Of a stretch of DNA of 64,000 bases, positions 1 to 64,000 are shown one piece after another. The notes under the pieces were generated by a model. That model did not search any database. It saw nothing but the letters and a program-made list of their open reading frames with translations, and was not told the DNA's origin. This DNA comes from Candidatus Phyllobacterium onerii. Its GTDB lineage: Bacteria; Pseudomonadota; Alphaproteobacteria; Rhizobiales; Rhizobiaceae. The number at the start of each line of letters is the position of its first letter. The first letter of the stretch is position 1. The DNA lies in assembly GCF_028331445.1 (NCBI RefSeq), contig NZ_JAQMHX010000008.1, positions 62,001 through 126,000 on the forward strand, written 5' to 3'. A program made the position numbers and the translations under genes.

Positions 1-1
1 G

Positions 2-1075
2 CCTCGTCCGACGCGCCTTGTGAACATAGGCAACTACGTGCCGGACACCTTGGAACTCGCGACGGCGTCACCGGATAGGTCTTTGCTTCCGCCGCTGGAA
101 GCTGCGCTGGTGCATGGAGCGAAAGCCGAAGCGCTCAACAGCTACGAAAGGGTTCGTATCCTGCCCGAGTTGGAAGAGGTGGTTCGCCCATCCTGGCCCT
201 ATGATCCTGGTGCATTCCTGGCAACCAATGGAGGGTATAACGCCGTATACACCTTGCTGCATGCACTGGTGCCTGCAGGTTCGCCGGTTGCAATAGAAGA
301 CCCGACGGCAATGCGGCTTCTGGATATCCTGGAGGATCTCGACGTTCCGATCATCCCGGTTGCATGCGACGGGCACGGACCGCTTCCGGACGCGCTCAGG
401 GAAGCGTTGAAGGAAAAACCGGTGGCGTTTCTTTTCCAGCCCAGGGTGCATTCCGTCACCGGCTCCTCCATGACGGCGGAAAGGCTTGAAGCGCTGGGCG
501 ACGTGCTCAAGGAGTCCGAAACGCTCATCATAGAAGACGATGGTGTCGGCGATATTTCAGAGGCGGCCCGGCAGTCATTGGGTCGGCGTTTTCCGGACCG
601 TGTCATCCATATCCTTTCCTATTCGAAAACGCTCGGGCCCGATCTGAGGTTGGCTGTGTTGTCGAGTTCAGCGCGTATAGTCGAACAGATTCAATCGTAT
701 CGAAGCTTCAGCGCAGGCTGGACGAGCAGGATTTTGCAGGCAGCAGCATCCTGGCTTCTTCAAGACCCATCGACGGATGAAATCATCCGTCGGGCCAGGA
801 CGATATATCGGGAGCGCCGGCAAGTATTTGCCTCGGAATTGCTCCGGCGTGACATAAGAATTGCTACTGGAGACGGGTTGAGCGTGCTCGTCCCAGTCAT
901 GTCGGAGAACTTTGCCTTGATAACCCTGGCGTCCCGCGGCATCGCCGTTCATCCAGGCTCAAAATTCTCCATGAAGCCCATCAATTTCATACGCGTCGCC
1001 ACCAGTGTCCTTCAATTGCCCGACGTCGAAAGGGTCGCCGCCGCGATCGAGGTTGCGGCCGCTGTACCCAGATGA
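2..1075 (+). CDS. PLP-dependent aminotransferase domain, probable C-terminal part of a MocR/PdxR-family regulator (5' end outside window)
   Basis: The frame is open from base 2, so the gene almost certainly begins upstream; the GTG at 20 is only the first start-like codon. The visible 357 codons match a fold-type I aminotransferase domain: the NGGYNAVYTLL segment near codon 75, the SYSKTLGPDLR motif with the presumed PLP lysine at visible codon 209, and an IIEDD segment before it. The start resembles the linker/aminotransferase boundary of MocR regulators, which carry an N-terminal GntR-type winged helix. A free-standing aminotransferase is possible. No terminator was seen on its own strand; the hairpin at 1101 serves the opposing porin gene. 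Confidence 0.75.
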   Translation, partial: PRPTRLVNIGNYVPDTLELATASPDRSLLPPLEAALVHGAKAEALNSYERVRILPELEEVVRPSWPYDPGAFLATNGGYNAVYTLLHALVPAGSPVAIEDPTAMRLLDILEDLDVPIIPVACDGHGPLPDALREALKEKPVAFLFQPRVHSVTGSSMTAERLEALGDVLKESETLIIEDDGVGDISEAARQSLGRRFPDRVIHILSYSKTLGPDLRLAVLSSSARIVEQIQSYRSFSAGWTSRILQAAASWLLQDPSTDEIIRRARTIYRERRQVFASELLRRDIRIATGDGLSVLVPVMSENFALITLASRGIAVHPGSKFSMKPINFIRVATSVLQLPDVERVAAAIEVAAAVPR

Positions 1076-1100
1076 GCATCCGGGGCGCTTTGCTTCATGC

Positions 1101-1126
1101 AAAAACGGCCTGAGAGATCAGGCCGC
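1101..1126 (-). terminator. Rho-independent terminator of the porin gene
   Basis: Perfect 8-bp stem (CGGCCTGA/TCAGGCCG, 1106-1113 with 1118-1125) around a four-base loop. On the minus strand it is followed by five T residues (1105-1101). It lies about 30 bases past the porin stop codon at 1159. Confidence 0.85.
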
Positions 1127-1158
1127 TTTCATGTCTTCAAATGGGGGCCTGCGAGGGT

Positions 1159-2274
1159 TCAGAAATTCCTCTGGAAGCGGATTGTGCCACCGAAAGCATC
1201 GTCATCGGCGCCATTGGCAACCGAGAAGGCTTCGCGAGCGCCGTCGAACTTGGTGTAGTTGAGCTCCGGTGTGATTACGAACCCGGGAACCAGTTCGTAT
1301 TCGACGTTAAGTGCAAAGGCGTAGGTGCCTTCGTCTTCCCATGCCGCCTGGCCATTGAGAGTTGCCTTTTCGGCGACCTTTGCGGTGAAGCCACCCCACG
1401 CAGCCCAATCGCCTTCCCATGTCCCAAACCAGTTGCGGTTGAATTGATCGACATCGCCTGTCGCGGGATCGAAGTCATTGTCATAGCCGGACTGATAGCC
1501 GCCCATGAGGAAGACCGAGAACTTGTCGTTGATTGTCAGGTCCAGCCGGAGTTTGCCGGCAAATTCCTCGACATTCGAGTCGTAGCCGACGACGCCGGAA
1601 ACACCGCCCCAGTCTTTCTCGAGTTTTGCACCGGCGAGAACGTGAGGCATATAGTCCTCGATGACATATTGTCCGCCAAGGCCGGTAACATCATCCTGGC
1701 CTTGTTCAGCGCCGATCATGGCCGAGAAGCCGTTGCCGCCTGTAAAGGTATAGCTGACCTGATTGCTCTGGCCGGACTGATAGTTGATCACATCGTCATT
1801 GAGGATATTGCCGGCGTAGCCGACGAATGATCCGAAAAGTTCATCAGCTGTACCGATGCGGAAGCCGCCGAGTTCGATCCAGGCTTGTGGGAGTGTACCA
1901 CCGGTGGAGACGCCATTCTCATACTCAAGGCGGGTCTCGGCATAGGAGCGTAATGTGCCCAGTTCGGTTTCGGAGCGGGCGTCGAAGCGAACCTCTGCAC
2001 GGGTGAGCTTGTACCAGGTCTCGTTGCCCTTGGCGCCGACATTGGTACCATCATAGGGGTTGTCGCCGGCTGCAGCATCGTAACGAACATAACCGTCGAT
2101 CTTCAGGCAGGTCTCTGTACCGGGTATGTAGAAGAAGCCGGTGCCGTATGCATCGCAAACACGCACATATTCAACGGGCTCCGGTTCAGCAACAACAACT
2201 GCATCTGCAGCGCGCGCGCCGGAAGCGACAACCAAAGTTGCAATTGATCCCAGTAAAAAGCTTTTGATATTCAT
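1159..2274 (-). CDS. Outer-membrane porin, Omp2b family of Hyphomicrobiales
   Basis: 371-aa beta-barrel porin, expected to form a general diffusion channel in the outer membrane. Residues 1-22 are a signal peptide (MNIKSFLLGS start, cleavage after Ala-Arg-Ala). The mature N-terminus has the family hallmark VRVCDAYGTGFFYIPGTE with a second Cys just after, then GYVRYD; the protein ends in Phe (FQRNF), as barrel proteins recognised by the BAM machinery do. The start at 2274 is preferred over an upstream in-frame codon at 2310 because it has an AGGGGAA ribosome site and gives a proper signal peptide. It is monocistronic with its own terminator. Confident on family; pore specificity cannot be read. 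Confidence 0.93.
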   Translation of the reverse strand: MNIKSFLLGSIATLVVASGARAADAVVVAEPEPVEYVRVCDAYGTGFFYIPGTETCLKIDGYVRYDAAAGDNPYDGTNVGAKGNETWYKLTRAEVRFDARSETELGTLRSYAETRLEYENGVSTGGTLPQAWIELGGFRIGTADELFGSFVGYAGNILNDDVINYQSGQSNQVSYTFTGGNGFSAMIGAEQGQDDVTGLGGQYVIEDYMPHVLAGAKLEKDWGGVSGVVGYDSNVEEFAGKLRLDLTINDKFSVFLMGGYQSGYDNDFDPATGDVDQFNRNWFGTWEGDWAAWGGFTAKVAEKATLNGQAAWEDEGTYAFALNVEYELVPGFVITPELNYTKFDGAREAFSVANGADDDAFGGTIRFQRNF

Positions 2275-2398
2275 CGGTGTTCCCCTCATTCTTGTTGCTG
2301 ATCTAGACAAAATTCAATCGAATCGTCAAAGAAGATGTTCGAAATGACGGTAGTTGCATGCTGGTTATCTGATACGTGTTGCCATTTTACCATCAAAA

Positions 2399-2644
2399 CT
2401 ACTCGTCAGTATTTCTCATCCTTCTCAACCAGTCCTTTCCGATAGAATGCGATCTGAGGATTGCGAGAGGATCTTCCCAATCGAGGCGCGAACAGATGCG
2501 ATAGATCTCCAATGTCTCCGCATCCATTTCGCCCCGCCGATTGAAGTACATGGCGGCGGCATAACGGGTACGGCCTGACCATTCCTGCCCCAGCGGTGTG
2601 TTGATCAGGGCCCACTGTTCCCGCTCGATGTCGTCCGCAGACAT
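2399..2644 (-). CDS. Small conserved-looking protein of unknown function, coupled to the GcvT-like gene
   Basis: 81 codons, beginning one base after the stop of the GcvT-like gene, so it is probably translated by coupling and is the last gene of that operon. It is rich in charged and aromatic residues, has no signal peptide or membrane segment, and carries no motif I recognise. The position in a four-gene operon (two flavoproteins, a GcvT homologue, then this) suggests an accessory role in the same catabolism. It could be a chance ORF, but the one-base spacing argues for a gene. Confidence 0.6.
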   Translation of the reverse strand: MSADDIEREQWALINTPLGQEWSGRTRYAAAMYFNRRGEMDAETLEIYRICSRLDWEDPLAILRSHSIGKDWLRRMRNTDE

Positions 2645-2645
2645 G

Positions 2646-3881
2646 TCAGAAATCCGCAGGCGGGTTCGCAGTGCGTCGATCGAGCTTGATGAACGGCCTC
2701 GGCACCACCTTGGCCCGCTTCATCAGTTTCTGATAACGCAACTCGCGCATGGCATAGATCTCGACCCACAGATCGCCGGTTATGGTGTCGCCGTAGGGCC
2801 GCTCCAGGCTGGCTAGGGCAATGTTGCGCTTGGCCATCGGCGACCATATCGCCGCGCTGACCAGTCCTATCTCCCGCTTGCCCTGATGGTAGACAATGGC
2901 GTGTTCGGCCGGGATATTCCCCTCGATTTCAAGCCCCACAAGGACATGCCGGAGGCCGCCATTGGCTCGGGCCTGCTGGATGGCACGCCGCCCGTTGAAG
3001 TGGGGCTTTTCCATATCGATCATGAATCCGAGACCAATCTCATCCGGCATTCGCACCCGGTCCGCGCGAATGGCGTGCTCGGCGGTGATGAAATCCGAGT
3101 TGGCAACGATCAACCCTGCTTCGAGCCTCGCCCGGTTGAGCGCGGCATAGCCTATTGCGCGCAAGCCGCGCTGTTCTCCCACTTGCCATAACCTATCCCA
3201 AAGACTGAGCGCCAGTTTCTGGTCTACGAACAGTTCATAGCCAAGATCGCCGGTAAAACCAGTGCGCGAGATCGTGACATTTTCGCCGTCGTGCTCAAAT
3301 TCAGCAAGGTCGAATATTTTCAGCGCGTCGACGCCGTTGAAGCCCGCATCGCGCAGGACCGCAAAGGACGCTGGTCCCTGTAGCGCCAAAGCGGCGATGG
3401 ATTTGGTCTCCTCGATGATATTGACGTCGAACCCGATGCCGCTATCGAGCAGCCAGGGTAAATGCCGTTCCTGGCTGCAAAGGCGAAACCGATCGCTCGT
3501 CAGGCGGAAAAGCGTTCCGTCATCGAGCACGTGGCCTTCATCGTTGCACCAAGCCGTATAGTGAACTCTGCCGGGCTTTAACTTCCTGACATCGCGAAGG
3601 GTAACCCGGTTCAGGAATGCTTCGGCATCCGGTCCTTCAATGCGATATTTCACCATTGGCGAAATATCGAACAGTGCGGCCTGGCTGCGAATGGCGAAAT
3701 ATTCGAGTTCTTCGTCCCAAAGCGAAAGAGGAGCCTTGTAGCCCGCCCAATCGTACCACTCCTCCGTTTGCATCAATGCCTCGATGCGCGGCTGAAACGG
3801 CGAGGCGATGCGAGGCGTACGGAAATGGTCCTGTGAGGCGGCTCTCGCCATCAGCAGCTTTTTTGGGTCGCTGTGCTTCAT
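2646..3881 (-). CDS. GcvT-family aminomethyltransferase-like protein (tetrahydrofolate C1 acceptor)
   Basis: 411 aa. Family members move a methyl or methylene group from a substrate nitrogen or sulfur to tetrahydrofolate; the set includes GcvT, DMSP demethylase and the C-terminal halves of sarcosine and dimethylglycine dehydrogenases. Visible features are the ALFDISPMVKYRIEGPDA segment, a CNDEGHVLDDG segment whose Asp sits at the place of the GcvT catalytic Asp, and TGFTGDLGYELFV. There is no flavin domain, so an external oxidase, perhaps one of the two flavoproteins just upstream, would have to supply the oxidised substrate. The start at 3881 has GGAAAGGA upstream and lies four bases past the preceding stop. 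The methyl donor is unknown. Confidence 0.85.
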   Translation of the reverse strand: MKHSDPKKLLMARAASQDHFRTPRIASPFQPRIEALMQTEEWYDWAGYKAPLSLWDEELEYFAIRSQAALFDISPMVKYRIEGPDAEAFLNRVTLRDVRKLKPGRVHYTAWCNDEGHVLDDGTLFRLTSDRFRLCSQERHLPWLLDSGIGFDVNIIEETKSIAALALQGPASFAVLRDAGFNGVDALKIFDLAEFEHDGENVTISRTGFTGDLGYELFVDQKLALSLWDRLWQVGEQRGLRAIGYAALNRARLEAGLIVANSDFITAEHAIRADRVRMPDEIGLGFMIDMEKPHFNGRRAIQQARANGGLRHVLVGLEIEGNIPAEHAIVYHQGKREIGLVSAAIWSPMAKRNIALASLERPYGDTITGDLWVEIYAMRELRYQKLMKRAKVVPRPFIKLDRRTANPPADF

Positions 3882-3885
3882 GACG

Positions 3886-5451
3886 TTATCCTTTCCTCGC
3901 AATGATGCGCCGCGCCGCGTTCAATCCCGGGACGCCTGATACACCGCCGCCCGGATGTGAGCCGGAACTTGCAAGATAAAGTCCGTCAACAGGCGTGTCA
4001 TAGCCTTCAGCGCCGAAAACGGGACGGGACATCAACATCTGATCAGCCTGCAGTTCTCCGTGGTGCCAATGTCCACCCGGCATGCGGTAACGCTGTTCAA
4101 TATCCAGCGGCGTGAGGAGTTCGGCGTGGAGGATCGATTTGCCGATTCCTGGCGCATGAGCCTCCAGCTGGGCAAGGATTGCCTTGAGGAATTTCGGTTT
4201 GCCTGTGGTCCAGCCCTCTTTCAACGCATAGGGAGCATATTGAACGACGGCGGAGAGACTGCAGGCTCCCTCCGGCGCTAGCGATGGGTCCAGCAAGCTT
4301 GGCAATGTTATCTCCATGACGGGCTTGGGCGAGAATTCACCGTACTTGGAGGGGTTGAATGCGCGCTCCACGTGATTGACGGAAGGCGCAATGACCAGCC
4401 GTCCATTCAGCTCGGGTGTGCGCAAGCCTGAAAATTGCGGGGTCCTGTCCAGAGCCAGATGCAGTTTGGCGGCATCGCCATTGACGCGGATATTATTGAT
4501 CCTTCGGACAAATCCCGTATCGATCTCGCGGGTCCCAACAAGATTGAGAAACGTCGTGCGAGGACTAATTGCGGATACCACCGTTTTCGCCCGGATTTCC
4601 TCACCGCTCTCCAGCACGGCACCGACAGCCCGACCATTCTCGATGATGATCCTGGCGACGGGAACATTCGAGCGGATGGCCACGCCAGCCTGCTCTGCGG
4701 CCAGTTCGATTGCCCTGACCACGGCGCCGGTGCCGCCGACGGGGTGTACCTGTGCGCCGGGCTTGCCGCCAATTTCGCCCGCGAGCCGATAGTAGAGTCC
4801 AAGGAGAGACGTCGGGGAGCGCGGCCCAAGATGACTGCCAAGCGTGGCATCGAAAGCGAGAAGACCTTTCAGCCGGTCATCTTCGATATGCTCATCCAGC
4901 ACGTCCGCGACATTCATGAGCAGCATGCGCAGGAAATCGCGCATGTCCTCCTTGCCGAGCCGGCGCAGAGAGATGCCGGTCATGGCCATGGCCGACGTTT
5001 CCGCAAAGGACATGCCGCTCAGATCGGGGGGTCTGCGTGCGAGCAGGGGTTTGAGGATCCCGGCGTAGCGGAAGAGTTGACTGCGCAGTCCGCTCCATGC
5101 CTCCTGTTCCGGCTTTGACGCGCCGAGGAGACCTTCGCCGTAAGCGCCGATCAGGGTAAGTGGTGCACCTTTTGCTGAAAGCACGGTGGTCGGCATCAAA
5201 GGGGACGTGTCCAGTTTCAAACCGTGCTTCTGCAATTCCAGAGACTTGATTACCTCAGGATGCAACCTGTTGATCAGGTGGGCTACCGAAGACGTCCGGA
5301 AACCTGGTGTGAATTCCTCGGTGCGGGCAGCACCGCCGGTTTCACCATCCGCTTCCAGTACCAGCACTTTTCTGCCGGTTTTCCCAAGAGTAGCGGCAGC
5401 AACGAGGCCATTATGCCCGCCGCCTATGACTATCGCATCAAATGACGTCAT
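3886..5451 (-). CDS. FAD-dependent oxidoreductase, CrtI/PYROXD2-like (second of a tandem pair)
   Basis: 521 aa with an N-terminal Rossmann FAD motif (VIGGGHNGLVAAATLG, about residues 8-23), a GG-doublet region (GETGGAARTEEFTPGF) and a C-terminal FAD contact (DGLYLASSGSHPGGGVSGVPG). This is the phytoene-desaturase-like amine/polyene oxidase fold. Outside carotenoid pathways such proteins act on amines, amino acids or unknown substrates, and no carotenoid genes are present here. The gene overlaps the upstream paralogue by 14 bp and is followed by the GcvT-like gene, so it probably oxidises a catabolic intermediate. Substrate not inferable. Confidence 0.88.
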   Translation of the reverse strand: MTSFDAIVIGGGHNGLVAAATLGKTGRKVLVLEADGETGGAARTEEFTPGFRTSSVAHLINRLHPEVIKSLELQKHGLKLDTSPLMPTTVLSAKGAPLTLIGAYGEGLLGASKPEQEAWSGLRSQLFRYAGILKPLLARRPPDLSGMSFAETSAMAMTGISLRRLGKEDMRDFLRMLLMNVADVLDEHIEDDRLKGLLAFDATLGSHLGPRSPTSLLGLYYRLAGEIGGKPGAQVHPVGGTGAVVRAIELAAEQAGVAIRSNVPVARIIIENGRAVGAVLESGEEIRAKTVVSAISPRTTFLNLVGTREIDTGFVRRINNIRVNGDAAKLHLALDRTPQFSGLRTPELNGRLVIAPSVNHVERAFNPSKYGEFSPKPVMEITLPSLLDPSLAPEGACSLSAVVQYAPYALKEGWTTGKPKFLKAILAQLEAHAPGIGKSILHAELLTPLDIEQRYRMPGGHWHHGELQADQMLMSRPVFGAEGYDTPVDGLYLASSGSHPGGGVSGVPGLNAARRIIARKG

Positions 5452-7057
5452 GGGCCGGACTCATATGTTTCGTGCCACGTGACAGATCACGCAGGATTTC
5501 AGCTGCAGCGTTGCGTCCGGGTGCTCCCATGACGCCGCCGCCTGGATGTGTGGAGGAACCGCACATGTAAAGGCCGCCAACCGGCGAACGGTATTGCGCG
5601 TAGCCGGGGACAGGGCGGTTGAACAGTAATTGATCGAAGGTCAATTCGCCCTGGAAGATATTGCCCTCCGTCAGGCCGACTTCCGCTTCGAGTTCGCGCG
5701 GGGTGCGCACTTCCATATGGATGATGCGATCGCGGAAACCGGGCGAATAGTCGGCGATCTGCGAAATCACCGTCTCGCCGAATGCATCGCGGTCGGCGTC
5801 TGTCCACTCCTTGCCTTCCACCTTGGGTGGGCAATATTGGACGAAGCAGCTCATGAAGTGCTTGCCGGGCGGCGCCATTGTCGGATCGAGCGTCGTCGGG
5901 ATGACCATGTCGAGGAAAGGATCGGCCGACCAGCGCCCGGCCTTCCAGTCATCATATCCGCGTTCCATGCGTTCTACACTGTCGGTGAAGTGCATGTCGC
6001 CGCGATAAACGGGGGAATCCTTTGGAAGTGCCGGAAACTCCGGCATGGAATCGAGCGCGATGTTTACCTTCCCGGACGAGCCGCGCATCTTGAAGTTCCT
6101 GACGCGTCGCAGGAAAATATCGGGAAGTTCCTTCTCCTCGACGAGTTTGAGGAATGTCCTTTTCACATCGGCGTTCGAAACGACCATCTTGCCTTGTATT
6201 TCTTCACCGTCGACGAGCACGACACCCTTGGCGGATCCATTCTTGACGAGAACATGGTCAACTTCGACGCCGGTGCGGATCGTTCCGCCGGAGGCCTCGA
6301 ACGAGGCGGCGAGCGCCTTGGTGACCGCGCCCATGCCGCCGCGGGCGTAGCCCCACGCGCCGACAGATCCGTCAACCTCGCCCATGTAATGATGCAGCAG
6401 CACATAGGCCGTACCCGGCGACATTGGCCCGAGCGCTGTACCGATAATTCCGGATAGCGCGAAATTCGCCTTGATCACGTCTGTCTCAAAATACTCATCG
6501 AGGAAATCCGAAATCGACATCGTCCAAAAACGCAATGTATCGGCCATCTCGGTAGCGCCGAGGCCGGCGAATTTCTTGCCGAGATACATTAGTTCGGAGA
6601 TATCGCGCGGGCGAAAGCTCGTTGGGTCAGCGGCTGTGCGCATGAGTAGCGGCTGGATGAAACGGCACTGCCTCGTCACATCGCGCGCATATCGATCATA
6701 GGCTTCGGCGTCGCGCGGCGAGAATCGGGCGAATTCCCGGCGGTGCGCGTGATGATCGCGATAATTGGCAAGATAGTCGCCGTCCTGGGTGAACACCGCG
6801 CCACCTTCATAGGAGATCACCTGCAAGCCAAAGCGCGGCAGTTCGAGATCGCGCATGATTTCGGGCCGGAACAGCGAACAGACATAGGAGCAGTTCGAAT
6901 AGAGGAACCCTGGGGTGAGAGACCGGCTGGTGGCGGCACCGCCGATCCAATCATTCTTCTCCAGCACGAGCACATCGAGTCCAGCGCGCTGCAAATAGCA
7001 CGCATTGACCAATCCATTATGTCCCGCGCCAATGACGATGGCGTCCCAACTTTTCAT
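5438..7057 (-). CDS. FAD-dependent oxidoreductase, CrtI/PYROXD2-like (first of a tandem pair)
   Basis: 539 aa, first gene of the minus-strand operon 7057-2399. FAD-binding motif VIGAGHNGLVNACYLQ near the N-terminus, WIGGAATSRSLTPGF after it, and a C-terminal YMCGSSTHPGGGVMGAPG. It clearly resembles the next gene but is diverged, so the pair could form a heteromer or catalyse successive oxidations. The start at 7057 was chosen because the protein then begins directly at the FAD fold; the longer frame to 7324 runs through the promoter and operator region and is not credible as coding. An operator-like palindrome lies 68 bases upstream. Confidence 0.88.
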   Translation of the reverse strand: MKSWDAIVIGAGHNGLVNACYLQRAGLDVLVLEKNDWIGGAATSRSLTPGFLYSNCSYVCSLFRPEIMRDLELPRFGLQVISYEGGAVFTQDGDYLANYRDHHAHRREFARFSPRDAEAYDRYARDVTRQCRFIQPLLMRTAADPTSFRPRDISELMYLGKKFAGLGATEMADTLRFWTMSISDFLDEYFETDVIKANFALSGIIGTALGPMSPGTAYVLLHHYMGEVDGSVGAWGYARGGMGAVTKALAASFEASGGTIRTGVEVDHVLVKNGSAKGVVLVDGEEIQGKMVVSNADVKRTFLKLVEEKELPDIFLRRVRNFKMRGSSGKVNIALDSMPEFPALPKDSPVYRGDMHFTDSVERMERGYDDWKAGRWSADPFLDMVIPTTLDPTMAPPGKHFMSCFVQYCPPKVEGKEWTDADRDAFGETVISQIADYSPGFRDRIIHMEVRTPRELEAEVGLTEGNIFQGELTFDQLLFNRPVPGYAQYRSPVGGLYMCGSSTHPGGGVMGAPGRNAAAEILRDLSRGTKHMSPAHDVI

Positions 7058-7124
7058 TCGATACCCGTTCCCACTGTTCTTGCCCCATAATTCACACGAG
7101 AAATAATGGCTTGTCCAGTGCATA

Positions 7125-7140
7125 TTGAATGAATGTTCAA
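7125..7140. promoter_or_regulatory. Operator-like palindrome, site A (TTGAA-N6-TTCAA)
   Basis: TTGAATGAATGTTCAA lies between the divergent flavoprotein operon (start 7057, minus) and the TetR gene (start 7337, plus). The same TTGAAYGWWYRTTCAA pattern recurs at 13354 and 16148, each time in a promoter region of this cluster. Binding by the adjacent TetR protein is inferred. The rest of 7058-7336 shows no other gene. Confidence 0.7.
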
Positions 7141-7336
7141 CAAATATGATTGCGTTCTGGGTGACTTGCGTTATGGTTGAGCGGGAATTTGGACGGTGGA
7201 CCTTGACGGAGACCGAGATCATCCGGACTTGGAAACGATGCAGAGCGAACTTGACAATGACGGCTTTCACTTCACTCATCGGCAGGAAGATGCCGGGCGT
7301 GAGTTGCAGCCCGGCCGGATGCAAAAGAGGTCAGGC

Positions 7337-8008
7337 ATGAAGGTCACACCGATCAAGGAAAAAGACGCGGAGAAGCGGGGCAGAAAGGCTTCGAAGGAGA
7401 CGAGGCAGCTGCAGCTTATCGAGGCGACGATCGATTCGTTGGCCAAGCGCGGCTATTCCGAGACAACCATGGCGGATGTGGCCGATGGTGCCGGTCTTTC
7501 GCGCGGCATCGTCAATTTCCATTTCGAGAGCAAGGAAAAGCTGCTCATCGCCACGCTGCAGTACATGTCCGAGGAATATTCCGTTCATTGGCGCAATGCA
7601 TTGGCAAAGGGAGGTGACGATCCCGCAAGGCAGCTCGCCAGCGTTGTTGCTTCCGATTTTGATCGTGCCATCTGCAACAAGAGAAAGCTTGCCGCCTGGT
7701 GCGCTTTCTGGGGCGAGGCGAAATCCCGGCCGACGTATCAGGCTCTGTGCGGCGCGCGGGACCAAGCCTATCAGAACGTGATCATCGACATTTGCAGAAA
7801 ACTCAAGACCGACGGCGACTATTCGTTCGATGCCAATGCAACAGCACTTGGACTAAGCGCCATGCTTGAAGGTCTGTGGCTGCGTCTCATGATGGGCACT
7901 GAAGATGTGACGCGGGAATCGGCCCATTTTGCCGCCTGCGACTATCTTGCCTCCGTATTTCCAAAACACTTCTCACGGGAAGCCTTGCCTGCAAAGAAAA
8001 CCGCATGA
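7337..8008 (+). CDS. TetR/AcrR-family regulator, BetI-like
   Basis: 223 aa. The N-terminal helix-turn-helix is clear (LIEATIDSLAKRGYSETTMA, then VADGAGLSRGIVNFHFESKEKLL). The C-terminal part (WCAFWGEAKSRPTYQAL) resembles BetI, the choline-responsive repressor, so the ligand may be a quaternary amine or related compound; that step is inference. The start at 7337 follows an AGAGG site; the frame is open further upstream to 7196 but has no good ribosome site there. It is followed after 23 bases by the binding-protein gene and probably cotranscribed. It is the natural candidate to bind the TTGAA-N6-TTCAA sites, one of which lies about 200 bases upstream. Confidence 0.9.
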   Translation: MKVTPIKEKDAEKRGRKASKETRQLQLIEATIDSLAKRGYSETTMADVADGAGLSRGIVNFHFESKEKLLIATLQYMSEEYSVHWRNALAKGGDDPARQLASVVASDFDRAICNKRKLAAWCAFWGEAKSRPTYQALCGARDQAYQNVIIDICRKLKTDGDYSFDANATALGLSAMLEGLWLRLMMGTEDVTRESAHFAACDYLASVFPKHFSREALPAKKTA

Positions 8009-8031
8009 ACGGTTAAAAAAGGGGAATGAGC

Positions 8032-9114
8032 ATGAAGAAATCGGGCCGCCATCTTGGCATCATACTTGGAGCCGCCGCCGCGCTGTCGGCTGCCGTCGCG
8101 ACGATCGCCATCGCCGCCGACAAGGATCTGATTGTTTTTGACTGGGCTGGTTACGAAGAACCGTCGTTCCACCCCGGCTACGTCGCCAAGAATGGTGAGT
8201 CTCCAACATTTGCTTTTTTTGGCGACGAGGATGAAGCCTTCGAGAAGGTGCGTTCCGGCTTCAAGTCGGACCTTGGCCATCCATGCTCGCAGAGCGTGAA
8301 GAAGTGGCGGGAAGCCGGTCTGCTGCAACCATTGGATACGACGAAGATCACCGGCTGGGATGATCTGGCGCCGAACATCATGGCCATGAAGGACCTCGCT
8401 ACCACAGCCGATGGCAAGGCGTGGTTCATGCCCTGGGATTGGGGAAATACGTCGCTGACGTATAATACCGACAAGGTCGACGCGAAGGATGTGCAATCGC
8501 TCAAGGCCTTTGCCGATCCGAAGTTCAAGGATCGCGTGTCTATCGGCGACAACGTCGATGATGCCTATGCCTTGGCCAGCCTCGCGATCGGGTTGAAAGA
8601 CTGGACCCAGATGACTGACGACCAATTCAAGCAGGCGTCGGATTTTCTTCGTCAGGTCCACAAGAACGTGCGGCTTTACTGGACTGATACGACCGAAATC
8701 GTGCAGGCGATGGGTGGCGGGGAAGTCGATCTGGCCTGGGCATGGAACGATGCAGCGACACAACTCGCGCTCGCGGGTACGCCGGCCGCCAGAAAGCCAG
8801 ACACGGACGAGGGCAATTCAACCTGGGTTTGCGGTTATGTACGCTTCAAGGACGCGCCCGGATCTGAAGCAAAGGCCTATGATTTTCTCAATGCGGTCAA
8901 TGATCCGGCAATCGCGACCTATATGGTGAACGATTGGGGATATGGCATGGCGAACGCCAAAGGCATGGCATCGGTCGATCCAAAACTCTTGGCCGACAAG
9001 GGTTATTCTAACAACGACAAATCCGCCGAGAATACCTTGTTTCAGTCGCCGCTGCCCAATGAGTTGAAGGCGAAGATGATCGCTGAATTCGAGAAGATCA
9101 AGGCGGGGTATTGA
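8032..9114 (+). CDS. Periplasmic substrate-binding protein, PotD-like (polyamine-type ABC uptake)
   Basis: 360 aa. Residues 1-28 form a signal peptide. The mature part resembles the spermidine/putrescine binding family (DLIVFDWAGYEEPSFHPGY at the start; PWDWGNTSLTYNTDKV in the middle). The second ATG (8032) sits at ideal distance from the AGGGGA site; an ATG six bases upstream is less well placed. The cognate permeases and ATPase are encoded convergently on the other strand (13276-10385), an unusual split that makes the shared operator sites important. The substrate may be a diamine or methylated amine and cannot be read from sequence. Confidence 0.9.
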   Translation: MKKSGRHLGIILGAAAALSAAVATIAIAADKDLIVFDWAGYEEPSFHPGYVAKNGESPTFAFFGDEDEAFEKVRSGFKSDLGHPCSQSVKKWREAGLLQPLDTTKITGWDDLAPNIMAMKDLATTADGKAWFMPWDWGNTSLTYNTDKVDAKDVQSLKAFADPKFKDRVSIGDNVDDAYALASLAIGLKDWTQMTDDQFKQASDFLRQVHKNVRLYWTDTTEIVQAMGGGEVDLAWAWNDAATQLALAGTPAARKPDTDEGNSTWVCGYVRFKDAPGSEAKAYDFLNAVNDPAIATYMVNDWGYGMANAKGMASVDPKLLADKGYSNNDKSAENTLFQSPLPNELKAKMIAEFEKIKAGY

Positions 9115-10421
9115 GCGCAAGCACTCCAACGCGCGTTGTCGTCGTCGGCGCAGGCTTTACCGGCCTGTCGGCGGCGACCGAACTGCAACGGGCCGGAATC
9201 GACTTCGTTCTCCTTGAGGCGCGGGACAGGGTGGGTGGCCGTGTCGAGGCAAAAATGAATAACCTCGATGATCTCTACGATACGGGAGGTCAGTTCATCT
9301 GCGATGACATGCCCGAGATCATGGCCTTGGCGCGGACCCACGGCAAGACATTAGTCGAAACGCCGGTTCGGGGTGACAGCGTTGCGCAGCCGCCGCCGCA
9401 CGGCAGGCATGATGCGGAAAAAGTTTCCGCAGGATCGATGGCTCTGCGTCGCCGCCTGCGGAAGCTAGATCCGACCGATCCAGCGCTGTCTGGTTTGACC
9501 GTCCGCGCATGGGTCAACAGCCAACAGGCCGACCTCGCCGCAAAAATGCGATTTCTGTCGTTGATCGAAGGTCTATGGTGCGTGCCGGCCGGGCTTGTTC
9601 CATTGTGGTTTATTGTCGATAACGACCGGCGTATCACAAACAAGGTCTCCGAACTGCAGTACTTCGTTAGGGAAACGATGCATTCGCTGGCTGCCGACAT
9701 GGCGCAGTCGCTGGAAAAATCGCTGCTATTGAGTGAGCCCGTCGACAGCGTCGAGACGAATGCATCCGGTGTGATGGTACGCACTGCCCGCGAAGCTTAT
9801 TCGGTCAACGAGGTCATCATTGCTGTACCCCCTGTAATGGCGCGCAAGATCATCTTTCATCCCTCCTTGCCGGAGGCAACAAACAACGCGCTTGCCTCCT
9901 GGAAGAGCGGCACGGTCGTCAAATTGCTCATACGATATTCCGAACCATTCTGGCGGAGGGCTGGCCTCAGCGGCAGTGTCATCTGGGTCGATCCACGCGG
10001 GCTCTATGCGTGCGATGCGAGCCATGATGACCAGCACCCCGCGCTCGTGGTGTTCGTCGGCGGGCCCATCGCTGTCGAATGGTCGAGCCACGGTGAGGAG
10101 GCGCTCAAGCAGGAGGTGGTGTGGAGACTGGTGAGGGCGCTTGGGCCAGAGGCTGGCGCGCCGCTGGACATCCTGCTTCGCAATTGGATCAACGACACGT
10201 GGAGCGGCGGTGGCTATTCGGATATTGTCGAGGTCATGAACGCGACTGGAGCCGAAAATACGCTGCGCCGCGGTCTACCCGGCATCACCTTTGCCTCGTC
10301 CGAACTCTCGCCATCGTTTCCTGGCTATATCGAAGGAGCGATCATTGCTGGCCGCTTGGCGGCCCAGCCAATCATCGAGCGATTTCAGTCGGCGAGTGCC
10401 ACCAACGCGTCGGGGTCATAG
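9111..10421 (+). CDS. Flavin-containing monoamine oxidase family protein
   Basis: 436 aa. N-terminal FAD motif VVVVGAGFTGLSAATELQ, LLEARDRVGGRVEA, and a C-terminal flavin loop SFPGYIEGAIIAGRLAAQ, all typical of amine oxidases that turn an amine and O2 into an imine/aldehyde, ammonia and H2O2. Translation probably starts at a TTG that overlaps the stop of the binding-protein gene (TTGA, 9111-9114), so the two are coupled. The 3' end overlaps the convergent ATPase gene by 37 bases. No signal peptide, so cytoplasmic. A role in oxidising the imported amine fits the context. Confidence 0.87.
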   Translation: MSASTPTRVVVVGAGFTGLSAATELQRAGIDFVLLEARDRVGGRVEAKMNNLDDLYDTGGQFICDDMPEIMALARTHGKTLVETPVRGDSVAQPPPHGRHDAEKVSAGSMALRRRLRKLDPTDPALSGLTVRAWVNSQQADLAAKMRFLSLIEGLWCVPAGLVPLWFIVDNDRRITNKVSELQYFVRETMHSLAADMAQSLEKSLLLSEPVDSVETNASGVMVRTAREAYSVNEVIIAVPPVMARKIIFHPSLPEATNNALASWKSGTVVKLLIRYSEPFWRRAGLSGSVIWVDPRGLYACDASHDDQHPALVVFVGGPIAVEWSSHGEEALKQEVVWRLVRALGPEAGAPLDILLRNWINDTWSGGGYSDIVEVMNATGAENTLRRGLPGITFASSELSPSFPGYIEGAIIAGRLAAQPIIERFQSASATNASGS

Positions 10422-11458
10422 GCGAGGCGGATCGGGGCGCCGACAGGAATGTCGTCAGCGCCAAAATTATTGGTTTCCGTCACCGAGAGCGGTTTGTCAA
10501 AACCCGGTATCTCGATCACCAGGTGGGTTATCTCGCCAAAGTAGTGCCGATCGACGACCTTGCCGGCCACCTCGTATTTGTCTGTCGTATCATCCCACAG
10601 GACGCGCAGGCGTTCCGGTCTGATCCCCAACGTCGCACCCTTACCATTCCTCACAAATGCCGCTGGCTTGTCGGTTTTTACCCGCCCGAAGCCCGGCGTA
10701 TCCAATATCATCGAGGCGCCGTTCTCCTCGACGATCTCGGCTTTTACGAAGTTCATGCCGCCGAGAAAGTCAGCCACCTGACAGTTGACCGGCCGCTGGT
10801 AGATCTCTTTCGGCGACGCGACCTGCGCGATTTTCCCGCCGAACATGACCGCGATGCGATCCGACATCGCCAGCGCCTCATATTGATCATGCGTGACGAG
10901 AATGAATGTGATGCCGACGGCCTGCTGCAGCCGCCGCAATTCGACCTGCATCTGTTCGCGCAACTTCTTGTCGAGGGCTGAAAGTGGCTCGTCGAGGAGG
11001 AGCACCTTTGGGCGCATGACGAGCGCGCGGGCGAGCGCAACACGCTGACGCTGTCCACCGGACAGTTCGGTCGCGCCGCGCTTCCCAAGCCCCGTCAGTG
11101 ATACTTGCGACAGGGCTTCTTCGACACGGCGCTTCTCTTCGTCTGCTCCGAGGCGCAGCCGTTTCAGCCCGTAACACACATTCTGTTCGACATTGAGATG
11201 CGGAAAGATGGCGTAGCTCTGAAACACCATATTGGTCGGACGCCGATTGGCGGGAATACCATCCATGGGCTGGCCATCGACCGAAATCGACCCGCTTGTC
11301 GGCGTGTCGAAACCGGCGATCATACGGAGCAGCGTGGTCTTGCCGCATCCGGAAGGGCCGAGAAGCGAGAAAAACTCGCCCTCGCGGATCGTAAGTGACG
11401 TTTCATCGAGCGCCTTGAAGGCCCCGTAGCTGCGCGTCACGCGCGAAATCTCGATCAT
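10385..11458 (-). CDS. ABC transporter ATP-binding protein, PotA-like
   Basis: 357 aa. Walker A GPSGCGKTT at about residues 34-42, signature LSGGQRQRV, Walker B VLLLDEPLSALD and the switch His in LVTHDQYEA; the last about 110 residues are the TOBE-type regulatory domain usual in PotA/FbpC ATPases. The start at 11458 gives the canonical MIEISRV beginning seven bases after the upstream permease stop; a TTG at 11473 overlapping that stop is an alternative. It powers the PotB/PotC-like permeases just upstream. Its 3' end overlaps the amine-oxidase gene by 37 bases. Confidence 0.92.
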   Translation of the reverse strand: MIEISRVTRSYGAFKALDETSLTIREGEFFSLLGPSGCGKTTLLRMIAGFDTPTSGSISVDGQPMDGIPANRRPTNMVFQSYAIFPHLNVEQNVCYGLKRLRLGADEEKRRVEEALSQVSLTGLGKRGATELSGGQRQRVALARALVMRPKVLLLDEPLSALDKKLREQMQVELRRLQQAVGITFILVTHDQYEALAMSDRIAVMFGGKIAQVASPKEIYQRPVNCQVADFLGGMNFVKAEIVEENGASMILDTPGFGRVKTDKPAAFVRNGKGATLGIRPERLRVLWDDTTDKYEVAGKVVDRHYFGEITHLVIEIPGFDKPLSVTETNNFGADDIPVGAPIRLAYDPDALVALAD

Positions 11459-11465
11459 AGAGCGT

Positions 11466-12287
11466 TCAGGCAATCATGCCTCCCATATTCTGGGTGCGAT
11501 TGCTTGCGCGGCGTCGCACGATTTCTGCGATGGTCAAAAGGATAATCGAACCAGCGAGGAGCAGCGTACCGAGCGCGAGGACGCCCGGCAGCTTGGCGGC
11601 AAATCGCAACTGACCCCAGATGTAGACAGGCAGAGTTGCTTCGGTACCGGTTAGGAAGAATGCCATGATGAATTCATCGAGCGAGATGGTGAAGGAGACA
11701 AGCAGGCTCGAAATGATTGCAGGCGAAACCATGGGCAGCGTCACACGCCGGAACGTTCCGAAGGCGCTCTCTCCCAGATCCGAGGAAGCTTCTTCAAGGC
11801 TCCTGTCAAACCCTTCGAAGCCCGAAGTGAGGACGCTCAGGGAATAGGGAATGCAGATCAGTACATGGCCGAATACGACCGTGATCAAAGACAGACTCAA
11901 CCCGAGTTGCAGCATGACGAGCAGCATCGAGACTGCGACGATAATTTCCGGCAGGACCAGTGGCGCCATAAGAAGGCCATTGATGGTGCGCCTGCCTGGG
12001 AAGCGGTAGCGTGTAATGGCGCGCGCGGCGCATATGCCGAATATGGTGCTCAACAGGGACGCAGACACGCCGACGAGCAAGCTGTTCCATGCCGCATCGG
12101 TGAGTGCCGGGGTGCGGGTCAGGTCGCCATACCATTTGAAGGTGAAACCGCTCAGGGGAAACTTCGGTGTCGCCGACGTGTTGACCGAAAAGATCGGCAG
12201 GAAAATCACCGGCAAATAGAGAAAAATGACGTAAAGGAAGGCGTAGGTTTTTAGCCAGCTTGGCGTAAAGTTCCGCAAGGTCTTCAT
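11466..12287 (-). CDS. ABC transporter permease, PotC-like
   Basis: 273-aa inner-membrane permease with about six hydrophobic segments and the EAA loop (LEEASSDLGESAFGTFRRVTLP) that contacts the ATPase. The first two segments are YVIFLYLPVIFLPIFSV and the LLVGVSASLLSTIFG region. The start at 12287 overlaps the stop of the upstream permease as ATGA, a usual arrangement in this transporter family; a longer frame upstream merely reads through the other permease gene. It works with the 12284-13276 permease and the 10385-11458 ATPase. Confidence 0.92.
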   Translation of the reverse strand: MKTLRNFTPSWLKTYAFLYVIFLYLPVIFLPIFSVNTSATPKFPLSGFTFKWYGDLTRTPALTDAAWNSLLVGVSASLLSTIFGICAARAITRYRFPGRRTINGLLMAPLVLPEIIVAVSMLLVMLQLGLSLSLITVVFGHVLICIPYSLSVLTSGFEGFDRSLEEASSDLGESAFGTFRRVTLPMVSPAIISSLLVSFTISLDEFIMAFFLTGTEATLPVYIWGQLRFAAKLPGVLALGTLLLAGSIILLTIAEIVRRRASNRTQNMGGMIA

Positions 12288-13276
12288 CGGATTCGCCTCG
12301 CTGCCATGCGGATGACCAAAACGACGGAAGCGGCCATCGCCGTCACCACCGCCATGGTCGTCACCGAGAGCGCTGCGCCAAGTGGCCAGTTTGCGCCTTT
12401 GCCGAACTGGGCCTGGATGGCATTGGCAATCATCACACCGTCTTTGCCGCCGACCAGACGCGGCGTCACGAAATCGCCGACAGTCGGGATCATCACGATA
12501 AGCGTTGCGGATATGATCCCAGGCGCCGACAGCGGTAAGGTAATGCGCAGGAACCGCCGCAATGGCCCATCGCCAAGATCGGTCGCAGCCTCGACAAGCG
12601 AGCGGTCGATTTTCTCCAGCGAGACGAAGATCGGTAGCACCGCGAATGTTGCCCACGCGTGGGTCAACGTGATCACGACTGCACTAGTGTTGTACAGGAA
12701 TGCATCCGACGGACCGTTGGTGATCCCCAGGCCCATCAACGTTGCATTGAGAACGCCATTATAGCCAAGGATGACTTTCCAGGACATCACCCGCAGCAGA
12801 TAGCTCGTCCAGAATGGAATGGTGATCAGGAACAGCCAGAGGCCCTTGTGCTTGCCACCATGGAACGAGATGAAGAAAGCGATCGGGTAGGCCAGCACGA
12901 CTGTAAAGAAGCTGACGAGGAGGGAAATCCACAGCGAGCGCATCAGCAGATCGCGATAAATAGGGTCGGTCAGAGCGATCCGATAGTTTTCGAGCGTGAA
13001 TGTCCGGTCGATCGTCAGGTAGTTTTGCGTCCAGAAACTGTTGGCGATGACCAGAACGATTGGAATGACCAGGAAGATCACCGCGTAGATAAACGTCGGA
13101 CTTATCAGCCCGAGACCACGCGCAGCTTCTGATTGCAGAACAGGATTTCTTTGTTTTCGCACGACAGGTAGTGCGGCGATCCCTTCCGCCGGTGCCGTCA
13201 TTCGAACGGACCACGCGCGTGATATGCCATCAGGTACCGGAGCATATTGTTCCCATTCATTCGATTCACGCGGCAC
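12284..13276 (-). CDS. ABC transporter permease, PotB-like
   Basis: Up to 330 aa with a hydrophilic N-terminal stretch of about 55 residues, then six membrane segments beginning TFIYAVIFLVIPIVLVIANS; EAA loop VEAATDLGDGPLRRFLRITLPLS. The annotated start is a GTG at 13276 with AAGGGA close upstream; an ATG at 13201 (MTAPAEG) would give 305 aa, closer to the family's usual length, and cannot be excluded. It is the first gene of the minus-strand transporter operon, divergent from the aminotransferase gene, with operator site B between them. Confidence 0.9.
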   Translation of the reverse strand: MPRESNEWEQYAPVPDGISRAWSVRMTAPAEGIAALPVVRKQRNPVLQSEAARGLGLISPTFIYAVIFLVIPIVLVIANSFWTQNYLTIDRTFTLENYRIALTDPIYRDLLMRSLWISLLVSFFTVVLAYPIAFFISFHGGKHKGLWLFLITIPFWTSYLLRVMSWKVILGYNGVLNATLMGLGITNGPSDAFLYNTSAVVITLTHAWATFAVLPIFVSLEKIDRSLVEAATDLGDGPLRRFLRITLPLSAPGIISATLIVMIPTVGDFVTPRLVGGKDGVMIANAIQAQFGKGANWPLGAALSVTTMAVVTAMAASVVLVIRMAARRIR

Positions 13277-13346
13277 GTTCCCTTTGGTGCCATCTTTCTT
13301 GCATCATGCGCCTATCTGTGGATTGAAATCAAGTGCTATTTCTGAC

Positions 13347-13372
13347 ATATTGATTGAACGAACATTCAATAT
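13347..13372. promoter_or_regulatory. Operator-like palindrome, site B
   Basis: An imperfect 26-bp palindrome (10 of 13 positions symmetric) contains the core TTGAACGAACATTCAA at 13354-13369, matching sites A and C. It lies between the divergent transporter operon (start 13276) and the aminotransferase gene (start 13450), so one bound repressor could cover both promoters. Confidence 0.72.
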
Positions 13373-13449
13373 AATGGGAGAAATCTCATTAATTTCCGAT
13401 AATTGAACATGATTTTCAACCGGTATACCGGCAATCGAGTGAGGGAATA

Positions 13450-14871
13450 ATGGCGGCGGTGAAACAGATACGGGAAGCCGGGGTGGCAGCGGCGCGAGCA
13501 AATCACGAGACGATCGATCTGGCCAAGCGACATCTGGTTCAGCCATGGCCCTGTGCCGGAGAGATTGGCGCCGAGGCCAGGTCGCTTATTAGCGGCGGTG
13601 AGGGCATCTACATCACCGACAGCGAGGGCAAGCGGCTTATCGATGGGCCTGCCGGCATGTGGTGTGTCAATGTGGGACACCGCTGCGAGGAGCTGGCGCG
13701 CGTCATGTACGACCAGGCCATGCAGCTTTCGTACAACACGCCCTGGTATACGATGAACGAGCCTTCTGCGGTGCTCGCGGAGCGCATCGCTGCTTATGCG
13801 CCCGGCGACCTCAATCACGTCTTCTTCACCACTGGCGGCTCAACAGCCGTTGAGAGCGCACTTCGTTTCATGCAGTTCTTCAACAATGCGCGGGGCCGGT
13901 CCGAGAAAAAGCTCATCCTTTCACGCGGCGGCGCTTATCATGGTTCTACCTATCTCTCAGCCTCGTTGAACGGGCGTCCGCGGGATCGCGACTGGATGGA
14001 TGGCGCCGATGACCTTGTCGTCAAGTTGACATCTCCGGATGCATTTCGCCGTCCCGAAGGCATGAGCATAGCCGCATTCTCGGACATGCTGGTCGCCGAG
14101 TTAGAGGAGACGGTTCGCCGCGTTGGTGCTGACAAGATTGGCGCTTTCATTGGCGAGCCGGTCCAGGCCTCAGGCGGCGTCATTCTACCGCCCGAAAACT
14201 ATCTGCCGCGCATCCGCAAGATATGCCGGGACAATGAAATCCTGTTTATCGCTGACGAAGTGGTTACGGCCTTTGGCAGGCTCGGGCACGTCTTCGCTTC
14301 CCAGGATGTATTCGATATCGATCCGGATATCATCACCTTTGCAAAGGGTGTCACCTCGGGCTATTTTCCGCTCGGCGGTATGGTAGTCTCCGAGCGTCTT
14401 CTTGAAGAACTGCGCCGTTCAAATCACCCGACAGCGATGTATGCGCATGGGCTGACCTACACCAGCCATCCCGTCGGCTGCGCCGTGGCGCTCACCAATC
14501 TCGACCTGCTCGAGGATGGCATCCTCGCGCACACGCAGTCCGTAGCGCCGTATTTTCAGCAGCAATTGAAGACGCTTGAGGAATTGCCCCTGGTTGGTGA
14601 GGTTCGCGGGATAGGCCTGATGGCCTGCGTCGAGTGCGTTGCCGACCGCGAGAGCAAGAACCCGCTGCAGCTCGATACGAATGTGGGAATGCGTATCGAT
14701 ACACATTGTCATGAACTCGGCCTATTGGTGCGGCCGCTCATCAACATGTGTGTCATGTCTCCGCCGCTGGTTATTACCCGCGAACAGATCGACGATATGG
14801 TGGGTATCCTCCGCGAAGGCATTTCGCGCACGATGGACGATCTACGGCGTGAGGGCGTCTGGCAAGGATAA
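13450..14871 (+). CDS. Class III (omega) aminotransferase
   Basis: 473-aa cytoplasmic PLP enzyme. The cofactor lysine is K299 in ITFAKGVTSGYFPLGG; other signatures are FFTTGGSTAVESALRF, GGAYHGSTYLSASL and the Asp of FIADEVVTAFGRLGHVF. Relatives move a terminal amino group from polyamines, beta-alanine, taurine or similar compounds to pyruvate or 2-oxoglutarate. The start follows GAGGGAATA. It is alone in its transcript, bounded by operator site B and a terminator at 14888. The context suggests it removes nitrogen from the compound taken up by the PotABCD-like system; the donor is unknown. Confidence 0.92.
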   Translation: MAAVKQIREAGVAAARANHETIDLAKRHLVQPWPCAGEIGAEARSLISGGEGIYITDSEGKRLIDGPAGMWCVNVGHRCEELARVMYDQAMQLSYNTPWYTMNEPSAVLAERIAAYAPGDLNHVFFTTGGSTAVESALRFMQFFNNARGRSEKKLILSRGGAYHGSTYLSASLNGRPRDRDWMDGADDLVVKLTSPDAFRRPEGMSIAAFSDMLVAELEETVRRVGADKIGAFIGEPVQASGGVILPPENYLPRIRKICRDNEILFIADEVVTAFGRLGHVFASQDVFDIDPDIITFAKGVTSGYFPLGGMVVSERLLEELRRSNHPTAMYAHGLTYTSHPVGCAVALTNLDLLEDGILAHTQSVAPYFQQQLKTLEELPLVGEVRGIGLMACVECVADRESKNPLQLDTNVGMRIDTHCHELGLLVRPLINMCVMSPPLVITREQIDDMVGILREGISRTMDDLRREGVWQG

Positions 14872-14887
14872 TCCGGCTAACGACAAA

Positions 14888-14916
14888 TAGCCCGGCGACT
14901 GTGCCGGGTTATTTTA
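14888..14916. terminator. Bidirectional terminator between aminotransferase and Rieske genes
   Basis: Stem CCCGGC (14891-14896) with GCCGGG (14903-14908), six-base loop, followed on the plus strand by TTATTTTATT. It sits between two convergent genes. Confidence 0.7.
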
Positions 14917-14933
14917 TTGCGAGTTGTTAGCAA

Positions 14934-16130
14934 TCAGCTCTGTGCGGCCAGCTGCGCATTGAGCAATGGCACTTCGGCCTCTGCCGGCGCCTTCTCGACC
15001 TTCAGTATGGGCAGGACATTGCGCAGGTGATCGTGATGCGAGCGGACACCGTATTCGAGGTCCGAGAGATAGAATCCCGAGAACGATTTCGACAGCATCG
15101 ATTCATTTGACCATTTCGTCAGCTGAACATCTTCCGAGCTCGTCTCGCGATCGATGCGCGAGGCGAGGTAGCGGGCAGCCCGCTGCTGTCGAGTTTCATC
15201 CTTGTTGCGGAATGCAGCGCCGCGCAACAGGGTCTCGCCCGTCGAAAGCGGAAACTCCTGGTAGTACTGCGCGCCTTCAGGCGTAACCGAGATCACAGAA
15301 TTCGGGAAAATCCCGTAATAGATCCACGCGTTGCGAAGGTTGTCGGGCAGATGCGTCGCCTCCGGTGCCAGATTGATATAGTTGCGCACACTCCAGCGCC
15401 GTCCCGCATGCGGATTATAGCTGGCGAAAGATCGCGACACGCCATTGATGAATGGCTCGTCGTAATAGGTCGAACCGTAAAGATCCTGGAGCGCAGGATG
15501 GGCCATAGCCACATGGTAGCCTTCATTGTCGACATCGCGCACCGACTTCCAGTTGACGGGCGATATCTGCGTCCAGAAGCCGGCAGGCACCATATCCGCG
15601 ATCTTGTAGTTCGCAATTTCCGCTTCGAACGGCTTCATCAATGTCGCAACCGATGGCTGGGCGCTCTTGAGGAAACGGATGAAGATAAAACCCATCCAGA
15701 TTTCGAGTTCGAGTGGCAACAGACCGAATTCGTTTTTGTCCATCTCCGGGAAAGAGCGCGGACGCGACGCGCCTCGCAGGGTGCCGTCGAGGTTATAAAC
15801 CCAGCCATGGAAGGGACAGACCAGCGCGTTGTTGCATGTTCCCTTGTTGTCGGTGACGACGCGGGATCCGCGGTGACGGCAGATATTGTGAAAGGCACGG
15901 ATTTCGCCGTCCTTGCCACGTACGATCAGGGCCCGCTCACCCACGACATCAAGCGCGACGTAATCACCGACATTGGGCACATCGCAGACATGCCCGGCTA
16001 TCTGCCAATGGCTTCGAAAGACGTATTCCTTCTCGAGCTCGAGCAGGGCCGGACTGCTATAGCTCCAGGCCGGCAATCCCCGGCGGTCCCAGTTGTTCGG
16101 AATCGTCAAATCGCGCTGATTAACCTGCAT
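14934..16130 (-). CDS. Rieske non-heme iron oxygenase, alpha subunit
   Basis: 398 aa. The [2Fe-2S] ligands are C84-x-H86 (NICRHRGS) and C105-x2-H108 (CPFHGW). The mononuclear iron site is the DNEGYHVAMAHPAL segment with H206 and H211, preceded by the bridging acidic residue. The overall shape resembles the alpha subunits of carnitine, glycine-betaine and stachydrine oxygenases, which demethylate or cleave quaternary amines; assignment to that subgroup is tentative. No ferredoxin or reductase gene is nearby, so electrons must come from a component encoded elsewhere. The start at 16130 was chosen because the reading frame above it runs into operator site C. Confidence 0.9.
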   Translation of the reverse strand: MQVNQRDLTIPNNWDRRGLPAWSYSSPALLELEKEYVFRSHWQIAGHVCDVPNVGDYVALDVVGERALIVRGKDGEIRAFHNICRHRGSRVVTDNKGTCNNALVCPFHGWVYNLDGTLRGASRPRSFPEMDKNEFGLLPLELEIWMGFIFIRFLKSAQPSVATLMKPFEAEIANYKIADMVPAGFWTQISPVNWKSVRDVDNEGYHVAMAHPALQDLYGSTYYDEPFINGVSRSFASYNPHAGRRWSVRNYINLAPEATHLPDNLRNAWIYYGIFPNSVISVTPEGAQYYQEFPLSTGETLLRGAAFRNKDETRQQRAARYLASRIDRETSSEDVQLTKWSNESMLSKSFSGFYLSDLEYGVRSHHDHLRNVLPILKVEKAPAEAEVPLLNAQLAAQS

Positions 16131-16145
16131 AAATTCGCTCTTACT

Positions 16146-16165
16146 TATTGAATGTTCATTCAATA
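16146..16165. promoter_or_regulatory. Operator-like palindrome, site C
   Basis: A perfect palindrome of 9-bp half-sites, TATTGAATG and CATTCAATA around TT, located 16-35 bases upstream of the Rieske oxygenase start. Its core TTGAATGTTCATTCAA (16148-16163) is the third match to the pattern at sites A and B. Confidence 0.75.
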
Positions 16166-16246
16166 TAAGCACAAACATCGTTTGTTTGCAATCTGTTAGA
16201 TTAGCAAGTCTCAAATTGCGTTGGCGGTTTGGATCCGTCAAGGCAA

Positions 16247-17383
16247 TCATACTATGTATCGGAGACGGCGGGTGTTGGACTCCGCACTTCGTTGCAGCGC
16301 CGTACCGCATTCACTTTTCTGCTGAAGGCCGAGCATTGTCAAAGTGACATCGATTTCATCTCGGAGCATGGCAAGTAGATCCTCGGCTCCCGCCTCACCA
16401 TTTGTGGCGAGCCCCCCATAGTGGTAGCCGACCAATCATTACTGACTTGGCGCCGTTGGCGATATACTTCAGGACGTCGCTTCCGCGCTTCACGCCACTA
16501 GAACGTCAAGATCGTGGCCAATGGCATCCGCGATCCCCGGAAGAACGTCGATCGGCGCGGGTGCAATATCAAGATTGCGGGCACCGTGAGCGGACACCAC
16601 GATCCCGTCGACTCCAGCAGCCTTTGCTAGATGGGCATCATCAACGCCAAGAACACCCTTGATGACAAGTTTACCTTTCCACCAGCGTCGAAACTGATGG
16701 ATGTCGTCCCAGTTTAGAAGGTTCTCCAGGCGGACGGCTTCGGCGATGGAACGTCGGGTGACTGCGCTACGGAATTCCTGCGGATAATGGCCATAGGTGG
16801 GCATACCAGTCGCCAGGAGATAGCGAAACAGGACTCCACATAGCCAACGTGGATGGAGCGCCACGTCCAGGCCAAGCCGCTGTGAATACTTTATCGGGAT
16901 CGAAAAACCGTTCCGATGGTTGTATTCCCGCTTTGGAGTTGCGGGGGTATCGGCTGTCACGACCAGTGTCGTCACACCTGCATTTTCCACACGTTCGAGA
17001 AGCGCGCGCGACAGGTTTCTGTCCTTCCACATGTAAAGTTGAAACCAAAGGCTGGCTCCTGGAGCGCCGGCACGGATCTCTTCTATGGTCGTAATGGATT
17101 GTGTGGAGATGCAAACCGGAATGCCCATCCGCGCAGCCGCACGGGCAAGTTTAATCTCGCCGTTGTGCGAGACCAGTCCCGCCAGTCCCGCCAGTGCCGT
17201 CGGCGCCACAACCAACGGCATCGCTGTCGTTTCACCGAGAATTTCGGTTTTCAGTTCGCGCTCCGGGTGGCCAGTCAGCACCCTCGGAATGAGGTCGATA
17301 GCGTCGAGACTGTTTCGAAGGTTTCGCAGGGCATTCTCATCTTCGGTTCCACGATCGATGTATTCGAAGAGGGCTTTGGGTGG
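16247..17383 (-). pseudogene. Decayed FMN-dependent alpha-hydroxy-acid oxidase/dehydrogenase (LldD family)
   Basis: Homology runs through three reading frames. The first, from about 17383 to the stop at 16490, reads [16 protein letters not shown] through [28 protein letters not shown] and LVIKGVLGVDDA to DLDVLVA. The second continues as SGVKRGSDVLKYIANGAK and MIGR. The third, 16435 down to 16247, gives YHYGGLATNGEAGAEDLL and DEIDVTLTMLG. At least two small indels, near 16490 and 16435, therefore break the gene, and its first about 20 residues are missing at the junction with the ABC fragment. Minus-strand sequence above 17383 is open but unlike the family. The intact protein would oxidise L-lactate, mandelate or a similar 2-hydroxy acid. 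Confidence 0.85.
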
Positions 17384-17695
17384 GCAGAAGCAGCGTGTTG
17401 CGATTGCACGGGCGTTGGCAATGGAACCCGAGGTGATGCCCTTCGATGAAGTCACGTCTGCGCTCGATCCGGAACTTGTTTCCGAAGTGCTGTCCGTAAT
17501 GCGTGATCTTGCCGCGGAAGGTATGACAATGATCATTGTCACGCATGAAATTGCCTTGCCCGTGAAGTTGCCGACATAGTCGTCTTCATGCGCGATAATG
17601 TTATCGTGGAAGAAGGGCCGGCACGCGAGGTCATCGACACACCGAAACAGGAGGGCACACGGTCTTTCCTGAGGCATTTTCATACCCGTAGCTAA
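17376..17695 (+). pseudogene. 3' fragment of an amino-acid ABC transporter ATPase (GlnQ type), frameshifted
   Basis: The fragment begins abruptly inside the ABC signature ([19 protein letters not shown]), continues through Walker B ([19 protein letters not shown]) and the switch His (MIIVTHEIA), then hits a stop at 17579. A one-base deletion near 17555 explains this: in the next frame the family C-terminus resumes as VVFMRDNVIVEEGPAREVI and ends RSFLRHFHTRS at 17695. The first half of the gene, with Walker A, is absent. The fragment overlaps the broken hydroxy-acid oxidase by a few bases, so both genes were truncated by the same deletion or recombination event. Confidence 0.85.
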
Positions 17696-17806
17696 ATGGG
17701 GCGTACGGATATCGGCCAAAGCACCGATGCCCTGCCTCTAGTCAATGTAGTGGCCCGACTAGTATGCTCAGAGCCTACCGAGAGATTCCTTGCGCAGGAG
17801 GTTGCA

Positions 17807-18337
17807 ATGACTGTATTCCGCTTTTCGAATATCGGGTTCTCCTTGGCGGCAACGCTCCTTGGAATTCTTGCGATCTTCCATATGACTGGTGTTGCTGCTG
17901 CGGCGCCCGGCCCTGATCTCCGCCAATTGTGCAGCGAGGTGGGCAACGACGACACGATACGCGAATACTCCCATTCGCTCTATAATGGGACGGTGGAAGC
18001 CTTCAAGAAACTGGTCCCAGCGGCCACGGCCACCCCGGACGAGGCAGAGCTAAAAACGCAGGCACAATATCGCTGTATGAACGGCAAGATCATGGTCTGC
18101 TTCGTCGGTGCGAACCTGCCTTGCGTGAAAATGAACAATGCCCGCAATAACCCAGGAGCAGATGAGTTCTGCCGGCAGCATCAGAACGAGGACAATGTTC
18201 CAGCTTTTGCGATCGGCCACGACGCCGTCTTCTCATACAGATGCCGTAGTGGGCGAGCGGAGATCGTCGGCAGTGCGTGGAAACTCGACGAACGCGGCTT
18301 CGCCAAGAAACTCTGGACAATGCTTCCCGACCGCTAG
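17807..18337 (+). CDS. Secreted protein of unknown function
   Basis: 176 aa with a strong AGGAGG ribosome site. Residues 1-33 are a signal peptide (hydrophobic core, then Ala-Ala-Ala-Ala-Pro). The mature part has six Cys residues (LCSEVGND, YRCMNGKIMVCFVGANLPC, EFCRQHQ, SYRC), which could pair in disulfides in the periplasm. I do not recognise a named family. The next gene, a Coq7 homologue, starts 56 bases downstream on the same strand, but a functional link is not evident. Confidence 0.8.
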   Translation: MTVFRFSNIGFSLAATLLGILAIFHMTGVAAAAPGPDLRQLCSEVGNDDTIREYSHSLYNGTVEAFKKLVPAATATPDEAELKTQAQYRCMNGKIMVCFVGANLPCVKMNNARNNPGADEFCRQHQNEDNVPAFAIGHDAVFSYRCRSGRAEIVGSAWKLDERGFAKKLWTMLPDR

Positions 18338-18393
18338 CGATCAGGAGCGGCCGCGAACGGAGGCTTTTAAAGTCGGGGATGGAGGAGCAGCGG

Positions 18394-18987
18394 ATGGATT
18401 CTCATGAAGGAAAGTCGTCCAATGCACGTGATCACCTCACTCTCGGTCGAATTGTCAGAGTCAATCACGCCGGCGAATTCGGTGCTATAAGGATTTATTC
18501 CGCTCAGATATTCGTGTCCCGTTTGTTCTGGACCGATTGCATTCCAGCTCTGTCTGAAATGCTCGCCGATGAACGTCGTCACTGTGGACTTTTTCGAGCC
18601 GCAATGCCGCTTCGACAATCTCGACCCTGCCGCGCAATGTATCTTTGGAGCTGTGGAGGCTGGCTGCTGGGATTCGTCACTGCACTCCTTGGCCGACGCG
18701 GCATATGGGCATGCACGGCAGCTGTGGAAGCAACAGTGCATCGACACCTTGATGACCAGCTGCAATTTCTGAAAGACCGCGATACAGAGCTGTATCAGAT
18801 CATTCTGTCCATTCGCGACGAGGAACTCGCACATTTGCAGCATGCCGAAGAACGGCTTCTCTATTCGAGTACGCCGCTTCGGGCTTTGCGTGGAGTGATC
18901 TCTTTTGCCACCGACTGTTTGATTTGGCTGTCAACCTGGGGAGACTCCTCTCGAATGGCACGTGCACTCGCAAGGGACAGAGCATGA
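18394..18987 (+). CDS. Demethoxyubiquinone hydroxylase (Coq7/UbiF-type di-iron) family protein
   Basis: 197 aa. The ferritin-like di-iron ligands are in place: E28 (NHAGEFGA), E60 with H63 (ADERRH), E112 (VEATVHRH) and E144 with H147 (EELAH). Coq7 enzymes hydroxylate demethoxyubiquinone at the inner membrane in ubiquinone synthesis. The start at 18394 was taken because GGAGGA lies eight bases upstream; the earlier in-frame ATG at 18379 overlaps that site. No other ubiquinone genes are near. Four Cys residues fall within residues 65-110, more than I would expect for this family. Confidence 0.82.
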   Translation: MDSHEGKSSNARDHLTLGRIVRVNHAGEFGAIRIYSAQIFVSRLFWTDCIPALSEMLADERRHCGLFRAAMPLRQSRPCRAMYLWSCGGWLLGFVTALLGRRGIWACTAAVEATVHRHLDDQLQFLKDRDTELYQIILSIRDEELAHLQHAEERLLYSSTPLRALRGVISFATDCLIWLSTWGDSSRMARALARDRA

Positions 18988-19041
18988 TACTATCCTCGGC
19001 ATTTGTCGCTTGGCTGTGGTTATCAGAGCCCATACTCGCAA

Positions 19042-19794
19042 CTAGGCTGTGACGAGTCCTCCATCAACGGCAATGACCTGTCCTGTGATCCACGTCGCGC
19101 GGGGATCGGCGACGTTCAAAATCCACGTGGCAACGTCTTCCGGTACACCACGGCGACCCAACGGGATAAGCTTGCGCTCTTGCTCTGTCACGGCGGCAAT
19201 CTGATCCGAAGACAAGCCCATACGGTCGCGTAAAAAGTCTGTTTCCACAGGTCCGGGCGCTATGGCATTCACGCGAATTCCTAGCGGTGCAAGTTCCAAT
19301 GCCCAGCAGCGTGTCAGGTGCTCGACGGCGGCCTTGCTCGAACCGTAAACCGAAAGCTCTGGTGCTGCCTTGCTGCCGAATGTACTCGACATGTTGACGA
19401 TAGTGCCCCTTGTCTTTGCAAGATGCGGAACTGCTGCGGCAGCAAGCAGGATTGGTCCAGTCACGTTCACCGCGTATATACTCGCGATGGTATTCGCATC
19501 GCTCTCCATCAGGGATCGGATTGCACCAGCACCGGCATTGTTGACCAGGATATCGAGGCGGCCCCAAAGTTCGATGGCAGAATCAATCGTGTTACCCGCT
19601 GCTTCAGGGTCGGCTGCGTCCGCGACAAAGCCATGGATGTTGGGATTTGCAGCGGCAATCTCTGCCAGCACTTCAGCGCGCCGCCCTGTGACAAGGACGT
19701 TCGCACCCTGCGATGCAAATTGCTGGGCTGCAGCCAATCCTATACCGCTGCTGCCACCTGTAATGATGACAACTTTTTCCTGGAAGTTCTCCAT
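19042..19794 (-). CDS. Short-chain dehydrogenase/reductase (SDR), classical type
   Basis: 250 aa with the cofactor motif TGGSSGIG near residue 13, NNAGAG, the catalytic Ser in MSST and the YGSSK catalytic Tyr/Lys pair, ending in the usual DGGLVTA. ATG 19794 has a GAGG site; an ATG 15 bases upstream is an alternative. It lies 158 bases downstream of the hydrolase gene on the same strand and may be cotranscribed with it. Substrate unknown; the TGRR segment after the second strand favours NADP(H) over NAD. Confidence 0.9.
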   Translation of the reverse strand: MENFQEKVVIITGGSSGIGLAAAQQFASQGANVLVTGRRAEVLAEIAAANPNIHGFVADAADPEAAGNTIDSAIELWGRLDILVNNAGAGAIRSLMESDANTIASIYAVNVTGPILLAAAAVPHLAKTRGTIVNMSSTFGSKAAPELSVYGSSKAAVEHLTRCWALELAPLGIRVNAIAPGPVETDFLRDRMGLSSDQIAAVTEQERKLIPLGRRGVPEDVATWILNVADPRATWITGQVIAVDGGLVTA

Positions 19795-19952
19795 GGCAGT
19801 TCGCCTCATCTCACTTTCTTGACGACGCATTGTCGTCGATCGTCAGGGCCGTCCCGGAGTCGTCGACAAAGAAGAGTGTCGGTAGTCGCCGCTCCGGTTC
19901 GATATAATTCGGTCTTGCCGACGCCATGATGGTCACCAGCCGCAGACATCTC

Positions 19953-20936
19953 TCAACTTCTTATGAACGCAAGAAGATCGGCGTTGATGACGTCCGCATG
20001 GGTCGTGCACATGCCATGCGGATATGTCTCATAGACCTTCAACGTTCCATTCTTCAGAAGTTTCACTGAAAGAAGCGCGGAGTCCGCAATGGGAACGATC
20101 TGATCGTCGTCGCCGTGCATCACCAGCGTTGGAACGTCGATGACTTTCAGGTCTTCCGTAAAATCCGTCTCCGAGAAGGCTTTGATACAGTCGTAGTGTG
20201 CCTTCGCGCCTCCCATCATGCCCTGCCGCCACCAGTTGGTACGGATTGGGTCGGATATGGCTGCGCCCTCGCGATTGAAACCGTAGAACGGGATCGGGAA
20301 ATTCCAATAGAACTCTGCGCGGTTTGCAGCGAGCTGAGCACGCAAGCCATCCAAGACTTCGATCGGCAAGCCACCGGGGTTTGCGGCGGTTTTCACCATG
20401 ATTGGCGGAACGGCACTTATCAAGACCAGTTTGGCCACGCGGTCCTTGCCATGACGGGCGACGTAGTGAGCAGCTTCGCCGCCGCCGGTCGAATGTCCCA
20501 CGTGTATGGCGTCCCGCAGGTCGAGCGTCGCCGCCAGTTCGGCAAAGTCGGCGGCATAGGTGTCCATGTCGTTGCCAGTTGCGGTTTGGGTTGAGCGCCC
20601 GTGGCCACGACGGTCGTGAGCGATGACGCGGTAGCCTTTATCCAGGAAGAAGAGCATTTGCGTATCCCAATCGTCGCTGGAGAGGGGCCAACCGTGATGG
20701 AAGACGATCGGCCGCCCCGTTCCCCAATCCTTGTAAAAGATCTCCGTACCGTCCTTGATTTTAAGTATGCCCATGTCATTAGGCCTTTCGCTTCGGTTGT
20801 TGGAATTGGTTGGTGAAAGAGGCGGGGCGCCGAACGCCAGTGAAGGCATTGCAGCGAAAACCGTCGCACTCGCCCCAAGCAGAAGAAGGTTGCGGCGAGA
20901 CGCATCGATCGTTTCAAACGGTGTATGTCCGTTCAT
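19953..20936 (-). CDS. Alpha/beta hydrolase, non-heme chloroperoxidase type, with a Tat signal
   Basis: 327 aa. Residues 10-37 look like a twin-arginine signal ([12 protein letters not shown], then Ala-Phe-Gly-Ala), implying folded export to the periplasm. The hydrolase domain starts about residue 55: oxyanion region FHHGWPL, nucleophile S149 in GHSTGGG, acid Asp in HGDDDQIVP and the His near the end in CTTHADV. Members act as esterases or perhydrolases; the cofactor-free haloperoxidase activity is a side reaction. The start at 20936 has AAGGAG upstream. Most chloroperoxidase homologues are cytosolic and about 275 aa, so the Tat extension is notable. Confidence 0.88.
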
Positions 20937-21005
20937 GCGGAGATCTCCTTGAGTTGGAGCCGGACAGCTGCAGGAAGAAACCGGAAAAACTCCTGCATTC
21001 ACCAT

Positions 21006-21677
21006 CTCTGTCGCGTCCGGTTAACACGGCTCGCACATTAGAATTAACTCCGATGTCGAACTCAGACATCCCATCCATTGGTTGGGGGAACACATACCGA
21101 AGGTCAAAACACACAATTGAAATGAAGGCGAGAGGAACTGGCGATCTTCGATGGTGCTTTTCATAGTCTCCGGGGGTGATCCAGTGAGACCGATCGATAG
21201 TTTCTTTCAGCGGCAATGACGGTCCGCTACAGTCCCTTACTCAGGAAACCACATACGATGGTATTGGATGCACCCGTCCTCAGCAGGATGGCCCGCACCT
21301 TTGAAGTTTGGCAAAGGTGGGGTGACAAAGCGACTCCCGCTGACGGTACGCGACCGCATTTCGGACGATTTTACGCTGTGGTTGCCGAACTCGACAACCG
21401 AAGCAGTCCTGGATAAGAGCGGGTCGGATAGCAGTCCCGGACCAGATTAATGGGTCCTGAGCCTAGATAGCTCGTCTCGAGGTATTCGCGCAGCGAGCGG
21501 CTACTTTCGCGAAACACTGCCTTCGTGTTCCTGTCAATCTTAATGACACTCGACGTTGCTGAACAACCAGTGATACCATCCTGGTTGTAACGCGCCCAAA
21601 CGCTGGCGCCAGCCCGCTCAGCGGCTGCGTTGCCCAACATTAAATGATCACTAGACTGCAGGGACCGCAGCCGAACC
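21006..21677. other. 672-base region without a recognisable gene
   Basis: Small open frames occur on both strands, including 66 codons at 21216-21416 (plus), but none has a clear ribosome site, family motif or convincing codon pattern. It should hold the promoters of the Tat hydrolase (minus) and the MFS gene (plus). It could include decayed coding sequence, but I found no homology to name. Confidence 0.5.
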
Positions 21678-22874
21678 ATGACGGAAACCGCTCGCCATTC
21701 TTCGATGCCTCGCGATCCTGTGTCCCTCGCTGTCGGTGCGACCGCCGCGCAGGTGATCGGCGGGCTGGTTCCGCAGATGTCGCCCTTTGTGATTGGCGGG
21801 CTAATGGACGGTCTCTCGTTGTCGGAACGCGAGGCTGGCCTCATCGCCTCCATCGAACTCCTTGCCCTCGCCGTCACCGCGATCGCAATTGCACCCGTTC
21901 TGCCCCGGTTCTCCTATCGGCGCGTCGGCCTCTTCGCCGTCGTACTGACGTTGCTCGCCCAAATCGTATCGATCTTCAGCGCTTCGGCGATGTCACTTGC
22001 CCTGCTGCGCGGCCTCGCTGGTATCGGTGAGGGCGCGCTTTACGCCGTGTCACTCTCCATCGTCTGCTCCCGTTCCAGCAACCCCGACAAAGTCTACGGC
22101 TACTTTCAGGTCGTCTGGGCCTTGACTAGCGTCGCTCTCTTTACCATGGGCGGGCACCTTACCGCAGCCTTCGCGCATCGCGGCGTCTTCGCGCTCATTG
22201 CGGGCGTGATTCTCGTACTCGCGCCGCTCCTGCTTCTCATTCCGGACGCCCGAGACAAGACCGACAACCGAGTTACTAGGGAAACGGCGCGGACTTCCCC
22301 GACACTCGGCGTCATGACAATCGCGTCGATCGCGCTTTATCTTACCGTCTCTGCCGCGGTTTACGCGTTCAGCACGCCCTTGGGCGCGCGCGCAGGCCTC
22401 GACACGGCGGCGGTGGGCTATGCACTGACGATCACCACCTTGGTCGGGCTTGTAGGTGCAGGAGCCGCGACCGCGCTCAACGTGCGCTGGGGACGAACAA
22501 TTCCTTTCTCGGGGTTCTGCGTCGGCCTCACACTCGTCGCCCTGGCGCTCTGTCTCTCGCGCAACCCGACAGTCTACCTCGTCGCTCTTGTCGCGTCGGG
22601 TGTCATTTATTACTTCTCGATTCCCTACCTTTTCGGACTTGCCGCCGCGCTCGACCGCAGCGGGCGTTGGGCCGCGGCGGCGGGGTCGGCCTATCTGTTT
22701 GGCTTCGCCGCCGGCCCTCTGATGGCCGGCTCCGTGATTGCGGCGGTAGGCTACGCAGGCCTCGCTGCCATCTGCGTCGCGATCACGGCGGCCGCATGGG
22801 GGCTCGCCATGGTCGTTATTCGGCGCCTCAGCGGAACCGCCCGTGCCTCGCACTTTACCGACGTTCCAGCATGA
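21678..22874 (+). CDS. Major facilitator superfamily transporter
   Basis: 398 aa with about twelve hydrophobic segments, Gly-rich throughout, and a short cytoplasmic loop at residues 190-205 between the two halves (RDKTDNRVTRETARTS). The sequence fits a drug- or metabolite-type MFS carrier in the inner membrane. No strong ribosome site was seen; AGGGA lies about 14 bases before the ATG. It converges on the two-component operon (26-base gap), so functional linkage is possible but not shown. Substrate unknown. Confidence 0.88.
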   Translation: MTETARHSSMPRDPVSLAVGATAAQVIGGLVPQMSPFVIGGLMDGLSLSEREAGLIASIELLALAVTAIAIAPVLPRFSYRRVGLFAVVLTLLAQIVSIFSASAMSLALLRGLAGIGEGALYAVSLSIVCSRSSNPDKVYGYFQVVWALTSVALFTMGGHLTAAFAHRGVFALIAGVILVLAPLLLLIPDARDKTDNRVTRETARTSPTLGVMTIASIALYLTVSAAVYAFSTPLGARAGLDTAAVGYALTITTLVGLVGAGAATALNVRWGRTIPFSGFCVGLTLVALALCLSRNPTVYLVALVASGVIYYFSIPYLFGLAAALDRSGRWAAAAGSAYLFGFAAGPLMAGSVIAAVGYAGLAAICVAITAAAWGLAMVVIRRLSGTARASHFTDVPA

Positions 22875-22899
22875 ACCGCTGATGATTTTCTCAATTCGG

Positions 22900-23628
22900 T
22901 CAATGCGTTTGAAGCGGCGCGGCCTCCACAGTCTTGCGTACCTCGGCAGGCAACATCTCCCACACGCGAACGAGTTCGCCGACGGAAGTCAGCTGCATCT
23001 TGCGCATGACGTTGCAGCGATGGAGCTTGACAGTGATATCGCTGATGCCGAGGTAGAAAGCGATCTGCTTGTTCAGCCGGCCAGCCGCGACTTCGCGTAG
23101 GACCTGGCGTTCGCGCGGCGTGAGCAACGCGAACTTGCTTAGGTACTCCTTCAGTATCCGCGCGTGCGCTCGCCGCTGGATGTCAAGCTCAATGCCGGCG
23201 GCGATGGCATCGAGCAGCGTCTGGTCGCGCACCGGCTTGGTGAGGAAGTCGACAGCTCCCGCTTTCATCGCTTGCACCGACATGGGGATGTCGCCATGGG
23301 CCGTGAGAAAGATGATCGGTTTGGCCTCGCCGCTCTCGGCTAGCCGATATTGGAGATCCAAGCCGCTTAAGCCAGGCATCCGTACATCGGCAACGAGGCA
23401 GCCTGGCCGATCCGGGAGTTCAGCCTCGAGCAATTCGCCCGTGGAGGCGAAGCTGATCGTGTCGATGCCCACTGAATGCATGAGCTCCTGCAGCGCCTCC
23501 CGGAGGCTGGCTTCGTCGTCCACGAGGATGACCAGCGGGCGATCCGCTTCGGCCCAGTTGCTTGCGGACTGAGATCGGTTGAGCACTCTGCTCTTATAGC
23601 TCTCACTCATATGATAACTTACACTCAT
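22900..23628 (-). CDS. FixJ/NarL-type response regulator (last gene of the two-component operon)
   Basis: 242 aa: receiver domain about residues 32-148 with phosphoacceptor D81 (LVADVRMPG) and the Lys of DFLTKPV, then a LuxR-type helix-turn-helix (LTPRERQVLREVAAG, LGISDITVKLHRCNVMRKM). An N-terminal extension of about 30 residues precedes the receiver. The ATG overlaps the stop of the receiver-only gene by four bases (ATGA). It probably controls transcription on signal from the histidine kinase at 24643-26592 or another kinase. Confidence 0.93.
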   Translation of the reverse strand: MSVSYHMSESYKSRVLNRSQSASNWAEADRPLVILVDDEASLREALQELMHSVGIDTISFASTGELLEAELPDRPGCLVADVRMPGLSGLDLQYRLAESGEAKPIIFLTAHGDIPMSVQAMKAGAVDFLTKPVRDQTLLDAIAAGIELDIQRRAHARILKEYLSKFALLTPRERQVLREVAAGRLNKQIAFYLGISDITVKLHRCNVMRKMQLTSVGELVRVWEMLPAEVRKTVEAAPLQTH

Positions 23629-24002
23629 CGTGAATTCTCCTTTCCAGTCAAAGCGTCACCAATCGCTGCAAGCAACGCTTGCCCGTCGAAAGGCTTGCGG
23701 AAGAACCAGTTGTGCTTCGCCTGCAACAGCTCAATTACTTCATGGCGGGCGGTAATCAGGATCACTGGCAGGTCGGGACGTCTCTCGCTCATCAAGCGCT
23801 GCAACTCGAAGCCGTCCATGCCGGGCATGCCGATGTCTGTGATCAGACAATCTATCTCCGGGACTGTATTGCTGTCGAGCAGGGTCTGCGCCGAGGAGAA
23901 TGCCCGCACGACGTGCCCCGCTGACTCAAGAAGATTCTCAAGCGATTCGAGCAGGCGCTGGTCGTCATCGACGATCGCTATCACGGACTGCGGGTTGGGC
24001 AT
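23625..24002 (-). CDS. Single-domain response regulator (receiver only)
   Basis: 125 aa comprising one receiver domain: acidic pocket VDDD at residues 11-14, phosphoacceptor D56 (LITDIGMPG), conserved Thr in ITAR and Lys in FRKPF. There is no output domain, so it probably acts in phosphotransfer or as a phosphate sink between the kinase and the two FixJ-like regulators. Its 5' end overlaps the upstream regulator gene by 22 bases and its 3' end overlaps the next gene by four. Confidence 0.92.
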   Translation of the reverse strand: MPNPQSVIAIVDDDQRLLESLENLLESAGHVVRAFSSAQTLLDSNTVPEIDCLITDIGMPGMDGFELQRLMSERRPDLPVILITARHEVIELLQAKHNWFFRKPFDGQALLAAIGDALTGKENSR

Positions 24003-24646
24003 TCTTGCAAGCTTCCTGAACGTCTGGAATGAGTGATTGGAATCCGCAGCTTTTCAGCGATCCGCACCAGGTCGGCGAGCGATTCCGCCCGCATTTTGTG
24101 CATGATCTTGCTGCGGTGGATTTCAAGGGTAATCTCACTGATGCCGAGCTCTGCAGCGGCCTGTTTGTTCAGCAGGCCGCTGACCACGAGCGGCAATACC
24201 TCACGCTCCCGCGGGGTAAGAGCCGCCAAGCGGCGAGCAAGCTCGGACAGCTCCGCGCGCGCCGATCGTTGAATGCGATCCCGGTCGATCGCCGCCCGAA
24301 CCGCCGCAACCAGATCGTTCTCTCCGACCGGCTTGGTCAGAAAGTCGACGGCACCTCCCTGAATTGCCCGTACCGACGATGGAATGTCGCCATGTCCCGT
24401 TATAAATACGATCGGGGGATGGACATCGTCGGATAGCTGCTTCTGGAACTCCAGACCGTTGATGTCGGGCAGCTCGACATCGAGGATCAGGCACGCGGGG
24501 AGATCGGGCTTCGCATAGGCGACATAGTCCGCGGCCGCGGCGAACGTCTCGGATTGCCATCCCAAGGACTCCAACAGTTCGTTGATTGCCTCGCGCACCC
24601 TGGCATCATCATCCACCACGAAGACCATTTCCTTGCGCTGGCTCAT
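23981..24646 (-). CDS. FixJ/NarL-type response regulator (second gene of the operon)
   Basis: 221 aa: receiver domain at residues 6-120 with acidic pocket VDDD, phosphoacceptor D56 (LILDVELPD), Thr in ITGHGDIP and Lys in DFLTKPV, followed by a LuxR-type DNA-binding domain (LTPREREVLPLVVSG, LGISEITLEIHRSKIMHKM). The ATG overlaps the stop of the histidine-kinase gene (ATGA, 24643-24646), which makes it the likeliest direct partner. It is a clear paralogue of the 22900-23628 product. Confidence 0.94.
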   Translation of the reverse strand: MSQRKEMVFVVDDDARVREAINELLESLGWQSETFAAAADYVAYAKPDLPACLILDVELPDINGLEFQKQLSDDVHPPIVFITGHGDIPSSVRAIQGGAVDFLTKPVGENDLVAAVRAAIDRDRIQRSARAELSELARRLAALTPREREVLPLVVSGLLNKQAAAELGISEITLEIHRSKIMHKMRAESLADLVRIAEKLRIPITHSRRSGSLQECPTRSP

Positions 24647-26592
24647 GGCGCCTCGCTTGCCTCCAACGGAAGCGTGAAAGCGACGGTCGCCCCACGGGTC
24701 TCGTTGTTGGCCATCCAGAGTCGGCCCCCATGCGATTCGATGATTGAACGGCAGATGGCGAGCCCCATACCCATCCCGTGCTGCTTGGTTGTGAAGAACG
24801 GTTGGAAAACGCTCTCGGTGTCCTCGAAGCCGGTTCCGGCGTCGCGAACCTCGATGCGGATCGCGTCATTACCGTCACGGAGCGAGCTTATCTGGAGAGC
24901 ACGCGCCCCGTCGACGATAGCGCCGTCCATCGCCTCGACCCCATTCCGCACCAGGTTCACAAACACCTGCTGTACCTGGACGCGATCGAGCGCGACCGAC
25001 GGCAGGTCCGGCTCGAGATTCGTCTCGATGCGGATGCCTTTCGCCGCGATCCCATCAGCCATCAGTTGGCAGACTTCGCCAATCAAGTGGTTGATATTTT
25101 CAGACGACCTGGCGCGCGGTGCCTGACGGAAAAGGGCGCGGATGCGACTGACGACATCCGCCGCCGAGTTGGCGTCGCGAGTGATGCGCTCGGCTGTGAT
25201 CTTCGCGCGCTCGACGTTCGGGGGCTCGGCGGACAGCCAACGGTGGCATGCGTGGGAATTGGCGACAATAGCCGCCAGCGGCTGGTTCACTTCGTGCGCA
25301 ATCGAGGCGGAAAGCTCGGCCAGGCTGGCCGCCTGAGTAGCCCGCGCGAGTTGCTCGGATGCGCGTCGCAGCGCCTCTTCCGCATGCACCTGATCATCTA
25401 TGTCGTGACAGAGGCCGAACCACTGGGCGATGCGTCCGTCCGGGGCACGCAGCGGTTCGGCCCGGCCCGACATCCAGCGATAGACGCCGTCGTGCCGACG
25501 CAGGCGATATTTCATGGAGAAGAGCTCGCCTGTCTTGAGACAGCGCCCCAAAACATCCGACACCGCGTCCACATCGTCCGGATGGAAGATGGCGTCGAAC
25601 ACCACCGCCAGCTGGCGCTTGTCCTCCAGGTCCACACCGAGAAAGTCTGCCATGTGCTTGTTAGCAAGGGTAGTCTCCCCGTCCGGGGTCAGACGCCAAA
25701 GGTTACTCGGAACCATGTCCACGAGCAAAGAGAGCTCTCGCTCCCGATTGCGCAGCGCCTCCTGCGCGCGCACTTCATCGTCAATGTCGAGAGAAACGCC
25801 GTACCATTGCACAATCGTTCCGTCTTGGTCACGACGAGGCTCCACCCTGCACTCCGCCCACCGATAGGCGCCATCTTTCTCAAGCCACCGAAACCGCATG
25901 ACGGTGCCGCGGCCAGATTCAAAACAATTCAGCAATGTTCGCTGCACTTCAGGTGCATCTTCGGGACAGATCAGTTCTTGCAGCAATGTTTCGATGCGCG
26001 GCTCCTCGATAGCTTCGAAGTCGGGGATCACGGCGCGGAAATGGTCCTGGTATCGCTTGTTGAAGTACACCGGCCCATCCATGGATGTTACGCTCCAGAT
26101 GCGGACCGGCACGGCATCGATCATCTGCTGAAGCTGCCGCTCGCTTTGTCGCAACGCCTCTTCGGCGTGCATCTGGTCGTCGATGTCGTGACAGAGGCCG
26201 TACCACTGGACAATGTGTCCGCCCGGATCCCGCATCGGCTCGGCGCGGCTCGACATCCAACGATAAACACCGTCGGCGCGGCGTAAGCGATACCTCATGG
26301 TGAAATGCTCGCCGGTAACGAGACAGCGGTTAAGCGTGTCCCTAAACTCCGCCGCCTCGTGCGGATGGACGGTCTCAATGACCGCCTCCAATCGGCTTAT
26401 TCCCGGTTTGTCCATGTCCGGAACGTCGAGGCCAAGGAAGTCGACCATGCGCTTGTTGAAGAAAGTCGGCTCCCCCTCCGGAGTCAGGCGCCACAGGTGG
26501 CTCGGAACCATGTTGATGAGCTGCGAGAGCTCGTGCTCCCGATCGCGCAGCGTCTCTTCGACCGGTTTGTGCACTTCGATTTCTATTGGCAT
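24643..26592 (-). CDS. Sensor histidine kinase with three PAS/PAC repeats
   Basis: 649 aa, predicted soluble (no membrane segment). Three PAS-PAC units fill about residues 15-400; units 1 and 3 are strikingly alike (LINMVPSHLWRLTPEGEPT versus LVDMVPSNLWRLTPDGETT), indicating internal duplication. The kinase core has H433 in SIAHEVNQPLAAIVAN, the N box NLVRNGVEAM, DAGTGF and a GMGMGLAICRSIIESHGG G2 box. The start at 26592 is chosen for its AGGAG site; the frame extends to 26721. The PAS ligand is unknown, and no haem-binding FixL-type residues are recognisable by eye. It heads a four-gene overlapping operon. Confidence 0.92.
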   Translation of the reverse strand: MPIEIEVHKPVEETLRDREHELSQLINMVPSHLWRLTPEGEPTFFNKRMVDFLGLDVPDMDKPGISRLEAVIETVHPHEAAEFRDTLNRCLVTGEHFTMRYRLRRADGVYRWMSSRAEPMRDPGGHIVQWYGLCHDIDDQMHAEEALRQSERQLQQMIDAVPVRIWSVTSMDGPVYFNKRYQDHFRAVIPDFEAIEEPRIETLLQELICPEDAPEVQRTLLNCFESGRGTVMRFRWLEKDGAYRWAECRVEPRRDQDGTIVQWYGVSLDIDDEVRAQEALRNRERELSLLVDMVPSNLWRLTPDGETTLANKHMADFLGVDLEDKRQLAVVFDAIFHPDDVDAVSDVLGRCLKTGELFSMKYRLRRHDGVYRWMSGRAEPLRAPDGRIAQWFGLCHDIDDQVHAEEALRRASEQLARATQAASLAELSASIAHEVNQPLAAIVANSHACHRWLSAEPPNVERAKITAERITRDANSAADVVSRIRALFRQAPRARSSENINHLIGEVCQLMADGIAAKGIRIETNLEPDLPSVALDRVQVQQVFVNLVRNGVEAMDGAIVDGARALQISSLRDGNDAIRIEVRDAGTGFEDTESVFQPFFTTKQHGMGMGLAICRSIIESHGGRLWMANNETRGATVAFTLPLEASEAP

Positions 26593-26823
26593 AATCAGCT
26601 GCTCCTGCCCGGCAAAGCAAACCTCGGGACCCTCTAAGCTTCTTATACCACTCTCAATCGATGTCTGGCTTGGCGAAATCATACGATAGTTTAATTCAGC
26701 CATGCGCCTGTCGCACCTCATGGAAAACCATGATGAGCCATATGTCTCGCGCCACTTGAATGGCGAACGTCAGTGAGAGTTTCCGAGAGAAGGCAACCGG
26801 ACAGCCGTGGACAGAGCTCAACG

Positions 26824-26861
26824 AAAAACTGCGGCCCTTCCGTAGAAGAGCCGCAGTTTTT
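26824..26861. terminator. Bidirectional rho-independent terminator
   Basis: Twelve-base perfect arms, AAAAACTGCGGC and GCCGCAGTTTTT, around a 14-base loop give a GC stem with a T run on either strand. It lies just past the stop of the 82-aa gene (26882) and upstream of the histidine-kinase gene, insulating the two minus-strand units. Confidence 0.88.
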
Positions 26862-26881
26862 GATCGGGTCTCAATCGCTCG

Positions 26882-27130
26882 TTAGCAGGCGGCCCCTTGG
26901 CACACCTTGCTCAAAAGGTCCGTGCTGCCTTTCAGCGGCTGCGCCGAGACGAAAGCTGGTAACGGACGGCGCCATTCGCTGACTTTCTCATCGCTAAAAT
27001 TTTTGGTCGCCACGGTCGTCATAAGGAGCTCGAGCTCTTTTCGGCTGACGCGATCGGCACGCATGACAGCGTTGATCAGCGGGTCCGAAAGGACTTGTGA
27101 CTGTGTGAGGTCGGAATAAAACTGGGACAT
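26882..27130 (-). CDS. Small protein of unknown function (82 aa), divergent from a TetR gene
   Basis: The AAGGAGA ribosome site, the dedicated terminator and the divergent promoter shared with the TetR gene support a real gene. The protein is hydrophilic, without a signal peptide or membrane segment, and ends with two Cys residues (VCQGAAC). I recognise no family. Two TetR-type operators lie about 110 and 135 bases upstream of its start, so it may be controlled by the neighbouring TetR protein together with the dienelactone hydrolase. Confidence 0.72.
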   Translation of the reverse strand: MSQFYSDLTQSQVLSDPLINAVMRADRVSRKELELLMTTVATKNFSDEKVSEWRRPLPAFVSAQPLKGSTDLLSKVCQGAAC

Positions 27131-27239
27131 ATTGGTCTCCTTTTCGATGACCAGTAAAACTGTATTGGATCAAAATTAGGGCGTTGGAGGTTACGGGCAG
27201 GGTGGCAAACGAGTGAATTGACTTTGGCATTCAATGTGT

Positions 27240-27280
27240 GTTACCGGTCAGTAACGTCCCAATAGTTACTAAGCGGTAAC
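27240..27280. promoter_or_regulatory. Pair of 16-bp operators upstream of the TetR gene
   Basis: GTTACCGGTCAGTAAC at 27240-27255 and GTTACTAAGCGGTAAC at 27265-27280. The second, read on the other strand, is GTTACCGCTTAGTAAC, so both are the same element in opposite orientation with centres 25 bases apart. The second ends four bases before the TetR start codon, which suits tight autorepression. Confidence 0.75.
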
Positions 27281-27284
27281 ATCA

Positions 27285-27902
27285 ATGTCAAGTGCCCCTT
27301 CGAAAACAATAGCAGATAATTCTGACAAGCTCGTGACCACACTGGAACGTCCTCGTGAGAGGATCGTGAAGAGCGCCATAGAGCTGTTCCGCCAGCATGG
27401 GATCAAGGGTATCGGTGTCGATGCTATTGCCGAGGCTGCCGGCTCCAACAAGATGACCCTCTATCGCCACTTTGGCTGCAAGGACGATCTGGTTTGCGAG
27501 TGCCTGAAGCAGGTCTCGAGCGAAAAGGAACGTATCTGGGTCGATCTGGAAGACGCCTATCCCGGTGAGCCGGCCAGGCAGTTGCGGGGTTGGGTCGATG
27601 AAGCTGCCCAACGAATCTTCAATGATTTGCGCGGCTGCGATCTCGTCAATGCAGCGGTTGAACTGAAAGAAGCCGGCCATCCGGCTCAAAAAGTCATCAT
27701 GGACGCTAAAAAAGCGCATGTGCAGCATTTGGTCGAGCTTTGCCGCAGGGCGGGCGTTCAGCAGTACGAACAACTCGCGCAGGCGCTCGTACTCCTCGTC
27801 GAAGGCGCGCGTGTCTGTGGTCAGAGCATCGGTATCGAAGGCCCGCAACAACGGCTGAAGCAGACCTGCGAAGCCTTGATCGATGCATTTTCCAAACACT
27901 GA
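27285..27902 (+). CDS. TetR/AcrR-family transcriptional regulator
   Basis: 205 aa. The helix-turn-helix is at about residues 27-73 (IVKSAIELFRQHGIKGIGVDAIAEAA, then NKMTLYRHFGCKDDLV written in two parts). The ligand-binding half has no recognisable specificity. No convincing Shine-Dalgarno sequence precedes the ATG; operator DNA lies there instead, so a leaderless or very short-leader mRNA is possible. The likely targets are itself, the divergent 82-aa gene and perhaps the downstream dienelactone hydrolase. Confidence 0.9.
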   Translation: MSSAPSKTIADNSDKLVTTLERPRERIVKSAIELFRQHGIKGIGVDAIAEAAGSNKMTLYRHFGCKDDLVCECLKQVSSEKERIWVDLEDAYPGEPARQLRGWVDEAAQRIFNDLRGCDLVNAAVELKEAGHPAQKVIMDAKKAHVQHLVELCRRAGVQQYEQLAQALVLLVEGARVCGQSIGIEGPQQRLKQTCEALIDAFSKH

Positions 27903-28041
27903 TAAATGTTTCTGAAAAACAATTCCCTGAATGCGCACCATTCAAGTGATTGTGTTTGTGCCCGGCTGTCGATCATCGATATTGAGGAGCTGGCGCCTGG
28001 TATGAGTAGAGGCGTCTGAACCGAAACGACAGGACAGATCC

Positions 28042-28800
28042 ATGAAACAGAACATTGAAATCAAGACCGCTGATGGCACGGCTAAAGCCGCCATCTTTCG
28101 CGCCGATTCCGCGCCATCAAAGGTCGGCGGCGCCGAGCGCGGTGTGGTGTTCTACATGGATGCGATGGGTCCGAGGCCTGCACTGGATGGCATGGCGCAA
28201 CGCCTGGCAGATTTCGGCTACGTGGTTCTTCTGCCGGACTTGTTCTATCGGTTCGGAGCCTATGGTCCTTTTACCGGAACGTCCTTTTCCGACGAAACCG
28301 CCAAGGCACAGATCATGACCATGGTGCGCGGCACCACCCAGGAAATGACCAAGCGCGATACGGCGTCGTTTCTCGATACGTTGGCGGCAGCCGGCGCAAC
28401 CGGTCCCGTCGGCGCCGTCGGTTATTGCATGGGCGGCGGACGAGCCGTTACCGCTGCGGGTGCCTTTCCGGACAGGGTCGCGGCAGCGGCGAGCTTTCAT
28501 GGCGGCAATCTTGCCATTGACGCTGAAGACAGCCCGCATCGTTTGGCAGGCGGCATCAAAGGCCGCGTCTATGTGGGCGTGGCAGGGGTTGATGGCAGCT
28601 TTCCACCTGAGCAATCGGCGCGCCTCGCCGAAGCGTTAAGGACCGCCGAAGTCGACCACATCATCGAGAATTATGTAGGCATGGCCCATGGCTGGGCGGT
28701 GCCGGATCACGGCGTTTACAACGCGGTCGGCGGTGAGAGGCACTGGAAGCGGCTGAAGACATTCTTCAATGAGGCCTTGAGCCACGACAATTTGCGATAG
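28042..28800 (+). CDS. Dienelactone hydrolase family protein
   Basis: 252-aa alpha/beta hydrolase with the family's Cys-Asp-His triad: C129 in GYCMGGG, D184 in GVDGSFPPE and H216 in GMAHGW. Dienelactone hydrolases open lactones in chloroaromatic catabolism, but most members are broad carboxylesterases with unknown substrates, and no aromatic ring-cleavage genes are nearby. An AGGACAG site precedes the ATG. It follows the TetR gene by 139 bases and may be in its transcript. Confidence 0.9.
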   Translation: MKQNIEIKTADGTAKAAIFRADSAPSKVGGAERGVVFYMDAMGPRPALDGMAQRLADFGYVVLLPDLFYRFGAYGPFTGTSFSDETAKAQIMTMVRGTTQEMTKRDTASFLDTLAAAGATGPVGAVGYCMGGGRAVTAAGAFPDRVAAAASFHGGNLAIDAEDSPHRLAGGIKGRVYVGVAGVDGSFPPEQSARLAEALRTAEVDHIIENYVGMAHGWAVPDHGVYNAVGGERHWKRLKTFFNEALSHDNLR

Positions 28801-28809
28801 TTCAGTGTT

Positions 28810-28845
28810 TGGAAGCGCCCTGATGCCGGGCGCTCCCAAATTTTG
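28810..28845. terminator. Bidirectional terminator between convergent genes
   Basis: Stem AGCGCCC (28814-28820) with GGGCGCT (28828-28834), extended by flanking pairs (TTTGG on one side, CCAAA on the other), followed by AAATTTT. It lies between the dienelactone hydrolase and the sugar-binding protein gene. Confidence 0.75.
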
Positions 28846-28848
28846 GAC

Positions 28849-29838
28849 TTACTTCTGGATGCAGGTCGCAACCGTATCCTTGGTGCATTCGTCGAGACCA
28901 GTGAAGACCGGATCTTCAACGGGCTTGCCTTCGATCAGATTGATCATGACGGAAGGCGCCTTGTAACCCATTTCGAAAGGCCGCTGACCAACGAGTGCGG
29001 TAACCAGGCCTTCGCCGGCAATTGCTACTTCGTCGCCGATTGTATCGGCGGCGCCGATGACGAACTCATTGCTGGCGATCTTTTCCTTGTAGGGACCAAA
29101 CAGATCACGGTAAGGCTGTGGTGCGCCGAACAGCGGCCAGCCGCCCATGATCCCGAAGGCGTCGAGCTTCGGATTGGCTGCAAGGATGTCGGTCATTGCC
29201 TGAACGCCCTTGGCGCCGTCGTCATTGGTGAAGACAGGGCAACCCGCAACTTCCGTCCAGCCGCCTTCGCCCTTGAGCGCTGCCAGGCCCTTTTGACCGG
29301 TCAGGGCATCGCGCATGCCTTGAGCCCGGCGAAGGATGTTGTCGGCGCCCGTATTGCCTTCGATCGTGCAGATCGTACCGCCTTTTGGCTTGCCCTTCTT
29401 GATATATTCGCCGATCTTGAAGCCCATCAGATAGTTGTCTGTGCCGAGATAGGTCTTGCGCAAGGCAGCGTCTTCAGCGGCGAGATCAGCGTCGAGCGTC
29501 ATTACTGGAACCGATGGATTGGCCGTCTTGATCGTCTGGGCAATCAGCTTGGCGTTCGACGGCGAGATCGCGATAGCCGCCGTGTCGGCCTTGCCGAGCA
29601 TATCCTGGACGATCTGCGCTTCGCCAGCTTCATCCGATGTCGATGCGGGGCCGGTGTAGAAGCATTCATATTCCGAGCTCGCGTTCTCGCTGTTCCACTT
29701 CTGGCAACCTTGATTGATTGCCTCGAAAAACGGATTGTCGAGACCTTTAACGACGATGACGACCTGTTTTTTTGCCAGAGCAGGTCCCGCACCAAGTGCA
29801 AGAGCGGCCGCGGCGACTAACAATAGTGACTTTCTCAT
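28849..29838 (-). CDS. Sugar ABC transporter substrate-binding protein (periplasmic, Frc/Rbs type)
   Basis: 329 aa; residues 1-22 are a signal peptide (cleavage after Ala-Leu-Ala). The mature protein begins KKQVVIVVKGLDNPFFEAIN, the usual first lobe of type I sugar-binding proteins, and has the hinge segment TICTIEGNTGADN. Mature Cys residues at several positions could form disulfides. AAGGGAGGAATAA precedes the ATG. The ATPase and permease genes are transcribed divergently from 30224. It probably binds a pentose, hexose or sugar alcohol; which is not readable. Confidence 0.92.
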   Translation of the reverse strand: MRKSLLLVAAAALALGAGPALAKKQVVIVVKGLDNPFFEAINQGCQKWNSENASSEYECFYTGPASTSDEAGEAQIVQDMLGKADTAAIAISPSNAKLIAQTIKTANPSVPVMTLDADLAAEDAALRKTYLGTDNYLMGFKIGEYIKKGKPKGGTICTIEGNTGADNILRRAQGMRDALTGQKGLAALKGEGGWTEVAGCPVFTNDDGAKGVQAMTDILAANPKLDAFGIMGGWPLFGAPQPYRDLFGPYKEKIASNEFVIGAADTIGDEVAIAGEGLVTALVGQRPFEMGYKAPSVMINLIEGKPVEDPVFTGLDECTKDTVATCIQK

Positions 29839-30223
29839 TTATTCCTCCCTTGGAAACAAACGGACATGAAATGCCCGCCATTCAGTCTTCTACCGTTGAT
29901 AGGTGCGCAATGGCCGGTGTTGAAACCTGCAGATTTTGAGTCCCCTCCGAACTTTATCCGCTGCGCCACGGACAAATACATTCCTCCGATCGCCAGCTAA
30001 TATTGGCAAAGTTCACCCGTCAATGGGTATTTGTCATATAAAACGACTTTTCATCGCTATGGTGACCGGATTCAGCGGAAAGCCGATTGACGCCCTGCGC
30101 GGCGTTTGCGTAAATGCCCGTCACGGCTCTTCCTGGGAGGGGAGGGCGGGATCGCAAAAAAGCCTCGTGTTTCAATGAGAACACGGGTAGCGCGAGCAAA
30201 CATGCACGGGAGGCATACGGCTG
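29839..30223. other. 385-base divergent promoter region of the sugar transporter
   Basis: Lies between the binding-protein gene (minus) and the ATPase gene (plus). No credible ORF was found. It must carry both promoters, but I could not pick out a regulator site. Confidence 0.5.
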
Positions 30224-30967
30224 GTGGCAGTTCTGGAACTCACCAACATTTCAAAACATTTCGGCGCCATCCAGGCGGTCAACGATGTTTCATTCTCCAT
30301 CGAGGCGGGCGAAGTCGTTGGCCTCATGGGCGACAATGGCGCGGGTAAATCGACGCTCGTCAAAATGATCGCCGGCAATTTCAGCCCGAGCCATGGCACC
30401 ATGCGCATGGATGGTGCCGAGCTTGTCCTCAACAAGCCGGTCGAAGCGCGCCGTCACGGCATCGAGATCGTTCACCAGGATCTGGCGCTCTGCGATAATC
30501 TCACCGCAGCGGCAAATGTGTTCCTTGGTCGCGAGATTCGCCGCGGCGTCGGGCCTTTCCGCATTCTCGACTACGCGTCGATGTACAAGCGTGCAGGCCA
30601 GATTTTCGCCGAGCTGAAATCCGAAACCCGCCCTCGTGATCTCGTCAAGCAGATGTCCGGCGGGCAGCGGCAGGCGGTAGCGATTGCGAGGACGAGGCTC
30701 TCCGAGGCAAAGATCGTGCTCATGGACGAACCGACGGCGGCAATTTCCGTGCGTCAGGTTGCCGAGGTGCTGAATTTGATTCGCCACCTGCGCGATCAGG
30801 GCATTGCCGTTGTGCTCATCAGCCACCGCATGCCGGATGTTTTCGATGTTGCCGACCGGGTCATTGTGATGCGCCGCGGGCGCAAGGTTGCAGACAAGCG
30901 GATTGCGGCGAGTTCGCCTGAAGAAGTCACCGGCCTCATCACCGGTGCCATCGAACAAGTTGCGTAG
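30224..30967 (+). CDS. Sugar ABC transporter ATP-binding protein, single-domain (FrcA-like)
   Basis: 247 aa with Walker A GDNGAGKST, signature MSGGQRQAVAIAR and Walker B IVLMDEPTAAI. Ribose- and xylose-type systems normally use a fused double ATPase of about 500 aa; this single-domain form matches the FrcA branch found in rhizobia, so it would act as a homodimer. Translation starts at a GTG with GGGAGG about ten bases upstream. It is followed by the permease after 42 bases. Confidence 0.92.
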   Translation: MAVLELTNISKHFGAIQAVNDVSFSIEAGEVVGLMGDNGAGKSTLVKMIAGNFSPSHGTMRMDGAELVLNKPVEARRHGIEIVHQDLALCDNLTAAANVFLGREIRRGVGPFRILDYASMYKRAGQIFAELKSETRPRDLVKQMSGGQRQAVAIARTRLSEAKIVLMDEPTAAISVRQVAEVLNLIRHLRDQGIAVVLISHRMPDVFDVADRVIVMRRGRKVADKRIAASSPEEVTGLITGAIEQVA

Positions 30968-31009
30968 CCGGCATGTCGGCGGAATTAATAGATAGATAGA
31001 AGGTCGACT

Positions 31010-32008
31010 ATGGCAATTACACTTGACCAGACCATTGCGCACAAGCAGCAGAGCTGGCTTGCGGAAAAACTGAGCAGCCAGACTTTCTGGGTTCTGGTCG
31101 CCGTCATTCTTGCGTGCATCTTCTTGTCGTTCGCAACGGATTCCTTCGCGACCTCCAAAAACCTCTACAACATCACCCGCAATGTCACTTTCGTCGCGAT
31201 CATTGCGCTCGGCATGACGCTGGTGATCATCACAGGCGGTATTGATCTGTCCGTTGGCTCGGTGCTTTGTCTTTGCAGCATGATTCTCGGCGTCGTCATG
31301 CATGCCGGTTACAGTATCGAAGTCGGTATAGCAGCGTCCATCGCCACGGCCCTCATCATCGGCGCGTGTCACGGTCTGCTGATAGCCTACATAGGCATGC
31401 CGCCATTCGTTGTGACACTCGCGACGCTGTCGATCGCACGCAGTCTGGCCATGGTTGCCTCCGGCAACACGGTTGTATTCCAGTTCGGGCCGGACCACGA
31501 CAAACTCCTGGCACTTGGCGGCGGTGCATGGTTCTTCGGTATCGCAAACCCCGTGGTTTACATGGTCGTGCTGGCCTTGCTTACTGGCTTTATCTTGCGT
31601 TGGACGAGATTCGGACGTTACATCTATGCCATTGGCGGCAATGAGCACGCGGCGGTCCTTACCGGCGTGCCGGTTCGCCAGATCAAGGTGGCGGTCTATA
31701 TGATCTCGTCGCTTTCGGCTGGTATTGCCGGTATCATCCAGACCGGCTGGCTCGGTGCGATCACTACCAATATCGGTACCGGCCTCGAGTTGCAGGTCAT
31801 TGCCGCAGCCGTCATCGGCGGTGCGGCTCTCGCGGGCGGCGTCGGCACGGCCCTCGGGGCTATCGTTGGTGCGGCGTTGATCGAGGTGATCCGCAACAGT
31901 CTTGGATTGCTTGGCATCAATGCCTTCTGGCAAGGTTGTTTCATTGGCGGCGCCATCCTGTTCGCCGTGCTGTTCGACCGGATGCGCAAATTCCGCCAGA
32001 GTGAATGA
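31010..32008 (+). CDS. Sugar ABC transporter permease (RbsC/FrcC-like)
   Basis: 332-aa integral membrane protein with eight or more hydrophobic segments and the family motifs IIALGMTLVIITGGIDLSVG and TGVPVRQIKVAVYMISS. It forms the channel for the sugar delivered by the 28849-29838 binding protein and is driven by the 30224-30967 ATPase. The downstream epimerase gene starts 21 bases later and is surely cotranscribed. Confidence 0.94.
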   Translation: MAITLDQTIAHKQQSWLAEKLSSQTFWVLVAVILACIFLSFATDSFATSKNLYNITRNVTFVAIIALGMTLVIITGGIDLSVGSVLCLCSMILGVVMHAGYSIEVGIAASIATALIIGACHGLLIAYIGMPPFVVTLATLSIARSLAMVASGNTVVFQFGPDHDKLLALGGGAWFFGIANPVVYMVVLALLTGFILRWTRFGRYIYAIGGNEHAAVLTGVPVRQIKVAVYMISSLSAGIAGIIQTGWLGAITTNIGTGLELQVIAAAVIGGAALAGGVGTALGAIVGAALIEVIRNSLGLLGINAFWQGCFIGGAILFAVLFDRMRKFRQSE

Positions 32009-32029
32009 GTTCCTAAGGAGAATGCAAAA

Positions 32030-32926
32030 ATGAAGAAGCGGATCGTATTCACAGGCGGTACCGGTAAGGCCGGCCGTCACGTGGTTCCTTATCTCGTCGA
32101 CAAGGGCTACGAGGTCCTGAACGTCGATCTCGCCCCGCTCGACTATCCCGGCGTCAACACCATCAATGCCGATATCGCCGACAGCGGCCAGATGTTCGAC
32201 GTACTCTCCAGCCACTTTGGTTTCGAGGGTTTCGAGAGTGGCAAAGGTCCCGCCCCGATCGATGCAGTCGTGCATTTTGCAGCGGTGCCGCGCGTGTTGA
32301 TCAAGCCGGACAACGAGACGTTCCGCATCAATACGATCGGGACCTATAATGTCATCGAGGCCGCGGTCAAGCTCGGGATCAAGAAGGTCATCGTCGCATC
32401 GAGCGAGACCACTTATGGCGTCTGCTTTGCCGAAGGCGACAAGGATTTCCATCATTTCCCGCTTGAGGAAGACTACGACACCGACCCGATGGACAGCTAC
32501 GGGCTGTCCAAGGTGCTGAACGAGAAGACCGCGCGTGCCTTTGCCATGCGTTATGGGGCCGATATCTACGCTCTGCGCATCGGCAATGTCATCGAACCGC
32601 ACGAGTACGACCGGTTTCCCGCATTCCTCGCCGATCCGATGTCGCGCAAACGCAATGCCTGGAGCTATATCGATGCGCGCGACCTCGGACAGATCGTCGA
32701 TCTTGCGATCCGCAAGGATGGCCTTGGCTTCGAGGTATTCAATGCCGTAAACGACACGATCACCGCGAAGCTTCCGACGCGGGAATTTCTCGAGAAATAT
32801 TGTCCCGGCGTACCGATCCGGCGCGAGCTCGGTGAATTTGAAGCGCCTCTTTCCAATCGCAAGACGCGCGAGTTGCTTGGTTTCCGCGAGGAGCACGACT
32901 GGCGCAAATATGTGCCGCAGAAGTGA
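32030..32926 (+). CDS. NAD-dependent epimerase/dehydratase (extended SDR)
   Basis: 298 aa. Cofactor motif TGGTGKAG at residues 9-16, an acidic residue at the end of the second strand (NVDLAP), which suggests NAD, and the catalytic YGLSK motif with the preceding Ser region SSETTYG. Such proteins epimerise or oxidise sugars, for example uronate dehydrogenases. Its place at the end of the sugar-uptake operon implies it acts on the imported sugar or a derivative. The 3' end is one base from the convergent DedA gene. Confidence 0.9.
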   Translation: MKKRIVFTGGTGKAGRHVVPYLVDKGYEVLNVDLAPLDYPGVNTINADIADSGQMFDVLSSHFGFEGFESGKGPAPIDAVVHFAAVPRVLIKPDNETFRINTIGTYNVIEAAVKLGIKKVIVASSETTYGVCFAEGDKDFHHFPLEEDYDTDPMDSYGLSKVLNEKTARAFAMRYGADIYALRIGNVIEPHEYDRFPAFLADPMSRKRNAWSYIDARDLGQIVDLAIRKDGLGFEVFNAVNDTITAKLPTREFLEKYCPGVPIRRELGEFEAPLSNRKTRELLGFREEHDWRKYVPQK

Positions 32927-32927
32927 T

Positions 32928-33485
32928 CTAGCGCCAGTACTCGTGGAATAGTCCGCCGAAATAGTAGGGACCAAAGCTCCAGACGGCCGCCCATAGAGCG
33001 GCCCCAAGGAGGTTGGCGAGGAAGAAACTGTGCCACGGCATCCCGACCGAGCCGGCAACCAATCCATTCAACTGCCGCAGCACAACGACAAAGCGTGCGC
33101 CGACAACGATGATCGGTCCGCGGTGCCGGAAAAGGTCTTCCAGCTTTTCCAGACGCTCGGGGGTGAGTTTGACGAGCCAGCCATATCGCTTCAGCAGGGG
33201 TCGCCCGCCAAAGTGGCCGATAGCATAGCCGGTGCCGTCGCCGAGCACGGCGGCAACCCAGACGGTGAAAAACAGGTCGGTTACGGAGAGATCACCACGC
33301 ACCGCGAGAAGCGACGATGCGACAAGCGCACTTTCGCCAGGAAGCGGAGCGCCGAAGGATTCCAGGTATATGATGACGAAGATCGCATAGAGCCCATATT
33401 GCTGGATGTACGGTTCCAGGAATGTAATGCCGGTGTGCAGGAATTCCACGGCTTTGCTTTCTGTTGACGCATTGCAGGACGCCAT
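32928..33485 (-). CDS. DedA-family (SNARE-associated) membrane protein
   Basis: 185 aa with four to five hydrophobic segments and the family motifs FGAPLPGES, GYAIGHFGGR and ARFVVVLRQLNGLVAGSVGM. DedA proteins sit in the inner membrane and support lipid-carrier recycling and proton-motive-force homeostasis in characterised members. ATG 33485 is used; a GTG 12 bases upstream is also in frame, and neither has a strong ribosome site. Confidence 0.88.
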   Translation of the reverse strand: MASCNASTESKAVEFLHTGITFLEPYIQQYGLYAIFVIIYLESFGAPLPGESALVASSLLAVRGDLSVTDLFFTVWVAAVLGDGTGYAIGHFGGRPLLKRYGWLVKLTPERLEKLEDLFRHRGPIIVVGARFVVVLRQLNGLVAGSVGMPWHSFFLANLLGAALWAAVWSFGPYYFGGLFHEYWR

Positions 33486-33548
33486 ACCTATTGGCACGAA
33501 ATTATTATGATTCTCAACGTATGCGGGATATTTGGTCGTGCTGAACGT

Positions 33549-34448
33549 TCAAGTCATGGCATTTTTCGATGCCACCTCCTGCGCCACCCAATCGAGAAAC
33601 ACCCGAACGCGTGGTGAAAGTTGACGATTACGGGGGTAGAGCAGGGAGACCGGCATCGGACGTGGAGGACAATCGGGCAGAAGCTGGACAAGCGCTCCTC
33701 GTGCAAGATCGTCAGCGGCATGGAAGCGGGGCACCTGAACGAGACCGAGCCCCAGTCGTGCGGTTGCAAGATAGCTCTCTGTGCCCGTCACGGAAATCGT
33801 CGTTGGCAGCGTCACATTTTCCAATCGTTCGCCGATCATGAAATCCAATGGCCGCACGACACCCGTCGTCAGTGACCGGAGCCCGATCATGCGATGGCCG
33901 TCCAGCGCATCCCAACTTGCCGGCGTGCCGAAACGGTCGAGGTAGGCGGGCGCGGCGCATGTCAATCGTTCCAGCGTCGCGACGCGCCGGGCAATCATGT
34001 CGCTGTCCGGCAGGATACCGAACCGCAGCACGCAGTCTACGCCCTCGCGGATAAGGTCGATCCACCGCTCGCCTTCGCTCATGCTGATTTCAATATCGGG
34101 ATATTTCTCGAAAAAGGTCGGCAGACCCGGCAACAGGAAGTAGCGCGCCAGCGTGCCCTGAACCTCGACACGCAGCAATCCCTTGGGCCTTGCCGCGCCG
34201 AATGCCCCTTCCGCATCCTCGAGATCGGCGATGATCGAGACGCACCGCCGGTGGTGGGCCTCGCCGTCAAGGGTCGGACTGACCTGGCGTGTCGTGCGTT
34301 CGAGCAGGCGCACACCGAGCCGCGCTTCCAGCTGTTTCACCGCATCGGTCACGGTCGAGCGTGGCAGGCCAAGATCGTTGGCGGCGAGCGTGAAACTGCG
34401 CCGTTCGACGACCCGGACGAAGACGCGCATCGCTTCAAATCTGTCCAT
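33549..34448 (-). CDS. LysR-family transcriptional regulator
   Basis: 299 aa: winged helix-turn-helix at residues 1-60 (FVRVVERRSFTLAANDLGLP, RSTVTDAVKQLEARLGVRLL) followed by the LysR co-inducer-binding domain. It resembles the subgroup that controls divergently encoded oxidoreductases. It is transcribed away from the SDR gene at 34621, its likely target. No metabolic ligand can be proposed. Confidence 0.93.
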   Translation of the reverse strand: MDRFEAMRVFVRVVERRSFTLAANDLGLPRSTVTDAVKQLEARLGVRLLERTTRQVSPTLDGEAHHRRCVSIIADLEDAEGAFGAARPKGLLRVEVQGTLARYFLLPGLPTFFEKYPDIEISMSEGERWIDLIREGVDCVLRFGILPDSDMIARRVATLERLTCAAPAYLDRFGTPASWDALDGHRMIGLRSLTTGVVRPLDFMIGERLENVTLPTTISVTGTESYLATARLGLGLVQVPRFHAADDLARGALVQLLPDCPPRPMPVSLLYPRNRQLSPRVRVFLDWVAQEVASKNAMT

Positions 34449-34512
34449 TTGGATGTTCCGGTTACTGGATCAGGCGTGATTGCATCATGAAATGCCGGTG
34501 TTGGCTTTGCAA

Positions 34513-34563
34513 GATAATTGTTCGTATTTTTCGGATAGTGATACCAGAGAACGCACGATTATC
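34513..34563. promoter_or_regulatory. Inverted repeat in the LysR/SDR divergent promoter
   Basis: GATAATTGTTCG (34513-34524) and the reverse complement of CGCACGATTATC (34552-34563, read as GATAATCGTGCG) agree at 10 of 12 positions, 39 bases apart. They lie between the LysR start (34448) and the SDR start (34621), where a LysR tetramer would bind. Assignment is tentative. Confidence 0.4.
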
Positions 34564-34620
34564 CGCAAATAAAAGAGGCCTATTCTCTCGTCATTATCCA
34601 GTTCATCAAGGAGCAAGATC

Positions 34621-35361
34621 ATGACACAACAGACAAACAAGGTAGCAATCGTTACCGGAGCATCTCGCGGTATCGGCGCAGCAATTGCAGAACGACTGGC
34701 CAGTGATGGCTTTACCGTAATCGTCAATTATGCCGGTAGTGCCAAAGAGGCTCAGGATCTGGTTGACAAGATCGAAGCAGGCGGTGGCAAGGCAGTGACT
34801 GCACAAGCGAATGTCGCTGATGCGGCAGCAGTGCGGCGCATGTTCGATTCCGCTGAAGCAGCGTTCGGCGGTGTAGACGTTTTGATCAACAATGCCGGCG
34901 TCCTGAAGATGATGCCGCTGGCAGATACGAGCGATGAAGAATTCGATCGCCACTTCGCCATCAACACCAAGGGAACTTTCAACACGTTACGTGAAGCTGC
35001 CAAGCGTTTGAGGGATGGTGGAAGGATCGTCAACTTTTCGTCGACGAGCCTTCGTCTCAAGATGCCAGGCTATGCTTTGTACAATGCCACCAAAGCAGCG
35101 GTCGAAGCCTTCACGCATGTGTTTTCAAAAGAGCTTCGTGGCAGGAACATCACGGTCAACGCGGTAGCTCCCGGGCCGATCGCCACCGACCTCTACCTCA
35201 AGGGCAAAAGCGAGGAAGTGATTGCGATGGCTGCCAAGGCGCCGCCGCTCGAACGCCTTGGTCAGCCCAGTGATATCGTCGGTGTGGTCTCGTTCCTCGT
35301 CGGACCTGACGGTGGCTGGGTCAATGGCCAGATACTGCGTGCCAATGGCGGCGTCGCCTGA
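34621..35361 (+). CDS. Short-chain dehydrogenase/reductase
   Basis: 246 aa with cofactor motif TGASRGIGAA, NNAG, the catalytic Ser in NFSSTS and Tyr/Lys in YALYNATKAAV, and the terminal GQILRANGGVA. It resembles 3-oxoacyl-ACP-reductase-like SDRs of unassigned substrate. AAGGAG lies about nine bases before the ATG. Divergent from the LysR gene, which probably regulates it. Confidence 0.92.
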   Translation: MTQQTNKVAIVTGASRGIGAAIAERLASDGFTVIVNYAGSAKEAQDLVDKIEAGGGKAVTAQANVADAAAVRRMFDSAEAAFGGVDVLINNAGVLKMMPLADTSDEEFDRHFAINTKGTFNTLREAAKRLRDGGRIVNFSSTSLRLKMPGYALYNATKAAVEAFTHVFSKELRGRNITVNAVAPGPIATDLYLKGKSEEVIAMAAKAPPLERLGQPSDIVGVVSFLVGPDGGWVNGQILRANGGVA

Positions 35362-35415
35362 TTTCGGCGATCAGGCCGGGGGTTGATCCTCGGCTCTTAT
35401 CGCGCATCGGCAGGC

Positions 35416-36144
35416 TCAATGCCGCAGAATCTTGCTCAGGAACGCGCGGCTTCGATCGGTCTTGGGATCGGAGAAAAACTCGTCCGGCGTGCCAGTTTCG
35501 ACGACTGCTCCCGCATCCATGAACACGACCCGCTGCGCCACTTTGCGGGCAAAACCCATCTCATGCGTCACCACCATCATGGTCATGCCCTCTTCGGCGA
35601 CGCCAACCATCACGTCCAGTACCTCACTGATCATCTCGGGATCGAGGGCTGATGTGGGCTCGTCGAAGAGCATGATTTTCGGGCGCATGCACAGGCAACG
35701 AGCGATGGCGACCCGCTGCTGCTGACCACCGGACAGCTCGGAAGGATAGGCATTGAACTTATCGCCGAGCCCGACTTTCGCCAGCATCTCGCGGCCCGAC
35801 GCCTCGGCCTCGCCGCGCGGAATTTTCCGCACGTGGATCGGTGCAAGCGTGACGTTTTCAAGCGCCGTCTTGTGCGGATAGAGATTGAAAGCCTGGAAGA
35901 CAAAGCCGATCTCGGTACGCAGTTCGGTCATGTTGGTGGCGCGGTCGCCGAGACGCTGTCCGTCGACGACAAGGTCGCCGTCCTTGATCGTCTCAAGGCC
36001 ATTGATGCAGCGGATCAGCGTGCTCTTGCCCGAACCGCTTGGGCCGCACACGACGACGACTTCACGCGGCTCAACACTGAGCGTGATGTCCTTGAGAACA
36101 TGAAGCGCGCCGAACCATTTGTTGACGCCGCGAAACTCGATCAT
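35416..36144 (-). CDS. Polar amino-acid ABC transporter ATP-binding protein (GlnQ-like)
   Basis: 242 aa with Walker [10 protein letters not shown], signature [13 protein letters not shown], Walker [15 protein letters not shown] and switch His VVTHEMGFA. Last gene of the operon Lrp-binding protein-permease-permease-ATPase. The pseudogene at 17376 is a decayed fragment of the same family, though not close enough to be a recent copy of this gene. Confidence 0.95.
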
Positions 36145-36178
36145 ATCTGGCTGCCTTCGTTAATGGGACGGAAATGCG

Positions 36179-36853
36179 TCACAATTGCACCTCGCCATGG
36201 GCGGCGCTCATGCGTCTCTCCAGCCGGCGGGCGAGCAGGATCAGCGGATAGCACACGACAAAATAACCAATGCCGACAATGGCGAACACGAGCAACCCAT
36301 TGGGTACTCGCTGAACCACCAGCCAGCCGACCCGGGTTAGATCTGTCAGGCCGATAGCGGAAACGACCGACGAATCCTTGATGAGAAGCACGTATTGGCC
36401 GACGAGCGGCGGCAGGGAGACACGCATCGCTTGCGGCAGGACCACTTGACGCATCCGCTGCCACTGCGACAGCCCGGACGCAAGCGCCGCCTCGACCTGC
36501 CCGGTCGGTACCGAACGGATGCCGGCTGCGACGATCTCGCAAATGAAGCAGGCTGCGAGGTTCGTCAGCGCTATGATGCCTGCGGTGAAGGCATCGAGCT
36601 CAACACCAAGTTCCGGCAGGATGAAGAAGATCAGGAATATCTGCACGAGGAATGGCGTCCCGCGGATCAGGTCGACCCACAAGCCGATTGCAGAATCCAG
36701 CAAGCGACTGCCGCTCGTGCGCAGGACACCGAGCGCAAAGCCAAGGATCGTACCGAGCACCAGGCTTATTCCAGACAGGGCAATTGTCATGCCGAGCCCG
36801 CGCAACGCCAGTGGATAGCTGCCCATCAGGCTTTGGAGCTGGAACCAGATCAT
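36179..36853 (-). CDS. Amino-acid ABC transporter permease (second)
   Basis: 224 aa, His/Glu/Gln/Arg-type permease with about five hydrophobic segments and the motif QVEAALASGLSQWQRMRQVVLPQA, which contains the ATPase-contact loop. ATG 36853 overlaps the preceding permease stop (ATGA); the long frame above it is a shadow of that gene. It forms a heterodimer with the product of 36850-37527. Confidence 0.94.
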   Translation of the reverse strand: MIWFQLQSLMGSYPLALRGLGMTIALSGISLVLGTILGFALGVLRTSGSRLLDSAIGLWVDLIRGTPFLVQIFLIFFILPELGVELDAFTAGIIALTNLAACFICEIVAAGIRSVPTGQVEAALASGLSQWQRMRQVVLPQAMRVSLPPLVGQYVLLIKDSSVVSAIGLTDLTRVGWLVVQRVPNGLLVFAIVGIGYFVVCYPLILLARRLERRMSAAHGEVQL

Positions 36854-37527
36854 GTGCGGCTCCCGATCGGGCGCACGCCGAGCCAGCGCGCCGAGAATGC
36901 TGCCAGTGATTTCAATCCATAATAGAGGACGAGATAGCACGCGGCAGTCGTGATGAAGCCTTCGGCGGGCATGAACCTGTCCGACGCCAGCAATTGGCCC
37001 GCTCGCGTCAGTTCGGCGACGGAAATCAACGACAGCAACGCCGAGTCCTTTACCAGAACAATGGCTTGCCCGAGCAGCGGTGGAATAGTTACCCGGATAG
37101 CCTGCGGCAGGATCACCAGGCGCATGCGCTGGGCATAGGTCATCCCGGACGCTATGCCGGCCTCCACCTGTCCACGCGAAATCGACAGGATGCCAGCGCG
37201 GATGATCTCGGCGATATAGGCGCCACTGTTCAAGGCCAAAGCCAGAATGCCGACGACGAGTTCGGGCAATACGAGGCCTAGCCGCGGCAGGCCAAAATAC
37301 AGGAAATAGAGCTGTGCCAGCAGAGGTGTCGCGCGGATTGCGTCGATATAGATTTTTGCCGGAAGCTGTAAAAGCCGCGAGCGCTGCAGGTTCATCGCAC
37401 ACAGGATGATGCCCACGGCAAGCGCGCCGGCAAACGAGACGATCGACAACCACAGCGTCGCAGCAAATCCCTGCCCGAACAGGGGCAGATATTCGACGAT
37501 GGTGCGAAAGCTGAAGTTTTCAAGCAT
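36850..37527 (-). CDS. Amino-acid ABC transporter permease (first)
   Basis: 225 aa with the same architecture: five hydrophobic segments and the contact loop QVEAGIASGMTYAQRMRLVILP. It is separated from the binding-protein gene by 98 bases that hold a 9-bp hairpin (37582-37612). Together with the second permease it makes the membrane pore for a polar amino acid. Confidence 0.94.
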   Translation of the reverse strand: MLENFSFRTIVEYLPLFGQGFAATLWLSIVSFAGALAVGIILCAMNLQRSRLLQLPAKIYIDAIRATPLLAQLYFLYFGLPRLGLVLPELVVGILALALNSGAYIAEIIRAGILSISRGQVEAGIASGMTYAQRMRLVILPQAIRVTIPPLLGQAIVLVKDSALLSLISVAELTRAGQLLASDRFMPAEGFITTAACYLVLYYGLKSLAAFSARWLGVRPIGSRT

Positions 37528-37581
37528 GCCGGGAAGATCCCTCAGGCGGCGGAACAGGCGCGATCAAAAAGCGGCCAGACT

Positions 37582-37612
37582 GCATGCGTGAAGCGACTTG
37601 CCCCACGCATGC
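37582..37612 (-). other. Intercistronic hairpin between binding protein and permease genes
   Basis: Perfect 9-bp arms GCATGCGTG (37582-37590) and CACGCATGC (37604-37612) with a 13-base loop and no T run. It is placed where attenuation or 3'-end protection would raise binding-protein mRNA over permease mRNA. Confidence 0.6.
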
Positions 37613-37625
37613 CGTCCGAGACCTG

Positions 37626-38417
37626 CTATTGATGGTCTTTCTTCCAGGCTTCCGAATTGACCCAGTAATCCAGGTTCTTCTGCAGACGGCCGTCGAGAGC
37701 CACCTGATCGAGGAACAGATTCATCCAGACGAGTAGGTCCGGCTCGTCATAGCGTGTGGCGAAAGCCAGTGGTTCCTTCGACAGGACTTCCGGCATAATC
37801 GTGAAGCTCCCGGCGGGATAAGCAGCCTGCTGCCCCTTGACTGCCGAGACATCGTTCACGCCGCAATCGGCCTGGCCGTTATTGACAGCATCGAGCAGGA
37901 GCGGGCCGCCGCCCTTGTAGCTCTTGATTTCGGCATCGGGGAACGTCTCCTTTGCCACTTTTTCGCCCGTTGCTCCGAGAAGTACGGCGATCTTCGTGCC
38001 CTTGGCCTTGCAAGCATCCATGGTCCCGAATTTGCTGTCAGTCTTGGCAAAGACAGCACTGCCCGTATACATGAAAGGCTTGGTGAACGCGACTTTCATC
38101 GCCCGCGCCAGTGTCGGGGTCATATCCGCAACCAGCAGATCGGCCTTGCCGGAAAGCAGTGCCGGGATCAGACCATCCCAGTCATAATCTTGGAACGTGA
38201 TTTTTACGCCCATTTCCTTCGCCATCAGTTCGGCAAGCTCGACCGAGCTTCCCGTGCGCTTGCCAGCCGCATCGACCATGGAGAAGGGCGGGCCCTGCGT
38301 CTGAACCGCGACGCGCAGTTCGCCGCGCTTGGTGATATCGTCGAGTGTTCCGGCATTGGCTGCGACAGTCATGCCGAGCAGGGCAATCCCTGCGACGAAT
38401 AGTCGAGTAATTTTCAT
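37626..38417 (-). CDS. Amino-acid ABC transporter substrate-binding protein
   Basis: 263 aa with a 22-residue signal peptide (cleavage after Ala-Asn-Ala). The mature protein has the two-lobe SBP-bac-3 pattern: GELRVAVQTQGPPFSMVDAAGK at the start (here split for length as GELRVAVQTQ and PPFSMVDAAG), then GKADLLVADMTPTLARAM. It delivers a polar amino acid or opine-like compound to the two permeases downstream. It is preceded at 49 bases by the Lrp-type regulator gene, which probably controls this operon. Confidence 0.93.
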   Translation of the reverse strand: MKITRLFVAGIALLGMTVAANAGTLDDITKRGELRVAVQTQGPPFSMVDAAGKRTGSSVELAELMAKEMGVKITFQDYDWDGLIPALLSGKADLLVADMTPTLARAMKVAFTKPFMYTGSAVFAKTDSKFGTMDACKAKGTKIAVLLGATGEKVAKETFPDAEIKSYKGGGPLLLDAVNNGQADCGVNDVSAVKGQQAAYPAGSFTIMPEVLSKEPLAFATRYDEPDLLVWMNLFLDQVALDGRLQKNLDYWVNSEAWKKDHQ

Positions 38418-38466
38418 TCTTATGTCCTCCGTTGGTGTTGGTATTCCCCGCCCTTTATTGGGCTCT

Positions 38467-38973
38467 TTAATTTGTTTTTGGTGCCATTGCCGGATCAGTC
38501 CAGCATCCCTCCGGCAAACTCACCCATTTGTTGCACGATGCCATGACCACAAAGGTCTCGCTTCGTACGATCTCTCCGAGGTCGCCGACCCCGGGTATCA
38601 ACTCGCTGGTGACCCGGTAAAGATCGGCAATGTCGCCTGCGATGACCACATCGACGATGATGTCGAACCGTCCGGTTACGACACATGCCGACGTGACGAA
38701 GGGGAGCGCTGCAATCCGTTCCGCGATCTCGCGTACGCGGCCGCGCCCCTGTGTATTGACACCGACGATGGCCGAGATCAGTTCGGGACGTTCCGTCAGG
38801 TTGAGCAATCCGACGATCTTCAGGAGGTTTCGGTCCAGCAAGTTGCGAAGGCGCGTGCGTACCGTTGGCACGGACATCGCCATCATTTCAGCAAGACGCG
38901 TCAACCCAGGCTGCGCATCCTGCGAGAGCTGTTTGACAAGCCGCCTGTCCGTCTGATCCAGATGTTCCCGCAA
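38467..38973 (-). CDS. Lrp/AsnC-family transcriptional regulator
   Basis: 168 aa: N-terminal helix-turn-helix (LVKQLSQDAQPGLTRLAEMM, SVPTVRTRLRNLLDRNLLK) and a C-terminal RAM ligand-binding domain. The only in-frame start near the domain edge is a TTG at 38973, since a stop lies three codons upstream. It precedes the amino-acid transporter genes on the same strand, so it may be a substrate-responsive regulator of that operon. Confidence 0.9.
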   Translation of the reverse strand: MREHLDQTDRRLVKQLSQDAQPGLTRLAEMMAMSVPTVRTRLRNLLDRNLLKIVGLLNLTERPELISAIVGVNTQGRGRVREIAERIAALPFVTSACVVTGRFDIIVDVVIAGDIADLYRVTSELIPGVGDLGEIVRSETFVVMASCNKWVSLPEGCWTDPAMAPKTN

Positions 38974-39071
38974 GCGGCTAGACTTTCACAAAAGAGAAAA
39001 TACAGCGATATTTTTTACCGATATGGAATATCCTATGCGGTACTTTTGCAGAACACAAGGATTTTTGAAAC

Positions 39072-40238
39072 TCAAACAAATGGCTTTGCCGGGTCGAACT
39101 TGCGAGGAAGCAGCCTTTCCAGATAGGCTCGGCCTTGGGATGAGATCTGGTTTGTATCGGATAGCATGAAATCATCCGGCAGATGCTTCGTCTTTCCGGC
39201 GACATTGGCAAGCGGTATCAGCTGCGGACTTGTTTTTCCGTTTGCATACTGCAGGGCTACCGATCCACCGCCACGGGCAGCTGCTTCCACGGCGAAGGCG
39301 CCGGCTTCAAAGGCTTCGCGCGCGTCCGTCTCATTGATGGTCGCGATGTTGCCTCGAGGCAGATAGCCAAATGTATCGACGCGGGCGCGTGCACCGGGCA
39401 GCCCGGTGCGGATCAACTCGTCGATGGTCATGCCGAGATCGCCACCCGAAAGGCGCACGTTGCCATGTGCATCACGCTCGAGCCGGTCGGGTAGAACGAG
39501 GTTTTCGACGACCGATCGTCCATCTTCGGCCGTCACACCCTCTGACATTGCCACGATGCAGCGTCCATGGCGCGAGGTGGTTTCGCGTACGTCGTCGATG
39601 AATCGTTCCGGCGAGAACGCCCTCTCCGGAACGTAGAGAAGGTGCGGTCCACTCTCTTCGTCAAGCTGCCATGCGGCGGCGGCCGTGGTGAGAAAGCCCG
39701 CATGTCTGCCCATGACGATGCCGACATAAATTCCCGGCAAGGCGCGAAAATCGAGATCGACGCTCAAAAAGGCCCCTGCAACCAACTCGGCCGCGGAGAT
39801 GAACCCCGGCGTATGGTCGTTTTCGACAAGGTCATTGTCGATCGTCTTCGGGGCGTGGACAAAAGCGATATCCTTGCCGGCAGCTTCGGCAAGAATTTGC
39901 TGCGTCCCGGCCGTATCGTTGCCGCCGATATAAATGAACGCGGTGGCTCCGGCCTTGTGCAAGCCTGTGAGGATGACCTCGCAGTAGGCGGCGTCAGGTT
40001 TGTCGCGCGTACTCCCAAGAGCTGCGCTCGGCGTTGCGGCGATTCGGCGGAGCTCCTGTTCGCTCAAAGCGGAAAGATCGACGAAATTCCCGTCGCGTAT
40101 ACCGCGTACGCCATGCAGCGCGCCAAGAACGCGTGCATCCTTGTGACGCTTGCGGATCTCGATCGCGGCGCCTGCCAGTGTCTGGTTTATAACGGCAGTC
40201 GGCCCGCCGCCCTGCGCAATTACGAACGTCTCGGTCAT
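39072..40238 (-). CDS. pfp: 6-phosphofructokinase, PPi-dependent type
   Basis: 388 aa. It catalyses reversible phosphorylation of fructose 6-phosphate. Two positions point to pyrophosphate rather than ATP: D108 in GGNDTAG, where ATP enzymes have Gly, and K131 in APKTIDNDL, where ATP enzymes have Gly. The catalytic Asp is D134 in the TIDND motif. Other family segments are GGGPTAVIN and MGRHAGFLT. The start at 40238 begins at the first beta strand; the upstream frame is promoter sequence. It is not in an operon with other glycolytic genes. Confidence 0.9.
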   Translation of the reverse strand: MTETFVIAQGGGPTAVINQTLAGAAIEIRKRHKDARVLGALHGVRGIRDGNFVDLSALSEQELRRIAATPSAALGSTRDKPDAAYCEVILTGLHKAGATAFIYIGGNDTAGTQQILAEAAGKDIAFVHAPKTIDNDLVENDHTPGFISAAELVAGAFLSVDLDFRALPGIYVGIVMGRHAGFLTTAAAAWQLDEESGPHLLYVPERAFSPERFIDDVRETTSRHGRCIVAMSEGVTAEDGRSVVENLVLPDRLERDAHGNVRLSGGDLGMTIDELIRTGLPGARARVDTFGYLPRGNIATINETDAREAFEAGAFAVEAAARGGGSVALQYANGKTSPQLIPLANVAGKTKHLPDDFMLSDTNQISSQGRAYLERLLPRKFDPAKPFV

Positions 40239-40516
40239 ATCAATTCTTTCGGTTTGCGTGTTTCCGGAAGCCAGATGGCCGGGTTGGACCGGATGATAAC
40301 AATATTTGGCCGCATGCGTAAATTTTCTCACCTAAATTGTTTTGCGTGAAGCGAGTTGAAACAATTCCAATTCAATTCTATAAAAGCTGCGTTGAATTTT
40401 TGATTGTCGAAGTTTTTCGCGTGCAAGCGCTTCTACCTTCTCCTTCAAAACTCGATAGAAACGGTTATCGTGCATGTGTACGATATCCAGGTTGAAGTTG
40501 GCAGGGAGGGCTTAAT
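40239..40516. promoter_or_regulatory. Divergent region and probable long 5' leader of the cold-shock gene
   Basis: 278 bases between the phosphofructokinase (minus) and csp (plus) genes without an ORF. Csp mRNAs usually have long structured leaders, so much of this may be transcribed leader. I see no further defined element. Confidence 0.45.
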
Positions 40517-40726
40517 ATGGCCACAGGCACAGTTAAATGGTTCAATTCCACAAAAGGTTTTGGTTTTATTCAACCTGAGGACGGCGGCGCGGATGTGTTC
40601 GTGCATATCTCTGCTGTTGAGCGCGCCGGATTGCGCAGCCTCAATGATGGCCAGAAGATCAATTACGAGCTGGTGCGCGACAAGAAGTCGGGCAAGATGT
40701 CAGCCGATCAATTGAGCGCTGCCTGA
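40517..40726 (+). CDS. Cold-shock domain protein, CspA family
   Basis: 69 aa, the full length of a single cold-shock domain. Both RNA-binding motifs are present: RNP1 KGFGFIQ and RNP2 VFVHIS. It acts as an RNA chaperone binding single-stranded RNA. GGGAGGG precedes the ATG and a strong terminator follows, so it is monocistronic. Confidence 0.96.
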
Positions 40727-40787
40727 TCAGCGTTCAGTTTGTGGTCGCCAAGAGGGTGACCATGGCGTAAACTGAAATATATGACGG

Positions 40788-40813
40788 AGGCCAGGCCGAT
40801 GCCTGGCCTTTTC
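40788..40813 (+). terminator. Rho-independent terminator after the cold-shock gene
   Basis: Perfect 9-bp stem AGGCCAGGC/GCCTGGCCT (40788-40796 with 40801-40809), four-base loop CGAT, then TTTTC. Confidence 0.88.
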
Positions 40814-40875
40814 AATGGAATTGACGTCGCGAGCGCAAGCAGCTCGCTCAATATACGAACAAGGATGACCACCGG

Positions 40876-41238
40876 TTGAAAAATCTCAAGGAATTGGCTG
40901 AGCGCCGCACTGCTGCAGCCGAGGCGAAGAAACTGCTTCTCAAGAAGTTCGATAGTGCACCCAAGCCGACTGATCCCGAGATGCAGGCAAAACGTGCCGA
41001 GCGGGAGGCAATCGCGGCGGCGCGTGAAGCGCGGCGTGCGGAAAAAGAGCGGTTGGCGCAAGAAGAACTGGCCCGCAAGCAGGCAGAAGCCGATGCGCTG
41101 GCCGAGGCCGCCCTGGCCGAAGCGGAAGCCGCCAAGGTCGAAGCAAACAGACATGTCGCGCGTGTCCTCGCCGATGAAGCTGAGCGCAAGGCGGAACGCG
41201 ACCGGCGTTATGCCGCCCGCAAGGCGAAGCAGCGCTGA
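40876..41238 (+). CDS. Charged, alanine-rich helical protein (DUF6481-like)
   Basis: 120 aa, nearly all predicted alpha helix with long runs of Ala, Glu, Lys and Arg (RAEREAIAAAREARRAEKER), so probably a coiled coil. The N-terminal FAERxxAAxxAKxxLLxKF-like pattern resembles the small DUF6481 family of alphaproteobacteria; the match is from memory. Start is a TTG preceded by AAGGA. It follows the cold-shock gene, beyond that gene's terminator. Function unknown. Confidence 0.65.
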   Translation: MKNLKELAERRTAAAEAKKLLLKKFDSAPKPTDPEMQAKRAEREAIAAAREARRAEKERLAQEELARKQAEADALAEAALAEAEAAKVEANRHVARVLADEAERKAERDRRYAARKAKQR

Positions 41239-41333
41239 GACGCGACTAATTTTCAGACCTCTAAGTTCCCTGGCCGTTTGCTCCCCAATTTCGCGCGATT
41301 GACAACAGCCGCCGGAAAACAGGATTATCTCGT

Positions 41334-43247
41334 ATGCCGAGGACTTACAGCAGTGGCGGACGGGTTCCGCGAGGGGCACCCGGGCGAGCCCTGGGAGGGC
41401 CGCCCTTGCCAGAGGTCCACACCCTCCGGGAACGTTTCGGGGCTCTGAAGAACCTTTGGCCATTCCTGTTGATGGTATGGCGGACAAGTCCGCAGCTGAC
41501 TGCGGCATCGCTCGTCCTGCGTCTGGGCCGGGCGCTCCTGCCCGTTATAACGCTGTTCGTCGGCAAGCTCATCATCGACGATGTGGTCTTGCTGGTGCAA
41601 ACGCCGAACAAGCCGGAAACTCTGTCGCAGTGGCTGGACAGCGGCCTCCTGAATTGGCTCGGGCTGCTTCTCCTCGCCGAATTCGCGCTTGCGGTTCTGT
41701 CGGATATTCTTGGGCGGGTCGTATCCCTGATCGACAGCCTGCTATCGGAGCGCGTGTCCAATAGCTCGAGCGTTCGCCTGATGCAGCATGCGGCAACGCT
41801 TGATCTGGAGGATTTCGAGGACGCCGAGTTTCAGGATCAGCTCGAGCGAGCCCGTCGCCAGTCGAGCGGGCGCATGACCCTGATGGGGCAATTGCTCAGC
41901 CAGGCACAGGACATGGTGACGGTTGCGAGCTTTGCCGCCGGCCTGATCGTCTATGCACCCTGGCTCATAGTTCTGTTGTTTCTTGCCCTGGTTCCGGCCT
42001 TTCTGGGCGAGGCGCATTTCAACGCCCAAAGCTATTCGCTCGATTTTGTTCGCACGCCGGAGCGGCGCGAACTCGACTATGTGCGGCAGACCGCAGCGAG
42101 CGTCGAAACAGCCAAGGAAGTCAAGATCTTCGGGCTGCACAGTTTCCTGATAGACCGCTACGTGCGTCTCGCCACCGATTTCTATGCGGCCAATCGCGTG
42201 CTCGCGTTGCGCCGTGCCAGCTGGGGCGGCCTCTTCACCGCGATGGGTACTGTCGGCTATTATCTGGCTTATGCCTATATCGTCCTGCGCACGCTGGGCG
42301 GCGAGTTTTCCATCGGCGATCTGACCTTTCTCGCCGGCTCGTTCCGGCGCCTGCGCACCCTGCTCGAAGGGCTTCTGACAAGCTTTTCCAGTACGGCAGG
42401 ACAAGCGCTCTATCTCGATGATCTGTTCGCCTTCTTCGAGGTCAAGCCCGAAATCCTCTCGCCGGAAAATCCACGTCCTTTCCCGCATCCGATCCGTCAG
42501 GGCTTCGTGTTCGACGATGTCGGGTTCATCTATCCCGGCGCCGAGCGCTGGGCGGTCCGCCACCTCAGTTTCACGTTGCATGCGGGCGAAGTGGTGGCGC
42601 TTGTCGGTGAAAATGGCGCTGGCAAGACGACCCTGGTGAAGCTTCTCACCCGCCTTTACGACCCGGATGAAGGCCGTATCCTGCTCGATGGCCATGATCT
42701 GCGCGAATATGATCTTGAGGCGCTGCGGGGCAATATGGGCGTGATCTTTCAGGATTTCGTGCGCTACAATCTCAGTGCTTCCGATAATATTGCGGTTGGC
42801 CGGATCGCCTACCGGGACGATCATGAACGCATCGCGCAAGCGGCGTCGCGCAGCCAGGCGGATGCTGTCATTGCCAAGCTCCCCGGTCAGTACGAGCAGA
42901 TGATCGGCAAGCGTTTCAAGAACGGCGTTGAGCTATCGGGCGGCGAATGGCAGAAGATTGCCATCGCCAGAGCCTATATGCGCGAGGCCGAGGTCCTGAT
43001 CCTCGACGAGCCGACAGCGGCGCTCGATGCCCGCTCCGAGTTCGAGGTGTTCCGGCGTTTCAAGGAACTCAGCGAAGGCAAGACGGCAATTCTCATCTCG
43101 CATCGTTTCTCCAGCGTGCGCATGGCCGACCGTATTCTCGTTCTCGCCGATGGCAAGGTCGAAGCTGCCGGTACGCATGAGGAACTTGTCGCGCAGGCCG
43201 GGCGCTATGCCGAGCTTTTCGAGTTGCAGGCCGCGGGCTATCGCTAA
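41334..43247 (+). CDS. ABC exporter, fused permease and ATPase (MsbA/MDR-like)
   Basis: 637 aa: membrane domain about residues 40-340 with up to six segments, then an ATPase domain with Walker A GENGAGKTT, Q-loop VIFQDF, signature LSGGEWQKIAIAR and Walker B VLILDEPTAAL. Such half-transporters dimerise in the inner membrane and export lipids, drugs or peptides. The very N-terminal 30 residues are Gly/Arg/Pro-rich and unusual; a later start is possible. No partner genes are adjacent. Substrate unknown. Confidence 0.92.
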   Translation: MPRTYSSGGRVPRGAPGRALGGPPLPEVHTLRERFGALKNLWPFLLMVWRTSPQLTAASLVLRLGRALLPVITLFVGKLIIDDVVLLVQTPNKPETLSQWLDSGLLNWLGLLLLAEFALAVLSDILGRVVSLIDSLLSERVSNSSSVRLMQHAATLDLEDFEDAEFQDQLERARRQSSGRMTLMGQLLSQAQDMVTVASFAAGLIVYAPWLIVLLFLALVPAFLGEAHFNAQSYSLDFVRTPERRELDYVRQTAASVETAKEVKIFGLHSFLIDRYVRLATDFYAANRVLALRRASWGGLFTAMGTVGYYLAYAYIVLRTLGGEFSIGDLTFLAGSFRRLRTLLEGLLTSFSSTAGQALYLDDLFAFFEVKPEILSPENPRPFPHPIRQGFVFDDVGFIYPGAERWAVRHLSFTLHAGEVVALVGENGAGKTTLVKLLTRLYDPDEGRILLDGHDLREYDLEALRGNMGVIFQDFVRYNLSASDNIAVGRIAYRDDHERIAQAASRSQADAVIAKLPGQYEQMIGKRFKNGVELSGGEWQKIAIARAYMREAEVLILDEPTAALDARSEFEVFRRFKELSEGKTAILISHRFSSVRMADRILVLADGKVEAAGTHEELVAQAGRYAELFELQAAGYR

Positions 43248-43250
43248 CCC

Positions 43251-43691
43251 TCAGACGCGCAGCAGCAAGCCTGCGCTGTTTTCCCTGGAGACCATGCTGT
43301 ACCACCCGGGGACGTAGCTGTCCGTATGGGAGCACGCGCGGGCAATCCCGGGATGTTCTTTCGCCCATCTTCTCAAAGCAATCCAGGCGGGACTTTCCGT
43401 GAATGACCGCGGACGGATCCTTCCCGAAATCGGGATACCGAATTCCCGGGCGACAATTTCGACGTCTTCCTCGGAAAAAAGCGGCAGGAGGATATGCGGC
43501 TCGTTGTATTTGCAGATCGCATAGTAGGATCTGCCGGTACCCTTGGAGATCGAGAGTGCCGCGCCCAAGGGAACACCACGACCATAGGTGCGGTTCTCAA
43601 GCATTTTCAGACACGGACCCTCAGCAGAAATGGATCCTGTGAAGATACGGCCGCAAATTTCCACTCTATGAAATTCATGTCTGTCGGGCAT
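43251..43691 (-). CDS. Hypothetical protein, 146 aa
   Basis: Starts at 43691 with GGGGGA upstream and ends three bases from the convergent exporter gene. It is soluble, without a signal peptide or clear domain, and relatively rich in Ser, Arg and aromatic residues (YYAICKYNEPHILLPLF). I do not recognise the family. Its promoter region faces that of the LMW-phosphatase homologue. Confidence 0.65.
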   Translation of the reverse strand: MPDRHEFHRVEICGRIFTGSISAEGPCLKMLENRTYGRGVPLGAALSISKGTGRSYYAICKYNEPHILLPLFSEEDVEIVAREFGIPISGRIRPRSFTESPAWIALRRWAKEHPGIARACSHTDSYVPGWYSMVSRENSAGLLLRV

Positions 43692-43884
43692 GCTGTTCCC
43701 CCATGATTAACCATGACGCAGGCACGCTTGACAACTTGGCGAATCATACACGAATCCCGGCATTTAACCAGCTTGGGGCGGCCCTCCGCACGGCGTTGAA
43801 CAGCTTTCGTCGAGTTGGTGTCACATTTTTGAATCATACTGTGTTGAAATATCTTGGCTTCGATCAGCAAAAGGAGATACCGCC

Positions 43885-44382
43885 GTGAACGATAAAGTCT
43901 TCCACGTCCTGTTTCTCTCGCATCGCAATTCTGCAAGGAGCATGATGGCCGAGGCGATTCTCAATCGCATCGGAAAGCCCCACTTCGTCGCCTATAGTGC
44001 CGGCACGGAGCCCGGGGAGGCGATCGATCCTGAAACGAAGGAATTACTCGAGCAGACCGGCTTTGCGGTGGATGGCCTGCACCCCAAGCATTATCGCGAA
44101 TTCGGCCTTGAAGGTGCGCGTGACCTGGATTTCGTTTTCACGTTGAATGATGACGCCGCGGGCGAGCCCATGCCTGAATGGCCGGGCGTTCCGGTCACGG
44201 CCCATTGGGAGTCATCCGATCCTGTCCAGGCCAGCGGTGAACCATGGGAGCGCAAGCAGGCGTTTTCCCGCACGATGATGGAACTTGATCGCCGGTTGAA
44301 GATTTTCATCAACCTTCCGCTCAAATCGCTCGATCGCATGAGCATCCAGCATCACGTCGATGAAATCGGCAAGTCAACATAA
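43885..44382 (+). CDS. Low-molecular-weight phosphatase / ArsC-like protein with the catalytic Cys replaced by Ser
   Basis: 165 aa. The P-loop of the family is Cys-x5-Arg-Ser; here it reads S12-H-R-N-S-A-R18-S, so the nucleophile Cys is Ser while the Arg and the rest of the loop (ARSMMAEAIL) are intact. The general-acid Asp is present at D112 (WESSDP). Family members dephosphorylate tyrosine or reduce arsenate, both through the Cys, so this copy should be inactive in the usual chemistry or have become a binding protein. GTG start with AAGGAG. No ars genes are near. Confidence 0.88.
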   Translation: MNDKVFHVLFLSHRNSARSMMAEAILNRIGKPHFVAYSAGTEPGEAIDPETKELLEQTGFAVDGLHPKHYREFGLEGARDLDFVFTLNDDAAGEPMPEWPGVPVTAHWESSDPVQASGEPWERKQAFSRTMMELDRRLKIFINLPLKSLDRMSIQHHVDEIGKST

Positions 44383-44502
44383 CTATCTACAATGTGACTT
44401 GCGGAAAGCTGCCGCCGCTTTTGCGCCATGAATTTTTCATCCGTCTGACATGGCCGCCGATTATCTTTCGGGTACGCGAATCAAACCTGATCGGTAAAGC
44501 AG

Positions 44503-44778
44503 ATGAACACAGCAAATCGCTGGACGCCGCACTGGGCGATCCATCCTGGCGAGCATTTGCGTCAGTGCATCGAATGTAACGGTCTTTCGACCGAAGATTT
44601 TGCGCGGCGCGTCGAGATGCCCGTGGCAATCATCGACGCCATCATTGCCGGCCAACATCCGATTACGCTCGACATTGCGACACGCATCGACAGAACGCTG
44701 GGGATCATGCCCGAGCTCTGGTTTGTGCTTCAGTCCAGATGGCTGCGCTATCAGGAGACATTTCAGGCCTCGGCTTAG
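44503..44778 (+). CDS. HigA-like antitoxin / XRE-family DNA-binding protein without a toxin partner
   Basis: 91 aa. The layout matches HigA antitoxins: IHPGEHLRQCIECNGLS, a helix-turn-helix (FARRVEMPVAIIDAIIAG), ITLDIATRIDRTLG and PELWFVLQSRW. HigA normally follows a HigB (RelE-like) toxin gene, but 44383-44502 contains no ORF resembling HigB and neither does the downstream side. It is therefore an orphan, perhaps a stand-alone regulator. Confidence 0.82.
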   Translation: MNTANRWTPHWAIHPGEHLRQCIECNGLSTEDFARRVEMPVAIIDAIIAGQHPITLDIATRIDRTLGIMPELWFVLQSRWLRYQETFQASA

Positions 44779-44790
44779 ACGGCGTTCTGT

Positions 44791-44817
44791 CCTCGCCAAT
44801 TGGGGCAATTGGCGAGG
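44791..44817 (+). terminator. Hairpin after the HigA-like gene
   Basis: Perfect 11-bp arms CCTCGCCAATT (44791-44801) and AATTGGCGAGG (44807-44817) with a five-base loop. There is no T run, so termination is only probable. It starts 13 bases past the stop codon. Confidence 0.5.
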
Positions 44818-44891
44818 CGGCTTAACTGTAACGTACTTCCGTACAAACGTATCCTGTACAACCATGCCGATCCAAAAGACGGAGGGACGGC

Positions 44892-46295
44892 ATGCGAAAA
44901 CTCCTGTTTACACTGCTGGCTCTGGGAGCGATATCATCGACCGCTCATGCCTTCTCGCCCAAGGAATTGACACAGCGCACCATAGAGCGACGAGCCGTGG
45001 AGGCCGTCATCTGGGGAATTCCGGCCGTCAACTACGATTTGATGTTGCAGGAGATGCTGACCAAGACCAAAGGCAAGGTCAACGAGATCGTCTACTGGTC
45101 GCGCCCACTCGATTGGCACAATCAGACGCTGACGCCAAATCCCGATGCGATCTATCTCATGACCTTCACCAACACGAAGGATGTCGGACCAGTCGTGATC
45201 GAGGTTCCTCCGGCCGAAGGCGGATCGATCAATGGCAATATCGTCAATGTCTGGCAGATGGCACTGGAGGATGCTGGGCCGTCTGGAGCAGACCAAGGCA
45301 AGGGTGGCAAGTATCTGGTGCTTCCCCCGAACTATGCCAAGAAGATTCCAGACGGCTATATTCCCCTCCACTCCGATACCTTTGGCGGCTACGCCCTGCT
45401 ACGATCCAACCTGCCCAGTCACAGCGATGCCGATATCAAAAAATCGGTTGAATATGCGAAGCGCCTGAAGGTCTATCCGCTATCGCAGGCCGCAAACCCT
45501 CCCGAAACGATCTTCACCGACGCGGAGGGCGTCGTGTTCGATTCCACGATCCGTTACGACGCCAGCTTCTTCAAGTCCCTCGACCGGATCATCCAGACCG
45601 AGCCTTGGCTGTCGCGCGACCGGGCAATGATCGACCAGCTCCGATCGCTCGGCATCGAAAAAGGCAAATCATTTTCACCGACACCCGCCACTACCAGACA
45701 ACTTGAGGCAGGAGTTCAAGAAGGCCGCGAGTGGCTGGATGAGAAGTACGACACAAGTCTCATTCCATTCTACGAAAAGAGCAGGTGGAACTATGCGGGA
45801 AGTCCGGAACTGGTGAAGAGCGCACAGGCATCGTACGATGAACCTGACACCTACCCAGTCGATCTGAGAGGCTTGGCATACAGCTATGCTTTCGTCGGAT
45901 TAAAGCGAATGGGAACGGGTCAGTTTTACCTGATTTCGATCAAGGACAAGGACGGCCACGCCTTTGATGGCTCAAAGACGTATCGCCTCAACGTCCCCGC
46001 CAATGTGCCTGTCGAGCAATATTGGTCGCTGACCGCCTATGATCGGGAGACCCACGCGCTGATCCGCAATATGCCTCGCGCAAGCCGTTCATCGCAAATC
46101 TCCGAACTGCAGGAAAATGCGGACGGGTCCGTCGACATATTCCTCGGACCAAAGGCGCCGAAGGGCAAGGACGCCAACTGGATTCCGACCGATGAAAAAC
46201 GGGATTTCGAGCTCATGTTCCGTCTCTACGCCCCGACCAAAGCGCTGTTCGACAAGACTTGGGTCCTTTCGGACGTCGAGCAGGTGAAGAAGTGA
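44892..46295 (+). CDS. Secreted DUF1254/DUF1214 protein (first of two)
   Basis: 467 aa with a signal peptide (cleavage after Ala-His-Ala near residue 20). The N-terminal DUF1254 part (VEAVIWGIPAVNYDLM, TLTPNPDAIYLMTF) and the C-terminal DUF1214 part (NVPANVPVEQYWSLTAYDRETHAL, here split: NVPANVPVEQYWS and LTAYDRETHAL) are both present. The fold is a beta-sandwich; no biochemical role is firmly known. A paralogue follows after 28 bases, so the two form an operon. The protein is expected in the periplasm. Confidence 0.9.
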   Translation: MRKLLFTLLALGAISSTAHAFSPKELTQRTIERRAVEAVIWGIPAVNYDLMLQEMLTKTKGKVNEIVYWSRPLDWHNQTLTPNPDAIYLMTFTNTKDVGPVVIEVPPAEGGSINGNIVNVWQMALEDAGPSGADQGKGGKYLVLPPNYAKKIPDGYIPLHSDTFGGYALLRSNLPSHSDADIKKSVEYAKRLKVYPLSQAANPPETIFTDAEGVVFDSTIRYDASFFKSLDRIIQTEPWLSRDRAMIDQLRSLGIEKGKSFSPTPATTRQLEAGVQEGREWLDEKYDTSLIPFYEKSRWNYAGSPELVKSAQASYDEPDTYPVDLRGLAYSYAFVGLKRMGTGQFYLISIKDKDGHAFDGSKTYRLNVPANVPVEQYWSLTAYDRETHALIRNMPRASRSSQISELQENADGSVDIFLGPKAPKGKDANWIPTDEKRDFELMFRLYAPTKALFDKTWVLSDVEQVKK

Positions 46296-46323
46296 TCGGC
46301 AAAGTCCAATTTGGGAGGTCCGG

Positions 46324-47784
46324 ATGTCTATCAAATCTCTTCTGACGATTGGTATCGCTGCGTTGACCTTTGCCAGTGGCGCGTGTGCCAAAGAGCTGCT
46401 CAATGGCCCCGTCGAAACCCGGATCGGGCGGATCGACCTTCAGGCCGGCTATCCGAGCGCGAGTTCGGTGAAGAAACTCTACGACGAGATCGATTTTCAG
46501 CGCGCCTCACAAGCCTATATATGGGCGACACCGGTCGTGTCGATGGAGGCCATCCGGCGGGCCAACAAACGCGACTGGCGGGTCGACTACAACGAGGTCG
46601 GGCTTGTTGATGGCTACACGACGCCCATCGTCGCCGCCCTGACAGCAAACAACACGACCATTTATGCGGTTGTTTTCACCGACCTGGGCCGTGATGGCCC
46701 GGTTGTTATCGACATTCCGACCGGTGTCTACGGTGTTATCGATGACTTTTGGCAACGGCCCGTCGTCGAGGTGGGCCCGTTTGGACCTGACAAGGGGAAA
46801 GGCGGAAAATTCCTGCTGCTGCCGCCGGGATACACGGGCGCTGTCCCGGACGGATATTTGACGGCAAAATCGAAGACAAACCAGACGATGCTGGTCGGCC
46901 GTGCTTTTGTGAAAGACGGCGACATCAAGTCGGCTGTGAATACCCTCGCAGGGATCAAGGCCTACCCGCTTTCCAAGGCCGGCAATCCTCCTGAGACTCG
47001 TGTCATCCATGCGGGCGACCGCGCGATGAACTCCATCCCGCCCAAAGGGTTTGAGTATTGGCAATTTCTTGCCGATGCCTTGAACAAGGAGCCTGTGGAA
47101 GAGCGTGACCGTTTCTTCCACGCCATGCTCAAGCCGCTCGGCATCGAAAAGGGAAAGCCATTCGAACCAGATGCCCGCCAGAAGAAAATATTGTCTGATG
47201 CGGCCGATGTTGGGTTCCTGATGGCCCAAACACTAAGCATGGCTCCGCGCCTGACCAATGCATCCTCCTATCCAGGAACGCACTGGGAATGGGTGCTCAC
47301 CCTCAATCCGGATCAGGAAGCGCCCGGCTATAGCCAACTCGATGAGCGTACCGACTACACCTTCGAAGCTATAACGGTAGCCGAAGGCATGGTGAAGACC
47401 ATCGTCGGTGCGGGCTCGCAATATATGAGCGCGGCCAAGGACAAGGATGGCGCGTGGCTGGATGGCGGGAAAAATTACACTCTGTATGTACCTGCAAACG
47501 TACCCGCCAAGGAGTTCTGGGCCGTGACCGTCTATGACGTGCTCACGAGGTCAATGATCAAGACCGACACTATGAAGGCCGGTGTTTCCAGTCACGATAA
47601 GCTCAAGGCCAATGACGACGGTTCCATCGATATCCATTTCGGTCCAAAGGTTCCGAAAGATGGTGTAAATTGGGTCAAGACGATCCCGGGCCGAGGCTGG
47701 TTTGCCTATTTTCGGTGGTATGGACCGACCGAACATTTCTTCGACAAAAGTTGGACGTTGCCCGACATTGAACGCCGAGGCTGA
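46324..47784 (+). CDS. Secreted DUF1254/DUF1214 protein (second of two)
   Basis: 486 aa, signal peptide cleaved near residue 21 (SGACAKE). It has the same two-part layout as its neighbour: AYIWATPVVSMEAIRRANK at the start and YVPANVPAKEFWAVTVYD near the end, plus the shared GPFGPDKGKGGKFLLLPPG segment. GGGAGG lies upstream of the ATG. The tandem pair has diverged well beyond recent duplication. Ends about 40 bases from the convergent MarR-GNAT gene. Confidence 0.9.
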   Translation: MSIKSLLTIGIAALTFASGACAKELLNGPVETRIGRIDLQAGYPSASSVKKLYDEIDFQRASQAYIWATPVVSMEAIRRANKRDWRVDYNEVGLVDGYTTPIVAALTANNTTIYAVVFTDLGRDGPVVIDIPTGVYGVIDDFWQRPVVEVGPFGPDKGKGGKFLLLPPGYTGAVPDGYLTAKSKTNQTMLVGRAFVKDGDIKSAVNTLAGIKAYPLSKAGNPPETRVIHAGDRAMNSIPPKGFEYWQFLADALNKEPVEERDRFFHAMLKPLGIEKGKPFEPDARQKKILSDAADVGFLMAQTLSMAPRLTNASSYPGTHWEWVLTLNPDQEAPGYSQLDERTDYTFEAITVAEGMVKTIVGAGSQYMSAAKDKDGAWLDGGKNYTLYVPANVPAKEFWAVTVYDVLTRSMIKTDTMKAGVSSHDKLKANDDGSIDIHFGPKVPKDGVNWVKTIPGRGWFAYFRWYGPTEHFFDKSWTLPDIERRG

Positions 47785-47824
47785 GCACACAATTGGCTGC
47801 TCCAGCTATGCCCGCCGCGGGGGG

Positions 47825-48742
47825 CTACTGCAGATCGAGTACCCAAGTTTGCCCCACCAGGTCCTGGCCGAAGGAATGATGCTTCTCCTCGTCGACCAGG
47901 CGGAATCCGGCTGCCTCGTATATGCGGCGCGCCGAGACGAGGACGTCATTTGTCCATAGCTTGATCTGCCGGTAGCCGGCCTCCTTCGCGCGCTCGACAC
48001 AGGTTGCAACGAGCGTTCGACCGATACCAAGACCGCGCGCGCTCGGTTCGACATAGAGAAGGCGCAGCTTCGCGACTTCAGGATCCTCGGATCGGACGAG
48101 GAATATGGACCCGGCGATCGAACCGGCATGTTCGGCAATCCACGCGGCTTCGCGTTCTGGATTGAAATTGGCGACGAATTTCGACAGGATTTCAGCGACC
48201 AGCGCTTCATATGTCCAGTCCAGGCCGTATTCCTGATGGTAAAGCACTGCTTGTCGGTGGATGACCCAGCCGAGATCGCCGGGCTGGAGGCCGCGATATG
48301 TCACCTCGTCCGGCACATGGTTTTCGGCATTGATAAGGTTTCTGATCTGACGCATGGACGATACGAGCTGCCTGCGGGCATCGTCACCCAACGGTGCAAG
48401 GATTTGCTCCATCTGAAGCTGCGAGCGCCGGTTAAGGCCGGAGAAGACCTCCTGGCCCGCCGGAGTCAGCGTTATGAGACGCTGCCGTCCATGTGTTGAG
48501 CTGGCATGAACGCGCACGAGCTTGCGCTTTTCGAAGCGTGAGACGATGCGGCTGAGATGGGCCTTGTCCATGTGCAGACTGCGACCGATATCGGCGGCCG
48601 TCTGTTCGCCATTGTTGGCAAGTTCATATAATACTCGGCCCTCTGCCAAAGTGTAGTCGCTGGCAAGCAGGTGCTTGTCGAGCAGTCCGATTTCCCTTGT
48701 AAAAAAGCGATTGAAACTACGAAATTCGTCAACTGCGTTCAT
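47825..48742 (-). CDS. Fused MarR-type regulator and GNAT acetyltransferase
   Basis: 305 aa: a MarR winged-helix domain at about residues 1-140 (LAEGRVLYELANNG, DIGRSLHMDKAHLSRIVSRFEKRKLV in two parts) followed by a GNAT domain at about 150-305 (acetyl-CoA loop EPSARGLGIGRTLV, then RRIYEAAGFRLV). This two-domain layout is common in proteobacteria; the acetyl acceptor is unknown. A 19-bp palindrome begins 13 bases upstream of its start codon, so it probably represses itself. A divergent target is not obvious, since the region upstream leads to the 3' end of another gene. Confidence 0.92.
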   Translation of the reverse strand: MNAVDEFRSFNRFFTREIGLLDKHLLASDYTLAEGRVLYELANNGEQTAADIGRSLHMDKAHLSRIVSRFEKRKLVRVHASSTHGRQRLITLTPAGQEVFSGLNRRSQLQMEQILAPLGDDARRQLVSSMRQIRNLINAENHVPDEVTYRGLQPGDLGWVIHRQAVLYHQEYGLDWTYEALVAEILSKFVANFNPEREAAWIAEHAGSIAGSIFLVRSEDPEVAKLRLLYVEPSARGLGIGRTLVATCVERAKEAGYRQIKLWTNDVLVSARRIYEAAGFRLVDEEKHHSFGQDLVGQTWVLDLQ

Positions 48743-48754
48743 GTTATTCGCTCT

Positions 48755-48773
48755 ATGTTGTCAGTGACAACAT
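48755..48773. promoter_or_regulatory. Palindromic operator of the MarR-GNAT gene
   Basis: Perfect palindrome ATGTTGTC-AGT-GACAACAT directly upstream of the start codon at 48742, the usual position for MarR autorepression. It was not seen elsewhere in the window. Confidence 0.75.
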
Positions 48774-48836
48774 CATATGCATTTCGCTTGGGATCGCAAG
48801 ATGGAAATGTGATGACGGCAGCCAATGGAAAGAGGC

Positions 48837-50486
48837 TTACGTGGCCTTCGCCGCCGCCCTGCCGGCCGTCCGGCCCGAGAAGATCGAGCCGCCGAGGAAG
48901 GTTCCTTCAAGCGAATTATAGCCATGCATGCCGCCGCCGCCAAAGCCGGCTGCCTCGCCGGCTGCATAGACCCCGGCCAGCGCTTCGCCGTCAGCCTGCA
49001 ACACACGCGCATTCAAATCCGTCTCGATGCCGCCAAGCGATTTCCGTGTGAGGATGCTCAGGCGTACCGCGATCAGCGGCCCATGTTTCGGATCGAGTAT
49101 CTTGTGCGGCGGCACCACGCGAACGAGGCGATCGCCGACATAGTTGCGGGCGCCGCGGATCGCCGTGATCTGGGCATCCTTGGTGTATGGATTGTCGACT
49201 TCGCGGTCGCGGGCCATGATCTGCGCCTGCAATTTGTCTTCATGGATCAGATTGTCGCCAGTCAGCGCGTTCATGCGGCGGACAAGTGCGGAGAGGTCCC
49301 TTTCGACGATGAAATCCTCGCCATTGTCGAGGAAAGCCTGCACGGGAGCGGGGACACCGCCTAGGGCGCGCTTGAGCACCTGCCTCCAGCTCTTCGAGGT
49401 GAAGTCCGGATTCTGTTCCGAGCCGGAAAGCGTTATCTCTTTCTTGGCGATCGTCTGGTTCAGCACGAACCAGGAATAATCATAGCCGCTCTTCATGATA
49501 TGGCGGAGCGTGGACAGCGTATCGAAACCGGGCAGGCATGGCGCGGGCAGGCGGTCGCCACTAGCGTCGAACCACAGCGACGACGGGCCGGGCAGAATGC
49601 GGATGGCGTGCTTTGTCCAGATAGGGTCCCAATTGTTGACGCCTTCGACATAGTGCCACATGCGGTCTTCGTTGATGAGATGGGCTCCGGCTTTCTCAGC
49701 GACGCCCAGCATCAACCCGTCGACATGGTCCGGTACGCCGCGGATAAGATGCTTCGGCGTTCCGAGCCGCGCCGGCCAGTTCTTGCGCACCAGATCGTGA
49801 TTGCCGCCGATACCGCCGCTGCAGACAATGATCGCTTGCGCCTTCAGCGCGAACGATCCGGTGGCAACACGGGAACTCGGTTCACTGCGCCTGACCTCGC
49901 TCGGCTGGAGGACTTCGCCTTCGACCCCGTCGATCATCCCGGCGTTTTTCACCAGCGCCGTTACGCGGTGCCGGAAGCGAAAAGTGAGGAGACCTTTGTC
50001 CTCGGCTTCGCGAGCCCGGCGAATAAACGGCTCGACTACGCCGAGACCCGTGCCCCAGGTGATATGAAAGCGCGGAACGGAATTGCCATGTCCTGTGGCG
50101 AGCGATCCGCCGCGTTCAGCCCAGCCGACGACCGGAAACCAGCGCATGCCTTGGGCATGGAGCCATGCGCGTTTTTCACCCGACGCAAAATCGATATAGG
50201 CCTCCGCCCATCTGCGCGGCCAGTGATCTTCAGGCCGGTCGAAACCGGCCGAGCCCATCCAGTCCTGCAATGCGAGTTCGGGTGAATCCTTGATGCGCAG
50301 ACGGCGCTGCTCGGGGGAGTTGATGAAGAATAATCCACCGAAGGATCGCCAGGCCTGGCCCCCGAGTGTCTGTTCCGGTTCCTGATCGAGGATGATCACC
50401 TTCTTGCCGGCATCGGTAAGTTCCGTTGCCGCGACGAGCCCGGCTAGACCCGCGCCAATGATGATCGCATCCGCATCGTAACCCAT
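48837..50486 (-). CDS. FAD-binding dehydrogenase, KstD/flavocytochrome-like
   Basis: 549 aa: FAD motif AIIIGAGLAGLVAATELT near residue 7, GGQAWRSFGGLFF after it, and a C-terminal FAD contact GVYAAGEAAGFGGGGMHGYN. It is close to proteins labelled FAD-binding dehydrogenase, relatives of 3-oxosteroid dehydrogenases and fumarate-reductase flavoproteins, whose substrates are mostly unknown. GGGAGGAAAG precedes the ATG. It stands alone as a transcription unit; no steroid genes accompany it. Confidence 0.9.
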   Translation of the reverse strand: MGYDADAIIIGAGLAGLVAATELTDAGKKVIILDQEPEQTLGGQAWRSFGGLFFINSPEQRRLRIKDSPELALQDWMGSAGFDRPEDHWPRRWAEAYIDFASGEKRAWLHAQGMRWFPVVGWAERGGSLATGHGNSVPRFHITWGTGLGVVEPFIRRAREAEDKGLLTFRFRHRVTALVKNAGMIDGVEGEVLQPSEVRRSEPSSRVATGSFALKAQAIIVCSGGIGGNHDLVRKNWPARLGTPKHLIRGVPDHVDGLMLGVAEKAGAHLINEDRMWHYVEGVNNWDPIWTKHAIRILPGPSSLWFDASGDRLPAPCLPGFDTLSTLRHIMKSGYDYSWFVLNQTIAKKEITLSGSEQNPDFTSKSWRQVLKRALGGVPAPVQAFLDNGEDFIVERDLSALVRRMNALTGDNLIHEDKLQAQIMARDREVDNPYTKDAQITAIRGARNYVGDRLVRVVPPHKILDPKHGPLIAVRLSILTRKSLGGIETDLNARVLQADGEALAGVYAAGEAAGFGGGGMHGYNSLEGTFLGGSIFSGRTAGRAAAKAT

Positions 50487-50685
50487 TGCCGACTTTCCTC
50501 CCGAGCGTATTCGCGTAGCAGAAAAAGCGGGAAAGCTAAATTGTCATTGCGGAAGAGTTTTAGACGAAAAGAAGCCGATCTGGCGTAGGAACCTTCGATT
50601 CCTATGCAAGAATCGTCAATTCCGGGATGATTTTGTCTACTGTAGATTGAAAATTACGTGTGGCTGGTTGTTTTGGTTGGTCGAG

Positions 50686-53208
50686 CTATCGGACTTCCAC
50701 CTTTTCTAAACTCTGTAACAGGGCTTGAAGCGGTTGGGGACGATGAAACAGAAAGCCTTGACCATAGCCGATACCAAGCGATTTAAGGATGTCGACCGCC
50801 TGCAGATCCTCGATATGTTCGGCAATAACATCAACACCAAGTTCGCGCGCGATACCGTTGATGGAAGCAACAACCGCTTGATCGAGCCGGCTTTTGGACA
50901 ATTTTTCGATAAATGCCCCGTCTATTTTGATACTGTCCACCTTGAAATGGTGTAAGTATCCGAATGAACTGAGGCCGGTGCCAAAATCATCGAGACTTAT
51001 ACGACATCCGGCTGCGCGTGCCTCCCTAACGAAGTGTTCTGCCGCCTCGTAATTATTTACCGCAGTGGTTTCCGTAATCTCGAATATCAAACGGGACGGA
51101 GAAACTTTGGTTTTTTCAATCGTTGACTGTAGAAATGGCCAGAGTGTGGGATCGCTTATTGTATTTGCAGATAGATTTATTGCGAGCGACACGTTCTTCA
51201 TCTGCATCAATTTTGGGCCATAGGTCTCAAGCGTGTGCTGGATAATCCAGCGGTCGACTATACCCATAAGGCCGAAGCGTTCCGCAGCGGGAATGAACTC
51301 GGCGGGTGCAATGATTTCCCCGTTTGCTCCGGTCATCCTCGACAGTATCTCGATACAGATGCTGTGGTCGTCTGTATTGGAGATTGCTCTGATCTCCTGG
51401 CCGTAAACTTGCAGTCGTCCTTCGGACAATGCTTCCAGAATTCCAGAGGCGGCCTGAATACTTGCGAGGTTCTGTCGGGCCGCGCCAGTATTGATATTGT
51501 AGATGGCGCTGCGATTGCGGCCTTCCGCCTTTGCGGCGTAACATGCAGCATCGGCGCGGGCGATCGCCTCGGCGAGGGTGACGCCCGGTTCATCGAGTGC
51601 CGCTATTCCAACGCTGGCGCCAATGTTCTGGATTTTTCCGTCCCAAGGCAGCTGAATGGTTCTTATCTCGCTTATCAAGCGCTCGGCCGCCTCTTCCGCC
51701 TCCTCAAATTTGCCGATCGGAAGGAGAACAGCAAACTCATCGCCACCAAGGCGTCCTATGATGGCGGAGTCGGGTAAGGCATTGTTCATGCTCGATGTTG
51801 CCATTTTGAGCAAAGCATCGCCTGCCGCATGACCAAGCGTGTCATTGACCATCTTGAAGCGGTCGAGGTCTATGTAAAGCAGCACATGCGGAGCTCGATC
51901 GCCGCTTTTTTCGATCAGCGCCGATACGGCCGATTCGAATGCCGTCCGGTTCAAAAGGCCCGTCAACGCATCATGGGTTGCCGCGTGGGAAAGCTCTCTC
52001 TGCAGGTTTCGAGCGCTCGTGACATCCTGAATTACCAGCACAGATCCGGTTATCGCGCCTGTCAGATCGAAGAGCGGGGAGGCGATATCCCTCAGAGAAC
52101 GCCGTCCTCCATCCGACCGGACAAAGAGAGCGTTTTCAGCGCTCTCCACGGTCTGGCCGATTTGCATTGCACGGCTCGTCGTAGATGCAAGGGTCGTGCC
52201 GGTTCCTTCATCGATGAGATTGAGGACATCTTCCAGTCGTGAACCGATGAGTTCCTGGGCATTAAGCAACAGTAATCGTTCCGCCGCTGGATTGGCAAAC
52301 GTAATATTGTTCTCAACATCGGTAGTAAGAACCGCATCGCCAATGGACTGGAGTGTGATGCGATAGAGGTCCTTTTCCCGGGCAAGCGCCTCTGCGTTCA
52401 GGACCTCTTCTGTTATATCCCAGATGCTACCCATCAACATGTCGGGCATCGTTTCATGACGGACACGCCGCGCTAGGGCGAACACATGGCGGACTTCGCC
52501 ATCAGGTTTGATGATCCGGTAGCTCGTCTTCATGGGCTCGCCGGTTTCAAACGTGGATTCTATCTCACGCTCGGCTCTCGCAGCATCGTCCGGGTGCAAA
52601 AGATTATGCCACGTGGCGCGGGGTACTTCATCGGGGCCTGGGCCTATGCCGAAGATCTCGCGCATGCGGCGATCCCACAAGACGATCTCGGTCTCGCTGT
52701 TGAAATGCCATAGCCCAACCTGGCCAGCGTCGAGCGCGAGTTGAATGCGCTCGTTCAGCAATGTCAGTTCCAGTTCGGCGTTCTTCTGATCGGTTATGTC
52801 CGTCTGGACGCCGATCATTCTCGATGGGTGACCATTTTTGTCCCATTCGACAACACGGCCTCGGTCGAGAACCCACACCCAGTGACCATCCTTGTGGCGC
52901 AGTCTGAACTCGGTTTCAATCTGCGACGTTTCGCCGGAAATATGCCGTTCGCCACTTTCGATTGCACGCTGCTTGTCATCAGGATGTATGAGTGTCAGCC
53001 AAAGATCGCTGCTATCGCCGAGCTCGTCTTCACGATAGCCCAGCATTTTCTTCCACGTAGCTGAATAATAGCACTGCCCGGTGGTAAGATTGGAATCCCA
53101 AACACCGAGGCCGGCGGATTCAAGCGCGAAGCTCCACCGGTTTGCCTCGGCATCGGCGGGCGTTAGGGAAGGTCTTGAGTGCAGGCGCATATTCCGAACG
53201 TCTGTCAT
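50686..53208 (-). CDS. PAS-PAS-PAS-GGDEF-EAL protein (c-di-GMP turnover)
   Basis: About 840 aa. Three PAS/PAC domains fill residues 25-405, then a diguanylate cyclase domain with the intact motif RLGGDEFAVL and a phosphodiesterase domain. In the latter the EAL signature is EIL (CIEILSRM), but the catalytic Glu of FEITETTAV, the DDFG of LDDFGTGLSS and the Lys of IKIDGAF are kept, so activity is plausible. No membrane segment, so a cytosolic sensor. Start uncertain: ATGs at 53223 and 53208 and a TTG at 53310 share the frame. Its target pathway is unknown. Confidence 0.9.
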   Translation of the reverse strand: MTDVRNMRLHSRPSLTPADAEANRWSFALESAGLGVWDSNLTTGQCYYSATWKKMLGYREDELGDSSDLWLTLIHPDDKQRAIESGERHISGETSQIETEFRLRHKDGHWVWVLDRGRVVEWDKNGHPSRMIGVQTDITDQKNAELELTLLNERIQLALDAGQVGLWHFNSETEIVLWDRRMREIFGIGPGPDEVPRATWHNLLHPDDAARAEREIESTFETGEPMKTSYRIIKPDGEVRHVFALARRVRHETMPDMLMGSIWDITEEVLNAEALAREKDLYRITLQSIGDAVLTTDVENNITFANPAAERLLLLNAQELIGSRLEDVLNLIDEGTGTTLASTTSRAMQIGQTVESAENALFVRSDGGRRSLRDIASPLFDLTGAITGSVLVIQDVTSARNLQRELSHAATHDALTGLLNRTAFESAVSALIEKSGDRAPHVLLYIDLDRFKMVNDTLGHAAGDALLKMATSSMNNALPDSAIIGRLGGDEFAVLLPIGKFEEAEEAAERLISEIRTIQLPWDGKIQNIGASVGIAALDEPGVTLAEAIARADAACYAAKAEGRNRSAIYNINTGAARQNLASIQAASGILEALSEGRLQVYGQEIRAISNTDDHSICIEILSRMTGANGEIIAPAEFIPAAERFGLMGIVDRWIIQHTLETYGPKLMQMKNVSLAINLSANTISDPTLWPFLQSTIEKTKVSPSRLIFEITETTAVNNYEAAEHFVREARAAGCRISLDDFGTGLSSFGYLHHFKVDSIKIDGAFIEKLSKSRLDQAVVASINGIARELGVDVIAEHIEDLQAVDILKSLGIGYGQGFLFHRPQPLQALLQSLEKVEVR

Positions 53209-53481
53209 GCCTGAAGCTAACATGAAAAGCAGAAAAATACAGTTAATGTCTTCGCAGGAATACGGCTCGAAGTGTTCATCATTGGAGACAATTATCGGCT
53301 TCAGCTTCAATATTATAGCCAGTAAAAAGATGTATCCACCTATAATGGTATCTTCGCGATCCGTGGCTTAAGGCAAGTGTCTCAGGTTGAGCTGGCATCG
53401 AAATTGCTTGCTTGTCATTGCAGACATCGAATGGAAAGATGACTGAATTGATGTTTCAAAGCCGGAAGGATCGCTGGTGTT

Positions 53482-55131
53482 ATGACAAGCGCAGTTGAAA
53501 AAGGAAGCACAATAGCCAATGGAGATGCAATTCTCTCCGTTGAAAATCTGACGGTGGATCTGCCGCAAGGCATGGAGCGGCGCTACGCTGTGGAAGATAT
53601 TTCTTTTGAACTGCGACCTGGCGAAATTCTTTGCATAATCGGCGAGTCTGGATCGGGAAAGTCAGTCACCGCAAATGCAATCATGGGCCTGCTGCCATCG
53701 TCCATTCGAGCCAGCAAAGGCGCGATCCGCTTCAAAGGCGTCAATATCCTCGATGCCAAGGACGAATATGTGCGCGGATTGCGCGGGCGTGCTGTTTCGA
53801 TCATCTTCCAGGATCCTCTCTCTGCACTCAATCCCTTGATGACGGTCGGCGCGCAGATCGCCGAGGTCATGGAGGTGCACAATGTCGGCACTCCCGAAAC
53901 GCGGGCAAAAGCGGTGCTGGATCTGCTCGATGAGGTAGGTCTGCCAGACCCGTTGCTTATGCAGCACCAATATCCTTTTCGGCTGTCCGGCGGACAGCGA
54001 CAGCGTGTGATGATCGCGATCGCCCTGGCTCTTGGTCCTGATGTATTGATTGCCGATGAACCGACGACGGCACTCGATGTAACAACGCAGGCTCAGATCC
54101 TGGAATTGATCCGCAAGATCCAGCGCGACAAGCACATGAGCGTCATGTTCATCACGCACGACTTCGGTGTCGTGGCCGAGATCGCTGATCGCGTCGTCGT
54201 CATGGAAAAGGGCAAGATAGTCGAGCAGGGCAAAGCCGACGACGTCCTCAACCATCCATCGCATCCCTATACGCAGCGCCTTACAGCAGCCGTGCCTCGA
54301 ATGCGCGACAAGGACAGAGCGAGCGATGCAGAAACCCCAGTCGTGCTTGACGTGCAAAAGCTCAACAAAATCTATACGAGCGGCGGCAGCTTTTTTACCA
54401 AGGGCCGCAGGGTGCATGCGGTCAATGACGTGAGTTTTACGATCCGCAAGGGCCGCACGCTCGGCGTCGTCGGAGAGTCCGGTTCTGGAAAGTCCTCTCT
54501 TGGGCGGGTGCTGCTCAAGCTGATGGATGCCGATGGCGGCAAGATACTGTTCAACGGTCAGGACATCGCACCGCTGGACGCCAAGGAATTCCGGTCGATG
54601 CGCCCCTATATCCAGATGATTTTCCAGGATCCCTTTGCGTCACTCAATCCCCGCCACACAATCGGACAAATACTGGTCGTCGGACCGATGGCGCACGGCG
54701 TCAGCGCCGCCGATGCAAGAGCAAAGGCGGTGCAGCTCCTTGAACTTGTTGGCCTGGATGAAGGCGCTTACGATCGCTACCCGCACGAGTTTTCAGGTGG
54801 GCAGAGACAACGTATTGGTATCGCTCGCGCCCTGATGTTCGATCCGGTGCTTCTCGTCGCCGATGAGGCGGTGTCAGCCCTCGATGTTTCCATCCAGGCT
54901 CAGATACTTGAGTTGCTGACGAAAATTCAAAAACTCCTCCACGTGGCGATGATCTTCATCACCCATGATTTGCGCGTAGCCAGCCAGATCTGTGATGACA
55001 TCGCAGTCATGTATCGCGGCGAGATCGTAGAATTCGGACCGCCCTCGCAAATCTTCCGCAGTCCGGCGCACGCGTACACTCAGCGGCTGGTCTCGGCAAT
55101 TCCAGGCAGCCAGTGGGAACCTGCTGCCTGA
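53482..55131 (+). CDS. Peptide-type ABC ATPase, fused DppD-DppF
   Basis: 549 aa comprising two complete ATPase domains. The first has Walker A GESGSGKSVT and signature LSGGQRQRVMIAI; the second has GESGSGKSSLG and FSGGQRQRIGIARAL. Each half ends with the oligopeptide-family tail (HPYTQRLTAAVP and HAYTQRLVSAIP). It should power the permeases at 59724 and 60685, which lack any other ATPase; the gene is nonetheless separated from them by a terminator and four genes. Confidence 0.94.
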   Translation: MTSAVEKGSTIANGDAILSVENLTVDLPQGMERRYAVEDISFELRPGEILCIIGESGSGKSVTANAIMGLLPSSIRASKGAIRFKGVNILDAKDEYVRGLRGRAVSIIFQDPLSALNPLMTVGAQIAEVMEVHNVGTPETRAKAVLDLLDEVGLPDPLLMQHQYPFRLSGGQRQRVMIAIALALGPDVLIADEPTTALDVTTQAQILELIRKIQRDKHMSVMFITHDFGVVAEIADRVVVMEKGKIVEQGKADDVLNHPSHPYTQRLTAAVPRMRDKDRASDAETPVVLDVQKLNKIYTSGGSFFTKGRRVHAVNDVSFTIRKGRTLGVVGESGSGKSSLGRVLLKLMDADGGKILFNGQDIAPLDAKEFRSMRPYIQMIFQDPFASLNPRHTIGQILVVGPMAHGVSAADARAKAVQLLELVGLDEGAYDRYPHEFSGGQRQRIGIARALMFDPVLLVADEAVSALDVSIQAQILELLTKIQKLLHVAMIFITHDLRVASQICDDIAVMYRGEIVEFGPPSQIFRSPAHAYTQRLVSAIPGSQWEPAA

Positions 55132-55151
55132 TTTTTGGGCTTGGAGTGCTT

Positions 55152-55192
55152 TTTTGATGCCCGTTTGGCTCGTCAAACGGGCAATTTCTTTG
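55152..55192 (+). terminator. Terminator after the fused ATPase gene
   Basis: Stem GCCCGTTTG (55159-55167) with CAAACGGGC (55174-55182), six-base loop, then AATTTCTTTG. The 55193-55343 stretch that follows carries only a weak 6-bp inverted repeat (TGCAAC at 55208, GTTGCA at 55230) as a possible regulator site. Confidence 0.7.
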
Positions 55193-55343
55193 TTTGCTCG
55201 GTATTCCTGCAACATCACATAAAAAAATAGTTGCATTTGTCCACTATTTGCCGAAGCATGTATAGAAAGCTGCATAACAAATTCAGAAGCCTTGGAATCC
55301 CGGATGCAATGCATCGTGTCGGGAGCGGAAGGAATTTGCCCGA

Positions 55344-55838
55344 ATGCCGAAGATGATGCCGAAGCCGACCACGATTGAACATGTCGATCTCGACGTGCTC
55401 GAAGACACGTTGAGCTTCTACATCCGCACCATGAACATTGCGGTTTCCCGCGATCTTGATGCTCGTCTGGATGGATGCGACGTGGCGCGCGGAACCGGCA
55501 AGATTACAACGCTGCTTCTTGTGGACAGTCACCCCGGAATCCGCCCGTCGGTCATCGCGCAGATCATCATGAAAGACCGCTCGGCGATGGGTCGTCTCAT
55601 AGAGCAGATGATCGAACACGATCTTCTCAGGCGGCAAATTTCTGCCAGTGAACGACGCGCGCAGGAGCTCTATGTCACTCCGAAAGGTGCGGAGCTTGCG
55701 GCCATGATCAGGCCGATTGTCACCAAGCAGTCAAAGGATTTCTTCTCGTTCATTGCGGAAGAAGAGCAGGCGCAAGTGATGGATATATTGCGCCGAGCGT
55801 ACCGGAAGATGGTCGGCATGGCTGGGGAGCAACATTGA
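55344..55838 (+). CDS. MarR-family transcriptional regulator
   Basis: 164 aa with the winged-helix core (PSVIAQIIMKDRSAMGRLIE, then QMIEHDLLRRQISASERRAQ, the wing) and the dimer helices at both ends. First gene of the operon running to the PuuB-like oxidase, so likely its local regulator. The following SDR gene starts one base after its stop. Confidence 0.9.
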   Translation: MPKMMPKPTTIEHVDLDVLEDTLSFYIRTMNIAVSRDLDARLDGCDVARGTGKITTLLLVDSHPGIRPSVIAQIIMKDRSAMGRLIEQMIEHDLLRRQISASERRAQELYVTPKGAELAAMIRPIVTKQSKDFFSFIAEEEQAQVMDILRRAYRKMVGMAGEQH

Positions 55839-55839
55839 T

Positions 55840-56538
55840 ATGACGGAAGAACGTGTCGTCCTGATATCGGGGGCAAACAGAGGAATAGGGGAGGCGATTG
55901 CGCGCTTTCTTGGTGGTGCAGGATGGCGATTGTCGCTGGGCATGCGCAGCCCGCAATTGCCTGACTGGGCTGATCCGGATCGCGTGCAGGTCGTTGCCTA
56001 TGATGCAAGCGATCCTTCGGCAGAAGCCGCATGGACGGAGCAAGCCTTAGTGAGGTTTGGCCGTATCGACGCGATAATCGCCAATGCCGGCATCATGATT
56101 CCGAAGAACGTGATCGAGGCAGATGATGCGGATCTCGATGCCATGCTGGCGATCAATGTCAAGGCGCCGCGCCGGCTCGCGGCCGCGGCTTGGGGCGCGC
56201 TTGGCAAAAGCGGGCGAGGACGCGTTATCATCCTTGGCTCGCTGTCCGGCAAGCGAGTGAAATCTTCGACTGCCAGCCTTTACTCAATCTCCAAGTTTGC
56301 GGCCGTGGCTCTGGCCCATGGCATTCGCCATACGGGTTGGGACCTCGGTATACGCGCAACTGCTCTTTGTCCTGGGTTTGTCGCAACCGACATGGCGCGC
56401 GCTCTGACCAACCGTGCTGACAATCTGCTGACCGATCCCGGCGACATCGCCCGTATCACGGCAATGCTGCTCGATCTTCCAAATGAGGCGAGCGTTGCCG
56501 AATTCACCATCAACTGCCAGTTAGAGGAATGCTATTAA
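55840..56538 (+). CDS. Short-chain dehydrogenase/reductase
   Basis: 232 aa with SGANRGIGEA, ANAG, the catalytic Ser in LGSLSG and Tyr/Lys in YSISKFA. It is shorter than classical SDRs and lacks the usual C-terminal substrate loop, ending FTINCQLEECY. It sits between the MarR and DadA-like genes with one-base or zero-base spacing, so it is tightly coupled to the island's catabolism. Confidence 0.88.
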   Translation: MTEERVVLISGANRGIGEAIARFLGGAGWRLSLGMRSPQLPDWADPDRVQVVAYDASDPSAEAAWTEQALVRFGRIDAIIANAGIMIPKNVIEADDADLDAMLAINVKAPRRLAAAAWGALGKSGRGRVIILGSLSGKRVKSSTASLYSISKFAAVALAHGIRHTGWDLGIRATALCPGFVATDMARALTNRADNLLTDPGDIARITAMLLDLPNEASVAEFTINCQLEECY

Positions 56539-57870
56539 ATGCCCGGTCCCCATGTCGTGCGCGTGCACGGCGATGAAAATCTGCCTGAAAAAGTCGATGT
56601 GGTTGTCATCGGCGGCGGCATTATCGGAACGTCTACGGCGCTGGAACTTGCCGAGCGCGGTCACAAGGTTGCTTTGTGTGAAAAAGGGGGCATCGGTCAG
56701 GAACAGTCGAGCCGCAACTGGGGCTGGGTGCGCATCTCCCGCCGTGACCCGCGCGAAGTTCCGCTCATGGCTGAGGCGCTGCGCATCTGGTCCGGCTTCG
56801 ACAAGAGACTTGGCCGTGACACGGGTTACAAACGCGCCGGCATCATATTCGCCTGCCCCGATGACAAATCCTATGACGAGCACGAGCGATGGGGCCACAA
56901 TCTCGAAGGCTATCAACTGCCGAGCCGAATGGTGAGCGGCAAGGAACTCGAAGACCTTTTGCCTGGCGGTAGCATGAAACTCAAGGGCGCTCTGTATACG
57001 CCCGCCGATGGTCGCGCCGAACCGCAAAAAGCCGCACCCGCAGTTGCTGAAGCCGCGCGCGACAAGGGCGCGGCAATCCTTACGGAGTGTGCCGTACGCG
57101 GCATAGAGACGTCTGGCGGCAAGGTTTCGGGTGTTGTCACCGAGCGCGGACGCATCGCTTGCGACGCTGTCGTACTCGCCGGCGGCGCCTGGTCCAACCT
57201 CTTCTGCGGGCTTTACGGGATCGACCTGCCACAGCTGAAGGTGATGAATACCGTCATGCGCACGAAGCCGCTGGAAGGCGGTCCTGAATCGGCGCTTTGG
57301 TCCAAGGATTTTGCCATACGGAAACGCCAGGATGGCGGTTATACGATTGCCTCCGGCCACGAAAACATTGTCGACATCGTGCCAAAATCTTTCCGCTATG
57401 CATTTAAATTCTTGCCGGCGCTGAAAATGGAATGGGGATCGCTGTCGTTTCGCTTCGGCGGCCGTTTCTTCGACGAGGCGCGGCTACCGACACGCTGGAA
57501 GATGGATGAGGCGAGTCCGTTTGAGTATAACAGAGTCCTCGACCCCAAGCCTTCGCTGGATATGTCAAACAAAGCCTTCAATGGGCTCAAGGCGGCCTTC
57601 CCGGTCTTCAACAAGGCGGAGATCGCGCAGCGCTGGGCGGGCTACATCGATGTTACGCCGGATGCAATTCCTGTGATTTCCGCAGTGGATGAGATCCCCG
57701 GCTTTCACATCGCCACAGGGTTTTCGGGTCATGGTTTTGGCATTGGTCCGGCGGCAGGTCGACTGATGGCGGATATCGTTACCGGCCGCACGCCGGTCGT
57801 CGATCCCACAGATTTTCGTTTTTCCCGCTTCAGCGACGGATCGAAGGTGCGGCCACTCAGCGGTTTCTGA
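56539..57870 (+). CDS. FAD-dependent D-amino-acid dehydrogenase/oxidase family protein (DadA-like)
   Basis: 443 aa. The FAD motif VVVIGGGIIGTSTALELAE is at residues 17-35, with GQEQSSRNWGWVRISRRDP after it and the C-terminal FAD contact FSGHGFGIGPAAGRLMAD. DAO-family enzymes oxidise amino or imino groups of D-amino acids, glycine, sarcosine or opines. The ATG immediately follows the SDR stop. With the peptide-type transporter and a second DAO oxidase downstream, a role in degrading an imported amino compound is likely. Confidence 0.9.
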   Translation: MPGPHVVRVHGDENLPEKVDVVVIGGGIIGTSTALELAERGHKVALCEKGGIGQEQSSRNWGWVRISRRDPREVPLMAEALRIWSGFDKRLGRDTGYKRAGIIFACPDDKSYDEHERWGHNLEGYQLPSRMVSGKELEDLLPGGSMKLKGALYTPADGRAEPQKAAPAVAEAARDKGAAILTECAVRGIETSGGKVSGVVTERGRIACDAVVLAGGAWSNLFCGLYGIDLPQLKVMNTVMRTKPLEGGPESALWSKDFAIRKRQDGGYTIASGHENIVDIVPKSFRYAFKFLPALKMEWGSLSFRFGGRFFDEARLPTRWKMDEASPFEYNRVLDPKPSLDMSNKAFNGLKAAFPVFNKAEIAQRWAGYIDVTPDAIPVISAVDEIPGFHIATGFSGHGFGIGPAAGRLMADIVTGRTPVVDPTDFRFSRFSDGSKVRPLSGF

Positions 57871-57873
57871 GAT

Positions 57874-57897
57874 CGGCGTGGTTGAGGAGCCACGCCG
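57874..57897 (+). other. Intercistronic hairpin before the binding-protein gene
   Basis: Perfect 8-bp arms CGGCGTGG (57874-57881) and CCACGCCG (57890-57897), eight-base loop, no T run. It lies between the DadA-like and binding-protein genes, where it may help partial termination or mRNA stability. Confidence 0.5.
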
Positions 57898-57977
57898 TAA
57901 TGAAAATGCTCTGCCGACTGGCAGATAGAATGCAAACAGGAACATTGAACACAAACCAATAAAGAAGGGAAACGACA

Positions 57978-59654
57978 ATGTCTGATAAGCATCGAAATGC
58001 AATTCTCCACCCCAACCGGCGTCAGGCACTCGCCATGATGGGCATGGTTGGTGCAACTGGCCTGGTCCTGCCGGGAATTCTTGGAAGAGATAAAGCCTAT
58101 GCCGCTCCGCCATCAGCGCCCAAGGGACAGGTGATTATCGGCTTCTCGCAGGAACCTACCGTCTTCAATCCGCATATGCTGCATATCGAAGTCGATGAGG
58201 GTATCCATTTCAGCGTCTTCGATCCGCTATTCAACGTCGACCCGGAAGGGAAGTTTACGCCCGCCCTGGCGGTTGAAGTTCCGACAGTCGAGAATGGCGG
58301 CATCTCCGCCGACGGCCTCAACTGGAAGGTGAAACTCCGCGACGGCGTGAAGTGGCATGACGGCAAGCCCTTCACCGCCGACGACGTAAAATTCACGCTC
58401 GATCTCGTCGTCGACAAGGATTTCCGTAGCGCGCGGCGCGCCGGCCACGACCAGGTACGTGACATCAAGGTTGTATCGCCGACGGAAATCACCTGGCGTA
58501 TGGAAAAGCCGTATGCGCCCTATGCTTCCATCCTCGCGGCGACTTTTATCGTACCCAAACACATTCTGGAGCCAGAAAAAGACAGAAACACCGCACCGTT
58601 CAACAACGCACCCGTGGGTACAGGACCATTCAAATGGGTTGAACGCGTTGCAGGCGATCACATCGAGCTTGCCGCCAACGCGGATTATTATGGCGACGGT
58701 CCTTATCTCGAAAGGGTGATATACAAATACATCCCGGACCTCACCGTCCTCTACACGCAGTTCAAGACCGGCGATATCGATGTGACCGGCTTGCAGTGGA
58801 TCACGCCTGACCACTACGACGAGGCAAAGGCGCTGGAAGGCAAGACGGTCCAGGTGGTTCCCGGCGGTACTGTCGAGTCCGTTACGTTCAATATGGAAAA
58901 GCCGCAGTTCAAGGACCCGGCCGTACGTCAGGCGCTCTATCATGCGCTCGACAAGACCACGATTATCGATGCGCTCTATTACGGTTTGCCGGCGCCCACC
59001 GAAACCTACATGCCGCAGCAGTCCTTCTACTTCAATCCCGACCTGCCAAAGCATGAATTCGATATAGAGAAAGCCAAGAAGTTACTCGACGATGCTGGCT
59101 GGAAACCGGGCGAAGATGGTATCCGCGCCAAGGACGGAGTCCGGCTTTCGTTCTCCAATTCGACCACGGCCGGCAATCATATCCGGGAACAGGTGCAGCA
59201 ATTCATGCAACAATCCTTTAAGGACATCGGCGTCGAGATGACCATCTCCAACCTCCCCCCGGCTGTCATGTGGGGCGAATACTGGATGCAGTCGAAGTTC
59301 GACTCCGTCGTGGTCGGTCTCGATTTCCTTACCGGACCGGATCCCGATACGTCCGACTATTTCCTCACGAGCTCGATCAACGCAAAGGGAGGTGCGGGTC
59401 AAAACACATGGCAGTACTCCAATCCCGAAGTCGACAAGCTCCTTGCCGAAGGCGGGCAGGTCTTCGTGCCGGAAGACCGCAAGAAAGCCTACCTCAAAAT
59501 CCAGGAGATCATGCGAGACGACCTGCCATTCCTGCCGATCTTCCAATACGCAACGATTCGTGGACGCAAGAAGGGCATGACCGGTTTCACGCCAAACGTG
59601 AACAATCGCATCGACTCCTGGAACGTCGGGACCTGGTACTGGGAGCAGGCATAG
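57978..59654 (+). CDS. Peptide/opine-type ABC transporter substrate-binding protein
   Basis: 558-aa SBP-bac-5 protein. It begins with a Tat-like signal (PNRRQALAMMGMVGATGLVL, then Ala-Tyr-Ala-Ala), cleaved near residue 38. The mature part has GFSQEPTVFNPHML and WKVKLRDGVKWHDGKPFTAD, both typical. It delivers its ligand to the DppB/C-like permeases that follow. A strong 11-bp hairpin separates it from them. Members of this family import di/oligopeptides, opines, nickel or sugars; the ligand is unknown, but the neighbours favour an amino compound. Confidence 0.93.
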   Translation: MSDKHRNAILHPNRRQALAMMGMVGATGLVLPGILGRDKAYAAPPSAPKGQVIIGFSQEPTVFNPHMLHIEVDEGIHFSVFDPLFNVDPEGKFTPALAVEVPTVENGGISADGLNWKVKLRDGVKWHDGKPFTADDVKFTLDLVVDKDFRSARRAGHDQVRDIKVVSPTEITWRMEKPYAPYASILAATFIVPKHILEPEKDRNTAPFNNAPVGTGPFKWVERVAGDHIELAANADYYGDGPYLERVIYKYIPDLTVLYTQFKTGDIDVTGLQWITPDHYDEAKALEGKTVQVVPGGTVESVTFNMEKPQFKDPAVRQALYHALDKTTIIDALYYGLPAPTETYMPQQSFYFNPDLPKHEFDIEKAKKLLDDAGWKPGEDGIRAKDGVRLSFSNSTTAGNHIREQVQQFMQQSFKDIGVEMTISNLPPAVMWGEYWMQSKFDSVVVGLDFLTGPDPDTSDYFLTSSINAKGGAGQNTWQYSNPEVDKLLAEGGQVFVPEDRKKAYLKIQEIMRDDLPFLPIFQYATIRGRKKGMTGFTPNVNNRIDSWNVGTWYWEQA

Positions 59655-59660
59655 GATCTG

Positions 59661-59689
59661 CAGGGCCAGGGCAACGATCCCTGGCCCTG
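59661..59689 (+). other. Intercistronic hairpin after the binding-protein gene
   Basis: Perfect 11-bp GC-rich arms CAGGGCCAGGG (59661-59671) and CCCTGGCCCTG (59679-59689) with a seven-base loop and no T run, six bases past the stop. The usual place for a structure that keeps binding-protein mRNA more abundant than permease mRNA. Confidence 0.72.
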
Positions 59690-59723
59690 TCCTGCCTTCG
59701 AACCTCCATCGGAGATCGACGCA

Positions 59724-60674
59724 ATGACACGCTACATATTGAACAGGCTCGGACAAAGCCTTGTGCTGCTCGTACTGGTATCCATGATCGGCTTTGCGGT
59801 GCTGAATCTGGCACCGGGCGGTCCGTTGTCGCAATTTGCGCTGACACCTGGCATGACGCAGGCAGACCTTGACCGTATTTCCGCACAGATGGGCCTCGAT
59901 CGGCCACTGGTGGTACAATATGCGGACTGGTTCTGGCGCTTGCTGCGGGGCGATTGGGGCAGGTCGTTCAGAGACAGCCGCCCTGTTCTCGATGTCATTG
60001 GCGGTCACTTCGGCGCTACTTTGCTGCTCATGGGCACAGCAACGGTGATTTCGGTTACCATCGGGACCTGGGTCGGCATTAAGGGAGCGACCAAGCGCTA
60101 CTCCATTTTTGACTACGCGGCGACAGTTGGCGCCATGGTGGCGCTGTCGATTCCGACGTTCTGGTTTGGACTTGTTGCGATTTACATTTTCTCATTGAAG
60201 CTCGGCTGGCTGCCGGCGGGCAACATGTACACGATCGGTAACGGCTCCTTTCTGGACTATGCCATTCATCTGATCATGCCAGCCATGGTTCTGGCATTGG
60301 TCGACGTGGCGGTCTGGAGCCGTTACATGCGCACCGCGACGCTCGACGTGATCAATCAGGATTTCGTTCGTACGGCGCGCGCCAAGGGCATGACGCCGCG
60401 GCGCGTATTGATGAAGCATGTCGTCGGCAACGCTCTGTTGCCGATGATAACCTTGGCGGGACTACAAGTTCCAACGCTCCTCGGCGGAGCGCTCGTCACA
60501 GAGACGGTGTTCACCTGGCCGGGCATGGGACGCCTTTTCCTCGATAGTCTCGGCTATCAGGACTACCCGGTGGTGATGGGCCTGCTGATGTTCTCGGCGA
60601 TTCTCGTTCTTCTGAGCAACCTCGCGGCAGACTTGCTTACGGCATTCGTCGATCCGCGCATTCGGCTGACATAG
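59724..60674 (+). CDS. Peptide-type ABC permease, DppB-like
   Basis: 316 aa with six membrane segments, the first-position helix LVLLVLVSMIGFAVLNLAPG and the contact loop FVRTARAKGMTPRRVLMKHV. It pairs with the 60685 permease and probably uses the fused ATPase at 53482. The gap to the next gene is ten bases. Confidence 0.94.
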   Translation: MTRYILNRLGQSLVLLVLVSMIGFAVLNLAPGGPLSQFALTPGMTQADLDRISAQMGLDRPLVVQYADWFWRLLRGDWGRSFRDSRPVLDVIGGHFGATLLLMGTATVISVTIGTWVGIKGATKRYSIFDYAATVGAMVALSIPTFWFGLVAIYIFSLKLGWLPAGNMYTIGNGSFLDYAIHLIMPAMVLALVDVAVWSRYMRTATLDVINQDFVRTARAKGMTPRRVLMKHVVGNALLPMITLAGLQVPTLLGGALVTETVFTWPGMGRLFLDSLGYQDYPVVMGLLMFSAILVLLSNLAADLLTAFVDPRIRLT

Positions 60675-60684
60675 GGAGATCGCG

Positions 60685-61572
60685 ATGTCTGTTTCCTCAA
60701 CGCCCATCAATCGCCCCATAAAGTCCGGTTGGTGGAACAGCCGGACCTTCCGGCGGTTTGTGCGGCACCGGCTCGCGGCGCTTGGTGTCGTGATGGTGAT
60801 CCTGCTGACATTGGCATGCGTCATCGGGCCATATCTCCTCCCATACAATGATCTTTATATCGATCTTCGCGCGCGGTTTTCTCCCCCGCTGACCGGCTAT
60901 CATTTTCTCGGCACGGACCCGCTGGGTCGTGACATTGCGGCGCGCCTTCTGATGGCGGGCAGGATCTCGATGCTTGTCGGTTTTGCCGCAATGATCCTGA
61001 GCACAATGATCGGCGCAACGATCGGCGTCGTCGCAGGGTATTACGGCGGACGAATCGGCACCGTCCTGATGCGGTTTGTCGATGCGGTCCTGTCTTTTCC
61101 CAGCATCTTCCTGCTTTTGGCGCTGGCTGCTTTCATCAAACCCAGTCCGATCATGATCACCGTGATCATCGCGATCACCAGTTGGATGGAAGTTGCACGC
61201 ATCGTCGAGGCGGAAGTGCGCTCGCTGCGTGAGCGTGACTTCATCATGGCCGCACGTATGCTTGGCCTCAGCAATCGCTGGATCATGTTTCGCGAGCTGC
61301 TGCCGAATGCGATGGGACCGATCATCGTCGCCGCTACGCTGACCGTAGCCAGAGCCATACTTCTCGAAGCCTATGTGAGTTTCCTCGGCTATGGCATTCA
61401 GCCGCCGCTTCCGAGCTGGGGAAATATGCTCAATGGAGCGCAGCAATATTTGCAGTCCGCTCCTTGGCTGGCAATCATCCCGGGTGTGGCGATAACGCTC
61501 GCGGTCACCAGTTTCAATTTCATCGGCGATGGCCTCCGCGACGCGCTCGATGCGCGCAGCGACTTGAACTAG
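60685..61572 (+). CDS. Peptide-type ABC permease, DppC-like
   Basis: 295 aa with the DppC-type N-terminal cytoplasmic region, about six membrane segments, the motif GTDPLGRDIAARLLMAGR and the contact loop FIMAARMLGLSNRWIMFREL. The next gene, an FAD oxidase, starts 13 bases later. Confidence 0.94.
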   Translation: MSVSSTPINRPIKSGWWNSRTFRRFVRHRLAALGVVMVILLTLACVIGPYLLPYNDLYIDLRARFSPPLTGYHFLGTDPLGRDIAARLLMAGRISMLVGFAAMILSTMIGATIGVVAGYYGGRIGTVLMRFVDAVLSFPSIFLLLALAAFIKPSPIMITVIIAITSWMEVARIVEAEVRSLRERDFIMAARMLGLSNRWIMFRELLPNAMGPIIVAATLTVARAILLEAYVSFLGYGIQPPLPSWGNMLNGAQQYLQSAPWLAIIPGVAITLAVTSFNFIGDGLRDALDARSDLN

Positions 61573-61585
61573 GGGAGGGCAGATA

Positions 61586-62908
61586 GTGCCGAAATTCTCG
61601 CCCTTCGAAGCGACGCTCTGGTATGCGACGGCGGCACCTGCGCCGGAGACATCGAAGTTGGGGGGCACAGTCAAGGCCGATGTTTGCATCGTCGGCGGGG
61701 GTTACACGGGCTTGACGACCGCACTGCAACTTGCGCGTTCGGGTGTGAAGGTCGTGCTCCTTGAGGCACAGGAGATCGGGTTTGGCGGCTCTGGCCGGAA
61801 TGCGGGACACTGTACTCCGACGTTCACGCACTATAGCTTGCCGGAACTTCGCAAGATGCTGGGCGAGCCTTGGGCCGAACGGTTGATACAGCGTCAAACC
61901 CGGGCGAATGATCGCGTGGCGGATATGATCTCGCGTTATGACATTGACTGCGAATGGCAGCAAAATGGCTACGTGATGGGTGCGCATACGCCGAGTGCCA
62001 TGACAACCATCGAAGAAAAGGCGCGGGATTATAACGCCGTTGGTGCGAAGACACGCGTGCTCGACAAACGCGAGGTCGAGGCAGTCACTGGAAGCTCGCG
62101 GTTCCATGGCGGTTGGTTTCATTCTGAAGCTGGGCATCTCAATGCCCTTGGGTATGCACGTGGACTGGCACGCGCCGTGATGTCGGAGGGCGGTACGGTC
62201 CATACGCATTCGGCTGTGACAAAGGTCGAGCGCGAGGGTGGAGGATGGGCGGTTAAAACGGCCGAAGGCAGTGTGATCGCACACAAGGTCATCTTTGGTA
62301 CCGGCGCCTATACAGCCGGTGGCTGGCCGGGCTTAGAAAACACATTCAAGATTCAGCGTGTGTTCGTGGCCGCGACACAGCCACTGAGTGACGCTGCACG
62401 TAAAGCCATATTGCCGCAGAACACGACAATCCACGATGGGCGCGGCGACATTTTCGTCTACAAATACAACGCCGAAGGGCGCATCGTGGCATCGATGTTC
62501 CCCATGGGCCGGCGGGGCAAGGATTTGGCGTATACCAAGCAGGTAATGACTGATCGGCTCAAATGGCTTCATCCGCAAATCGATCGAGACATCCGTTGGG
62601 ACTATTTCTGGTTTGGCGAACTCGACATGCAATATCGTACAGTTCCACGCCTTTACGATTTGGCTCCGGGTGTCGTCGCGCTAACTGGACTGTCCGGGCG
62701 CGGCGTGCCGACAGGCAGCATGTTAGGCGGCATTTTGTCGGAATGGGCCCTGGGCGTGCCTGACAGGGATTTGGCGCTCAAGCTTGAGCCGCTGACGGCG
62801 GCGCCGTTCTACATGAATTTTGGACCGCAACTGACGCTACGCTACTACCGCGTCAGGGATTGGCTCACCGCGAAGCGGGACCGCGCCGCACTCCCACCGC
62901 ACGCCTGA
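61586..62908 (+). CDS. FAD-dependent oxidoreductase, PuuB/DAO-like
   Basis: 440 aa. The FAD motif VCIVGGGYTGLTTALQLA is near residue 33, followed by GFGGSGRNAGHC, the pattern of gamma-glutamylputrescine oxidase and related DAO enzymes; the C-terminal contact is LTGLSGRGVPTGSMLGG. The product is expected to oxidise a secondary or primary amine. It is the second DAO-family oxidase in the operon; the two are only distantly related. Start codon is GTG after GGGGAGGG. Confidence 0.9.
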   Translation: MPKFSPFEATLWYATAAPAPETSKLGGTVKADVCIVGGGYTGLTTALQLARSGVKVVLLEAQEIGFGGSGRNAGHCTPTFTHYSLPELRKMLGEPWAERLIQRQTRANDRVADMISRYDIDCEWQQNGYVMGAHTPSAMTTIEEKARDYNAVGAKTRVLDKREVEAVTGSSRFHGGWFHSEAGHLNALGYARGLARAVMSEGGTVHTHSAVTKVEREGGGWAVKTAEGSVIAHKVIFGTGAYTAGGWPGLENTFKIQRVFVAATQPLSDAARKAILPQNTTIHDGRGDIFVYKYNAEGRIVASMFPMGRRGKDLAYTKQVMTDRLKWLHPQIDRDIRWDYFWFGELDMQYRTVPRLYDLAPGVVALTGLSGRGVPTGSMLGGILSEWALGVPDRDLALKLEPLTAAPFYMNFGPQLTLRYYRVRDWLTAKRDRAALPPHA

Positions 62909-62938
62909 CACAGGCTGCATCGGCACTCGGGTGAGTCT

Positions 62939-62972
62939 AATTGTCAACAATTTACAATGATTGTTGACAATT
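62939..62972. promoter_or_regulatory. 13-bp inverted repeat, GntR/FadR-like operator
   Basis: AATTGTCAACAAT (62939-62951) and ATTGTTGACAATT (62960-62972) are perfect inverted repeats separated by eight bases. Each arm contains a near-palindromic core (TTGTCAACAA, TTGTTGACAA), with centres 20 bases apart, two helical turns. The cores resemble operators of FCD-type GntR regulators. It is 75-108 bases upstream of the MmgE/PrpD start. Confidence 0.7.
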
Positions 62973-63046
62973 TACATTCTACACCCTAGTTTTCTGACGG
63001 CGCAATATCCGGCCGAACTTTGCATATTCATCAGGAGACAAGACGC

Positions 63047-64000
63047 GTGAATTTATCTTCCGACATCACGGCACGGGCCATACGTTTTATCGAACGCACG
63101 ACCTATGAGGACCTGCCGGAAGAAGCGCTTGTCGTTGGCCGCCGCTGCATGGTTGACACCGTCGGCCTCTATCTCGCAGGCAGTCGCGAAGCGTCGGTGC
63201 GCATCCTTATCGAAGACGCCCTTGCTCAGGGAGGTCGCGAGGATGCGCCTTTGCCGGGCAACGGATCGGCGAAAGTTCCCGCATCACTCGCCGCTCGCGT
63301 TTGGGGGACTGCCGGGCATGCTCACGATTGGGACGATACGCAAGTCTCCCATGACCCGGCCCATATCTATGGTCTGTTGACCCACCCCTCCGTTCCACCC
63401 CTTACTGCCGCACTGATCATTGCCAGTGAAAAAGGCAATGTGGATGGTCGCGATCTCATGCTCGCCTTCCAGCTCGGGTTTGAAGTCGAGTGCAAGATTG
63501 CCGAGTGGATGAAGCCGCGTCACTATCGCCGCGGACATCATACGAGCGGTACGGTTGGCACCTTTGGCGCGGCAGTTGCCGCTGCCAAGCTTCTGGGATT
63601 GACGGGAGACAAGCTCGCTCATGCACTCGGATTGGCGGCAAGTTTTGCTGCTGGCATTCGGGTGAATTTCGGTACCATGACCAAGCCGCTTCATGTCGGA
63701 CGTGCGTGCGAAAACGGTGTCACTGCAGCACGTCTCGCCGCAGCTGGTTTCGAAGCGGATCCGTCCGCACTCGACGGCCCCTGGGGCTTCTTTTCGGTCA
63801 TGGGCGAGGGCTTCGACGAGGGAAAGACCGCTGCGGGCTTCGGCGCTCCTTTGACCATTATCGAGCCAGGTGTCAGCATCAAGCCATACCCATCGGGTAT
63901 TCTCACCCACCAATCCATGGACGCGATGCTGAAGCTGGTCCTGGATCACGATCTGAAACCTCAAGAGGTCGAACGCATCCGCTTCTTTGCCGGCAAAAAT
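63047..64000 (+). CDS. MmgE/PrpD-family protein (3' end outside window)
   Basis: 318 codons are visible, open to the last base. GTG start with AGGAG upstream. The family (2-methylcitrate dehydratase, immune-responsive gene 1, iminodisuccinate epimerase) is recognised by HAHDWDDTQ near codon 100, RRGHHTSGTVGTFGAAVAA, the GLTGDKLAHALGLAAS segment and KPLHVGRACENGVTAA. Dehydration or epimerisation of a branched dicarboxylic or amino-dicarboxylic compound is typical. No other methylcitrate-cycle gene is seen, so propionate breakdown is not implied; linkage to the amine-oxidase island is more likely. Confidence 0.88.
   Translation, partial: MNLSSDITARAIRFIERTTYEDLPEEALVVGRRCMVDTVGLYLAGSREASVRILIEDALAQGGREDAPLPGNGSAKVPASLAARVWGTAGHAHDWDDTQVSHDPAHIYGLLTHPSVPPLTAALIIASEKGNVDGRDLMLAFQLGFEVECKIAEWMKPRHYRRGHHTSGTVGTFGAAVAAAKLLGLTGDKLAHALGLAASFAAGIRVNFGTMTKPLHVGRACENGVTAARLAAAGFEADPSALDGPWGFFSVMGEGFDEGKTAAGFGAPLTIIEPGVSIKPYPSGILTHQSMDAMLKLVLDHDLKPQEVERIRFFAGKN

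Follow-up and report, generated by a model that had tools for sequence, protein, structure and literature searches.

A conserved gene set that looks like a TetR/BetI-type regulon, probably for N-methylated alkylamine catabolism, in a Phyllobacterium-like genome

In the window analysed here, a 64,000 nt-long stretch of the Phyllobacterium-like genome of a soil bacterium, about a dozen genes look like one regulon that is seemingly switched by one common control site. We consider it fairly probable that these genes form a single regulon of the BetI/TetR type through which an N-methylated alkylamine is catabolised. The compound most likely carries a trimethylammonium group and yields a primary amine after demethylation; the leading candidates are N-epsilon-trimethyllysine or trimethylated diamines, followed by the omega-trimethylamino acids gamma-butyrobetaine, delta-valerobetaine and beta-alanine betaine. 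Neither a paper on this combined gene set nor a bacterial trimethyllysine pathway described with these genes was found in the open-access literature, and homarine degradation was set aside as a candidate, nothing matching this gene set having been found for it there.

The initial annotation had listed genes for Pot-type uptake, a Rieske oxygenase, a GcvT-like protein, two CrtI-like flavoproteins, an amine oxidase and an aminotransferase. ORF and profile searches bore this list out, every named gene being present at 2399-16130 with an intact frame. Position 2399 is the end of a gene for a conserved 81-aa protein that was missing from the title of that annotation, and the unit also extends beyond its interpretation in the TetR regulator and the common palindrome. 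The features are the following:

2399-2644, minus strand: conserved 81-aa protein of no known family (tblastn in relatives; all-helical model)
2646-3902, minus strand: stand-alone GcvT-like folate-binding protein (PF01571, 194 bits; NF053776, 253 bits against a cut-off of 1100; PDB 9q5a)
3886-5451, minus strand: CrtI1, FAD protein of the CrtI/amine-oxidase superfamily (PF01593; CrtO model, 230 bits against a cut-off of 1000)
5438-7057, minus strand: CrtI2, FAD protein of the CrtI/amine-oxidase superfamily (CrtO model, 309 bits against 1000; PDB folds)
7124-7141, no strand: palindrome 1 in the crtI2-tetR interval, a putative operator (18-mer with two mismatches, 16-mer with one)
7337-8008 (start inferred), plus strand: TetR/BetI-like regulator (PF00440, PF13977; BetI model TIGR03384, 120.2 bits against 201.3)
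8026-9114, plus strand: PotD-like periplasmic binding protein with an altered ligand pocket (profile score and alignment)
9111-10421, plus strand: monoamine/putrescine-oxidase-like flavoprotein, probably accessory (PF01593, 192 bits; PDB 8p84, 2yg7)
10385-11473, minus strand: PotA-like ABC ATPase (TIGR01187, 356.2 bits, cut-off 355.6; PF00005)
11466-12287, minus strand: PotC-like permease (PF00528; frame checked)
12284-13201, or with a start at 13276, minus strand: PotB-like permease (NF007044, 206 bits against 348; PF00528)
13353-13370, no strand: palindrome 2, a putative operator that separates potB from the aminotransferase gene (perfect match)
13450-14871, plus strand: class III aminotransferase of the PRK07036 type (NF005447, 698.9 bits, above the cut-off of 618; PDB 3i5t)
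14934-16130, minus strand: Rieske oxygenase alpha subunit of the DVDNEGYH type (PF00355, PF00848; best PDB match carnitine monooxygenase)
16147-16164, no strand: palindrome 3 ahead of the Rieske gene, a putative operator (perfect match)

The longest frame of the Rieske gene starts at 16310, and palindrome 3 lies inside that extension.

The palindrome TTGAAYGWWCRTTCAA is present at all three promoter regions of the gene set, and outside them none was found in the window at <=3 mismatches. The pattern was derived from the window's three sites, the independent test being the rest of the genome and the relatives. Precisely, the 6.0 Mb genome has five matches at <=1 mismatch, three of which are inside the gene set; of the other two, one is inside a 528-aa frame and one just past a 121-aa frame, and both frames were rejected as regulon members, as neither looks like one on inspection. 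For the relatives, we considered the best 80 of 128, whose loci were retrieved with GcvT alone. These loci (1.62 Mb) hold 56 palindrome matches, 49 between tetR and crtI2, seven upstream of potB and none elsewhere, with at least one in 50 of the 80. The palindrome is at all three promoters in Rhizobium sp. SL42 (L115; <=1 mismatch) and in an Ensifer locus (L207; <=2 mismatches). At <=2 mismatches it was not found in L116, L177-L179, L181, L183, L191, L192, L206, L224, L233 and L235, and L193 has a single match, off promoter. The regulator itself scores below the cut-off of the BetI model TIGR03384 and at 118.0 against 118 for NF001978.

The initial annotation had held that scatter of these genes in relatives would speak against it; within the family, the set is kept together. 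Among the best 80 of 128 relatives we detected CrtI1 in 79, CrtI2 in 78 (79 if cross-matches of 32-34% are counted in), TetR in 79, PotD in 78, PotA in 71 (73 counted in the same way) and the amine oxidase in 69. CrtI2 is lacking from two loci: L070, which is cut by the end of its contig, and L021, where CrtI2 is absent and the CrtI1 match begins only at residue 82. In 199 genomes of the same family, a CrtI2 ortholog occurs in 45 and a Rieske ortholog in 51, both being present in all 45 (Fisher p ~1.7e-38, with genomes taken without correction for kinship). The two genes are on the same contig in 39 of the 45 genomes and, in 36 of these 39, at most 25 kb apart. We also considered 23 loci selected by CrtI2, drawn from 26 ortholog-level matches: CrtI1 adjoins in all 23 and GcvT in 22, a contig end cutting the 23rd, so the CrtI2-CrtI1-GcvT trio is adjacent in 22/22 assessable loci. 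In 10 loci with CrtI2-like paralogs of 35-41%, no GcvT match was found in the stretch.

The idea of one full set therefore stands as far as a regulon-like unit kept together in the family is concerned, but the set resolves into two modules that are also found apart: module A, with the Rieske oxygenase, the aminotransferase and usually the Pot transporter, and module B, the CrtI2-CrtI1-GcvT trio. Because the modules occur apart, the data do not compel a single linear pathway. The two may thus be separate pathways under one regulator, in which module A would import one cation and break it down through transamination and a Rieske-catalysed oxidation, be it hydroxylation or cleavage of a C-N bond, and module B would be a co-induced N-demethylation salvage of mono-/dimethylamines or N-methyl amino acids. 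We regard this as the best placed of the alternatives, and still somewhat unlikely. It is favoured by the six of 51 family genomes with Rieske and without CrtI2 (G783, G824, G854, G856, G880, G948), where a window-type aminotransferase adjoins in 5/6 and a Pot-type transporter in 4/6 (the G856 stretch being 5.2 kb), by G176, which has module A without trio genes in a 19-kb stretch, and by trios with no Rieske match within ~9 kb (L185-L190, L193, L203) or in a shorter stretch (L182). Against it, CrtI2 was found without the Rieske gene in 0/199 same-family genomes at the thresholds used, both modules have the palindrome in common, and Fuscovulum ytuae has a single co-directional run aminotransferase-CrtI2-CrtI1-GcvT-Rieske-Rieske-transporter, although its aminotransferase type and transporter differ from those of the window. 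G880 has genes for MttB and for a dimethylglycine-dehydrogenase-like protein in the vicinity of its Rieske and aminotransferase genes. A methyltransferase gene, unexpected for a demethylation route, recurs in L178, L206, L233 and L236, and the only matches of the 680-690-aa flavoproteins beside L116, L205 and L235 were to OYE and below the cut-off.

As judged from sequence, the 81-aa protein is part of the unit. By tblastn its gene was found in 80/80 related loci and in L115, L194-L197, L205 and L207; it was also near module A in the trio-less L233, L234, L236 and L237, which again favours two pathways. In L206 the homolog is the N-terminal part of a cupin protein, the other distant trio clusters being without the gene, and tblastn did not find it in L116, L176-L193, L224, L235 and L238. 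The protein has no Pfam, PHROGs or NCBIfam match; its model is all-helical (pLDDT 80, pTM 0.69), and a PDB fold search gave nothing better than E 5.

From the gene content, co-inheritance, palindrome, metal-site residues and altered pocket observed, we infer the reactions of the single N-methylamine pathway, their order, the binding of the repressor and the type of substrate. The cation would be taken up by the PotD-like protein and PotABC. The Rieske oxygenase, with a reductase encoded elsewhere, would hydroxylate a carbon on the quaternary nitrogen (N-methyl or N-CH2), giving formaldehyde and a tertiary amine, and the two CrtI-like flavoproteins would act first on the tertiary N-methylamine and next on the secondary one, with an iminium/imine as the product. 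The GcvT-like protein would move the C1 unit to tetrahydrofolate, giving 5,10-methylene-THF, and the class III aminotransferase, or alternatively the amine oxidase, would convert the freed primary amine to an aldehyde. The TetR/BetI-like repressor would act on the common palindrome, all units being induced together.

In the Rieske oxygenase, the Rieske Cys/His set and the mononuclear-iron His/His/Asp are conserved (C84, H86, C105, H108, H206, H211, D334), and the bridging Glu is kept (E203, CntA E205; invariant, 7/7). Carnitine monooxygenase CntAB, its closest solved structure, has the bridging Glu in common with it; Tyr203 and Cys206/Cys209 of CntAB, however, correspond to Asp201, Gly204 and Val207. 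In group V Rieske oxygenases, CntA position 203 is taken by an aromatic residue in Va and by Asn in Vb (PMC7948474, excerpt), whereas Asp201 is invariant here (7/7). The Cys-X-X-Cys beside the iron, described in part of PMC10952381 as a feature of some group V members, is replaced by Gly204 and Val207, also invariant (7/7). Judged by these residues, the DVDNEGYH type lies outside both described amine clades, and an enzyme without two hallmarks of the known quaternary-amine oxygenases may hydroxylate something else. Its score with the GbcA model is 144.7 bits (cut-off 670). Rieske proteins with the Tyr and the Cys pair are found in or near CrtI2 clusters (L116, L181, L191, L192, L206) and adjoining CrtI2-like genes (L172, L157/L227), two of them matching GbcA at 308 and 325 bits (cut-off 670); two Vb-type Rieske genes (ENNRECYHC) are elsewhere in the genome. 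StcD has a role in stachydrine demethylation. As for stachydrine (Stc2/StcD) and glycine betaine (GbcAB), a bridging-Glu Rieske oxygenase would take the first methyl; compared with these systems, the window enzyme has no Cys pair, an Asp in the place of Asn and no reductase in its cluster. The genome has five PF00970 (reductase) places, all outside the gene set, two of them adjoining other Rieske genes. The PF00970 frame on the same contig, ~21 kb off, was rejected as a linked reductase: it is 667 aa long, by eye MOSC/ferredoxin-reductase-like, and no palindrome match lies close to it.

Rieske demethylation or hydroxylation and a passing of C1 to folate had been proposed in the initial annotation, and the enzyme types do point to N-demethylation in which folate receives the C1 unit: the GcvT-like protein carries a GCV_T folate-binding domain and is closest to the C-terminal half of the TMAO demethylase Tdm. 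For such a GcvT-type protein, the authors of the work on DmmD infer THF capture of formaldehyde (PMC5520151, excerpt). The Tmm-Tdm-DmmABCD route of methylamine degradation likewise joins oxidative N-demethylation to a GcvT-type folate protein for C1 (same excerpt), but in place of Tmm, Tdm and DmmABC the window cluster encodes a Rieske oxygenase, two CrtI-like flavoproteins and a GcvT that stands alone. CrtI2 shows the highest conservation of all cluster enzymes across the 80 relatives (87-99% outside the two nearest). The CrtI-like flavoproteins are labelled 'NAD(P)/FAD-dependent oxidoreductase' in the database records covered here. As a speculative proposal, which we hold to be unlikely, CrtI1 and CrtI2 might be a new class of flavin-dependent N-methylamine demethylases passing C1 to the stand-alone GcvT, after a third amine Rieske type (DVDNEGYH), with lysine in its tri-, di- and monomethylated forms as an example of a substrate; this would also explain human PYROXD2. 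We take PYROXD2 to be of the same CrtI-like superfamily, its kinship with CrtI1 and CrtI2 being putative. Its variants associate with N6-methyllysine and dimethyllysine levels (PMC9730628, PMC8879569, both in excerpt), and in another study the locus was linked to a hydroxyacylcarnitine (PMC9320943, excerpt).

The transporter resembles PotABCD/PotFGHI polyamine uptake in architecture and in binding-protein family, whereas the amine-binding carboxylates of the PotD-like protein are replaced. With the PotD amine contacts as reference (PMC4096761, excerpt), Glu36, Glu171 and Asp257 correspond to Gly42, Asp179 and Cys269 in 15/15 orthologs; in the alignment E36, D257 and D168 are G42, C269 and N176, also in 15/15, with the aromatic positions kept. 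An ordinary polyamine ligand is thus unlikely, because two of the three PotD amine-binding carboxylates are lost. We regard as quite improbable that the cluster serves ordinary putrescine/spermidine catabolism, with a PotABCD importer, an oxidase and an aminotransferase, while the Rieske, CrtI-like and GcvT proteins belong to unrelated routes. PotA is barely over its polyamine subfamily cut-off, the amine oxidase is close to putrescine and monoamine oxidases, and PuuC-like aldehyde dehydrogenases are near the aminotransferase gene in L176 and L231 (557 and 607 bits, both below the cut-off of 850); on the other side, besides the lost carboxylates, the PotD-like protein scores 82 with the PotD model (cut-off 582), and the enzymes are linked to one another by the palindrome and by co-inheritance. 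The best guess remains a quaternary or methylated amine, as initially suggested, and an ordinary polyamine is argued against by the lost carboxylates.

The amine oxidase had been counted as a pathway member; it is indeed in most of the 80 relatives, but it looks accessory, because it is poorly conserved and without a detected ortholog in many loci. Among the enzymes that these relatives encode, it has the lowest conservation (51-62%, the two nearest left aside), and the search detected none of its orthologs in L115, L116, L205-L207 and L176-L193. In L234, a different amine-oxidase-family gene follows the Rieske gene.

A role of the CrtI-like pair, as a chance neighbour, in the synthesis or breakdown of a carotenoid or another polyene lipid is very improbable and was rejected: CrtO is the best NCBIfam model for both, 4rep and 4dgk (carotenoid enzymes) with 3ka7 lead the PDB fold matches of the CrtI2 AF2 model (pLDDT 83.9) and the genome has one PF00494 gene, but the CrtO scores are far under the cut-off, that gene is on a different contig, GcvT adjoins the pair in all assessable loci, and the same fold occurs in amine oxidases, those for nicotine, cyclohexylamine and putrescine coming next among the matches.

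The palindrome and the TetR protein give a direct handle on the inducer, and so probably on the substrate of the proposed N-methylamine pathway. Solving the set would give a function to the CrtI-like flavoproteins, to the DVDNEGYH type of Rieske oxygenase and to the family-less 81-aa protein; if the demethylase proposal were true, these bacterial genes would also explain the role of PYROXD2, a human orphan flavoprotein genetically linked to methyllysine levels. Once solved, the pathway would be an added route by which soil, rhizosphere and marine bacteria break down methylated nitrogen compounds.

All the genes that the initial annotation had assigned to an uncharacterised pathway were found, with intact frames, in the window (G000:C8:62001-126000) of the 6.0-Mb source genome. 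The first coordinate of that annotation, 2399, belongs to an 81-aa gene absent from its title. In the open-access literature (subscription journals were largely outside the scope of the search), no paper was recognised as describing this gene set. The start of CrtI2, one of the two CrtI-like flavoproteins, is at 7057, and that of the Rieske oxygenase gene is most likely at 16130, because a regulatory-looking palindrome falls within the longer frame. Adjoining the Rieske gene, a truncated frame resembling alpha-hydroxy-acid oxidase/lactate dehydrogenase (16490-17719, read by eye) appears to be a gene remnant at the cluster edge; its N-terminal part overlaps, in antisense orientation, the end of an amino-acid ABC ATPase gene.

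Related loci were fetched with GcvT alone, and we considered the best 80 of 128 relatives, among which the nearest named ones found are Phyllobacterium (GcvT, 96-97%). Of these 80 loci, 79 each have CrtI1 and TetR, 78 each CrtI2 and PotD, 71 have PotA and 69 the amine oxidase. L070 is broken off by a contig end; apart from it, the sole relative of the 80 without the full trio CrtI2-CrtI1-GcvT is Mesorhizobium camelthorni (L021:8639-11188), which is without CrtI2 and in which the CrtI1 match begins at residue 82. A Rieske ortholog was present in 30/30 genomes searched among these 80 relatives, with an identity of 70-96%. We also surveyed 199 genomes of the same family, with ortholog thresholds of E 1e-230 for CrtI2 and E 1e-130 for Rieske: CrtI2 was found in 45, Rieske in 51 and both in 45, so that none of the 199 had CrtI2 without Rieske. 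Counted per genus, the values were 29/109 for CrtI2 and 33/109 for Rieske, uncorrected for kinship. The two genes were on one contig in 39 of the 45 genomes and at most 25 kb apart in 36 of these 39, the other three pairs being separated by 34, 38 and 343 kb. In G832 and G914, which belong to the same genus as the source genome, neither ortholog was found at these thresholds, as if the whole unit had been gained or lost together.

By comparing the three intergenic regions of the cluster, we found a shared palindrome. With at most 3 mismatches, the 18-mer ATTGAAYGWWCRTTCAAT occurs three times in the 64-kb window, each time at a cluster promoter (7124, 13353 and 16147); shuffled sequence gave a mean of 0.28 matches, and none of 100 shuffles reached 3. 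Since the pattern was derived from these same three sites, the genome and the relatives are the independent tests. The 16-mer core with at most 1 mismatch occurs at five places in the whole genome, three of which are the cluster promoters; of the others, one is within a 528-aa frame and one directly after a 121-aa frame. In the best 80 of 128 related loci, where the Rieske gene is beyond the reach of every stretch, there were 56 matches, 49 in the tetR-crtI2 intergenic region, 7 upstream of potB and none elsewhere, with at least one match in 50 of the 80. All three promoters carry the palindrome in L115 (Rhizobium sp. SL42, at most 1 mismatch) and L207 (Ensifer adhaerens, at most 2), and two promoters in L205 (Shinella). 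With at most 2 mismatches, it adjoins a tetR, aminotransferase, CrtI2 or Rieske gene in seven further distant stretches (L176, L182, L186, L194, L234, L236 and L237), lies in L193 between CrtI2 and GcvT, at no promoter, and is absent from twelve (L116, L177, L178, L179, L181, L183, L191, L192, L206, L224, L233 and L235). From the palindrome common to its promoters, we infer that the cluster is one regulon, and the BetI-like TetR protein is the likely binder.

Directly upstream of the L115 cluster, the stretch L115:6239-10751 encodes a desaturase, a ferredoxin of the MocE family, a flavoprotein and an inositol dehydrogenase (rhizopine-like).

In the PotD-like binding protein, PotD Glu36, Asp168 and Asp257 are replaced by Gly42, Asn176 and Cys269, and Glu171 by Asp179, each in 15/15 orthologs; Trp34, Tyr37, Trp229, Trp255, Tyr293 and Gln327 are kept. 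The other compared residues also have roles in PotD. Glu36, Glu171 and Asp257 themselves bind the three amines of spermidine (PMC4096761). A ligand with fewer protonated amines, for example a quaternary ammonium compound, would suit the protein, because the aromatics are kept and the carboxylates lost.

The nearest solved relatives of the Rieske protein are carnitine monooxygenase (CntA) and the enzyme of 3vca, presumably Stc2. It keeps the iron-sulfur ligands, the mononuclear-iron ligands and the bridging Glu. In contrast to CntA, which has Tyr203 (clade Va), and to Stc2/GbcA, which have Asn at the same position (clade Vb; PMC7948474, PMC10952381), it has Asp201, and it has Gly204/Val207 instead of the Cys pair of some group V members. 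These three residues and the bridging Glu are invariant in 7/7 orthologs. Given Asp201 and Gly204/Val207, we do not place the protein in group V, but consider a related chemistry plausible. The clusters L116, L181, L191, L192 and L206 contain a further Rieske gene that does have the Tyr and the Cys pair. Three of these were scanned against GbcA, and all scored below its cut-off of 670 bits: L181 (308 bits) and L191 (325 bits) match over the full length, L206 only over the N-terminal half (151 bits). Elsewhere in the source genome there are three further Rieske genes, two with the Vb and one with the Va motif, which may serve the usual betaine routes.

The closest relative of the GcvT-like protein is the folate half of TMAO demethylase. 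DmmD is a comparable stand-alone protein, for which formaldehyde capture on THF was inferred by its authors (PMC5520151). The predicted CrtI2 model (pLDDT 83.9) has a CrtI/amine-oxidase-type flavoprotein fold. Its best PDB matches are two enzymes of carotenoid metabolism and one uncharacterised oxidoreductase; oxidases of nicotine, cyclohexylamine and putrescine come next. Sequence and fold leave amine oxidation by CrtI2 open without proving it, so the case rests on gene context. Human PYROXD2 is a putative member of the same superfamily. Levels of methyllysine and dimethyllysine are associated with variants at this locus (PMC9730628, PMC8879569), and another study links the locus to a hydroxyacylcarnitine (PMC9320943).

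A single linear pathway can be doubted, as two modules of the cluster are also found separately, no reductase gene lies within the cluster, and a methyltransferase recurs (L178 and L233 by HMM, L206 as annotated, L236 by eye). Module A consists of the DVDNEGYH Rieske, the class III aminotransferase and TetR, usually with a Pot-type transporter; module B is the trio. In 23 CrtI2-selected loci of the class, drawn from 26 ortholog-level matches, CrtI1 is adjacent in 23/23 and GcvT in 22/23, the 23rd being cut by a contig end. Near CrtI2-like paralogs of 35-41% identity, none of 10 stretches had a GcvT match. The trio is often accompanied by a class III aminotransferase, either of the window's type or GntE/HemL-like (L192 and L206 by HMM, with scores below cut-offs; L182, L186, L189 and L203 by eye or weak match only). 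Six of the 199 same-family genomes have Rieske without CrtI2; the window-type aminotransferase adjoins Rieske in five (L237 has only a 30% match), and a Pot-type transporter is present in four (not in L235, while the L238 stretch is only 5.2 kb). In G176, the aminotransferase, PotD, Rieske, PotB, PotC and PotA are grouped, with no trio genes within the stretch. The 81-aa gene is close to module A in L233, L234, L236 and L237, makes up the N-terminal portion of a cupin protein in Fuscovulum ytuae, and was sought but not found in L116, L176-L193, L224, L235 and L238.

The SAM-dependent methyltransferases adjoin the cluster at L178:3044-3823, L233:6386-7183, L236:12732-13559 and L206:26012-26785; those of L178, L233 and L236 have a common LWGEGYLSPGG-like start (L236 by eye), and a methyl-adding enzyme is unexpected in a demethylation setting. 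In G880 (L235:3351-19688), module A adjoins genes for an MttB-family methyltransferase (646 bits to PF06253), a pair of dimethylglycine-dehydrogenase-like proteins (one Pfam-checked) and a flavoprotein of 690 aa, together with another Rieske gene. In G443, a genome of the same family, a paralogous cluster (L231:4228-11386) combines genes for a related class III aminotransferase, an aldehyde dehydrogenase of PuuC-like type, an AMP-ligase, a CrtI2-like protein and an amidohydrolase.

Among the CrtI2-like paralog loci L157-L175, with about 1.5 kb read per flank, 5/19 have a neighbouring Rieske gene. TetR-Rieske-CrtI2-like units without Pot or GcvT neighbours occur in other families of the class (L215, L218, L219, L225 and L228), in L225 as the Rieske-CrtI2-like pair alone. 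In L215 and L228, both from another family of the class, the pair adjoins a relative, below the model cut-off, of basic amino acid/polyamine antiporters; the substrate might accordingly be a diamine or a cationic amino acid.

For the cluster as a whole, the most economical reading is import, N-demethylation, C1 transfer and transamination: a methylated nitrogen compound would be imported, N-methyl groups would be removed by the Rieske enzyme first and then by the two CrtI-like flavoproteins, the C1 unit would pass to folate, and transamination would come last.
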